A stretch of 41,027 bases of DNA from an uncultured Clostridia bacterium (lineage in GTDB: Bacteria > Bacillota > Clostridia > TANB77 > CAG-508), in the NCBI GenBank assembly GCA_944387525.1, contig CALXFF010000015.1:1-41027 (forward strand), written 5' to 3'. Positions 1-41,027 of the stretch are shown here, in pieces (position 1 is the stretch's first letter; each line of letters starts with the position of its first letter). The translations under genes were made by a program, and so were the position numbers. The notes under the pieces are model-generated. The model did not search any database and had not been told where the DNA came from. It saw only the letters and a program-made list of their open reading frames with translations.

Positions 1-664
1 TGTATCTATTCCTTCTATAAATCTGTCAAAATAGTATGTGTTTGTTCCTGTTGCTGTTACAAAGACTTCCATATCTATTGTTCCATCTGTACTCTTAAAT
101 CTCATTTTTGGAGCTACTTCTGGTACTGTTAAAACTCCATTTACCCATTCTACTACTACTATTTCTCCACTCACATATGAGGCATTTCCTGCTCCTATTC
201 CTAAATTAAATTGTTTTAATTCTGTATTTAAATTTCCTACATATGTATCTTCTTCAAAGGTTATTTTTTGTCCTGATAATCTTATTCGTTTGTCATGATA
301 TTTTCCTACTACTGTTTTATCAAATCTTGTATTTGTAAAATATACATTTACTTTGTTATATTCTGATACATTTCTGCTGTCTCCTGATTCTACTTCAAAA
401 TAGTATTGTTTACTTGTATCTATTCCTTCTATAAATCTGTCAAAATAGTATGTGTTTGTTCCTGTTGCTGTTACAAAGACTTCCATATCTACTGTTCCAT
501 CTGTACTTTTAAATCTCATTTTTGGAGCTACTTCTGGTACTGTTGATTTTCCATCTACCCATTCTACTACTACTATTTCTCCACTTACATATGAGGCATT
601 TCCAGCTCCTATTCCTAAATTAAATTGTTTTAATTCTGTATTTAAATTTCCAACATAAGTATAA
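1..664 (-). repeat. Near-identical in-frame tandem repeat, period 414 bp
   Basis: The sequence from 1 to about 250 recurs at 415 to about 664 with only scattered substitutions. The offset is exactly 414 bp (138 codons). The copies encode the two most distal visible repeat domains of the amidase, including identical FVTATGTNTYYFDRF segments. Such low divergence points to recent duplication or gene conversion within the gene. More copies may lie beyond the window edge. Confidence 0.9.
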
Positions 665-2169
665 TCTTCAAAGAATAATTTATTATCTTTATTTTTTAAT
701 ACCTTATCATTTTGACATCTTCCAATACTTTCTGGTAAAGTACTTAAATTTACTTGTTCTATTTTATTTTCAGATAAATTATTTTCATTTTCTGATGATA
801 TTTCTAAAATATATTCTTTTGTCATATCTAAATTTTTAATTGATTTATCAAAATAATATGTATTTCCACTTTCTTGTTCTACAAAACACTCTTTAGCAAC
901 TGCTCCATCTATTGATTTCAATTTTATTACCGGTGTTTCTCTAGGTATATTTGATTCGCCATCTACCCATTCAACTACTATAATTTTTCCTTGTAAATAA
1001 TAACTATCATCTGATACTTTTAATGTATTTAAAGATAATATTTCTGAATTTACATCTCCCACATATTGCATTGTTTCTATATTTATTGCATTATTTTTTA
1101 TTGAATAATAATACTTGTTATCTTCTCCTATTCCTCTTGAAGCTCCTAATTTAGGACTTACTGTATGATGTACTGGTACATTTACTCTATCTGCTGTTGA
1201 TACTTCAATATTATACTGTTTACTACTATCTAGATTACTAAGCCATGTATCAAAATAATATGTATTTCCACTTTTTTGCTCTACATAACAATCTATTGTT
1301 GACTTTCCATCTGTTGATATTAATTTTATACTTGGAGTACCACTTGGTACACTTTGCATTCCATTAATCCAATCCACTATTATTGCTTCACCTGCTAAAT
1401 GTGTTTTAGTTGAACTAACTTCTAATTTAGTAATCTCACTATTTGTACTATTATCTTCTCTATTAATTCTAAAAAGCTCTTTATTTGCTATAATCGCCTT
1501 TGCATCTGCTTCTGCCATTTGATTTATTTTAGCATCATTTAAATAATTTGCTCTATCATATGGATTACTTATATAGCAATGTTCGATTATCATACCCGGT
1601 ATTCCATAATACATTGGCTCTCTAATTATTCCATACCAATCTGCTAAAAATCCATCTGAATAATATCTATTTTCCTCTGTATACTTTATTATTGGTCTAT
1701 AAATATGAGAAGGAACACCAACACTTGCTAAATTGGATAACACAGCTTGTCCTAAAGTGTTTGACGCCTGATAAAATCTTGTTGAATTAGTATTTGCTGT
1801 AATATATACTTCTGAACCACTTACAATAGGATTTGTACTAGAATTTATATGAAAACTAACTAATAAATCTGCTCCATTATCTTTAGCTACTTGCGCTCTT
1901 TCAGCCAAATCTGGACATTCATTTTCGCTTCTTGATAATATTCCTGTTATCCCTGGTTCTGCATCTAAAATCTCTTTTACTCTTGTTGCTATTTTCCAGT
2001 TAACATCTTTTTCTTGTATTCCACCTGCTACAGCACCTACATCATACCCTCCATGACCTGGGTCTAATATTACTATGATATCATCTGCTGCATATACGTT
2101 TGAACTAAATATTAATCCGATAAAAACTATGAATAAAATTAAAAAGTACTTAATTTTTGTGCTTTTCAT
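1..2169 (-). CDS. Secreted N-acetylmuramoyl-L-alanine amidase with C-terminal repeat domains (partial)
   Basis: This gene cleaves the amide bond between muramic acid and the stem peptide of peptidoglycan outside the cell. The frame is open from ATG at 2169 to the window edge, so 723 codons are visible and the C-terminus is missing. Residues 1-27 form a signal peptide ending VYA. The Amidase_3 domain (about 30-235) shows LDPGHGG and EKDVN (zinc ligands), VSFHINS (zinc His) and IIEHCYISN (catalytic Glu). Then come repeats of about 130 residues from about 236, 367, 503 and 641, each carrying VEWV(D/N)G, KSTDGT and NTYYFD motifs. An AGGGTGATT ribosome site precedes the start. The same repeat occurs in the M14 peptidase at 18946. 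The amidase assignment is firm. The repeat function is unknown; wall or glycan binding is an inference. Confidence 0.9.
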   Translation of the reverse strand, partial: MKSTKIKYFLILFIVFIGLIFSSNVYAADDIIVILDPGHGGYDVGAVAGGIQEKDVNWKIATRVKEILDAEPGITGILSRSENECPDLAERAQVAKDNGADLLVSFHINSSTNPIVSGSEVYITANTNSTRFYQASNTLGQAVLSNLASVGVPSHIYRPIIKYTEENRYYSDGFLADWYGIIREPMYYGIPGMIIEHCYISNPYDRANYLNDAKINQMAEADAKAIIANKELFRINREDNSTNSEITKLEVSSTKTHLAGEAIIVDWINGMQSVPSGTPSIKLISTDGKSTIDCYVEQKSGNTYYFDTWLSNLDSSKQYNIEVSTADRVNVPVHHTVSPKLGASRGIGEDNKYYYSIKNNAINIETMQYVGDVNSEILSLNTLKVSDDSYYLQGKIIVVEWVDGESNIPRETPVIKLKSIDGAVAKECFVEQESGNTYYFDKSIKNLDMTKEYILEISSENENNLSENKIEQVNLSTLPESIGRCQNDKVLKNKDNKLFFEDYTYVGNLNTELKQFNLGIGAGNASYVSGEIVVVEWVDGKSTVPEVAPKMRFKSTDGTVDMEVFVTATGTNTYYFDRFIEGIDTSKQYYFEVESGDSRNVSEYNKVNVYFTNTRFDKTVVGKYHDKRIRLSGQKITFEEDTYVGNLNTELKQFNLGIGAGNASYVSGEIVVVEWVNGVLTVPEVAPKMRFKSTDGTIDMEVFVTATGTNTYYFDRFIEGIDT

Positions 2170-2251
2170 TGAAATCACCCTTATTTTCTTTTTATATATT
2201 TTATCTTTAATTTTTCTATCACATTGCACTTATATTTTACTATATTAAATG

Positions 2252-2282
2252 GAAAATAGCAAGAAAATTTCTTGCTATTTTC
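2252..2282 (-). terminator. Hairpin downstream of the pilin-like gene
   Basis: A 15-bp perfect inverted repeat (2252-2266 and 2268-2282) lies between the pilin-like gene stop (2341) and the amidase start (2169). On the minus strand it is followed by AT-rich sequence but only a weak U-tract. It would separate the two transcripts. Confidence 0.55.
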
Positions 2283-2340
2283 ACATTATTTTATCACTAT
2301 TTCAGTACATATTTTTCTTCCACTTTATTGCACTACTTTA

Positions 2341-3558
2341 CTATGAATTATCTTCTAGACTAGGTAATGTGTATTTTTCATTGAATACAGATGTTTGGAT
2401 ACAAACTATTGGGCGAACTACAAACGAAAAACTACCAACATAGTCAAAATATAAAGAAGCATCGTCACCATCTACATAAAGCTCATGACTATCAAAAAAA
2501 GAAGGAGAAGCAAGCCAACAATAATATGATGCACCTTTATTATAAATCCCATAATTATAACTTGTTTTTAATTGATTAGATTTCGTATTTTGTGTATATC
2601 CACTTTGTCTTACCCCTAATGTTATTTGATTTGAAGAATTTGCACTTGATGTTGCATTAAATGATGCTACATACAGTTCTACTGTTGGACTCCCTATTGC
2701 AAATACTGCATCACTATTTTTATATTCATTCCACATACTAGTCTCTGACGTATCTGTTAACCATGCTGTTGCACGTATATTTGAACCTGTATTACTTTCA
2801 GTAAAAACTGTTCCTGTTTCTAATAGCATTGGGCTTAACTTTTGTCCTACTACACTTACATCTGCTCCTGTTTGATATTTAAGTTCTCCTGTTTCATTTT
2901 TTATTGTATCATAATAATCACTTGGCAAATAACCTCCTATCACTTCGTCTGTAATTAAATAAGTATAATTACTATCCTGATAGAATAATCTCCATACATT
3001 TGAACTCATTGTTGATGCTTGAACTGTATATTCTGGAACTATATATCCATATTTATCTGTATTTATTGCTTCTCCTATTGTTAAATTATTTTCATCAAAA
3101 TTTGGTACATCTCCCCCAGCTGAACTATTTGTATATAGTTCTTCTATTGGTACTATATATCCATTTGGTGTCTCGACTCCTTCTTCTGTTACATTTTTAT
3201 AATATCTATTCTCTGCATCTGGATTTGATGTATCTAATATATTTTTTATATCTTCCCAATCACTAATTGCTCCATCTCTTCCGTTTTCTAATTCTCCTGC
3301 TACCCAATTTGTTATATCTAATTGTGCCTGCTCTTTTACTGATGCAATTTCATTTTTCTCTTTTGCATCAGTTGCTCTTGTTAATATCCCATTATCTCCT
3401 GTTAGTGTCGCTATACTTACTCCTGCTAAAATTAATAACACGATAATTGTAATTACAAGAGCAATTAATGTAATACCTTTTATTGATTTTCTTGTTCCTT
3501 TTGAAATAAAATTCTTTTGTTCCATATCTTTATTTTCTTCCTTTCCTATTTTTAGCAT
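2341..3558 (-). CDS. Type IV pilin-like protein with a large C-terminal domain
   Basis: A probable surface or pseudopilin-like protein. The N-terminus has a basic stretch, then KGITLIALVITIIVLLILAG, a prepilin-type hydrophobic helix with Gly before the processing site, although Glu at +5 is not seen. About 330 exported residues follow. The C-terminal part has YYCWLASPS and FVVRPIVCI, a pattern I associate with clostridial DUF6273-like / C-type-lectin-like domains; that assignment is from memory. The start at 3558 is chosen because AGGAGG lies 9-11 nt upstream. ATG at 3567 would sit too close to that site, and ATG at 3525 is also possible. The pilin machinery (PilB, PilC, PilD) is not in the window. 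The ligand or role is unknown. Confidence 0.75.
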   Translation of the reverse strand: MLKIGKEENKDMEQKNFISKGTRKSIKGITLIALVITIIVLLILAGVSIATLTGDNGILTRATDAKEKNEIASVKEQAQLDITNWVAGELENGRDGAISDWEDIKNILDTSNPDAENRYYKNVTEEGVETPNGYIVPIEELYTNSSAGGDVPNFDENNLTIGEAINTDKYGYIVPEYTVQASTMSSNVWRLFYQDSNYTYLITDEVIGGYLPSDYYDTIKNETGELKYQTGADVSVVGQKLSPMLLETGTVFTESNTGSNIRATAWLTDTSETSMWNEYKNSDAVFAIGSPTVELYVASFNATSSANSSNQITLGVRQSGYTQNTKSNQLKTSYNYGIYNKGASYYCWLASPSFFDSHELYVDGDDASLYFDYVGSFSFVVRPIVCIQTSVFNEKYTLPSLEDNS

Positions 3559-3593
3559 TATAAACATCTCCTCCTTCTTTTGTTTAACACTTA

Positions 3594-3623
3594 ATTATAA
3601 ATTGAACTAAATATATTTACCAA
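3594..3623 (-). promoter_or_regulatory. Weak candidate promoter of the pilin-like gene
   Basis: On the minus strand a perfect TATAAT (3594-3599) lies 18 nt after TTGGTA (3618-3623), about 35 nt before the chosen start. The rest of the 311-nt gap 3568-3878 is AT-rich, and I see no gene or strong terminator in it. Confidence 0.35.
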
Positions 3624-3878
3624 ATGTTAGATATAAAAATATACTCGTATTAATTATTTCCATTTTTGTAAATAGTATTCCTTTTCATCAAATTAATTAA
3701 ACATAGATATGAAGTTATATTTTTTATCTACAAAAATAGACCTAATTTTTATGTTTATATTGTATACAAACATAATAATTAAGTCAACATTTTTAATGTT
3801 ACATTTTTATTACTTTATTATTACATGTTTTTTTCAAAGCTAATAGAAAAAATAACACATTTAATTTTTATTGAACTA

Positions 3879-4808
3879 CTAACCAAATTTTCTCTTAGTT
3901 TTTACTATTCCTGGCAAATACAAAATTAGAAATAAAATTTTATTTTCAAAATTTCTAATTTTATTCAAATTTTTCTTAGATTTAGTTAAATAACTAAACA
4001 ATATATAATGTTTAATGGCATATAACCTTTTATTAAAATTCACACCTTTAAAATCCTTTTGTAAAATTTCTTCAAAATACTTATAATATCCAAATGGATT
4101 TTCTTTAAATTGTTTTACAATATTTTTTGTATAACCTTTATCTTGATATTCACATATCATAATTGGCTCATTAATGCAAATCATTTTATATTTTTCATCT
4201 ATCTTATGATACATTCTGGCCTCTGTTATAAATCTTTCTCCATGTTCAAGTTCATGTTTATATTTTTTCCTAATTTCACTTTTAAATAAAATAGCTTTTT
4301 CTCCTGTTTCTCCTTCTTTAAAATATAAATCAAACATTGTAGTTTTTTTATTTTTGAAATTGTTACCCATATTATTACCATTTTGGTCAAACTTCAAAAA
4401 ACATAAGCCATAAATATCTTTTTCATTTCTACTCTCATTTATTGCTTTATTCATTACTTCAAAAGCATTCTCAGTAAAATAGTCGTCTGAGTCACAATCT
4501 ATAATATAATCTCCTGTTGATTCTTCTACAAGCTTATTAATTGCAACCATTTTACCTTGATTTTCTTGATAAAAGTATCTTATTTCTAAGACCTTTTCTT
4601 CTTTTTGGTTTAAATTTTCTTTTACTATTTGATCTTGAAAATTTTGCACAATTTCTTTTGTATCATCTGTTGAACCATCATCCATAATTAGCCACTCTAT
4701 ATCTAATCCAAATTTTATATTTTTTAATATAGAATTATACAAATTTTTCAAAAGTTCAGCTCTGTTATATGTTGGGGTCAAAATAGATATCTTTACATCT
4801 TTACTCAT
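3879..4808 (-). CDS. Family 2 glycosyltransferase
   Basis: A cytoplasmic GT-A fold transferase adding a sugar during surface polysaccharide assembly. The start is SILTPTYNRAELL (about 8-20), followed by IMDDGSTDD (about 41-49) for the nucleotide-sugar site and DCDSDDYF (about 104) as the metal-binding DxD. The length of 309 residues is normal for stand-alone GT2 proteins. The C-terminal third is Lys-rich and hydrophobic near the end, which may touch the membrane. It is the last glycosyltransferase of the minus-strand locus, 16 nt after the frameshifted GT4. The ribosome site is weak. Donor and acceptor cannot be inferred. Confidence 0.88.
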   Translation of the reverse strand: MSKDVKISILTPTYNRAELLKNLYNSILKNIKFGLDIEWLIMDDGSTDDTKEIVQNFQDQIVKENLNQKEEKVLEIRYFYQENQGKMVAINKLVEESTGDYIIDCDSDDYFTENAFEVMNKAINESRNEKDIYGLCFLKFDQNGNNMGNNFKNKKTTMFDLYFKEGETGEKAILFKSEIRKKYKHELEHGERFITEARMYHKIDEKYKMICINEPIMICEYQDKGYTKNIVKQFKENPFGYYKYFEEILQKDFKGVNFNKRLYAIKHYILFSYLTKSKKNLNKIRNFENKILFLILYLPGIVKTKRKFG

Positions 4809-4824
4809 TTTTACTCACATCACT

Positions 4825-5920
4825 TTATAATATATTCTTTAACTCTTCTAAAATACTTTCATTATCATATATTTCTACATCTTTTTCTTCTGGTTTATTT
4901 TCTATTGCCATTCTTAATCCTTCATATATTCCTTCTTCTGTATTTTCTAATATCATAGAATTTTTATAATCTACTAAAGCCTCTCTTGCAGCTGTATTAG
5001 TTATTATAATCGGTTTATTTAAAATTTTAGCTTCTTCTATTACCATACCATAACCTTCAAAATTTGATAACAAGCAAAAATATGTTGCATTTTTAATATA
5101 TGGATATGGATTTTCTTTTTTGCCTAGTAGTAAGAATGTTTCATTAACATTATTTATCTTAATTAAATTTTCTAATTTTTCTTTTTCTGGTCCATCACCA
5201 ATAACATATATTTTATGATAATATCCACCATCTATTAATCTCTTATGTACTTTAATTAGTCTATCTATTGCTTTTTGCTCAACCAATCTTGTAACTGTTA
5301 CAAAATTTGTTACATTTTCATCAAATTTTATATCTTGTCCAGATTCTGCTTTTCTTAAAACTTTTTCTTTGTCAATATAATTATAAATTACTTGCTTATC
5401 TACATTTACATTTGGATATATCTCGTTAAATTTCTTCAAATTGTCTTTACTTACAAAAATTAATTCATCATATTTAGAATATATTTTTTTATCTAAAGTT
5501 CTCTTAATTTTAGACTTAAATCCTGCACCAAAAACTTTAGATATATCATTATGTATCCAAGCAATTTTTTTAGTGTTTTTATTTTTATAGCTAAAAATTC
5601 TAGTAATTGGTCCTTCTAGGAAAGCTACTTCTATATCATATTTTCCCTTTAATTGTCTTTTAGCTATACTATTTTTAAATAACAAAACCTTTAATGGCAT
5701 ACTGATTTTTCTTTGAAATTTATTTAATTGGTTATATGATTTATTGTATAATGTTTGTAAATTTACTTTTGATGATAACTCTTTTTCTAGTTCACCCTTC
5801 GCATATATTGTGAATATAGTTATATCATAACTATCACTTAATTTATTTACCATATCAACTAATACTCTTTCTGCCCCACCGAATAGTTAAACTCGTTATT
5901 CCAAATACAACCTTTTTCAT
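4825..5920 (-). pseudogene. Family 4 glycosyltransferase, broken by a single-base insertion
   Basis: A GT-B retaining glycosyltransferase. From ATG at 5920 (AAGGAG 6 nt upstream, directly abutting the preceding stop) translation reads MKKVVFGITSLTI and then shifts frame and stops. Deleting one base (G at 5881 on the plus strand) restores ...SLTIGGAERVLVDMVNKLS, the standard N-terminal acceptor loop of GT4 enzymes, and gives 364 residues. The remainder is intact from 5853: VTRLVEQKAIDRLI, VIGDGPEKEKLE, FEGYGMVIEEAK (the EX7E region). Either a sequencing error or a genuine null allele. An internal start at 5853 would lack the GGAE loop and is unlikely to be active. Confidence 0.85.
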
Positions 5921-7339
5921 TTATAACTCCTTTTTCAAGTTAATTATTTTGTTCACTAACAATGTATTTATTACTACTATTATAATCATTGAAGATGAAT
6001 TAAAGAATGTATATCCTGCAAAAAATGATATTGCAAATACAAATCCTGCTCCCAAGATTAACATCATATATTCTTGGTCTATTTTCTTTATATTTTTTAT
6101 TCCTATATATAAACCATAAACAAATATTAATAAAAATGGCACAAAGTATAAGGTAAAACCAATTAATCCAAAGTTAAATAAAAATGCTGGTATTTCCATT
6201 TCCATTACTAATTCTCTAAAATTATTTAAATATCCATTTCCAAAGATAATCGCTACTGGATTTTTTTGATTTTTAACTAACATTGCATTATATATTAATT
6301 GCTGAATTCTTTGGTCATTATTTGTTATTTGCATACTATTGCATATATCATATAACTCTAATATACTTTTCTTCTCTGCATCACTCATATAACTATCTTC
6401 TAATGTTCCATCAATTATTTTATTTCTTATTTCTAATATACTTCCTGTTACATGTGCTTCTCCATTTGTATTTTCATCTATTATATTTCCTTCAATACTT
6501 TCTAGATGTTTTCTTCTTTGAAGAGTTGTAGAGCCAACTGCTATAACTACCAATATTACTGCACAGACTCCAAAAATGCATAATGCAATTACCTTTTTAT
6601 TTATCTTAGCTTTTGCAATTAACTTATATACAATTTCTACAATCATATATAGAATTAAAACTAAAATAAATCCATATAATCCAACTCTTGTTCCCAAAAA
6701 TATTGTTAAAAATATCCCCAATAAAATTATAAGTGGTATTATAACTTTTCTATATTTTTTTATACTTAATAATGCCATATATATAAATAACGATAATATT
6801 AATATTGTTCCTATACTATTGCCTGATTCAAACCAACCTTTTTTCCCCATTTCTTCTATATATGTACTTGATGATGTATTTGTTAAGATAGATATAAAAA
6901 TTGAAATTATATAAATATACATAGAAATTATAACACTATTTTTCAATTTATTTGTATCCCTATCTCTAAAAACATATATAAATACAAATAAATTCAAAAT
7001 CATAAAAGAATAATTCACTATATACTGTGCTTCATGTACTACATTACTATAACTACTTCCTGTTTGTAATTTTTCAAACAGATATAAATGTATCAAACCA
7101 TATACTAAATATATAATTCCTACACCAAATGCATAAATTTTAAATTTTTTATCCTTTTTAAAAAACAAATATATCATCACAGCTATTGGAATTATTGGTC
7201 TTAAAAAAGTTGATGGTGAAATACTTGTATCAAATACATTTCTAAATACAAAACTTACTATATCTAAAATTGGACAAATTATTATTAATAAACACAAAAA
7301 ATCTTCTACTTTTATTTTTCGTTTTCTACTTACATTCAT
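5921..7339 (-). CDS. O-antigen polymerase/ligase-like membrane protein (Wzy/WaaL type)
   Basis: A polytopic membrane protein of 472 residues with about 10-12 hydrophobic segments and one large extracytoplasmic loop (about 275-375), as in O-antigen ligase/polymerase families. It probably polymerises or transfers lipid-linked repeat units of the surface glycan. The start has AAGGATG 6 nt upstream. It directly abuts the following GT4 start, implying coupled translation. No flippase is visible in the window, so the export route is unknown. The family call rests on topology and position, not on a catalytic motif. Confidence 0.75.
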   Translation of the reverse strand: MNVSRKRKIKVEDFLCLLIIICPILDIVSFVFRNVFDTSISPSTFLRPIIPIAVMIYLFFKKDKKFKIYAFGVGIIYLVYGLIHLYLFEKLQTGSSYSNVVHEAQYIVNYSFMILNLFVFIYVFRDRDTNKLKNSVIISMYIYIISIFISILTNTSSSTYIEEMGKKGWFESGNSIGTILILSLFIYMALLSIKKYRKVIIPLIILLGIFLTIFLGTRVGLYGFILVLILYMIVEIVYKLIAKAKINKKVIALCIFGVCAVILVVIAVGSTTLQRRKHLESIEGNIIDENTNGEAHVTGSILEIRNKIIDGTLEDSYMSDAEKKSILELYDICNSMQITNNDQRIQQLIYNAMLVKNQKNPVAIIFGNGYLNNFRELVMEMEIPAFLFNFGLIGFTLYFVPFLLIFVYGLYIGIKNIKKIDQEYMMLILGAGFVFAISFFAGYTFFNSSSMIIIVVINTLLVNKIINLKKEL

Positions 7340-7387
7340 CTTTTCATCCTTTTTTCTATCTATTTATTTAGTACTTACTTAATATTA

Positions 7388-7510
7388 GCTAATGATATAT
7401 TTAGATATTTTGAAGTATATTGTGGGGACCTTTCTAGAAAATGTTTGAACGCAGTGAATTACATTTTCTTGAATGGGGATTACGGAAAAATATATAAATA
7501 TATCATTAGC
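7388..7510. mobile_element. 123-bp palindromic MITE-like element
   Basis: Outer arms 7388-7411 and 7487-7510 are inverted repeats matching at 23 of 24 positions, the first 16 perfectly. Inside is a second perfect hairpin, AGAAAATGT / ACATTTTCT, around 7435-7470. No coding capacity. It lies between the O-antigen polymerase-like gene and the upstream GT2, just after the GT2 stop (7520). Structure and size fit a non-autonomous element, possibly IS200/IS605-derived, or a strong intra-operon mRNA hairpin. Confidence 0.6.
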
Positions 7511-7519
7511 ATATCTACA

Positions 7520-8476
7520 TTATATTAATCCTAAAATCGTACAATATATTTTGTATGTTGTTTTATTTATAGTTTTCAAATACAAATCCTTTAAAGACTT
7601 ATTCTTTTTCAACACAGGATTTTGCTTCCAATTTGGAAATTTCGTATTTACATTTTCCCAAGTCTTATCCAATAATCTTTGTTGTAAGTTTTCATCTGGT
7701 ATTTTTACTATTCTAAGTAAAGAACTACAAAAAGCATATCTAACATAAACATATTCCAATTCATTTTTAAATTTATCGTAAATACCATTTTCCTTATAAA
7801 ACTCTAACACATGTTCTAAAACGTCAAAAATTTCTTGATTTCTTTCATTTTGTGTATTAGATATAGAGCCATCTCTTTGTACATAATGCACACATGGCTC
7901 TTTTAAAAATGACACTTTATTTAAGAATGGAATTAATTTATATGTAAATTCCACATCTTCATATCTAAGTCCCTTTGGAAATTGAATTTTAGTTTTATCA
8001 AGTATATCTTTTTTTATTAATTTGTTCCAAGCTACAACTCTAACTTTTTCAAGCATTTCATTTTGTCCTGAATATACTTCACCTGTATCTATCTTTTTCT
8101 TATCTGGATATTCCCAATAAAAGTCACATTCCACCATGTCACTATTTTCTTTTTTAGCTAGTTGATACATTTTTTCATACATATCTTTTTCTACATAATC
8201 ATCAGAATCTAGAAAAGCAATGTATTCACCTTTTGCATATGGCATAGCATAATTCCTGCTATCAGAAAGCCCACCATTTTCTTTTTCAAGATACACTATT
8301 TTTTCAGGATATTTTTCTAAAAATCTTTTTGCAATTAGTATTGAATTGTCTTTTGAGCCATCATTTACTAATATTATTTCTATATCTTGTAATGTTTGAT
8401 TTACTAATGTTTCTAAACATTTTTCTATATATCCTTCGACATTGTAAAATGGTACTATAACACTTACTTTTGGCAT
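7520..8476 (-). CDS. Family 2 glycosyltransferase
   Basis: A GT-A glycosyltransferase of 318 residues for surface glycan synthesis. VSVIVPFYNVEGYIEKCL opens the fold, ILVNDGSKDNS (about 35) binds the nucleotide, ENGGLSDSRNYA follows, and AFLDSDDYVEKDM carries the DxD. The C-terminal 100 residues are helical and basic. Close in motif layout to the next upstream gene (8513-9466), suggesting duplication and divergence. GGAGATGAG precedes the ATG at about 10 nt. Sugar specificity is unknown. Confidence 0.9.
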   Translation of the reverse strand: MPKVSVIVPFYNVEGYIEKCLETLVNQTLQDIEIILVNDGSKDNSILIAKRFLEKYPEKIVYLEKENGGLSDSRNYAMPYAKGEYIAFLDSDDYVEKDMYEKMYQLAKKENSDMVECDFYWEYPDKKKIDTGEVYSGQNEMLEKVRVVAWNKLIKKDILDKTKIQFPKGLRYEDVEFTYKLIPFLNKVSFLKEPCVHYVQRDGSISNTQNERNQEIFDVLEHVLEFYKENGIYDKFKNELEYVYVRYAFCSSLLRIVKIPDENLQQRLLDKTWENVNTKFPNWKQNPVLKKNKSLKDLYLKTINKTTYKIYCTILGLI

Positions 8477-8512
8477 ATTAAAAACTCATCTCCATTTTTT
8501 ATTCTTCAGTAA

Positions 8513-9466
8513 TTATCGCAATTTTAAATATAATTTAACATTAAATCTTAATATAATTCTTTTGATTAATTGTTTTAAATTATATGGTTTTATATTTTTA
8601 TACATTTTTCTTATTTTTATCTGCTTTATATAGTTTTGCAAATCTTTTTCTTTCAAATCATTAGCCTTTAATATTACTGTATTTGTATAATATCTTTTTA
8701 CTAGATCTTTTGATTTTTGACTAATATTATATTGTTCAATTTTTTCAATCATATTGTCATAATGCTTCAATAAATCCTTGGATTTTTGTATTTCTTTGTC
8801 GTAATTTACATCTCTTGTAATACTACTATTTGATTGTAAGTAATAATACCCAAATTCATTAGTAGATACAAAACTTTTTGCTTTTAATATAATTAAAGAA
8901 GTTAATCCAAAATCTTCATGATATGTACCTTTTGCATATTCAAAATTGTTTTGCTTATAAAATTCTGTTCTGTATAAATAAATACATGCTGGATCTAAAA
9001 ATTTATCCTTTGTACATAATTTTTCATATCCCTCTTCTCCAGTACATTTTTCAAGTACTGGTCCATCTAATTTTTCTAATATATTTTCATTTCCATCTAC
9101 TTTTTGCATTTTAAATTTAATTAAATCAATATTTTCATCCATATATTTTTCTAAATTACTATATAAATCTTCACTTATATAATCATCTGAATCAATAAAA
9201 GAAATATATTTGCCTGTAACATATGGAATTGCAAAATTTCTGCTATCTGACAATCCACCATTTTCTTTTTTTAAATATTTAATCTTTATTTTATTTTCGT
9301 TATTTTTTACCCATTTTTTAATAATGGCTTCAGAATTATCTTCTGAGCCATCATTTACTATAATTAATTCTAAATCATTTAATTTTTGATTATATATAGA
9401 ATCTAAACATTTTTCTACATATTTTTCAGTATTATATACTGGAACTATTACACTTATTTTTGGCAT
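8513..9466 (-). CDS. Family 2 glycosyltransferase
   Basis: A GT-A glycosyltransferase. ISVIVPVYNTEKYVEKCL, LIIVNDGSEDNS, ENGGLSDSRNFA and SFIDSDDYIS are all present. The start at 9466 (MPKIS) is preferred over an upstream in-frame ATG at 9490, because AGAGG lies 5 nt before 9466 and 9490 has no ribosome site. The product is 317 residues. Probable paralogue of the neighbouring GT2. The C-terminus is Lys/Arg-rich with repeated LIKRIILRF-like residues, consistent with peripheral membrane association. Confidence 0.9.
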   Translation of the reverse strand: MPKISVIVPVYNTEKYVEKCLDSIYNQKLNDLELIIVNDGSEDNSEAIIKKWVKNNENKIKIKYLKKENGGLSDSRNFAIPYVTGKYISFIDSDDYISEDLYSNLEKYMDENIDLIKFKMQKVDGNENILEKLDGPVLEKCTGEEGYEKLCTKDKFLDPACIYLYRTEFYKQNNFEYAKGTYHEDFGLTSLIILKAKSFVSTNEFGYYYLQSNSSITRDVNYDKEIQKSKDLLKHYDNMIEKIEQYNISQKSKDLVKRYYTNTVILKANDLKEKDLQNYIKQIKIRKMYKNIKPYNLKQLIKRIILRFNVKLYLKLR

Positions 9467-9509
9467 TTTTACCTCTTTTAATTTTCTCATTATTTATATT
9501 TTTTCAATT

Positions 9510-9809
9510 CTATTTCTTTCCTTTTATTTTTTCTCTTAATTTCCACCATCTAGAATTTTTTATTGCTTCATTTTCTGCTTTATATTTTTCTAATTTTTTA
9601 ACTGCTTCTCCAAATTCTTTTTTATAGTATTGTAGTTCTTCTTCCTTTTCTTTTTCTAACTTCTCTCTATCTTCTTTGCTTTTCTCTTTTAATTTCTTAT
9701 ATTCTTCTTCTTTTTTCTGCAACACATATTGATATTCCGCCAATATTCCTTGATTTGCCAATTCTAAATTATAAATTTTTTTATTTAATTCTTTTAACTC
9801 TTTATCCAT
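9510..9809 (-). CDS. Small coiled-coil protein of the glycan locus
   Basis: A 99-residue, highly charged protein (mostly K and E) predicted as one long coiled coil from residue 1 to about 80. It ends in NSRWWKLREKIKGKK, a tail I recognise from the ends of polysaccharide glycosyltransferases and related proteins. Its ATG lies inside the end of the preceding GT4 gene (8-nt overlap), so it is translationally coupled. No enzymatic motif. It may scaffold or size-regulate the glycosyltransferase complex; this is inference. Confidence 0.7.
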   Translation of the reverse strand: MDKELKELNKKIYNLELANQGILAEYQYVLQKKEEEYKKLKEKSKEDREKLEKEKEEELQYYKKEFGEAVKKLEKYKAENEAIKNSRWWKLREKIKGKK

Positions 9810-10848
9810 TATTCATCTCATTCCTTTTTTTATTTAAATTATAATCAAAAAATTCTTTAAATTGCATAGCAACGACATCATATGTGCATTTTTTTGACTC
9901 CTCTAAATTTTCTTCTGATAATTCTTTAAACATTTCTTTATTATTAAATAAATACTTTATTTTTTCTTTTAAATTATCTTTACTTCTTTCAAACATAAAC
10001 TCTTTTTGTTTTGGTCCTAGCACATCTTCAACAATTCCAACATTAGTTGAAATTATTGGCACTCCACTACACATTGACTCAAGTATTGGATTTGGCCCTC
10101 CTTCTGTTTTTGAAGCACAAACATATATATCTATACTGTTATAGAATTCTTTCATTTCATCAATAGGAATAAGTCTATCTTTTTTATCAGCTAACTTTAA
10201 TTCTACATTATATCCTTCTTCTTTTAACTCTTTTATTGCTGGTTTGATTATTGTATAAACACCTTTTGAATCTTCAAGTTTTTCCCAATCTCCCCATTTA
10301 CTATTTCCAGCCCAACCTATTGTTATTTGCCTATCTTGTAAATTTTCTACATTAAATCTCTCCAAATTTTCTGGTATAAAAAATTTATCATTAACGCCAT
10401 TAATTATGAACCTTTGTGGTTTTTTACATCCTAAATTACTATATATATCAAATAATTTACTTGATAATGTATAATATCCATCTAATAAATTTAAAACTTT
10501 TTTTGTTTTTTCAATGTTTTTTTCATCAAGTAAAGCATGGTCAGGTATGCAGGTTGTTTTTACTATTTTAGTGAATTTTTCTTTTATAAATTCATCTACA
10601 TCAAGATTGTTTCTTTTAAATACTACATTTTCATTATCCAACGAAAATAATAATCCTCTCCAGAAGAAATGAACTAAATCACAATCTTGTACTAATAATA
10701 TAGTTTGTAAAACATTTTCTTGAAGAGCTGTTGTTGCCGGTATAATTTTAAAATCATAATAATCCTTTAATTTTTCTGATAACACAACAGCTTTATTGTA
10801 AAAAGCCCAATTATCTGTATCTGTTATGAACGCAATTTTTGGTTTCAT
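9802..10848 (-). CDS. Family 4-like glycosyltransferase
   Basis: A GT-B glycosyltransferase of 348 residues. The C-terminal nucleotide-sugar half is clear: IGWAGNSKWGDWEKL, DIYVCASKTEGGPNPILESM (acidic pair of the EX7E motif) and VPIISTNVGIVEDVL. The N-terminal half begins KIAFITDTDNWAFYNKA. The start at 10848 is chosen because GGGAGGG lies 6 nt upstream. The frame continues upstream to a TTG at 10863 only by running through that ribosome site. Overlaps the downstream coiled-coil gene by 8 nt. Confidence 0.88.
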   Translation of the reverse strand: MKPKIAFITDTDNWAFYNKAVVLSEKLKDYYDFKIIPATTALQENVLQTILLVQDCDLVHFFWRGLLFSLDNENVVFKRNNLDVDEFIKEKFTKIVKTTCIPDHALLDEKNIEKTKKVLNLLDGYYTLSSKLFDIYSNLGCKKPQRFIINGVNDKFFIPENLERFNVENLQDRQITIGWAGNSKWGDWEKLEDSKGVYTIIKPAIKELKEEGYNVELKLADKKDRLIPIDEMKEFYNSIDIYVCASKTEGGPNPILESMCSGVPIISTNVGIVEDVLGPKQKEFMFERSKDNLKEKIKYLFNNKEMFKELSEENLEESKKCTYDVVAMQFKEFFDYNLNKKRNEMNNG

Positions 10849-10878
10849 ATTAAACCCTCCCAAACATTTAAAATGATA

Positions 10879-12450
10879 TTATTTCTTTTCTTCATGATAT
10901 TCTTTATCAGTATTTACATTCCATATATTAGTTCTATCTTTTATACCTTCTCTAATATCTTTTGCAGCTTCAATAGCTGTAACCATAGAATGGTCCATGT
11001 TATTATAACGATGTTGTCCATTTCTTCCTATACAATATAAATTATCAATTTGATTTATATAATCAATTAACTTATCAATATCTTTATATGAATCAAAATA
11101 TGCTGGATATGCTTTTTTAATTCTTTCACGATGAGAATCTTCAACTTGGTCTTTACTAATTATATTCATTGATACTAATTCATCAATTGCAAAATCAATA
11201 AATTCCTTATCAGACATATTCCAATATTTATCACCTTCATCACAAGTATATTCTAGCCCTATCCATACTTTATGTTCTGCATCTTTAACTAAATATGGAG
11301 ACCAGTTATTAAATATTTGTATACGACACATTTTTACTTGTGGTTCTTGTACATAAATCCAACAATCTGGAACAATATTTCCTAATGTTTTTATATCTGT
11401 TTTATTTTCTAGATTTAGTTTGTCTACTAATAATCCAACAGTTATAAAGTCACGGAAAGGTAAATTCTTAGCAATATCTTTGATATTATCAGGTACATCA
11501 ATTCCTGAAAATCCTGCAACTAAATCATTCATTGGCATTGTTGAAACAAATATATCTCCTTCAATCGTTTCAACCTTTCCATCTACTTCACATTCTACTG
11601 ATACTATTTTTCCATCTTTAAAATTTAATTTCTTTACACAGTATCCTTTTTTAATTTCAGCACCTTGTTCAGAAACTTTATTTGCTAATGTTTCCCACAA
11701 ATGTCCTGGTCCGTATTTAGGATACCAGAATTCTTCTATTAAAGATGTTTCTGTATTTTCTTTGTTTTTACTTCCAAATGCTTTATGGAACATATCTTTT
11801 ATAACTGCTGTAATTGATATTCCTTTTACACGTTGTGCCCCCCAATCAGCAGATATTTCACTTGGATGCCTTCCCCATAATTTTTCAGTATATTTTTCGA
11901 AAAACATACTATATAAAACTTTTCCAAAACGATTTATATAAAAATTTTCTAATGATGTCTCTGGTTTTTTTACAAATATTGATTTTAAATAACTAAATCC
12001 TGCTTTTACTGTTCTTCCAAATCCCATATTCTTAAAAGTTTCTGGCTTCATACTGATTGGATAATCAAAAAATTTCTTTAAATAATAAATTCTTGAAACT
12101 CTATGTCTAATAAGCATAACATTATCTTCTTTTTCTGGGTCTGGTCCACCTTCTACTAATGGTTTTTCTCTTCCTAATTTTTCGTCATCAAATGAATTTT
12201 TACCTTGAACTGGCATCAACTCACTCCAAAAATTCATTACTCTATCATCTTTAGAGAAAAATCTATGTCCTCCAATATCCATACGATTTCCATTATATTT
12301 TACAGTTTTAGATATTCCACCAATATCTTGTGATTCCTCTAAAATCTTAACATTGTATTTTTCATTTCCTTTTTCTTTTAATAGCTCATATGCCATTGTA
12401 AGTCCTGCAGGACCTGCTCCTATTATAATTACATTTTTCTTTTTTTCCAT
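10879..12450 (-). CDS. FAD/NAD(P)-dependent oxidoreductase, UDP-galactopyranose mutase-like
   Basis: A 523-residue flavoprotein. [18 protein letters not shown] (7-24) is the Rossmann dinucleotide site, followed by the second FAD-contact segment MDIGGHRFF. The C-terminal [18 protein letters not shown] closes the FAD site, as in amine-oxidase/UGM/protoporphyrinogen-oxidase-like enzymes. Proteins of this type are common in polysaccharide loci and are annotated broadly as UGM-like; the true substrate is not shown by sequence. It may rearrange or oxidise a nucleotide sugar used by the neighbouring transferases. AAGGAAG precedes the ATG. 30 nt separate it from the GT4 gene. Confidence 0.82.
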
Positions 12451-12473
12451 TATTTCTTCCTTTCTTTTTATAA

Positions 12474-13836
12474 CTATTTTTTACTATCTTTTACTAGTAC
12501 TCTAATTAAATATATTATATTTAATAATACTAGACCTACTGATGGTAAAAACAATCTTTGTTGTTCAAATGGTGCTCCTACAATGACTGTAAAAATATTT
12601 CCCAAAATTGCTGATGTTAAAAATGCCATAATCCAGTCAATTTTTTTATCTTTTATTAGTTTATATAACAAATATATGATGGATGCTATTATTAATATAT
12701 AAACCATTGCAAAATTTATTGGTAATGTGATACTTCCAATATAATTAAAACTTTTTGAATAATTTTGTGGGTCTTCTTCAAAATATCTATTTTCTACATA
12801 TGTTGTTCCAATATTCAAACTTCCAGTATATATTGTTTTATTTATTAAATATTTTAAATAATCCGAATTTGTTGTCATAGCTGATTTACTAAATTTTTTT
12901 ATTTCGTCTACTGAGAATTCTTCTCTAATAACACCAGTTGTTTTCCATAATATTTCTTCGTCTTCTCTATTTCCTTTTATTTCATTTATTCTTTTTAACA
13001 TTTCGTCATTATTATCTACATTTCTATATGTTCCACTATCAAGAACAGATATAAAATTATTAATATATGAAATTGCTGTTATAGAAAATTCACCATGTTG
13101 TTTCTTTACTAATCCACAATATCCTAGAATTAGTAATGTTACCACTATAAAAGTGCTTATTCCAATTATTGAGTATTTGCATTTCTCTTTATATATGAAA
13201 ATTTTTAAAATCCAAAACAATAAGTAAATAGCCAACAAATATATATATGCTGGTCTTGTCATAATCATCACAAGTAGCATTACACCGTATCGCTACTGCT
13301 AAAAATGAGTTTGGTTTTTTTAAATATTTTAAAGTTAAAAAAGTTAATAATATTATTTCAAATAAAGATATAGATTCTGTTAAAATTGTAACATTCCATA
13401 AAATTATGTACGGACATATAGCAAAAATTAATGTAACTATTGATTTTATTATTTTACTATTTGTTATATTTTGCACACAATAATAAAATAGAATAACTGT
13501 AAATATAAATAATATTTTTTGCACTAATACAATATTGTTTAATATTTTTTCTTCTCCACCCAATTTTTGAATTAACTTTATGAAATACGGATATACAGGA
13601 GTCCTTGATAAATTCACTTCTCCTTTAAAAATATTTTTTTCATCGTACCCTTCTATATATGTATTACTGTCTCCTGTAGCAACATATTCTGGCACATTAC
13701 TATATATTTTTATTTGAAAAAATATAGATATTAAAAGAATATATATTAAAGGTTGCTTTAAAAAATCAATAATTTTCACTTTAATTTTTTCTTTTTTACT
13801 TTCCTTTTCGCTATTAACTAAACTATTTTCTTTCAT
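12474..13836 (-). pseudogene. GT-C-like polytopic membrane glycosyltransferase, broken by a single-base insertion
   Basis: Two overlapping frames (13836 to 13189, and 13280 to 12474) encode one membrane protein. Removing one base (G at 13287 on the plus strand) joins them as ...SFLAVAIGVMLLVMIMTRPAY... and gives 453 residues. Visible features are an early acidic GDSNTYIEGYD loop, SRTPVYPYFIKL, ILTESISLFE, MTRPAYIYL and several hydrophobic helices, fitting GT-C (PMT/ArnT-like) enzymes that use lipid-linked sugars. A putative extracytoplasmic loop lies before the last helices. As written, the gene gives only a 215-residue truncated product. Whether this is real inactivation or a sequence error is undecided. 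Confidence 0.78.
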
Positions 13837-13855
13837 TTGCCTTGTTCCTTTTCAT

Positions 13856-15001
13856 TTATAATTTGACAAATTCATTTACCCAATTTTTACACTTTTTATT
13901 AAAATCCTTTTTCCATTCTTTATATAATTTCATAATTTCATCTTTATGCTCTATACAATTGATAATTCTATCTTTCAAATATTCTGGATCATCTTCCTTT
14001 GTTAAAATAACATATTCGCCAAGCTTTGTTCCAACAAAAAAGTCATTATTATTTCCAAGTAAACATGGTACCCCCATTTCAAAGCTTTCTAACGGAAACA
14101 TTGGTCCATTTTCAGTAAATGTTGGATATATATTTACTTCATTTTGTTGAATTCTTTTTAGTAATTCTTCTGTTGGAATATAATCATTTATACTTGTAGT
14201 TTTCAATTGCAATATTTCTGTGAATTTTTTAGCACTTTCATTTATTGGCACTACATCTGCAATTGCATTTGGTACTAATTTTATCGCACTTAATGATGTA
14301 TATATATTTTTCAATTCTCTTGTATCTGCATTATATATCCCAATTTTCTTTTTATCACTTGGTACTTTTTTTACTCTTTCAATATTTTCTAGATGTACAT
14401 TGTTTTGTAAATAGTAGCTTTTAAATCCTACTTTTTTATAGAATTCATACATTATACTTCTAACAAATCCAAAACTATCAATTTTATTTTCTTTATATAA
14501 GTTCATTACTTCCTTATTTAAATTCCAAGTAAAATCTGAAAAATATTCATAACAGTTTCCATGCCATATTACTTTAATAATTATATTTTCATTTTTCTCT
14601 TTTATTTTCTTAATCGTTTCTGTCCAACCATCACAAATCTGGCTAAATATAACGGATTTTATATTATTTTCTATAATTGCTTTCACTAATTTATCAATGT
14701 CTTTTTTATTATATACATGTTCTAAAGGCACGATATTTTCAAATAATCCTTTTGTTGAGTTAGCAACTCCAAGCCATGTTGGATTATAAAACACTATATA
14801 ATCTTTATCTTTATACTGCTTAATCTTTTCAATTGCTTTTTCTACTTGTTCAGAATAATGCTTTTGTTCTTCTTCTATTTTTTTGTTATTAGTTATTTTA
14901 TATTTAATTGTACTTAATACATGATATATTTTTCTAATAACTCTGTATAGAAAACTATCTTTTTTTATAAATCTTTTTACTAGATTTTTTAACTTCTGCA
15001 T
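13856..15001 (-). CDS. GT-B-like glycosyltransferase, paralogue 2
   Basis: A 381-residue protein with a basic N-terminal helix, then a GT-B-like body. NIYPTFTENGPMFPLESFEM and GVPCLLGNNNDFF resemble the donor-binding half of GT4-type enzymes. The C-terminus EIMKLYKEWKKDFNK is shared with the adjacent upstream gene, so the two are tandem paralogues. ATG at 15016 overlaps the preceding stop (ATGA) but contains the AGGAGG site, which is placed correctly for ATG at 15001; the latter is chosen. Part of the minus-strand glycan operon. Substrate unknown. Confidence 0.72.
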   Translation of the reverse strand: MQKLKNLVKRFIKKDSFLYRVIRKIYHVLSTIKYKITNNKKIEEEQKHYSEQVEKAIEKIKQYKDKDYIVFYNPTWLGVANSTKGLFENIVPLEHVYNKKDIDKLVKAIIENNIKSVIFSQICDGWTETIKKIKEKNENIIIKVIWHGNCYEYFSDFTWNLNKEVMNLYKENKIDSFGFVRSIMYEFYKKVGFKSYYLQNNVHLENIERVKKVPSDKKKIGIYNADTRELKNIYTSLSAIKLVPNAIADVVPINESAKKFTEILQLKTTSINDYIPTEELLKRIQQNEVNIYPTFTENGPMFPLESFEMGVPCLLGNNNDFFVGTKLGEYVILTKEDDPEYLKDRIINCIEHKDEIMKLYKEWKKDFNKKCKNWVNEFVKL

Positions 15002-15012
15002 GAGACTCCTCC

Positions 15013-15993
15013 TCATTTTTGTATAAATTGCTCTAAACTTTGTTTTGCTATCTTGTTATATTCTTTTTTCCAATTTCTATATAATTCCATTATTTGTTCC
15101 TTATTATCTACACAATCCTTTACCATTTTTGAATTAATAATGCTATTATCTTCTGCAAGCGTAACAAGATATCGTTTTAATTCTTTATCTTCCTCTTTTT
15201 CAAAGAAATCTGCTGTATTACCAATAATACAAGGTATTCCTTGTTCCATACTAATCCAAAATACAGTATGAAAATATTCAGTAAATGATGTTGCTATATT
15301 AATATCATTTTTAACTACTTTTTCTTGTACATTTTTTGCATCAATTGTTTCTATCTTATCAGATGTAGCTTTTATGTCCATAGTATTCACAAAATCTGTC
15401 ATTCTTTCATCTATTTCATTATAATTTAAATTTGAATTTTCTATATATTTAGGAATACACAATTGATTAAAAATATTTTTATCCCAAGTATAATTTAAAG
15501 GATATATGCCTATATCTATCACACCATTAGATACTTTTATTTTTAATTTTTTATCATCTTCCAAAATATAATTTTCTCTTAAAAATGAACACTTATATCC
15601 TAAAGTTTTATATACTTCATATTGTCCTTTTCTTAAAAAAGCTATATCATCTATTACATTATCTTTTGATAACTTCAGTAAATTGAAGAAATTTTGCCTT
15701 TCATAATCATAATACAATAGACTATCTAAAGTATTACAAATCACTTTAATTTTTAACTCAGGATACTTTTGCTTTACATCTCTTATTAACTTGTCCCATC
15801 CAATTTCTAAGCCTGAAAATATAATTTGTTTTATACCTTTTTCCACTAGTTCATTAATTGTTTTCATATTTTTATTATAATCAAAGTCTGTCCAACCCAA
15901 GTTTATTTGCTGATTATTTGAAAACATATTTTTAATACAAATATTATCTTCTGGTTTTTTATCCCCATATAATAAGACATATTCTTCTTGCAT
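15013..15993 (-). CDS. GT-B-like glycosyltransferase, paralogue 1
   Basis: A 326-residue protein similar in layout to its downstream neighbour: IIFSGLEIGWDKLIRDVK aligns with VIFSQICDGWTETIKKIK, NIATSFTEYFHTVFWISMEQ with the FTENGPMFPLESFEM segment, GIPCIIGNTADFF with GVPCLLGNNNDFF, and QIMELYRNWKKEYNK with its C-terminus. The usual GT4 Glu pair is less clear (FTEYFHTVFWISMEQG), so it may have altered activity. AAGGAATG precedes the ATG. Role inferred from neighbours. Confidence 0.68.
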   Translation of the reverse strand: MQEEYVLLYGDKKPEDNICIKNMFSNNQQINLGWTDFDYNKNMKTINELVEKGIKQIIFSGLEIGWDKLIRDVKQKYPELKIKVICNTLDSLLYYDYERQNFFNLLKLSKDNVIDDIAFLRKGQYEVYKTLGYKCSFLRENYILEDDKKLKIKVSNGVIDIGIYPLNYTWDKNIFNQLCIPKYIENSNLNYNEIDERMTDFVNTMDIKATSDKIETIDAKNVQEKVVKNDINIATSFTEYFHTVFWISMEQGIPCIIGNTADFFEKEEDKELKRYLVTLAEDNSIINSKMVKDCVDNKEQIMELYRNWKKEYNKIAKQSLEQFIQK

Positions 15994-16011
15994 TTAGCAT
16001 ACATTCCTTTC

Positions 16012-17934
16012 CTATTCTTTTCCAAGCACTTTTCTTGCTAATGATTTAGCTCCTGTTAATGCATTCATGTATTCTATATCATTATGGATTATAAATGCTT
16101 CTTTCCACATTTCTTTTCTTAACAAATCTCTACATTTAAATATATTTAATTTTTGCATTGTTGATAATTTATCGTCTTTTTCTACATATGTAGCTGTTCC
16201 AAATGTATCATTAAATACCATACTATAATATGCTTCTACCAATTCTTTGCTTGGATTTGTTTTTGTTTTTCTAATTAAATCATACACATATCCTTTTGTC
16301 TCAAACGCTTCATAAGGATGATATTTCATATATTCATTAATTATCTTTGCAGCTTCAAACATTCCATCTTGTAATGGTTTTATATATTCTTTTACTATGT
16401 CTGTTTCTTCTGTTTTTGCTTTTCTTATAGCTTCTCCCTGTTTGTATTCTACAACACTACCTGTTCCTGGATTATAAATCCATTCTAGTAATGTTATCAT
16501 ACAAGCTACCTCATTATTTCTTATATTTTTATCATCTATATAACTTAATTTATATGTGTTTTTTGGTTGTAAATTGTAGTAATCATATAATGTTAAATAA
16601 TATCCACCTATTTTCTTATTTGTAAATATATGTGCTAAGTTATCTTGAATAGTTCCTCTCCATCCAATATCTACCATAAACATAGGCTCTTCATTATTTG
16701 TTATACCTTTTTTATTTTCAAAATATTCTAATAATTCACTTCTTTTTCTGTCTAATTCTACTTGAATTTTATCTGTAAATTCTTTATCAGCACATAAATT
16801 TTGTACCCTTAAATCAAACCATGGGTCAATTATATTTTCTTCTGGAACTAAATCATATTTGCCTAAATATTGTTTATATGGCTCAATATCTATTGCTAAA
16901 GTTTTAAACAAAGCCTTCATACTTTGCACTCTATATTGTGACCATAGACGTAACAATTCTACAATAGAAAACTCTTTTAATGATGCTGAAAATGTTGCCA
17001 TTCTACTTACTTCTATGATGTCACTATCTGGTAACTTAACTCCAAATGGATTGTTTTCTTTTATTAATTCATGTATTTTTATAAAAGTTTCTCCTTCTCT
17101 TGTTGCATAATACACTTTATCAATACCATTCTTTATTGCATATTCTACTATACTATATCCATAGAAATATAGTAATGGTGCTAAATCAACTCCACTATTA
17201 AATAATTTATCATATTTAGTCTTTTCTTCTTTTTTTACACATGATAAATCAAAGTTGAATTTTCTTCCTTTTTCAGGCACAAAATCAAACTCTGTTTTTG
17301 TAGTTTTTATTGTTTCTATTCCTAAACTATTTGCCATTTCAATATCTGAATATTGATTATCTCCAACATGTATATGTTCTTCTGGTTTTATACCTAGCTC
17401 TTCTTCAGCTTTTTTATATAAATTTCCGCTTCTTTTATTTAAAAGATAATCTGCTGAACTATATATTTTTTCTATTTTTACAGGTATTTGCAAATAATCT
17501 AATAATTCCTTTAAACTCTCTGCTCCCATATAAAAATCAGAAATACAATACATTTTTAAATCTTTATATTTCTCAAAAATAGGCACAATTTCAGGATTTA
17601 TAAAAATAACTCTTTTTTCTTGTTCTATTTCTTCTTTTAATAATTCTTCTGAAATATCTGACATTTCTTCTTTAAAAATCTCTTTTTGTAAAATTTTGAA
17701 AACATCTAAAATTCTACATTCATCATCATGTCCATTATCTTTATTTCTTTTACATTCTTCTGCTTCTATTTCATCTCTTTTTTTCAATATTTCATAGATG
17801 TTGTTATATTTGTCTTTTAATTTTTTCTCATATTTTAAGACTATGTATCTTGCTGTTGCTAATTTCACCTCTTCTGGGTGACATTTTCTTTTTATTATTG
17901 TATCCCAGATATCAAAACTAATTATTTTTGCCAT
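16012..17934 (-). CDS. HAD-superfamily hydrolase of a polysaccharide locus (COG5610-like)
   Basis: A two-part protein of 640 residues. The N-terminal 230 residues form a HAD phosphohydrolase/phosphotransferase: SFDIWDT (D8 nucleophile, Trp in place of the second motif Asp), YCISDFYMGAESL (motif II Ser) and HVGDNQYSDIEMANSLG (motif IV Asp pair). The C-terminal 400 residues (KVYYATREGE, MFMVDIGWRGTIQDNL) match proteins seen with this HAD domain in glycan clusters but have no function I can name. First gene of the operon. AAAGGATG lies upstream of the ATG. I see no convincing promoter between it and 18066. Confidence 0.8.
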   Translation of the reverse strand: MAKIISFDIWDTIIKRKCHPEEVKLATARYIVLKYEKKLKDKYNNIYEILKKRDEIEAEECKRNKDNGHDDECRILDVFKILQKEIFKEEMSDISEELLKEEIEQEKRVIFINPEIVPIFEKYKDLKMYCISDFYMGAESLKELLDYLQIPVKIEKIYSSADYLLNKRSGNLYKKAEEELGIKPEEHIHVGDNQYSDIEMANSLGIETIKTTKTEFDFVPEKGRKFNFDLSCVKKEEKTKYDKLFNSGVDLAPLLYFYGYSIVEYAIKNGIDKVYYATREGETFIKIHELIKENNPFGVKLPDSDIIEVSRMATFSASLKEFSIVELLRLWSQYRVQSMKALFKTLAIDIEPYKQYLGKYDLVPEENIIDPWFDLRVQNLCADKEFTDKIQVELDRKRSELLEYFENKKGITNNEEPMFMVDIGWRGTIQDNLAHIFTNKKIGGYYLTLYDYYNLQPKNTYKLSYIDDKNIRNNEVACMITLLEWIYNPGTGSVVEYKQGEAIRKAKTEETDIVKEYIKPLQDGMFEAAKIINEYMKYHPYEAFETKGYVYDLIRKTKTNPSKELVEAYYSMVFNDTFGTATYVEKDDKLSTMQKLNIFKCRDLLRKEMWKEAFIIHNDIEYMNALTGAKSLARKVLGKE

Positions 17935-18065
17935 TTTGTTTACATCCTTTCTTTTTATCCCCTATTTTGTTTTCTTATACTAAATTTTTCTTCATTTTCA
18001 GGTTTGATTTTATCATTTATTTCTTATATTATCAAGGTTTATATGAAAATTTTATTATATACAAT

Positions 18066-18128
18066 AAAAAAGGAGTATATCATAGAAACTATTGAATAAA
18101 TAGCCTCCACTGTTATATACTCCTTTTT
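18066..18128 (-). terminator. Rho-independent terminator after the membrane-anchored protein gene
   Basis: A perfect 14-bp stem (18067-18080 with 18115-18128) has a 34-nt loop that contains a small CTATT/AATAG stem. On the minus strand it runs into TTTTTT. It lies just past the stop at 18140 and separates this transcript from the polysaccharide operon. Confidence 0.75.
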
Positions 18129-18139
18129 ACACTTATTTT

Positions 18140-18913
18140 TTAAATTACCTGCATCATTGTATCAATGATTTCTTGATTAGTTAATTTATTCATCTGATTA
18201 CTATTTAAAAATATAATAGATTTGTTTGCTTCTTCATAATCAACATACTCATAAACTTGATATGGATCCATAGCCTCAAATTCATTTTTTAAAATATCAC
18301 CTGTCACAACATCAACAATATAATCAATCCCTGTCATATCAACAATAACTAATAAACTTTGTTGTTCTATTTCATTTATTTTTTGAGCATATTTACTATT
18401 AGCTCCAGATTTTATTTTTAGATAACCATTTTCATCAATTTCAAACGAATTCTCTACACTATTAATACAATTCAAGAATGTTTCTCTACTTGCTGGACTT
18501 ACCCAAATTCCAGTTCCTGTCGGTTCACCATCCACTTTTGTATTCTTAATCTCTGCATATGTTGGCATTCTTTGTTCTATACTACCTATTAATCCAGTTC
18601 TATATGCAATACTTGGTTTTATTGATAATTCATTATTACTTTCAGTATACAAACTATTATCACCTGTAAAACCATACTGTGCTTTTACACTATTAATTCT
18701 TTCATTTTCTTCCTCTGAATTAGTATTTTCTACCTCATCTTGTTCTCCTATATTTTCTTGCTCTTCAACAGCATTATCTTGAGTTGTCACCTGATTATTA
18801 TCAGTTTCTGAATCATTATCTTTATTTCTTGTATTTATATAGAAAATAATTGCTATTACTACTATAACTAGTAATATAATAATTGGTATCACAATTTTTT
18901 TATTAAATTTCAT
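18140..18913 (-). CDS. Membrane-anchored extracytoplasmic protein of unknown function
   Basis: A 257-residue protein with one N-terminal transmembrane helix (about 6-27), then a low-complexity Glu/Asn/Asp/Gln linker (about 30-75) and a globular domain (about 80-257). The single-helix topology places the domain outside the cell, tethered near the wall. I recognise no family. It follows the M14 peptidase gene by 32 nt and shares its terminator, so the two are probably co-expressed and it may act with the peptidase. A GAGG site lies upstream of the ATG. Confidence 0.75.
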   Translation of the reverse strand: MKFNKKIVIPIIILLVIVVIAIIFYINTRNKDNDSETDNNQVTTQDNAVEEQENIGEQDEVENTNSEEENERINSVKAQYGFTGDNSLYTESNNELSIKPSIAYRTGLIGSIEQRMPTYAEIKNTKVDGEPTGTGIWVSPASRETFLNCINSVENSFEIDENGYLKIKSGANSKYAQKINEIEQQSLLVIVDMTGIDYIVDVVTGDILKNEFEAMDPYQVYEYVDYEEANKSIIFLNSNQMNKLTNQEIIDTMMQVI

Positions 18914-18945
18914 CTAACCATTCCTCTTTCATTTATTAATAGTAA

Positions 18946-21543
18946 CTACTCATTTCTCAACATGTTTATTGTAGCATTAATATATTTACCTGCAAAATTT
19001 TGACTTACAACATCTGAATGACTCCATACTGTTGCTGGCATTTCTACTAATGTAGATCTACAATTTCTTAAAGAAGCTCTTGCCCAATTCACTAGATATC
19101 CTGTACCATATGAGCCAATATGTTTACTCATTCCAAATTGACTTCTATAATATGAACCTAATCCTGAATCTCCTATTGTTTCATTTAGCCAACCATGTAA
19201 ATCAACTAATATATTTCTTCCGCTGGTTGATTGATGAGAAGTTAAGAAATCTCTTAAACTTGCTGCCTCAGTTGCTTGGAATCCTGCAGTTCCATTATAG
19301 TTTCTTCCACTATATGTTTGATATTTTGTTCCACTTATGTGCCAACATCTATTTAAATCTATACCTGCATTTCCTGGTGCATTACTACGTAAAGTTAATC
19401 TTCCAGGCCCATTGTTTGACCATCCATAATATGCTCCATCTGGATTTACTGAAGGTAATATATATATAGTCCATTTATTTTCTATATTCATATCTTGCAT
19501 TTGAATTAATTTATTTTTAAATTCTTCTGCAATATATGTTAATTCTTGTCCATCATAATTCCATTGATCTTCAAACCCATGTACTGAAAATACTGTAAAC
19601 ATTACATTTGGTCCATTTCCTATTTTATAGTATTTTAAGTCTTGACCTCTTGAATCTCCTATTGATTTTAAGCCACTTATTCCATATGTACCTGCTGAAT
19701 AATTAATTTTTTGTAGTTTTATAACGTTATTTTGAGTATTTCCCTTAAATCCTGGTGATACACCTAAATCTTTATCAAATAAATTTACTCTTACTGTTTT
19801 TGGTTGTACTATATTTCTTAAATCCCCTGTTTCAGCCTCTAAATAATATTGTTTATTTACATCAATGTTACTTATATCTTCATCAAAATAATAAGTATTT
19901 CCACAATCTTGTTTTACATACATTTCATTTGAATATGTTCCATCTGTTGATTTTAGTCTTATTATCGGATTAAATTCAGGTACAGTTGATACACCATTTA
20001 CCCATTCAACATATATTACTGTTCCAGCTAGATAAGGATGTCCACTTAATGATGTAGTCAAATATATGTCATTTAATTGTGTAATTATTCCTCCTTCATA
20101 AGTTTCAGCTTTTAGTGAAATATTATTATCACTATCAATATTTACAGTGTATTTAAAGTTTTTATATTGGCCTTTTTTACTAGAAAAGTTTACTTTTGTA
20201 GTTTTGTTTTCTGATTCATTTCTAAAATCACCTGATTGCATTTCCAAATAATATTGTTTGTCTACATTTATTCCTTCTATATATCCATCAAAATAATATG
20301 TATTTCCAAATACTTGACTTACAAACATTTCTTTTTCATATGTTCCATCAGTTGATTTCAATTTCATTGTTGGCATATATTCAGGTACTGTTGATTGTCC
20401 ATTTACCCATTCTATATATACAATATTTCCATATACATAACTATATCCTTTATCAGTATTTGTCAGATTGAATTGTGTAATCTCATTTGTCGCATTACCA
20501 TAATATACTTTCTTTTTGATGCTGATAGTATTATCAGAATTTAAATTAAAATCATATGCATAGTTACTATATTTTCCTTTTTTAGAAGAAAAGTTTAGTT
20601 TTGCTGATTTGTTTTCCGAAATATTTTTACTATCTCCTGAAGTTGTTCTTATATAATACTTTTTATTTGTATCTATTCCGTCAATATATCCATCAAAATA
20701 ATATGTATTACCACTTAACTGTTTTACATACAAAGTTTTTACAGTTTTACCATCTTCTGTTTCGATTGTAACTATTGGATTTTTTTCTGGAACTGTTGAT
20801 TGTCCATTTACCCACTCTACATATACTAAATTTCCATATATATATGAATTTCCTTTATCTATATTTGAAATTCCAAAACTAGTTAATTCACTTAATGCAT
20901 CTCCAACATATGTTATTTTTTGAAATGTTAAATGATTATTTTGTAATAGAACATAATAATCTTTATATTCTCCTAAACTTTGATTCTTTAACTTCAAATT
21001 AGACACTTTATTCTCTGATACGTTGTTTTCATCTCCTGATGCAACTTCAAAACTATATTTTTTATTAAAGTCTTTTCCATCAATAAATATATCAAAATAA
21101 TATGTATTTCCCCATTCTTGTTTAACAAAACATTCATGACTTTCGCTATTTTCGTCATCTTTTAATGTCACAGTAGGATTTTTACTTGGTACTGTTGATA
21201 ACCCATTTATCCATTCTATAAAAATAAATTTTCCATAAAGATATCCTTTTCCACTACTATTTTTAGCAAAATGAATTTCTAGTAATTCATGTGATGTATC
21301 TCCAACATATGTACTAGCTCTTTGCAAAGAATTTGCCTGTACATTTAAAACTTGATTTTGACTTTCTTCAGTTTCTACTGTAGTGTTTATTTCATTTTTC
21401 GCAGTATTTTCTACAGTATTTTCAACATTTTCTTGCTGCTCTGTCGATATATTTTGACTTATTGCAATACTAATATTTGATGTTTGAAATATTAATACTA
21501 ATATAACAAGCATTAATGAAATTACTTTTAAACTTTTTTTCAA
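18946..21543 (-). CDS. Secreted M14 zinc carboxypeptidase with four N-terminal repeat domains
   Basis: A wall-acting metallopeptidase, probably cutting peptidoglycan stem peptides (inferred from family). The C-terminal M14 domain (about 610-865) has HGFED (zinc His and Glu, about 653), PSVNPDGAYYGW, GIDLNRCW, VDLHGWL (third zinc ligand, about 783) and LVEMPA (catalytic Glu). Before it are four repeats of about 130 residues starting near 78, 211, 344 and 479, each with (I/V)EW(I/V)NG.STVP and GNTYYFD. The same module occurs in the amidase at 1-2169. A signal peptide occupies the first 30 residues. A TTG start at 21543 is chosen because AAAGGGGTG lies 6 nt upstream; the ATGs at 21579 and 21570 have no ribosome site. 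Confidence 0.9.
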   Translation of the reverse strand: MKKSLKVISLMLVILVLIFQTSNISIAISQNISTEQQENVENTVENTAKNEINTTVETEESQNQVLNVQANSLQRASTYVGDTSHELLEIHFAKNSSGKGYLYGKFIFIEWINGLSTVPSKNPTVTLKDDENSESHECFVKQEWGNTYYFDIFIDGKDFNKKYSFEVASGDENNVSENKVSNLKLKNQSLGEYKDYYVLLQNNHLTFQKITYVGDALSELTSFGISNIDKGNSYIYGNLVYVEWVNGQSTVPEKNPIVTIETEDGKTVKTLYVKQLSGNTYYFDGYIDGIDTNKKYYIRTTSGDSKNISENKSAKLNFSSKKGKYSNYAYDFNLNSDNTISIKKKVYYGNATNEITQFNLTNTDKGYSYVYGNIVYIEWVNGQSTVPEYMPTMKLKSTDGTYEKEMFVSQVFGNTYYFDGYIEGINVDKQYYLEMQSGDFRNESENKTTKVNFSSKKGQYKNFKYTVNIDSDNNISLKAETYEGGIITQLNDIYLTTSLSGHPYLAGTVIYVEWVNGVSTVPEFNPIIRLKSTDGTYSNEMYVKQDCGNTYYFDEDISNIDVNKQYYLEAETGDLRNIVQPKTVRVNLFDKDLGVSPGFKGNTQNNVIKLQKINYSAGTYGISGLKSIGDSRGQDLKYYKIGNGPNVMFTVFSVHGFEDQWNYDGQELTYIAEEFKNKLIQMQDMNIENKWTIYILPSVNPDGAYYGWSNNGPGRLTLRSNAPGNAGIDLNRCWHISGTKYQTYSGRNYNGTAGFQATEAASLRDFLTSHQSTSGRNILVDLHGWLNETIGDSGLGSYYRSQFGMSKHIGSYGTGYLVNWARASLRNCRSTLVEMPATVWSHSDVVSQNFAGKYINATINMLRNE

Positions 21544-21603
21544 TTTACACACCCCTTTAATGAATTTCATATAAAACATACATTATGTATAACATTAAGA
21601 ACA

Positions 21604-23109
21604 TTATTTATATTGATTATCTACTTCTTTTAAGATAACATCATGAGCACTACCTTCTGAAATGCTAACATCTGAAACTAGTGTTAATCTTGCCTTTTCA
21701 TGGAATTCTGGAATTGTGATACTTCCGCAGTTACACATTGTAGACTTAATTTTAGCTACAGTTATAGCTAAATTATCTTTTAATCTTCCTGCATATGGTA
21801 TGTATGAATCAACACCTTCTTCAAAAGAAAGTTTTTTATCTCCTCCCATATCATATCTTTGCCAGTTTCTTGCACGGTTCGAACCTTCTCCCCAATACTC
21901 TTTAACATATCCATTACCTCTTTTTATTACTCTTGTTGGACTCTCATCAAATCTTGCAAAATATCTTCCTAGCATTACAAAATCTGCTCCAAGTGCTAAA
22001 GCAATTGTAATATGGTAATCATGTACAATTCCACCATCCAAACATAAAGGTATATATATCCCTGTCTCTTCAAGATATTCATCACGAGCTGCAACTACAT
22101 CTATTAATGCTGATGCGTTTCCACGTCCTATTCCTTTTGTTTCACGAGTTATACAAATAGAGCCTCCTCCTACTCCAATTTTTATGAAGTCTGCTCCTGC
22201 TTCTGCTAAATATCTAAATCCTTCTTTATCAACTACATTTCCTGCACCAATTTTTACGCTATCTCCATATTTTTCTCTTACAAAATCGATTGTTCTTTTT
22301 TGCCATACAGAATATCCGTCTGAAGAATCCATACAAATTAAATCTACTCCTGCATCTACTAGTGCTGGAATTCTTTCTTCATAATCTCTTGTATTGATTC
22401 CTGCTCCGACTATGTATCTTTTATTTTCATCTAATAAAGAATTTGGGTTGTTTTTTCTTTCCTCATAATCTTTTCTAAATACTAAATATTTTAATTTTTC
22501 TTGTTCATCTAAGATTGGTAAACATGCAATTTTATTTTCCCAAATTACGTCATTTGCTTCTGATAGACTAATTCCTTCATGAGCCCATACTGTTTTGTCT
22601 TTTGGAGTCATGAAATTATCTATTGGAGCATTCATATCATCTCTTGAAAGTCTATAATCTTTGTCTGTAACAAGTCCTATAAATTTCCCATTTGCTGTTC
22701 CATCTTCTGTTATCATTACTGTTGAATGTCCTGTTTCTTTTACTAATTCAATAACTTCTTTTAAAGGTGTCCCTGATTTTACATTTGAGTCACTTATAAT
22801 AAATCCCGCTTTATGTTTTTTTACATGTTTAACCATTGCTGCTTGCGATTCAATTGATTGTGAACCGTAAATAAATGCAACTCCACCTTCACGAGCAAGT
22901 GCAATTCCCATTTCTTCTCCTGAAACTGATTGCATTATTGCTGATACCATTGGTATATTTGCATAATATTTTGGTTCTTCTCCTTTTCTGTATTTTACTA
23001 AAGGTGTTTTTAGTGATACATTATTTGGTATACACCTTTCGTCTGTTAAGTTTGGTAATAATAAAAATTCATTTAATGTTCTTGAAATATCTTCTAATAT
23101 TTTTGCCAT
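21604..23109 (-). CDS. guaB: Inosine-5'-monophosphate dehydrogenase
   Basis: Oxidises IMP to XMP with NAD+, the committed step of GMP synthesis. The product has 501 residues: an N-terminal barrel segment, two CBS modules (about 105-225), the catalytic loop [13 protein letters not shown] with the nucleophilic Cys (about 318), LCLDGGI and the flap Arg-Tyr in [11 protein letters not shown]. The flap lacks the usual GSMxAM string and reads [13 protein letters not shown] instead, a variant form. The start at 23109 (MAKIL) has GGAG about 5 nt upstream; ATG at 23139 has no good site. A consensus promoter lies about 100 nt upstream. Confidence 0.93.
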
Positions 23110-23212
23110 TTTTTCTCCTTTCCTTTCTTTATGCCTCATTTCTAATGCTCTATATTAAAAGCATCTCTCATGTGACATAAATTAGTTTTGTTTTTTATAA
23201 TTATTAACTCAA

Positions 23213-23241
23213 ATTATATCCCATATTAAATTTATTGTAAA
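23213..23241 (-). promoter_or_regulatory. Sigma-A promoter of guaB
   Basis: On the minus strand TTTACA (23236-23241) is followed after 17 nt by a perfect TATAAT (23213-23218). The predicted start near 23206 leaves a leader of about 97 nt before the guaB ATG at 23109. I see no recognisable purine riboswitch in that leader. Confidence 0.75.
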
Positions 23242-23317
23242 TAATTTTAATTTAAATAAATTAAGAAATTTAAACCTATTATCACAATTTATGCCATATT
23301 TTTTAGTTATAATATAC

Positions 23318-23350
23318 AAAAAAACACGTAGAATCTTTCTTTTTCTACGC
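23318..23350 (-). terminator. Terminator of rplU-rpmA
   Basis: On the minus strand GCGTAGAA pairs with TTCTACGT (23343-23350 with 23326-23333, one G-U at the base), with a 9-nt loop. A run of seven T residues follows one base later. It is 20 nt past the rpmA stop, ahead of the guaB promoter. Confidence 0.8.
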
Positions 23351-23370
23351 ATTTTTATTTAAGTAACTCC

Positions 23371-23631
23371 TTATCCTTCTACTGGATAAACACTTACTTG
23401 TTTTTTATCTTTACCTTTTCTTTCAAATTTAACATTTCCGTCTACTAATGCATAAAGTGTATCGTCACTACCTTTACCCACATTAGTTCCTGGATGAACT
23501 TTAGTTCCTCTTTGTCTTACTAAAATATTTCCTGCTAAAACAAATTGACCATCAGCTCTTTTTACACCAAGTCTTTTAGACTCGCTCTCTCTACCGTTGT
23601 GGCTGCTACCTTGACCTTTTTTATGAGCCAT
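23371..23631 (-). CDS. rpmA: 50S ribosomal protein bL27
   Basis: Large-subunit protein whose N-terminus reaches the peptidyl-transferase centre. 86 residues, starting [16 protein letters not shown], with the family core [16 protein letters not shown]. Most Firmicutes encode an extra N-terminal peptide, removed by the Prp protease, with prp between rplU and rpmA. Here the protein begins directly at the mature AHKKG sequence and only 49 nt separate it from rplU, so neither extension nor prp is present. AAGGGAG precedes the start. Co-transcribed with rplU. Confidence 0.97.
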
Positions 23632-23680
23632 TCTTTCTCACTCCCTTCGGTTTGTTTGATTTTTTATCTCATATTATAAA

Positions 23681-24064
23681 TTAAGCTTCTACTTTTTCTT
23701 TAACTTCAGCTTTTTCATCTGCTTTTGCTGTTTTTGTTTCTGCTTTTTTAGCAGCTGTTTTAATAGATGTAATTTCTACTTTTGTATATGGTTGTCTATG
23801 TCCTTGTTTTCTTCTATAATTCTTTTTAGGTTTCATTTTGAAAACAATGATTTTTTTACCTTTACCATGTGAAATTACTTTTCCTTCAACTTTTACTCCT
23901 TTAACATAAGGATTTCCTACTTGTACTTTTCCTTCATCAGATACTAAAACAACTTTATCAAAAGTTACTTTTTTACCTTCCTCTGCATCTAATTTTTCAA
24001 AAAATACAACATCTCCTTCTGCTACTTTGTATTGTTTTCCACAGCTTTCGATAATTGCGTACAT
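23681..24064 (-). CDS. rplU: 50S ribosomal protein bL21
   Basis: 23S rRNA-binding large-subunit protein. Residues 1-103 match bL21: [26 protein letters not shown] and the C-terminal [20 protein letters not shown] Lys/Ala/Glu-rich tail (about 106-127) extends beyond the usual length of about 103 and looks unstructured. GGGAGGTG lies 8 nt upstream of the ATG. First gene of the rplU-rpmA transcript, with a consensus promoter and a leader of about 95 nt. Confidence 0.97.
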
Positions 24065-24161
24065 TTAAAATGCACCTCCCTTATTTGTATACTCGCTAAT
24101 CCTTTTTTAAAGGTAATTAAACTTAATTAATCTTTTTGAACCTTGACTAAGCGGATTACAG
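24065..24161 (-). ncRNA. rplU 5' leader, possible L21 autoregulatory leader
   Basis: The predicted transcript start is near 24161. The leader can pair TAATCC (near its 5' end) with GGATTA near 24095, enclosing an AT-rich arm, and ends in the ribosome site. Position and size fit the known Firmicutes L21 leader element. I cannot confirm the consensus by eye. Confidence 0.4.
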
Positions 24162-24167
24162 TTAAAT

Positions 24168-24196
24168 ATTCTATCATAAAGACATAATTCTGTCAA
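24168..24196 (-). promoter_or_regulatory. Sigma-A promoter of rplU-rpmA
   Basis: On the minus strand a perfect TTGACA (24191-24196), a 17-nt spacer and TAGAAT (24168-24173). It is divergent from, and about 40 bp away from, the promoter of the hydrolase gene. Confidence 0.85.
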
Positions 24197-24233
24197 TCAT
24201 TTTGCCAAATTTTCACAAAATATTTCCCTGCAA

Positions 24234-24262
24234 TTGACATAATTCACAAGAAGTGGTATAAT
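24234..24262 (+). promoter_or_regulatory. Consensus sigma-A promoter of the secreted hydrolase
   Basis: TTGACA (24234-24239), a 17-nt spacer and TATAAT (24257-24262), with TGG directly before the -10 as an extended element. All hexamer positions match consensus, so strong constitutive transcription is expected. The start codon is 34 nt downstream. Confidence 0.88.
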
Positions 24263-24296
24263 AAAAAATAGAGAAAAAAGAAAGGAGTGTTTTTAT

Positions 24297-25538
24297 ATGA
24301 ATAGTAAAATTTTATCTTCATTAAAAAAGGTTTTGGTGATTTCAGCATTGTTAATTATATGTAGCTTAAGTACAGCTAATGCTTTTTCACTAAATATTAG
24401 ACCTTACACTAACTATACTAATTATACCAATCGTTTTGGTTTTTTTAGTAACATTATCGAAAGATTTTTCAATCCAGAGGATTATAAACTAAAGAATATA
24501 CAAAGTGAATTAGAAAACATGAGAAGTTCAGGAAATTATGATCTTAATAGCATTACTAGTATAATTGATCAATTACCTGATGGTGAAAACAAAACTATAT
24601 TAGAGGCAATAAAAGACATGTCTTTAAAATTACAAGAAATGGTAGGCAAAATTGATATTAAAGGTCTTTTGGACAAACTTATCGATGCAATAAAATCTAT
24701 GCTAGGAGGAGGTTCAAGTTCTTCATCAGGATTACCAGTAGAAGCTGAATCTGTTACTATGAGCTCTATTACAGCCGCACAATTTGCAGGAGAAGATTAT
24801 AATGTAAAATTACATGCAAATATTTATAGACACGTAGACGAAAACGGAAATCAAGATTCAGATAAATGGGTTATACTAATACATCCATTTATGTTAAAAG
24901 GTGAAACAATTGCTAAAAAGATCGGACCTTATTATTATGAAAAAGGTTATAACATAATAGCTCCAGATTTGAGAAGCTTTGGTGATAGCGAAGGAGAAGT
25001 AGCATTAGGATTTCTAGAAAGTCTTGATGTATATGATTGGCTAACTGCAATAAATAATGCATATAACCCAAGTGAAGTAATTGTACACGGTATATCTCTT
25101 GGAGGTGCAACTACAAACTTCTTATCAGGTATTGATGGTTTCTTAAATAACGGTCCTACTCCAATTAATAAAACTATCAAATCTTTAAGGGAATTAAAAG
25201 TAGTAGGATTAGTAGAAGATTGTGGATACACAGATATGACACAATTCGCAAATAAAAACTTCTTATTAAATTTAAATATTGGTCTAAATGAAGAAAATTT
25301 TGATTACTATAGTAATGCAACAAATAGTTTACAATATTGCGATATTCCAATGTTAATAATACATGGAACAAATGATACTATAGTAAAACCTGAAAATGCA
25401 GAAACAGTTAAAAATACTGTAAAAGGTAGCGTAGACTATTGGTCTGTAGAAGGCGGAGCACATGCATTTATAATAATCGGAAGTAATGCTGACGAGTATA
25501 AAGCTCATGTACAAGATTTTATAGACAAAGTACAATAA
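24297..25538 (+). CDS. Secreted alpha/beta hydrolase
   Basis: A 413-residue exported serine hydrolase. Signal peptide 1-29 (ICSLSTANA), then a helical N-terminal region (about 50-130) and a Gly/Ser linker (GGGSSSSSG, about 137-146). The hydrolase domain (about 155-410) has the nucleophile elbow HGISLGGA (Ser about 267), HGTNDTIVKPENA (acid, about 359) and GGAHAFI (His, about 390). Similar proteins are annotated as alpha/beta hydrolases or DUF-type esterases; the substrate is unknown. AAGGAG lies upstream, a consensus promoter drives it and a strong hairpin terminates it, so it is monocistronic. Confidence 0.87.
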   Translation: MNSKILSSLKKVLVISALLIICSLSTANAFSLNIRPYTNYTNYTNRFGFFSNIIERFFNPEDYKLKNIQSELENMRSSGNYDLNSITSIIDQLPDGENKTILEAIKDMSLKLQEMVGKIDIKGLLDKLIDAIKSMLGGGSSSSSGLPVEAESVTMSSITAAQFAGEDYNVKLHANIYRHVDENGNQDSDKWVILIHPFMLKGETIAKKIGPYYYEKGYNIIAPDLRSFGDSEGEVALGFLESLDVYDWLTAINNAYNPSEVIVHGISLGGATTNFLSGIDGFLNNGPTPINKTIKSLRELKVVGLVEDCGYTDMTQFANKNFLLNLNIGLNEENFDYYSNATNSLQYCDIPMLIIHGTNDTIVKPENAETVKNTVKGSVDYWSVEGGAHAFIIIGSNADEYKAHVQDFIDKVQ

Positions 25539-25551
25539 TCACACCTAATAT

Positions 25552-25589
25552 AAAGAGTAGGTTCACACACAACCTACTCTTTACTTTTT
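25552..25589 (+). terminator. Terminator of the secreted hydrolase gene
   Basis: A perfect 12-bp stem (25552-25563 with 25571-25582) with loop CACACAC, followed by ACTTTTT. It sits between convergent genes and may also stop minus-strand transcription from the GGDEF-EAL gene, though the U-tract on that side is poor. Confidence 0.88.
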
Positions 25590-25593
25590 GGCC

Positions 25594-27471
25594 TTATATA
25601 TTATTTAAATATTTTTTAAATTCTGATTTTTCTAATGGTCTTGAATAATAATATCCCTGCAATAAATCTACTCCTAATTCCTTTAATCTTTGCACTTGCT
25701 CACTTGTCTCAACACCTTCTGCTACTGTCTCTAACTCCATGTTTTTAGCTAACTTCATAATTACTTCAAGTATTTGAGGTTGATTTATAAAAGATTTATC
25801 GATTTTGATTACATCTATTGGCATGTTCTGTAACATGCTTAATGACGAATATCCTGTCCCAAAATCATCAATCGAAATTTTGAAACCTGCTTCTTTTATC
25901 TTCTTAAAAATTTTATACATATCAAAATCTTCGTCTACCATTGCACTTTCTGTAATCTCTAGTTCAATTTCTTCTGGTTTAATATCTTTCTTGCGAGCTA
26001 TTTCTAAATATTCTTCTATAAAATCTTCTTGCAATAAATGTTCTTTTGAAACATTGACTGAAACTTTTATTTTTTCATTAAATCTATCTTTCCAATCTTT
26101 ACTATCATCACACACTTTTTCAAAAATATATCTATCTAATTTTATAATAAACTTATTCTTCTCAAATATCGGTATAAACTCATTTGGTGGAATCAGTCTA
26201 TCTTCTCTTTGCCATCTAACAAGAGCTTCTGCCCCATCTACTTTTCCAGTTTTAGTATTTATTTTAGGCTGATAAAAAACTTTGAATTCTTGCTTTTCTA
26301 TTCCTTCTTCCATTATCATCTCTATGTCATGTTCTTTTATCATTTTTTCTTCCATTTTATCATCATATACAAAATATCTTTTGTTATAATTTCCTTTTGA
26401 CATATTATGCGCTATTAATGCTTTGTCTAAAATTTCAAAAATATCTTTATCTTCATCTTTTATTTTATATATTCCTATTGATAATAGCATTTTATATTCA
26501 TTTTCATCTACTTTTATATTTGATATTTCATCATTAATTTTTCCAACTATATTATCTATGTCCTTTTGATTAAGAAAAATAATGCCAAAAATATCATTTG
26601 CAAGTCTTGTAATTATTTCATTTTCTCCTATAATTTCTTTTAGCTTTATTGCAATTGCTTTTAATACTTTATCTCCTTTTTCTCTCCCATATTTCTTATT
26701 GAATGTTTTAAATTTATCTATATCAATTATCATTAGATAATACGGTTTATTTTCTTTCTTTAAAATTTCCGTTCCTTTTTCTATAAAATAGTTTTTGTTG
26801 CCCACACCTGTTATTGAATCTATATATGCTAATTGATATAGCTGCCTTCTTTTCTTTTTATTTGAAATTATAATGTATATTGCAATAAGTATTGCTAACA
26901 TGTTTATTACTATTGCAACAAAAAAAGTCATCTTCAAACTTTTATTGTATTCTTCAGCTATTGCACTTCCTTTAGTAATAATCACCAAATTCCAATCATT
27001 TATGTTTAAATAATTATATGATGTGTAATAATACGTACCTTTAACATTATATTTTACTTGTCCATCTTGATTTCTTTTTATTTGTTTTTTCATATTATTT
27101 AATTTTTGTTGATTATTTTTATCTTCTAATGTGTTTATAATATTATATAAGTTGTATCCATTTTCTCTATTAACTGAATTTGCTACTACTTCTCCCTTGC
27201 TATTTATTATATATTCATATCCTTCTCCATTATATAAGGATTCAGCAAATATTCCTTCAAATTCTTCATTGTTTATATTTTCTTCATTTATTATTTTTCT
27301 GATTCTTGCAACTTCTTGTTTTGTCAGTTCTGATAGATTTTTTAGTGTGTTTTCGTCTGTTAGTTTTTGAATGTATGCAAGATATGATATTGATAGGATT
27401 ATGAATATTACTGTTACTAAAGCAATTATAATTATTGGAATTATTTGTTTTTCTTTTTGGCTTTGTTCCAT
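25594..27471 (-). CDS. Membrane GGDEF-EAL protein, probable c-di-GMP phosphodiesterase
   Basis: A 625-residue signalling protein. TM1 (about 11-33), an extracellular Cache-like sensor (about 34-175), TM2 (about 178-201), GGDEF domain (about 215-370) and EAL domain (about 385-622). The GGDEF signature is degenerate, RLANDIF in place of RxGGDEF, so cyclase activity is unlikely. The EAL domain keeps EALVRW, NVSKEHL, ELEITES, DDFGTGYSSL, KIDKSFI, AEGVE and QGYYYSRPL, so it should hydrolyse c-di-GMP. The degenerate domain may bind GTP as a regulator, as known for similar proteins. GAAGGG precedes the ATG. Confidence 0.93.
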   Translation of the reverse strand: MEQSQKEKQIIPIIIIALVTVIFIILSISYLAYIQKLTDENTLKNLSELTKQEVARIRKIINEENINNEEFEGIFAESLYNGEGYEYIINSKGEVVANSVNRENGYNLYNIINTLEDKNNQQKLNNMKKQIKRNQDGQVKYNVKGTYYYTSYNYLNINDWNLVIITKGSAIAEEYNKSLKMTFFVAIVINMLAILIAIYIIISNKKKRRQLYQLAYIDSITGVGNKNYFIEKGTEILKKENKPYYLMIIDIDKFKTFNKKYGREKGDKVLKAIAIKLKEIIGENEIITRLANDIFGIIFLNQKDIDNIVGKINDEISNIKVDENEYKMLLSIGIYKIKDEDKDIFEILDKALIAHNMSKGNYNKRYFVYDDKMEEKMIKEHDIEMIMEEGIEKQEFKVFYQPKINTKTGKVDGAEALVRWQREDRLIPPNEFIPIFEKNKFIIKLDRYIFEKVCDDSKDWKDRFNEKIKVSVNVSKEHLLQEDFIEEYLEIARKKDIKPEEIELEITESAMVDEDFDMYKIFKKIKEAGFKISIDDFGTGYSSLSMLQNMPIDVIKIDKSFINQPQILEVIMKLAKNMELETVAEGVETSEQVQRLKELGVDLLQGYYYSRPLEKSEFKKYLNNI

Positions 27472-27621
27472 TCTTTTCCCTTCTTTTTTATTTTTGCGTT
27501 TTTATCATATTGTTTTAATTTTTGATAATGCTCTTTTTATTATTTTGGCTAGTTTATAAGGAATTATTTATTTTGAACTTGATTTTTTTAAGTAGCTATA
27601 TTATGATAAGTTTGTTATTGA

Positions 27622-27759
27622 TATTCAATAATAAGTTTACTACCAAAATTAAGAGATGAGATTCTATATTTTAATGAATCAAAGAAAATATATGATAGAG
27701 ATATTATAGAGTTAATTAAACTATTATACAATTATAAGTCTAGTAGAAATAAGTATTAA
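27622..27759 (+). pseudogene. Short coding-like fragment without a start
   Basis: A 45-codon open stretch ending at TAA 27757-27759 has a natural-looking composition (LRDEILYFNESKKIYDRDI within it) but no ATG, GTG or TTG start and a stop just upstream. It may be the tail of a lost gene before the cutA remnant. I do not recognise the family. Confidence 0.3.
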
Positions 27760-27783
27760 TAGAAGGTTTTTAAGGAGTAGATT

Positions 27784-27897
27784 ATGGATAAATATATAAT
27801 TATAACAACACTTTGTGACAAAGAAGAAATTGCTAACAAAATAACAGACACATTACTAGAAAAACGATTAGTAGCTGGAAGTCAATTATCTAAATAA
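27784..27897 (+). pseudogene. cutA: Truncated CutA1-like divalent-cation tolerance protein
   Basis: Only 37 codons. The product starts MDKYIIITTLCDKEEIANKI and continues through TLLEKRLVAGSQLSK, the N-terminal third of the CutA1 trimer-forming family (normally about 100-110 residues). The frame then meets TAA and the following sequence has no convincing continuation in any frame. An AAGGAG site lies 7 nt upstream, so a peptide could still be made. The core sheet and C-terminal trimer contacts are missing. The surrounding 27472-28148 region has no other clear gene. Confidence 0.65.
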
Positions 27898-27995
27898 AAT
27901 TTAGAATTTACTTGACTTTCTTCCATGGAATAAGTTTATAGTTAAATTAATAAAACATTAGTGTCCGTTCTGAAAAGAACGTAATCATTATAATC

Positions 27996-28022
27996 CGATA
28001 GTCCAAAAGGCTATCGTTTTTT
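27996..28022 (+). terminator. Hairpin terminator after the cutA remnant
   Basis: CGATAG and CC pair with GG and CTATCG (one bulged T, loop AAAA), followed by TTTTTT. A small GTTCT-GAAA-AGAAC hairpin lies just upstream (about 27967-27980). Orientation fits the end of the plus-strand cutA remnant, or a short RNA. Confidence 0.7.
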
Positions 28023-28047
28023 ATTACCCTTAAAGTTAATAAAAGTT

Positions 28048-28066
28048 AAAGAGCTTTTTGCTCTTT
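28048..28066 (-). terminator. Candidate terminator downstream of the CYTH gene
   Basis: AAAGAGC / GCTCTTT (28048-28054 with 28060-28066) with a 5-nt loop. The minus-strand 3' side reads AACTTTTATTA and the plus-strand side ATTATTTTATT, so it may act on either strand between convergent units. Confidence 0.5.
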
Positions 28067-28148
28067 ATTATTTTATTCAAAAGTTTATATATTCTGTTTA
28101 TTTAACCACTCTTCCATTGTCTCATTTCTTTTTTACTGTTGTTTATTT

Positions 28149-28743
28149 TTATTTTAAATTCATTTTAATTAGTTCATAAGCTTTTTTTATATCTATATCA
28201 TTTGAAATTTGTATTCCAGTATTCTTTATTTTTTCAAACATTTTCTGTTTTACACTATTAATCTCTCCTAATGTTTTTCCTTCAAAATCGCTTTCATTCT
28301 CGAATTCAATTAAAGTTCCTAAATTCTCAACTATTTGAAATGCAAATTCTATTCCATCTTTTGCATAAACAATGACATGATATTTAACTTCAATAAGTTC
28401 ATTAAATCCTAAACATTCAAATATTTTTTTGGCTTTCTCTATATCTTGAATATCTAGACTTATTTTTTGCTCTGATATTACATTACCGCTTAATATCATA
28501 TTCTTTATTTTTATATGTAATCTTTTTTAATTCTTTATCAGCTAATTTTAGATTTCTAAGTAATATTGAATTCTTTAAAATATGTTGTATATTATTTTTA
28601 TTCAATTCTTGTAATTTTGAAGTCATATAGATATCATCAATATCACTTTCTCTTATAATCTTAAATCCTAGGTGTTTTAATTTTTCAAAAGCATCTTCAA
28701 TGTCTTCATTGACTTTTACAGTAATCTCTATTTGTTTCATCAT
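28149..28743 (-). pseudogene. CYTH-domain protein (CyaB/ThTPase-like), broken by a single-base insertion
   Basis: Two overlapping frames: 28743 to 28483 (N-terminal half, QIEITVKV, LKHLGFKIIRESDIDDIY) and 28499 to 28149 (C-terminal half, KAKKIFECLGFNELIEV, GTLIEFE, repeated family elements). Removing one base (G at 28488 on the plus strand) joins them as KNKEYDIKGNVISEQK and gives 197 residues, the normal CYTH length. The family hydrolyses or cyclises triphosphates (thiamine triphosphate, ATP). The first Glu of the ExExK signature is Gln here, so activity is uncertain. AAAGGAG lies 6 nt before the ATG. Confidence 0.72.
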
Positions 28744-28776
28744 TAAATTCTCCTTTCATAATTAAAAAAATTATAT

Positions 28777-28819
28777 AACAAAAAGGAGAAATTTTCAATA
28801 AAAATTTCTCCTTTTTGTT
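28777..28819 (-). terminator. Strong terminator of the kinase/radical-SAM/NADAR/GreA-like operon
   Basis: A perfect 19-bp stem (28777-28795 with 28801-28819) with loop CAATA on the plus strand. It lies just past the GreA-like stop (28832) and ahead of the CYTH ribosome site. AT-rich flanks on both sides let it act on either strand. Confidence 0.85.
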
Positions 28820-28831
28820 TAAGCATTTAGC

Positions 28832-29293
28832 TTAGATTCTTGTAATTTCTTCAATTTGAATTATCATACCATTGAAGTTTACGATTTCTTTAATATGTTT
28901 ACCTAAAAGTGCTTGTGCAAAAGGTGCTTTACATGACATAATATTATTATCTAAGTTTCCTTCGTTATCTCCTAAAATAATGTATGTTTCCTCTTCTCCA
29001 TCGCAAATAACTTTAACTTTTGAACCTACGATTACATTACCATCAAAATTTCTATATTCACTTGTTTCTTCGATAATTTTGCAATCTTTAGCTCTTTCAT
29101 AAAGTTTCTGTTTTTTCTGCGGAAGAGTATACATTGCTTTTACTCTAAGTTCCATATACTCTGGATTTTCTCTTAAATCATTGTCACGTTTTGCACTTTC
29201 ACCCATCTCTCTTTGAGTTTCAGTAATCTCACCATCCACATTTTTCAGTTCCTCACAAAGCTTTTTGTACCCTTTTTTCGAAATCAATTCCAT
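28832..29293 (-). CDS. GreA/GreB-like transcript cleavage factor family protein
   Basis: A 153-residue protein with the two-domain Gre layout. The N-terminal coiled coil (about 1-75) contains KGYKKLCEELKN and, at the tip, RDNDLRENPEY in the position of the family GDLSENAEY, keeping the Asp and Glu that enter the RNA polymerase secondary channel. The C-terminal domain (about 80-153) has GSKVKV and APFAQALLGKHIKEIV, matching SPIGxALLGK. Sequence is divergent enough that this is probably not the housekeeping GreA. It is the last gene of a four-gene operon, start overlapping the NADAR stop (TAATG), an unusual location for a Gre protein. Confidence 0.82.
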   Translation of the reverse strand: MELISKKGYKKLCEELKNVDGEITETQREMGESAKRDNDLRENPEYMELRVKAMYTLPQKKQKLYERAKDCKIIEETSEYRNFDGNVIVGSKVKVICDGEEETYIILGDNEGNLDNNIMSCKAPFAQALLGKHIKEIVNFNGMIIQIEEITRI

Positions 29294-29751
29294 TATTTTT
29301 CTCCTTCTTCTTGTTCTGTACGAAGTTTTTCTCTTACTCTAATAAGAATTTTTCCGTAATTGTTTTGACCATCATTATTAGGACCACACCCCCAATAATT
29401 TTCTTTAACTGTTGCCTCAACAATTCTTGCATTACCTGTATCAAGAAGTTTTTGCAAAATATCCTTGTTTTGCTTAAACTTATAATATACAGCATCAAAC
29501 ATTACATCTTGCTTAACTTCTTCCCAATCGCTCCTAAGATTTAATTTTCTATCTCTTCCTATAGTAGAAGCGATTTTAGGTGTTTCTGCATTTTGGATTC
29601 TTATTTTGGTATCAGAATCCATAAATTTTTGTGCTTGATAATAGTGTTCTGAAGTTTTCCAAAACACTCCATCTTTAAAAAATCCATAATTTGAGTATGT
29701 TGCAAGATAGCCATACTCTCCAAGTTCTTTGTAGAATCTTATTTCTTTCAT
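29293..29751 (-). CDS. NADAR family protein (YbiA-like)
   Basis: A 152-residue single-domain protein. ATYSNYGFFKDGVFWKTSEH, HYYQAQKF and ENYWGCGPNNDGQNNYGKIL match the NADAR signatures (EHYYQAxKF and WGxGxxxxGxNxxG). Family members include N-glycosidases acting on riboflavin-pathway intermediates, and ADP-ribose/NAD-linked enzymes, some in phage-defence or counter-defence settings. Here start and stop each overlap neighbours by one base (TAATG at 29751 and 29293), so it is strictly coupled to the radical-SAM-like and GreA-like genes. The exact substrate is unknown. Confidence 0.85.
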   Translation of the reverse strand: MKEIRFYKELGEYGYLATYSNYGFFKDGVFWKTSEHYYQAQKFMDSDTKIRIQNAETPKIASTIGRDRKLNLRSDWEEVKQDVMFDAVYYKFKQNKDILQKLLDTGNARIVEATVKENYWGCGPNNDGQNNYGKILIRVREKLRTEQEEGEK

Positions 29752-31406
29752 TATTTTAACCTCTGTCCGGGAACTAAATACATTGTTTTAAGGTCGGTTG
29801 CAGTATAGATTTCGTCCACTTTATTTTCGAGTTTAATATTAATTCTTTCTGCTACTTGTCCCTCTTCACTAGCTGTGTCAAACATATTTAGTTTCTCTAT
29901 TACAATACTGTTATCGTAGTTACAGCTTAATCTCCAAGAAATACCTTCTTGGGACATTTTGCTATTATACATCCCATAATTTCGTTCATGTACAGGTGTA
30001 AGTGGCTCGTTCTCTTTGCTAGTTAAACCTTGGAATTCATGAATTGCTCTTCCTAGGTTACAAATAATACCTGTATCAATTGAGAACTCTGGGTCGAAAA
30101 ATTCTTTTGCTTTGTATCCAGCAATTTGGAGAGCACTAATGTATGCATTTATCATTGGCAAAATTTCATTAATAATATAATCACTTTTTTCTGTCTTACC
30201 AATTTTTTCATATTTTCGTGCCTTATTCTTGCATATTTTTATAACTTCATATACATCCTCCCAAGTAGAATTTTCAAATTTTTCCAAACTTGAAAGATTT
30301 TTAGTCTTCTTATATTCAATAATTGAATTTACCAAAAATCTTTCAGTGACAATATAACCTGAATGTTTTCTTGTTTCTGTTTTAGGATAGATATTAATTC
30401 CATAATTTCCATCTTCTGTAATGCTAGGATTAATAGAATAATAATATCCATCATAGTTAATCATAAGGTATACTTTAGACACTGGGTATATGCTTAAATC
30501 CCCGATTATAAATTTGTGTGCAATTTTCTTAAGCCTTTCTATTGTCTGAATATCTTCATACAAATCAATAGTGTAAAAATCTTCTGGATCTTCTGTTAAC
30601 AAAATACTATGTTCATAAGGATCTTTAATTTTAGATTCTCTCATATTTACATCTTTATTTTTAGAAATCCATAAATAATTACTTGTATGAATTACCTTAT
30701 GTCCTAAAACTTCAGTTTCATTGACATCTTTTATTCTAACTAAAGGCTTATATCTTATCTCTACACACATATTCCTTGAACCAGCACCAGCATTTTCATA
30801 GTAAGGTCTATAGATTCTAAGTATATTAGCCATATCCATAATATAATCGAAACGACTAAAGTTATCACTCAAACACTCCCATCCAATCTCATATGGCGTG
30901 AAAGAAAGTCGTACTCCTCCTAGTCCATTACCATCAAGAGCATTAATTCTTTCATGCATTTCATTGAGAGTTGAATTATACCTACTATAACTTACTGTTG
31001 AAATTCTTGTTGTTACTCCAAGTTCTACATATGCAAGCTTAACAAATGTTTCGAGATATGGATAATTTCCAATGTCATTATCCAAGTATGGAAAAATAAC
31101 TCCATTTCTGTGTTCATATCTATCATAAGTAATAAGTGATTTTCCATTCTCTTTCTGTGGAGTTGCATACTTTAATGCTGCAATTACATTGCGAATTCTA
31201 GCTTCACTCCAAAATTCAACTCTTGCATTTGCTAATTTGCTACAAATTCTACATGCATTCAAGCAACCAATTTGTGGCTGAAAATGCCGAAGTTTAGAGA
31301 AAAAATCCTCTGACATTTCTTTAAATTTTTCGATAAGATATTCTCTTTCTTTGAAATCTTCCTCAGAAATGCACACTTCATCTGTCAATAAAAATTTTTC
31401 CTTCAT
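29751..31406 (-). CDS. Radical SAM-like protein of unknown function
   Basis: A 551-residue protein. Residues 48-55 read CLNACRIC, a CX3CX2C cluster-binding motif as in radical SAM enzymes, which would ligate a [4Fe-4S] cluster. YLDNDIGNYPYLETFVKLAY and VRLSFTPYE follow at the spacing of a TIM-barrel core. The C-terminal half (about 300-551) has no family I recognise. The motif lies further from the N-terminus than in minimal enzymes. GAGGAGG precedes the ATG inside the end of the kinase gene, with 2 nt between the reading frames. Operon partners suggest a nucleotide or nucleoside substrate, which is inference. Confidence 0.75.
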   Translation of the reverse strand: MKEKFLLTDEVCISEEDFKEREYLIEKFKEMSEDFFSKLRHFQPQIGCLNACRICSKLANARVEFWSEARIRNVIAALKYATPQKENGKSLITYDRYEHRNGVIFPYLDNDIGNYPYLETFVKLAYVELGVTTRISTVSYSRYNSTLNEMHERINALDGNGLGGVRLSFTPYEIGWECLSDNFSRFDYIMDMANILRIYRPYYENAGAGSRNMCVEIRYKPLVRIKDVNETEVLGHKVIHTSNYLWISKNKDVNMRESKIKDPYEHSILLTEDPEDFYTIDLYEDIQTIERLKKIAHKFIIGDLSIYPVSKVYLMINYDGYYYSINPSITEDGNYGINIYPKTETRKHSGYIVTERFLVNSIIEYKKTKNLSSLEKFENSTWEDVYEVIKICKNKARKYEKIGKTEKSDYIINEILPMINAYISALQIAGYKAKEFFDPEFSIDTGIICNLGRAIHEFQGLTSKENEPLTPVHERNYGMYNSKMSQEGISWRLSCNYDNSIVIEKLNMFDTASEEGQVAERINIKLENKVDEIYTATDLKTMYLVPGQRLK

Positions 31407-31408
31407 GG

Positions 31409-31978
31409 TTATTTCCTCCTCTGAATTTCCTTGAACAATTTTGCAACATTATTTTCAACATCTAAATTCCCGTTATCAAAGTACACCGTAGAACTACTGT
31501 CTAAAAACTTGGAAAAATTGTAATAGAAAGCATTTCTTCTTTCTGGATTATCTAACAATTTGTCTAACTGTGATTCACCTCTTTCTTTAATTCTTTTTTG
31601 TCTAGTTTCTTCATTTAATTTAATGAAAATTGTTAAATCAGGTTTCAGAATACCATATTTTTCGTATTCTAATTCTACATTAAGTCCTGCTGAATTGTGT
31701 GACACAACCGTATCAATTAAATATCGAACACAATACACATTTTTATTCTTGTAGTCAAAGTCTCTTTTGATTTTTTCAGAAATATAAACTACTGAAGATA
31801 AATAGTATAAATAATGTGCTATTTGTGATGTTTGTCTAACTTCACTATCGATATACTCACGGTTTGCATACTCTATGCTTGGAGTCCGAACTAAAAGCGA
31901 CCCCTCGTCCATTTTGTGCAAATTTTCCGCAACAGTACTTGTTCCTGATCCATCTAGACCAGTAATTACAATAAACAT
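31409..31978 (-). CDS. Thymidylate-kinase-like P-loop nucleotide kinase
   Basis: A 189-residue kinase. ITGLDGSGTSTVAENL (5-20) is the Walker A loop. VYCVRYLIDTVVSHNSAG fits the DRY/catalytic segment of dNMP/dN kinases. FIKLNEETRQKRIKERGE resembles the LID region. Typical Tmk is about 200-210 residues; this is slightly short and lacks the canonical DRY (YCVRY here), so it is probably a specialised relative, not the housekeeping enzyme. AAAGGAGG lies upstream. First gene of the four-gene operon. Confidence 0.82.
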   Translation of the reverse strand: MFIVITGLDGSGTSTVAENLHKMDEGSLLVRTPSIEYANREYIDSEVRQTSQIAHYLYYLSSVVYISEKIKRDFDYKNKNVYCVRYLIDTVVSHNSAGLNVELEYEKYGILKPDLTIFIKLNEETRQKRIKERGESQLDKLLDNPERRNAFYYNFSKFLDSSSTVYFDNGNLDVENNVAKLFKEIQRRK

Positions 31979-31991
31979 ATTAATTCCTCCT

Positions 31992-32017
31992 TTAAAATTT
32001 AATTATAAATTTTAAAC
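31992..32017 (-). promoter_or_regulatory. Palindrome over the operon leader, operator-like
   Basis: 11-bp arms TTTAAAATTTA / TAAATTTTAAA with a 4-bp spacer, between the predicted transcription start (about 32016) and the ribosome site. It could be a repressor site or a hairpin limiting translation. The AT-rich background lowers its weight. Confidence 0.4.
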
Positions 32018-32022
32018 ACAAA

Positions 32023-32051
32023 GTATAAATTTACATAAACATCTTGTCATA
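32023..32051 (-). promoter_or_regulatory. Promoter of the kinase/radical-SAM/NADAR/GreA-like operon
   Basis: On the minus strand ATGACA (32046-32051), a 17-nt spacer and TATACT (32023-32028). It lies in the gap between fic and the kinase gene, giving a leader of about 35 nt. Confidence 0.6.
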
Positions 32052-32119
32052 AAAAAGCCATCTAATCAACCACTTGTACGAAATTTCTGTAAATTTATAA
32101 TTACAAATTAGTATCTATT

Positions 32120-33073
32120 TTAATATTTTCCAAATTCCATTTTTAGTAGAACCATCTCTTTCAATAATTCTTTTTCTTTTAAAGTTTTTATGTTATACGA
32201 TATACCATCTCTTGTTATGTCAAGTAATTTAGCTATTTCTACTTGTGTAATACTTGGATTTTTCTTTATTAAATTAATTATTTTTTCTTGTGTAGTTTCT
32301 TGGTTAGATATTAAAATCATTCCATCTACAGCTTCATCTATAATTTTAAGTATAAACTCAATAAATTCATTTGAATTTCCTGCATTGTTACAATTTTGAA
32401 TAGCAATATAGTATTCTTCTTGATGTTTTCTTATTATACTTTCTATTGGAATATATTTAAATAAATCTTTCCAATGTGCAAGTATTGCTGTTTGCCATAG
32501 TCTAGCAGTTTTTCCATTTCCATCTGAAAAAGGATGTATAAATACAAATTCATAATGAAATATAGAAGATAAAATTAATGGATTAACATTTTCTTTTGCC
32601 TTATTCATCCAATTAAACAAATTATCCATTAATGTCGGAACCATTCTATGAGGTGGAGCCATAAAAATTTGAATATCTCCATCATATACAGCCTCACCAT
32701 GATTTCTAAATTTTCCACTATCATCTTCAATTGCAAAAGTTAATATTCCTTGTACTTTCTTTAAATCTCCCACAGAATATGGATTTATATTATCAATTTT
32801 TTCATAAGCTTTATAAGCATTTTTAACTTCTTGAATATCTTTTTGTTCTCCGATAACAGCTTTTCCATTTATTACTGCTTCAACTTGAAATAATGATAAT
32901 TGGTTATTTTCAATAGCCAAAGAAGAATGAATAGATTTAATTCTTGTTTTTTTTCTTAATTCCGGATATTTATTTATACCTTCAAAATATTTTGCTTCTC
33001 CAATTTTTTCCATTATACTTGACACATAATTTAACATCTTATCCGTAATAGAATATGGTGGATATTTTTCCAT
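32120..33073 (-). CDS. Fic-domain protein with N-terminal inhibitory motif and C-terminal HTH
   Basis: Transfers AMP (or a related group) to target proteins. 317 residues. The inhibitory motif SLAIEN (51-56) fits [S/T]xxxE[G/N] of class II Fic proteins, which block their own ATP site. The Fic core has HPFSDGNGKTAR (180-191); His is present, and Lys replaces the usual Arg after GNG. The flap region carries IFMAPPHRMVP. The C-terminal 60 residues are a winged helix (TQVEIAKLLDITRDGISY), suggesting DNA binding or self-regulation. GAAGG precedes the ATG. Separate from the kinase operon by its own position upstream of that operon's promoter. Confidence 0.93.
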   Translation of the reverse strand: MEKYPPYSITDKMLNYVSSIMEKIGEAKYFEGINKYPELRKKTRIKSIHSSLAIENNQLSLFQVEAVINGKAVIGEQKDIQEVKNAYKAYEKIDNINPYSVGDLKKVQGILTFAIEDDSGKFRNHGEAVYDGDIQIFMAPPHRMVPTLMDNLFNWMNKAKENVNPLILSSIFHYEFVFIHPFSDGNGKTARLWQTAILAHWKDLFKYIPIESIIRKHQEEYYIAIQNCNNAGNSNEFIEFILKIIDEAVDGMILISNQETTQEKIINLIKKNPSITQVEIAKLLDITRDGISYNIKTLKEKELLKEMVLLKMEFGKY

Positions 33074-33163
33074 ACATTACACCTTCTTTACTTATACTTT
33101 TATATTCTATAATATTATTATCATTTAATCATATTTAAAATAAAATATATTTATAAACAAAAA

Positions 33164-33206
33164 AAATGCTACAACTGAATTTTTTGGAAATTCAGTTGTA
33201 GCATTT
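33164..33206 (-). terminator. 19-bp perfect hairpin with U-tract on the minus strand
   Basis: Stem 33164-33182 with 33188-33206, loop TTTGG on the plus strand. On the minus strand it ends in a long T run, so it terminates a minus-strand RNA arising between it and 33405, where there is no minus-strand gene. This points to a small RNA or an element end. The rest of the 332-nt gap 33074-33405 holds fic upstream sequence and the promoter of the next gene. Confidence 0.7.
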
Positions 33207-33295
33207 GGTGCGAACAACGTAGATATCTACAACTCTTTTCACACTTTTAACGACTGATACAAATATCAATCAATTCATTATTCTTAATTTAACAT
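33207..33295 (-). ncRNA. Candidate structured minus-strand small RNA
   Basis: Upstream of the minus-strand terminator are an 8-bp hairpin (GATTGATA / TATCAGTC with a TTTG loop, one G-U) and a 12-bp palindrome (33219-33230). CTACAACT (33227-33234) can also pair with AGTTGTAG (33194-33201) inside the terminator, so two exclusive folds are possible. A weak promoter (TTGAAT, 17 nt, TAAATT) lies further upstream. No coding frame. Confidence 0.35.
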
Positions 33296-33333
33296 AACTT
33301 TTAGGAAGATTCAAGAGTTTTAAACGAAATTCA

Positions 33334-33362
33334 TTGAAAAAAATGTAAATTTATGATATTCT
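33334..33362 (+). promoter_or_regulatory. Promoter of the large metallophosphoesterase gene
   Basis: TTGAAA (33334-33339), a 17-nt spacer and TATTCT (33357-33362). The ATG at 33406 is 44 nt downstream. Confidence 0.6.
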
Positions 33363-33405
33363 TTAGCTGTGTAAATAATTTTTAAAAATATAGGTAGGAA
33401 GAATT

Positions 33406-36369
33406 ATGAACAAAGAATTATCTATAATAATAAAAAGCATTAAAAATAAAAATATCAATTATCGAGATATACCATTAGAGTTAAGAGATAATATAGATAT
33501 TATAGAAACTGAAAGAAAATCAGGAATGAGAGTATATTCTTATAGAGGATACGATGTGATTTTTAATAGATTTTTTGTTCAAGAAGATATAATAGATTTT
33601 ATTGATAAAAGTATATCCGAGACAATAACAACTAATTTTGAATCATTTGATGACTATTATGAATATTTAAAAGGCAATATATATGAAAAGTCTTGCTACT
33701 ATCAATATAAATTTACTTCAAGACAGATAAAAAAATACAAAATAGATATTAATAAGATTAAGAATAATGCCTTTATAGATTATACTATTACAGATGATAA
33801 TTATGATAATGAATTAGAAAATTTAAATTCTGAATTTAAAAATTCAAAATTTAAAAAAGAAAAAAATAAATTATGGATTAATAAAGTTTTAGATTGTAAA
33901 AATTTAAAGGATTTAATGAAAGTTCTAAATAATTTTAAAAAAAGCAAATATTACGAATTTTATTTTGAAGATATACTTATTTACTATTTCATTAAGAATA
34001 AACCGAAAAAAGCATTTAAAATTTTGATGGATTCCATAAATAACTTTGAATACATTATACCAGTATCAGAAGAAAAAATGTGTTTATATTTTTCTGCAAA
34101 AGAAGTGATAAATTCAATTAATTACAATAAAAATGTGCGAGCCCCAGTAACGATTAGCAAACATATAAAGAAATTAAAAAATTTAGCAAATGATATAGAG
34201 AATAATAATTATACAAAAGAAACTAACTGCAAATTCGATATCAAAACAAATTACTTTATAATTAAAGAATCATATAAAATAACAGGAAAACATTGTCCAA
34301 TTATAATCCGAAAGTATTTTGATGATATTAAAGAATTTATAAAATATTTAGATGGAGATTTATCTAATTGTGATTTATCAAAAGCAGTAATTTCAGAAGA
34401 AGATATAAAAAATTGTAAGATAAACGAAAATACATTATTACCATTAGATAGTACAAAAATATCACATATAGTAAATAAGTATTATGAATCTGAAAAGTTT
34501 TGGGTCTTACAAAAATGGACAGATCAAAATGGAAATATTTTACTTGATAAAAAAAGAGAGTTTAAATACTTTTTTAATTATATTTATTATTTGCATAATG
34601 ATTTGAGTAATGCTAATTTGATTTTTTGTGAAGGTCTTTCAAATCTAAAAAATATTGAAGATATTAACTTTAATAATGCACATATTAGAAGTGACATAAT
34701 GGATAAACTTGGATTAAAATATGAAATATTAAATATTTCTAATAATCTTCTTTCATTTGAAAAAACGATAAATAATGAGAAAGAAACACAATTAGTATTA
34801 CATGAAAGTAGAGATTTATTATTAAACGAATCAATGAACGATTATAATAGTTATGCAAGAGTTTCTTATGTTTCAGATATACATTTAATGCATAGATTAC
34901 AAAATTGTAAATCAATATTTGATATTGAATTTACAATAAAAGATATTATAATAAATATCCTGAAAAATAGTAGTAGGATTCTTTTAATAGGTGGAGATGT
35001 ATCGTCTAGCTGTGATTTTTATAAAGTGTTTATTACTGAATTGTCAAAAGAACTAAAAAGATATAGCATAAAAGTTATATTTATTTTGGGTAATCATGAA
35101 TTATGGGATTTTGCTGGGTATAAATTACAAAGTATTATCGATAATTATAAAAATTTAATAATATCAAATGGTATGTATTTTATACATAATAATCTATTAT
35201 ATATTGAAGAAGAAAAGATAGAAGAAATTTCAGAAGAAGAAATGAATAGCTTGTCAGATGATGCAATTAGAGTAAAATTGAAAAAGGCAAAATTAATAAT
35301 TAGTGGAGGAATAGCATTTTCTGGATATAATAGTTATTTTAATGCTAATGCTGGTATTTATAGATATACACTAAATCGAGAGCAAGAAATAGACGAAACT
35401 AAAAAATTCGAGAAAATATATAATAAATTAACCACTTGTATTGCTGATAAGCATGTTATTATCTTTACGCATACTCCTAAAAAAGATTGGTCAAAATCAG
35501 AAGAATATGTTAAAAATTGGGTTTACGTAAGTGGACATACTCATAGAAATTATTTTTATGACGATGGAGAATATAGAATATATGCAGACAATCAATTAGG
35601 ATATAATTATAAAACTGCTTTTGTGAAATCTTTTTGTATAGAGTATGATTATGATCTGTTTTCAGATTATTCAGATGGAATATATACTATAACAAAAACT
35701 CAATACAACGATTTTTATAGAGGAAAAAATATTGAGATGGATTATAATAGAGATGGCGATATATTTATGTTGAAAAAAAACGGATATTATTGTTTTATTA
35801 AACCGTCTGCTAGAGGTTTATCTATATTAAACGGTGGTGCATTAAAATCATTAAATGTAAAAGATGTTCATTATTACTACGATAATATGGATAGTCAAAT
35901 TTTGCTTAATAAAGCTCCCTTAGAAAAATATACTAAATATCAAAAAATCATTTCTAATCAAGTTAAAGAAATTGGCGGTTCTGGAACAATACATGGTTCA
36001 ATTATAGACATTGATTTCTTTAATCACATATATGTTAATCCTTTTGATGGAACACTATCAGGTTATTGTGCTTCTGATATTATAAATAAATATATTTTTG
36101 CTAATATACCATCATTATTAAAGGCTAATTGTCCCACATTATATAAAAATTATACTAAAAAGTTAGGAACTGATAAATCTAATGCACTTATAGTAAAAGG
36201 GCAATCAACAGAAATAATATTAAAACCAACATATTATCCAAGTACAGATATATATAAAGCTTCAAGAGAAATAAAGAAAATGCAAAGATTAAACAATGGA
36301 ATATTAACAGTATGGCATGACAATTATAAAAATTTTTTTAACGACGACACTAGAAAACTTTTAAAATAA
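33406..36369 (+). CDS. Large calcineurin-like metallophosphoesterase with unassigned flanking domains
   Basis: A 987-residue cytoplasmic protein. The middle (about 485-730) is a complete metallophosphoesterase: VSDIHLM (about 490), IGGDVSSS (about 531), LGNHELW (about 562), FTHTPKKDW (about 689) and SGHTHRN (about 710). These ligate two metals and hydrolyse phosphoesters, possibly nucleic acid. The N-terminal 480 residues are Lys/Asn/Ile-rich with DLSNCDLSKA and DLSNANL, resembling short pentapeptide-repeat stretches. The C-terminal 250 residues (GGSGTIHGS, NPFDGTLSGYCASDI) are unassigned. Single-gene unit on the opposite strand from its neighbours, next to mobilisation genes. Probable cargo of a mobile element; a defence role is speculation. 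Confidence 0.83.
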   Translation: MNKELSIIIKSIKNKNINYRDIPLELRDNIDIIETERKSGMRVYSYRGYDVIFNRFFVQEDIIDFIDKSISETITTNFESFDDYYEYLKGNIYEKSCYYQYKFTSRQIKKYKIDINKIKNNAFIDYTITDDNYDNELENLNSEFKNSKFKKEKNKLWINKVLDCKNLKDLMKVLNNFKKSKYYEFYFEDILIYYFIKNKPKKAFKILMDSINNFEYIIPVSEEKMCLYFSAKEVINSINYNKNVRAPVTISKHIKKLKNLANDIENNNYTKETNCKFDIKTNYFIIKESYKITGKHCPIIIRKYFDDIKEFIKYLDGDLSNCDLSKAVISEEDIKNCKINENTLLPLDSTKISHIVNKYYESEKFWVLQKWTDQNGNILLDKKREFKYFFNYIYYLHNDLSNANLIFCEGLSNLKNIEDINFNNAHIRSDIMDKLGLKYEILNISNNLLSFEKTINNEKETQLVLHESRDLLLNESMNDYNSYARVSYVSDIHLMHRLQNCKSIFDIEFTIKDIIINILKNSSRILLIGGDVSSSCDFYKVFITELSKELKRYSIKVIFILGNHELWDFAGYKLQSIIDNYKNLIISNGMYFIHNNLLYIEEEKIEEISEEEMNSLSDDAIRVKLKKAKLIISGGIAFSGYNSYFNANAGIYRYTLNREQEIDETKKFEKIYNKLTTCIADKHVIIFTHTPKKDWSKSEEYVKNWVYVSGHTHRNYFYDDGEYRIYADNQLGYNYKTAFVKSFCIEYDYDLFSDYSDGIYTITKTQYNDFYRGKNIEMDYNRDGDIFMLKKNGYYCFIKPSARGLSILNGGALKSLNVKDVHYYYDNMDSQILLNKAPLEKYTKYQKIISNQVKEIGGSGTIHGSIIDIDFFNHIYVNPFDGTLSGYCASDIINKYIFANIPSLLKANCPTLYKNYTKKLGTDKSNALIVKGQSTEIILKPTYYPSTDIYKASREIKKMQRLNNGILTVWHDNYKNFFNDDTRKLLK

Positions 36370-36507
36370 GAGATAATCAATAATGCTTAAAAAGTACATT
36401 GCTTTTTCTTTATTACAATATAACAAGACATATGAGATGCCAAAAATATAATCAAAAATCTTGAAATAAAAAAAGTAATAAATAACAAATTAGTGTAAAA
36501 ATATCTA

Positions 36508-36537
36508 AAGCGAATGAAAAAAATTTCTCATTCGCTT
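36508..36537. terminator. Hairpin between convergent genes
   Basis: A perfect 10-bp stem AAGCGAATGA / TCATTCGCTT (36508-36517 with 36528-36537). It sits between the metallophosphoesterase stop (36369) and the TnpV stop (36551). T-runs are short on both strands, so efficiency is uncertain. Confidence 0.5.
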
Positions 36538-36550
36538 ATATCATCAATTT

Positions 36551-36940
36551 CTATACATAAATCAATTCGTTAAAAACGATTTCTTCTGCTTGAGACTTAA
36601 TAGAATTCATTGTTCCTACCCAATAAAGCACATCTGTATTTTTCATATCTTCTGTTAAATCGCTTTTTTCTTTTAGTTGGTTAATTATTTGCTCTACTCT
36701 TGTTTGAGCCGTTTCTTGTATTTCTTTTAAATGAGTATTCAAAGTTCCATTTATAAGCATTATAGTATAATCAGCTTTTCTATACTCTTTTAGATATTTT
36801 AATCTCATTCTTCCATATTTATTTAAAACAATTTTTTCTTGTTTTGGTGCTACTATATTGGGAATATAGTAATCTCCCTTTAAATGATATTCAATACCTG
36901 TTCTTTTATCAATTTTTATTTTTGGTAATTCATTATTCAT
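36551..36940 (-). CDS. tnpV: TnpV family transposon-encoded protein
   Basis: A 129-residue protein matching TnpV of Tn4451-type mobilisable elements from clostridia: GDYYIPNI near the start, YGRMRLKYLKEYRKADYT in the middle, and YWVGTMNSIKSQAEEIV near the end, aligned with the family RYLKEYRKVTYT and EWVGRMNNI segments. Its function in the element is unresolved. AGGAGG lies 9 nt upstream. It follows the relaxase gene by 12 nt and is probably co-transcribed. No TnpX-type serine recombinase is present in the window. Confidence 0.85.
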   Translation of the reverse strand: MNNELPKIKIDKRTGIEYHLKGDYYIPNIVAPKQEKIVLNKYGRMRLKYLKEYRKADYTIMLINGTLNTHLKEIQETAQTRVEQIINQLKEKSDLTEDMKNTDVLYWVGTMNSIKSQAEEIVFNELIYV

Positions 36941-36952
36941 AACATTTTCCTC

Positions 36953-38344
36953 CTAAAATCTTATATCATTATTTTTCTTTTTACTTTTATCTTTCTTATT
37001 TTCATCTGGTATTGTTACTTTTCGATAAATGTTATTTGCAATTTCATTATCGTTGTCGTCAAATATACCATTTCTATATAAATCATCACTAACTATTTTG
37101 TAATTCTCATTTTTATCATAACAAATTCTTTTATGGAAGTGTTCCATAATACTATGCCAAAAATTTTTAAATTTCTTCAATTCTTGTTTTATTTTTTCCT
37201 TTTCAGTCTGTAATTTATTTATGATTTTATCTTTAGTCGATAATTCACTTTTTAGATTACTAATTTCATCATCTTTTAACTCTATTTGATATTTAAGTGA
37301 GCGATTTTCTTTCGCTATTTCAAAAGTACTATCTTCAAAATCTCTAATTGCCATATTTAAGTCATTTACACTTCTTACTGTTTGTGCAATATCTTTTACA
37401 TCTTCTGTATATTTTTTTAATTTCTGGACATCCTCATTTGAAATAATCATATTATTTTTGTTTAGCTTAGTAGGCTTTAAATTATCTAATATTTGATTTA
37501 CATCATTGCTTTTGTTATCAAGTGTTTTGGTTTGATTATTAGCTTCAGTTAGTTTTTGTTCCTTTTGTTTTAGTTGTCTTTTGATTTCTCTGTAATTTCC
37601 CATATCTTTAACATCAATATCTTGATTTCTGCCTTTTTTCTTTTGTTTTAATAATGAGTTTTCACGATAAATTTTATTATATGATTTTATACAACAATTT
37701 CTCATTTCGTCTTGTATTCGTTGCAAAGATTCTTTCGTGAATACTTTTGATTTTGCTGGTTGTTTTCTCATACCTCTTTTATAATCTTCTTTTATTGGAA
37801 TACCAACAATATGCATATGTGGAGATGTTTCATCAAAATGAACGACTGCATTTGCTACTTTAAATTCTGGTACAATTTTCATTAAATCTTGTACTTGTTC
37901 TTTATAAACTTGTACCATTCCTTTTTTATAATATTCATCTTTATCATTCCAAAAGTCCATATCTCCAAGTTCAATGATAATTTCACAAGCTAAGTCTTTT
38001 TGTTTATCTTGTGATATATGCTTAAAATAATTCTTTATTTTTCTATCTTCACGAGTTTGTTTTTGGTTATATTCAATTCTTGCTTGTTCAAACTCATAAT
38101 TATATAAATCTTGAACATCTTTAAATAAATTATCAGTTCCATAAATTACACAAATTTCATCTTTATAATTATCATAATCTCTTAAATTATGCTTATTTAC
38201 TTTTGATAGCTGTGTAGCATTTTGTATCCCATTATTTGAAAATGATGTTTCGCCAGATGGATTATTTTTTGCAATTTCTTTTGCTTTTATTGTTTTATTT
38301 TTATCACTACCTAAATGAATAGAATATGCTAATTCTTTGCTCAT
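36953..38344 (-). CDS. Mob/Pre-type relaxase (MobV-like plasmid recombination enzyme)
   Basis: Nicks DNA at oriT for conjugative mobilisation. 463 residues. KHNLRDY (about 49-55) is the HNxR motif with the candidate nucleophilic His, and HFDETSPHMHIVGIP (about 170-185) is the HxDExxPHxH metal-binding motif. The C-terminal half is coiled coil (about 255-420), usual for this family. The start at 38344 (MSKELAYS) is chosen because AAAGGAGG lies 8 nt upstream; the frame extends to 38410 without a ribosome site. Divergent from a second relaxase, with hairpins between them. Together with tnpV it resembles the tnpV-tnpZ part of Tn4451. Confidence 0.88.
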   Translation of the reverse strand: MSKELAYSIHLGSDKNKTIKAKEIAKNNPSGETSFSNNGIQNATQLSKVNKHNLRDYDNYKDEICVIYGTDNLFKDVQDLYNYEFEQARIEYNQKQTREDRKIKNYFKHISQDKQKDLACEIIIELGDMDFWNDKDEYYKKGMVQVYKEQVQDLMKIVPEFKVANAVVHFDETSPHMHIVGIPIKEDYKRGMRKQPAKSKVFTKESLQRIQDEMRNCCIKSYNKIYRENSLLKQKKKGRNQDIDVKDMGNYREIKRQLKQKEQKLTEANNQTKTLDNKSNDVNQILDNLKPTKLNKNNMIISNEDVQKLKKYTEDVKDIAQTVRSVNDLNMAIRDFEDSTFEIAKENRSLKYQIELKDDEISNLKSELSTKDKIINKLQTEKEKIKQELKKFKNFWHSIMEHFHKRICYDKNENYKIVSDDLYRNGIFDDNDNEIANNIYRKVTIPDENKKDKSKKKNNDIRF

Positions 38345-38379
38345 CTTTTTTCCTCCTTTAGCATTTACTTCGTAGGCAC

Positions 38380-38436
38380 AGGAATTTTGCTTTGTCAAAA
38401 TTCCTAACACAAATGTAATGCTTTACATTTGTGTTA
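38380..38436. other. Two adjacent hairpins, candidate oriT/RSA site
   Basis: A 10-bp stem AGGAATTTTG / CAAAATTCCT (38380-38389 with 38396-38405) is followed directly by a 14-bp stem TAACACAAATGTAA / TTACATTTGTGTTA (38405-38418 with 38423-38436). Both lie in the 167-bp gap between divergent relaxase genes, where Mob/Pre elements carry their nick region. The nick site itself is not identified. Confidence 0.6.
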
Positions 38437-38511
38437 CAAGACAATTGAAAAATCGCAATAAACAACTTTAGTATCTATGTCTTTTCAAAATCAGTGAGGA
38501 GGTTTTTATTT

Positions 38512-39450
38512 ATGAGTTATGCAATAATAAGAAATGAAAAATATAAAAGAGATAATTTAAAGGGAATATATCGTCATAATGAAAGAAAAAATAAAAATTA
38601 TTCTAACAAAAATATAGATATAACAAAATCATATCTAAATTATTCTATAAAATCTCCTCAATATAGTTATGAAAAAGAGTTTGATATAATTAAAGAAAAA
38701 TACAATCTTAAGGGACAAATAAAAACCGTTAGTAATATTGTTTGTGAATACATAATAACATCAGATAGGGAATTTTTTGAATCCATTGGAGAAAAAGAAA
38801 CTAAAAGATATTTTGAAACAGCCTATAAATTTGTATGCGAATATAAAAACTTAGGAGAACAATATATTTTATCTGCCAATGTTCATATGGATGAAAACAC
38901 ACCACATCTACATTTGGTTTTTATTCCTGTAATTCATACTACTGATAGAAAAGGAAATGCCATTGATAAAGTTGCTTGTAGTGAGTTTTGGAAAGAAAAA
39001 GATAGTTACATCCAATTACAAAATGCTTTTTATTCATATATTACTCAAAACGGTTTCAATTTAGAACGAGGAAAATCATCTTCAAAAGAACATTTATCGA
39101 TGAAAGATTATAAAGAAATTACTAATTATGAAAAAACTAAAAAGACATTAGAAGATATCAAAATCGAATTACCTAATGTCCCTGATATTAAACACTTCGG
39201 AAAACTAACAGTAAAAAGAGATGAAAAAATACAAAAAGAAATAATTGAGCCAAAAGACCAACTTATAAAACAACTATATAGTGATAATAAAAAATTACAT
39301 TGTGAACTAGAAAAACAAGTTAATCTCATTGATAAAGCTGAAAAATTTGAAAGTGAAAAACAAACAATTTTACAAGAACAATCTAAGTTAGAACAAAAGT
39401 ATATTAAATTAGAAAAAAATTATAATAAACAAACTCAACAACTTGATTAG
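38512..39450 (+). CDS. Second Mob/Pre-type relaxase, short form
   Basis: A 312-residue MobV-like relaxase. SYAIIRNEKYKRDNLKGIYR and RHNERKNKNYSNKNID carry the classical HNxR motif near the N-terminus, and HMDENTPHLHLVFIPV the metal-binding triad. The C-terminal coiled coil is short (about 235-312), so the protein may be truncated compared with the usual 400 or more. The start at 38512 follows GAGGAGG by 9 nt. An in-frame GTG at 38494 is part of the ribosome-site region and is rejected. Sequence differs clearly from the neighbouring relaxase, so the pair is not a recent duplication. Confidence 0.85.
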   Translation: MSYAIIRNEKYKRDNLKGIYRHNERKNKNYSNKNIDITKSYLNYSIKSPQYSYEKEFDIIKEKYNLKGQIKTVSNIVCEYIITSDREFFESIGEKETKRYFETAYKFVCEYKNLGEQYILSANVHMDENTPHLHLVFIPVIHTTDRKGNAIDKVACSEFWKEKDSYIQLQNAFYSYITQNGFNLERGKSSSKEHLSMKDYKEITNYEKTKKTLEDIKIELPNVPDIKHFGKLTVKRDEKIQKEIIEPKDQLIKQLYSDNKKLHCELEKQVNLIDKAEKFESEKQTILQEQSKLEQKYIKLEKNYNKQTQQLD

Positions 39451-39632
39451 GTTTGTAGGTTTGGCAAAAGTTCTTATAATTATTCATTTGTACTTACAAA
39501 TAAAATATTTTTCCTCTAAATAAATACTTGTTAAGACATCATTTAATAAAAAAATTCATTACCTTATTTAATGGTGTCAATGTGAAAAATTTTATTCTTT
39601 TGCATTTAAAATCTATATTTTATAAAATATAT

Positions 39633-40112
39633 TCATATAAATTCTCTTTTTATTATGTTAGTAATCTCTTTTATTTGTTTATAATTCTCTGATGTTCTCA
39701 AATTGATTTTTGCGTATTCAAATATTTTTCCTATATTATCTCTTATATTTCCAACAAGCTCTTCCATCCATTGATATCTTGGCATTATCCATATATGAAA
39801 ATGTGTATTTGTTTTTTCTTCAAATATAACATTAAATCTATCACATATATTGTTTAACCTTAATATTTTAATAGTTTTATTTACAATTCTAAAAATTTCT
39901 ATTCTTTCCTCTTCTGTTAACTCTGAAAAAGTTTCCATATGTCTTTTAGGTGAAACAATAAAAAAACCTTTTATTGGTAATTCCCAATCTTGTGATAATA
40001 TAAATCTGTCATTTTCATAAGCCAATCCACATGGTAAAACAAATTCCTTTTTGACATATGCACAAGATGGACAACCTTTAAAATTAACTATTTCATTTGC
40101 ATAATTTATCAT
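39633..40112 (-). CDS. HIT-superfamily-like protein
   Basis: A 159-residue protein. A CPSC pair sits near residue 14. FIVSPKRHMETFSELTEEE and NVIFEEKTNTHFHIWIMPR fit the HIT fold, where the last motif replaces HxHxH by HFHIW, so one His of the triad is Trp. Members hydrolyse dinucleoside polyphosphates or AMP conjugates; with the altered triad, activity is uncertain. AGGAG lies 7 nt before the ATG. 41 nt downstream of the nucleoside phosphorylase gene and probably in the same operon. The gap 39451-39632 holds nothing I can name. Confidence 0.75.
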   Translation of the reverse strand: MINYANEIVNFKGCPSCAYVKKEFVLPCGLAYENDRFILSQDWELPIKGFFIVSPKRHMETFSELTEEERIEIFRIVNKTIKILRLNNICDRFNVIFEEKTNTHFHIWIMPRYQWMEELVGNIRDNIGKIFEYAKINLRTSENYKQIKEITNIIKREFI

Positions 40113-40153
40113 TATTAATCTCCTAATTTTATTTTTAGTATAAACATATATTC

Positions 40154-40930
40154 TTATAAAGTGTTACTTTCAATTCGATATGCTAATTCTAATGCAAGTA
40201 TTGGTACTTTAGTTTTTTTATCAAAATTAGCTAATTGGGTTATACTTCTTTCTTCCCATTCTACAGAATCTAAATTATCTCCAGCATAATAAAAAGTAAA
40301 ATAATGTATTTTTTTATATTTACAAACGGCTGCAATCGATGCTCCCTCCATTTCTACGCAAACTACTCCTTTATTTTTATACATTTCTATTTTTTCTTTA
40401 GTCTCTCTATAAAAAGCATCAATTGTCCATGTTGCTCCATCAGTATAATTAAATTTGTATTCTTTTAAAATTTCTTTAAATAAGTTACTATATTCATTAT
40501 CTAATTCAATATATTCTGAATCTGGTAAATAATGATAACTTGTGCCTTCATCTCTATAAGCTTTATTGGGAATAATTATTGAACAATCTTCAATATTTTT
40601 ATTTAAAACTCCACAATTCCCAAAAATAATAAGTGTATCAATACCATTCACGCTTAATTCTTCAATATCTTGACTTATCCAAGGTCCACTAATTCCTGCC
40701 ATAAATATGGTTAATTGAATATTTTTATATTCTAATATATATATAGGTCGTTTTTCCATTAATTCTCCAACTTTTTTACAGTTAAATTTTTTTACAATAT
40801 CATTTAATAAATATTCTGAAAATACTCCAATCCCTATATGTGGCAACTTAATACTTGGGTCATGTATTCCCTTATTATTTTTTATACCTCTAGGCTTAAT
40901 AAATCCCTCTTCGCTACTATATATTATCAT
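40154..40930 (-). CDS. Nucleoside phosphorylase (PNP/UDP family)
   Basis: Phosphorolyses nucleosides to a base and a ribose-1-phosphate, or a related reaction. 258 residues. LIIFGNCGVLNKNIEDC is the phosphate/substrate loop region, and VVCVEMEGASIAAVC the family EMEG motif that contacts the ribose. The start at 40930 (MIIYSS) has GGAGGG 7 nt upstream; the frame reaches a TTG at 40945 only through that site. Overlaps the stop of the preceding gene by 14 nt, so it is translationally coupled to it. Confidence 0.85.
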   Translation of the reverse strand: MIIYSSEEGFIKPRGIKNNKGIHDPSIKLPHIGIGVFSEYLLNDIVKKFNCKKVGELMEKRPIYILEYKNIQLTIFMAGISGPWISQDIEELSVNGIDTLIIFGNCGVLNKNIEDCSIIIPNKAYRDEGTSYHYLPDSEYIELDNEYSNLFKEILKEYKFNYTDGATWTIDAFYRETKEKIEMYKNKGVVCVEMEGASIAAVCKYKKIHYFTFYYAGDNLDSVEWEERSITQLANFDKKTKVPILALELAYRIESNTL

Positions 40931-41027
40931 ATATTCTCCCTCCAAATAAATAAGGTTTTGTAAAAAGTTTTTCTGTTAAAACTTCTACATCCCTTGTTTT
41001 TTCTATATAAATTATTAAAACTTGATA
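40917..41027 (-). CDS. C-terminal end of an upstream gene (partial)
   Basis: An open frame enters from the window edge and ends at TAG 40917-40919. The visible 36 residues end in TKPYLFGGRIYDNI. Composition and the 14-nt overlap with the nucleoside phosphorylase, including its ribosome site, fit a real preceding gene in the same operon. The family is not recognisable from so little sequence. Confidence 0.6.
   Translation of the reverse strand, partial: YQVLIIYIEKTRDVEVLTEKLFTKPYLFGGRIYDNI

Follow-up and report, generated by a model that had tools for sequence, protein, structure and literature searches.

Four tightly coupled genes lie on the minus strand of the 41,027-nt stretch of DNA analysed here (the window, to whose positions and strand all coordinates refer). 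They encode, in order, a thymidylate-kinase (TMP-kinase)-like protein (31409-31978), a 551-amino-acid (551-aa) protein with a CxxxCxxC motif (29751-31406), a NADAR protein (29293-29751) and a GreA-like factor (28832-29293). The positions given for these ORFs in an earlier note on the same DNA, as well as the 2-nt gap and the two TAATG overlaps that join them, were confirmed by a reading of the sequence. A fifth gene, overlooked in that note, accompanies the four: it is CYTH/CyaB-like and lies at 28149-28743, beyond the terminator of the operon. The genome contains a canonical greA elsewhere (C6) and three other TMP-kinase-family genes, so that none of the cassette genes looks like the housekeeping copy, as had been proposed, the GreA-like gene is not the only greA of its genome and the kinase and Gre copies of the cassette can be regarded as accessory. 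Every cassette gene is under purifying selection (dN/dS 0.06-0.25).

The product of the first gene is a P-loop protein of 189 aa with a match to the Thymidylate_kin family of Pfam (PF02223, 1e-12; 48.6 bits against a cut-off of 27). Its Walker A sequence is GLDGSGTST, with Thr replacing the usual Lys, in 9/9 loci with the start covered, while two of the three host paralogues, C9 and C24, read GKTT and the pattern had no match in the third. Because the lysine is absent from all nine, catalysis by this kinase is doubtful. Its matches in PADLOC were to PDC-M51B (3.3e-29) and VakA (1.4e-17), a name that we read as viperin-associated kinase. Searches for this protein found none in phages, none that could be confirmed in viral contigs and four weak matches in plasmids.

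The 551-aa protein is probably, but not provenly, a radical SAM enzyme belonging to a family not yet described, an assignment borne mainly by its motif. C48, C52 and C55 are invariant, within a GCxNxCxxC context, in all 9 sequences aligned, the most distant of which is 29% identical, and the C-terminal region is also conserved. An HHalign comparison of the 551-aa profile with one built from 13 radical SAM domains of the host gave a probability of 93.1%, as against at most 0.7% for 18 control proteins, which were other proteins of the window. The reference set represents 13 of the 18 PF04055 places in the host genome; L050, L051 and L052 were left out because the frame used contained no CxxxCxxC, L053 because none of its frames spanned the match, and L059 because it was a fragment below the cut-off. 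When compared singly, the 13 domains gave 1.0-72.9%, with one aligned off the motif. The best-scoring of the 13 served as the single reference row for the shuffle and masking tests, in which none of 100 motif-keeping column shuffles reached the real score and masking of the three cysteines reduced the probability to 0.7%, with the residual alignment holding its register past the motif. Residues 60-330, without the motif, gave 0.5%. Neither NCBIfam nor PADLOC had a match to the 551-aa protein at E 1, Pfam (0.085) and PHROGs (best 0.015) had chance-level matches only, and the Pfam Radical_SAM model (PF04055) had no match at E 1 for the proteins of the window, L012 or L015. The description of this protein as radical SAM-like is favoured by the invariant motif and by a profile probability that leans mainly on that motif, but not by PF04055. 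A plain prokaryotic viperin was rejected, as no PADLOC or NCBIfam family was found at E 1; PADLOC-DB includes viperin models. AlphaFold models of the whole protein and of residues 1-330 both had a mean pLDDT of 53.2, too poor for use, and fold searches with the whole model, at this low confidence, returned nothing at E 0.001 or better. Several of the weak top PDB matches of that low-confidence model were barrel enzymes, which we do not count as evidence. No copy of the protein was found in phages.

The third gene encodes a protein of 152 aa that is a clear member of the YbiA/NADAR family of predicted N-glycosidases, with matches over the cut-off to PF08719 (7.7e-34; 117.7 bits, cut-off 35.1) and TIGR02464 (5.5e-34; 117.6 bits, cut-off 73.7). 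It is nearer to Escherichia coli YbiA (2b3w, 9.8e-32) than to the NADAR of 8bau (1.1e-9) and is the single NADAR found in this 95% complete genome. A match was observed to PDC-M42C of PADLOC (5.6e-16), and the match to the antiphage NADAR model NF053876 (3e-21) was far under the cut-off (75 of 240 bits). NADAR domains are described as ribosyl N-glycosidases, with riboflavin intermediates and ADP-ribose derivatives as substrates and with a link to RNA repair (PMC9503650). In contrast to the family at large, gene 3 sits in a kinase-radical SAM operon, and neither this operon nor those window neighbours that were scanned with Pfam included a DarT-like ADP-ribosyltransferase. A DarT-NADAR pair was rejected for this reason and for the closeness of the protein to YbiA.

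The fourth gene encodes a 153-aa paralogue of the GreA-type transcript-cleavage factors. The Gre C-terminal domain is over its cut-off (PF01272, 3.4e-12; 46.6 bits, cut-off 26.9), the N-terminal domain is marginally under (24.2 of 24.5 bits) and the protein falls below the cut-offs of the NCBIfam GreA models. The acidic tip, DLREN, is retained in 12/12 loci; its counterpart in the alignment with E. coli GreA (1grj) is DLKEN. Unlike ordinary GreA factors, this protein is part of a mobile cassette, and it is only 31% identical to the GreA of its host. It also matched PDC-M33C of PADLOC (5.8e-5).

The fifth gene is interrupted. Its first frame (28483-28743, minus strand) specifies an N-terminal part of 86 aa that is homologous to the start of the uninterrupted CYTH gene in L007, L008, L025, L030 and L031, and its second frame (28149-28499, minus strand) specifies a C-terminal part of 116 aa with a match below the cut-off to TIGR00318 (4.3e-10); the Pfam CYTH match is likewise below the cut-off. 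Both parts are under purifying selection. The break, at 28483-28488 on the minus strand, consists of CGG and a stop codon (CGG TAA, CGG TAA and CGG TGA in the three interrupted copies compared) and is a candidate site for programmed +1 frameshifting; CGG is the rarest sense codon, with 2 occurrences among the 11,006 codons of 29 window genes. The CYTH signature is ExExK, in place of which 9/9 copies have ExTxK/R.

An intrinsic terminator (28777-28819, minus strand) ends the four-gene operon. Its stem has 20 pairs, rather than the 19 bp first reported, and it stands out from the background, with 4 terminator-like sites in the region as compared to 0.7 expected. A like hairpin lies between the Gre and CYTH genes in 8/9 loci examined, of which 7 were aligned, and the ninth has a different one. 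The terminator is overlapped by a promoter-like site, TTGAAA-17-TATAAT (28770-28798, minus strand), which has 11/12 consensus positions and is the best of 27 such sites in the region. This site presumably serves the CYTH gene; a TATAAT follows the hairpin in 8/8 loci whose contig continues. A promoter proposed for the operon is present as ATGACA-17-TATACT at 32022-32050 (minus strand), but this match, by consensus only (10/12), is not above chance in AT-rich DNA (27 found, 25.1 expected). The leader palindrome, read by eye, is present as described (TTTAAAATTTA-TAAT-TAAATTTTAAA, 31991-32016, minus strand); it has 11-bp arms and a 4-nt loop and abuts the ribosome-binding site, and similar AT-rich leaders are found in relatives.

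Twelve loci within a single order of Clostridia carry the set. Genes for the kinase, NADAR and Gre proteins lie beside the 551-aa gene in 12/12 (three of the kinases being cut by contig ends), which upholds the proposal that the four form a real unit. Their order is conserved while the flanks differ, and the CYTH gene is present in 9/12; in two of the remaining three loci the contig stops a short distance away. Occurrence is sporadic, in 11/385 genomes of the order. A sample of the class had the four-gene set in 2/391 genomes, both of the window's genus, and a sample of the phylum in 1/398, the window's own; recurrence in unrelated hosts, which the earlier note had looked for, is not shown by these samples from outside the order. 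The segment 28064-32088, taken as the extent of the mobile cassette, is 95.5% identical in nucleotide sequence to the genome of a member of another family, with a downstream edge that rests on only 106 unaligned bases before the contig of that genome ends, whereas the ribosomal protein L21 of the same two genomes is 60% identical. This disparity indicates that the cassette moves horizontally. L21 was taken as the vertical control because IMP dehydrogenase had no match in 8/10 genomes. Recombinase, relaxase, transposase-like or prophage lysis genes occur near the cassette in several loci, and the window has genes for TnpV and two Mob_Pre relaxases at 36551-39450.

More distant 551-aa-type proteins, 29-31% identical, are found in GC-rich loci and keep the Cys motif. 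One of these homologues has a complete locus (L015, on a GC-rich contig; L013, on a Streptomyces globosus plasmid, agrees in part), in which the 551-aa-type gene has a P-loop gene close by and ATP-grasp-like and NUDIX genes replace the NADAR, Gre and CYTH genes. In L015, the 551-aa-type gene is accompanied by a P-loop kinase-like gene but not by NADAR and Gre, which counts in part against the four-gene system proposed in the earlier note. This P-loop gene has the Walker A sequence GKTT, unlike the GLDGSGTST of the cassette, and no kinase family over the cut-off (Thymidylate_kin merely 0.036); the ATP-grasp-like gene is just below the cut-off for PF02222 (1.2e-5). The NUDIX protein would again be a partner of the nucleotide-hydrolase type.

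The closest published logic to that of the cassette is that of thmABC and viperin-CMPK2. Viperin (RSAD2)-CMPK2 and the prokaryotic viperins pair a radical SAM enzyme with a nucleotide kinase, and the cassette kinase matches VakA. CMPK2 is a nucleotide kinase of the TMP-kinase family. However, viperin is about 360 aa in length, so that the 551-aa protein is larger as well as without a PADLOC match, and viperins are not known to occur in company with NADAR, Gre and CYTH genes. In Photorhabdus asymbiotica, thmA (radical SAM), thmB (kinase) and thmC (nucleoside triphosphatase) make 4'-thiothymidine, which acts in DNA, thmC by itself confers resistance, and the flanks of thmABC vary between species (PMC12691670). 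The likeness, judged by gene description only, is that of a radical SAM enzyme, a kinase and a resistance triphosphatase conserved together in differing flanks. The differences are that thmABC is gammaproteobacterial, that thmB is an AbmG-like nucleoside kinase and that the words NADAR, GreA and CYTH are absent from the main text of PMC12691670. No paper describing the gene composition of the cassette was present among the literature matches listed, which draw on titles and the starts of abstracts and leave most subscription literature outside, and where 'nadar' and 'radical SAM' co-occurred, Nadar was the name of an author in the passages checked.

Our preferred explanation, held with somewhat less than even confidence, is that the cassette encodes a minimal pathway, spread by horizontal transfer, for the intracellular synthesis of a nucleotide or nucleoside analogue and for protection of the cell that carries it. 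The 551-aa enzyme would modify a nucleotide at its sugar or base, and the TMP-kinase-like protein would phosphorylate or otherwise process the substrate or product. The analogue may then poison the synthesis of nucleic acids in an invader or competitor. Self-harm would be limited by the NADAR protein, which would cut stray analogue or intermediates at the N-glycosidic bond, and by the CYTH protein, which would hydrolyse or bind the analogue triphosphate, while the dedicated Gre factor may enable the multisubunit RNA polymerase of the host to cut back analogue-stalled transcripts. The enzyme activities, product and target in this pathway are predicted; direct support exists for the unit, its conservation and transfer, the CxxxCxxC motif, the Gre tip and purifying selection. 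The earlier note had suggested the making or repairing of an unusual nucleotide, of which making is the best reading and repair is less likely because of the thmABC precedent; its connection of Gre with RNA polymerase forms part of our explanation, as the acidic tip is kept throughout and the host has its own greA. The lack of the Walker A lysine and of the ExExK signature in 9/9 copies, and the absence of NADAR and Gre from the GC-rich version, argue against this explanation, as do the dependence of the radical SAM assignment on the cysteine motif and the lack of an exporter gene in the unit.

A narrower form of this explanation, somewhat unlikely in our estimation, is that the cassette is antiviral in the manner of viperin-CMPK2, with the analogue ending phage RNA chains and Gre rescuing the host polymerase. 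The PADLOC matches of the kinase, NADAR and Gre, the under-cut-off match to NF053876, the lateral and sporadic spread and the mobile or prophage lysis genes in several loci are consistent with this role, and NADAR-domain proteins are named among the classes discussed in the DefensePredictor paper (PMC13092281). However, the four PADLOC models matched stem from four different candidate systems, the 551-aa protein is no prokaryotic viperin by the PADLOC test, and no defence island was seen among the neighbours checked; these were the Fic, 987-aa and CYTH ORFs of the window, of which only Fic scored in PADLOC, the flanks of other copies being judged by eye. A specific version, which we consider fairly unlikely, is a viperin-analogous system with a new radical SAM family at its core. 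The 551-aa enzyme and the lysine-less kinase would make an RNA-chain-terminating ribonucleotide, with Gre as the immunity factor and NADAR and a frameshift-controlled CYTH protein clearing the excess. It is established that Gre acts only on multisubunit polymerases; hence, it would let only the host enzyme excise the terminator, and phage single-subunit polymerases would stay blocked.

It is unlikely, though conceivable, that the product is instead a nucleoside antibiotic against competing bacteria, with CYTH and NADAR as the resistance genes. The gene logic and cassette-like distribution match those of thmABC (PMC12691670), and Clostridia may commonly live in dense communities. However, the unit has no exporter gene, and the presence of a dedicated Gre factor suggests that the target is RNA polymerase within the producing cell, whereas 4'-thiothymidine is described as acting in DNA. 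We regard it as rather improbable that the 551-aa protein belongs to the Fe-S or zinc proteins without being a radical SAM enzyme and that the unit modifies something other than a nucleotide, such as RNA, RNA polymerase or a peptide. The dependence of the assignment on the motif, the poor structure predictions and the ATP-grasp-like partner in the GC-rich version, which also suits peptide or amide chemistry, would fit such a role, but the exact CxxxCxxC spacing in all nine sequences, the register kept beyond the motif after masking and the nucleotide-related kinase, NADAR and NUDIX partners argue against it. Repair or salvage of damaged nucleotides or ADP-ribosylated nucleic acid, in which NADAR strips the adduct, Gre clears the stalled polymerase and the 551-aa protein acts with the kinase to regenerate the nucleotide, is quite improbable: it accords with the reported substrates of NADAR domains and with the action of Gre on stalled transcription, but there is no ADP-ribosyltransferase among the scanned neighbours, the NADAR is of the YbiA type and a mobile, sporadic spread is odd for repair. 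Chance adjacency of unrelated accessory genes, which the nearby mobile-element genes might suggest, is refuted by a gene order that is the same in 12 loci although their flanks differ, by the overlapping starts and by the between-family transfer.

If analogue synthesis with self-protection is correct, the cassette would contain a radical SAM family recognised by none of the libraries used here and would exhibit an unusual form of self-protection, in which dedicated Gre transcript cleavage confers immunity to a chain-terminating nucleotide. It would then be possible to test directly how a cell that makes a nucleotide poison keeps its own polymerase from harm, and so compact a cassette may be a source for the isolation of a new nucleoside analogue.

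The four minus-strand genes proposed as an operon in the earlier note were confirmed: a thymidylate-kinase-like protein of 189 aa (gene 1, 31409-31978; PF02223, 1e-12), a 551-aa protein (gene 2, 29751-31406), a NADAR protein (gene 3, 29293-29751; 7.7e-34) and a GreA paralogue (gene 4, 28832-29293; Gre match, 3.4e-12), separated, as had been read, by 2 nt at the first junction and overlapping as TAATG at the other two. The terminator hairpin 3' of the operon is also present (28777-28819, 20 pairs), in a region with 4 terminator-like sites against 0.7 expected. A consensus match exists for the proposed operon promoter, but it does not stand above chance, as 27 such sites were found against 25.1 expected. 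A further, near-consensus promoter-like site, TTGAAA-17-TATAAT, overlaps the operon terminator (28770-28819) and lies 5' of a fifth, CYTH/CyaB-like gene. The same type of hairpin occurs in the Gre-CYTH spacer of eight of the nine loci examined, the ninth (G761) having a different one; seven loci were aligned, and the count excludes G082, G089 and G513. A hairpin followed by TATAAT recurs in relatives, as if a single element ended the operon and started the CYTH gene.

Recurrence of the four families in unrelated hosts had been proposed as support for a system. They do recur within the order, where kinase, NADAR and Gre genes adjoin the 551-aa gene in all 12 distinct loci (the window's own genome, G000; genomes G770, G483, G738, G052, G209, G082, G479, G089, G513 and G761; and locus L008), but not across the phylum sample, which returned only the window's genome (1 of 398). 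Searches for the 551-aa gene found it in 4 of 94 relatives, in 11 genomes of an order-wide sample of 385 and in 2 of a class-wide sample of 391, both of these belonging to the genus of the window; the samples, that of the phylum included, overlap, and the window's genome is counted in each. A scan of genome contigs gave five loci, four of them apparently on the same contigs as in the genomes listed, as the lengths agree. In three of the 12 loci (G738, L008 and G082) the contig stops within the kinase. The CYTH gene is present in nine, although in G738 just its first 27 residues precede the contig end, and in G513 it lies 5' of the kinase instead of 3' of Gre. Of the other three, two are at contig ends, G770 ending just after Gre and G082 ~200 bases past it; in G089 no CYTH gene was found in the ~4.6 kb on the Gre side of the cassette or the 6 kb on the kinase side.

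Close copies, set against a vertically inherited control, mark the set as a horizontally moving cassette. Positions 28064-32088 of the window recur at 95.5% nucleotide identity in G483, which belongs to another family, while ribosomal protein L21 of the two is 60% identical. Their flanks diverge beyond the kinase; on the CYTH side the comparison covers the last 106 bases of the G483 contig. With G770, of the same family but another genus, 28774-32091 is shared at 96.8%, up to the contig end of G770, against 83% for L21. Mobile-element genes lie near the cassette in several loci; in the window these were identified by Pfam (TnpV and two Mob_Pre genes), and elsewhere they were labelled by reading the translations. 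A MobA-like relaxase gene directly precedes the kinase in G770, and G483 retains a short stretch like the end of that gene. An IS200-like transposase lies ~1.6 kb from the cassette in G483. A serine recombinase adjoins the cassette in G089 and G209 and lies within ~3 kb in G761; a tyrosine recombinase adjoins it in L008, and in G052 it sits behind a prophage-type lysis module. In G479 and G513, inspection of translations by eye found no mobile-element gene beside it. Genes 1-4 are under purifying selection, with dN/dS of 0.06-0.21 when the window is compared with G483, G770 and G479. Immediately upstream of the operon, likewise on the minus strand and outside the transferred cassette, is a gene for a Fic-domain protein with a winged helix (32120-33073; PADLOC SoFic, 3e-43). 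A 987-aa protein (33406-36369) has a calcineurin-like phosphoesterase domain mid-protein (PF00149, 2.8e-9) and no other family above cut-off in Pfam, NCBIfam or PADLOC.

Searches of Pfam, NCBIfam, PHROGs and PADLOC gave no noteworthy match for the 551-aa protein, PDB sequences gave none, and AlphaFold models of the whole protein and of residues 1-330 both had a mean pLDDT of 53.2. Cysteines C48, C52 and C55 are invariant in all nine aligned sequences, among them a relative that is 29% identical across the aligned region. Residues 30-330, as a profile, were compared with 13 radical SAM domains of the host: the match to a joint profile of these had a probability of 76-93%, which varied with the choice of reference row, and matches to individual domains ranged from 1.0 to 72.9%, one of them aligning off the motif. 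Eighteen other window proteins reached at most 0.7%, and when columns were shuffled 100 times with the cysteine block left intact, no shuffle reached 93.1% (best, 77.6%). Masking the three cysteines reduced the probability to 0.7% with the register unchanged, and residues 60-330 alone gave 0.5%. As the match beats the shuffles yet collapses without the cysteines or the motif region, we regard the protein, from its sequence, as a probable radical SAM enzyme.

The kinase carries the Walker A motif GLDGSGTST in all nine loci that cover it; two of three TMP-kinase-family paralogues of the host have GKTT, the third being unmatched by the search pattern. Its PADLOC matches were PDC-M51B (3.3e-29) and VakA (1.4e-17). 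The NADAR protein, the sole one found in the host genome (94.9% complete), resembles Escherichia coli YbiA (9.8e-32) more closely than it does 8bau (1.1e-9), the other NADAR protein with a solved structure. The Gre protein has the acidic tip DLREN in 12 of 12 loci, aligned with DLKEN of E. coli GreA. It is not the only greA of the genome, in keeping with the earlier view that it is no housekeeping copy: a canonical GreA (GDLSEN), 31% identical to it, is encoded on host contig C6. Host contig C24 carries another Gre-like gene, the third and a weak match (21.8 bits), ~3 kb from a further TMP-kinase-family gene (loci L003 and L062).

In the window, the CYTH gene, 3' of the operon terminator, is split over two minus-strand frames (28483-28743 and 28149-28499; the second matches TIGR00318 at 4.3e-10, below cut-off). 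It is uninterrupted in loci L007, L008, L025, L030 and L031; in three related copies, those of the window (28483-28499, minus), L027 and L028, it is broken at a shared position. Each break has CGG, the rarest sense codon (2 of 11,006 codons in 29 window genes), directly 5' of a stop (TAA, TAA and TGA). Both parts are under purifying selection (dN/dS, 0.15-0.25), with values of 0.15-0.24 for the window versus G483 and G479 and of 0.17 and 0.25 for G483 versus G479. An overlapping ATG at the break offers an alternative to frameshifting in the window and L027; L028 has no such start nearby. Judged from these features, the break looks like a programmed +1 frameshift.

A more distant arrangement is found on L015, a GC-rich contig from a viral collection, where P-loop, ATP-grasp-like, 551-aa-type and NUDIX genes lie in a row (5563-10250). 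A Walker A motif GKTT was read in the P-loop gene, whose match to AAA_16 is under cut-off (3.7e-5) and to Thymidylate_kin 0.036; the ATP-grasp-like match (1.2e-5) is just under cut-off and that of NUDIX is 9.2e-11. On a mobilizable Streptomyces globosus plasmid (L013, 4983-6136), a 172-aa protein beside a NUDIX gene resembles the C-terminal part of the L015 551-aa-type protein (55.6% identical), and we therefore take L015 to be from an actinomycete. Judged from one complete locus, the P-loop and 551-aa-type genes may be a common core with varying nucleotide-hydrolase-type partners.

No paper describing this composition was found by title or abstract start in the literature searched. The logic of kinase, radical SAM enzyme and detoxifier is already known; that literature yielded no description of the 551-aa family or of the NADAR/Gre/CYTH set. 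The published cluster thmABC encodes a radical SAM protein, a kinase and a nucleoside triphosphatase with 4'-thiothymidine as the product, thmC alone gives resistance, and the flanks of thmABC differ among species (PMC12691670). Viperin with CMPK2 is an antiviral parallel (PMC10058120, PMC12889620). By the logic of thmABC and viperin-CMPK2, genes 1 and 2 would make a nucleotide or nucleoside analogue and genes 3-5 would protect against it. The dedicated Gre factor points to RNA polymerase as the likely victim of such an analogue.
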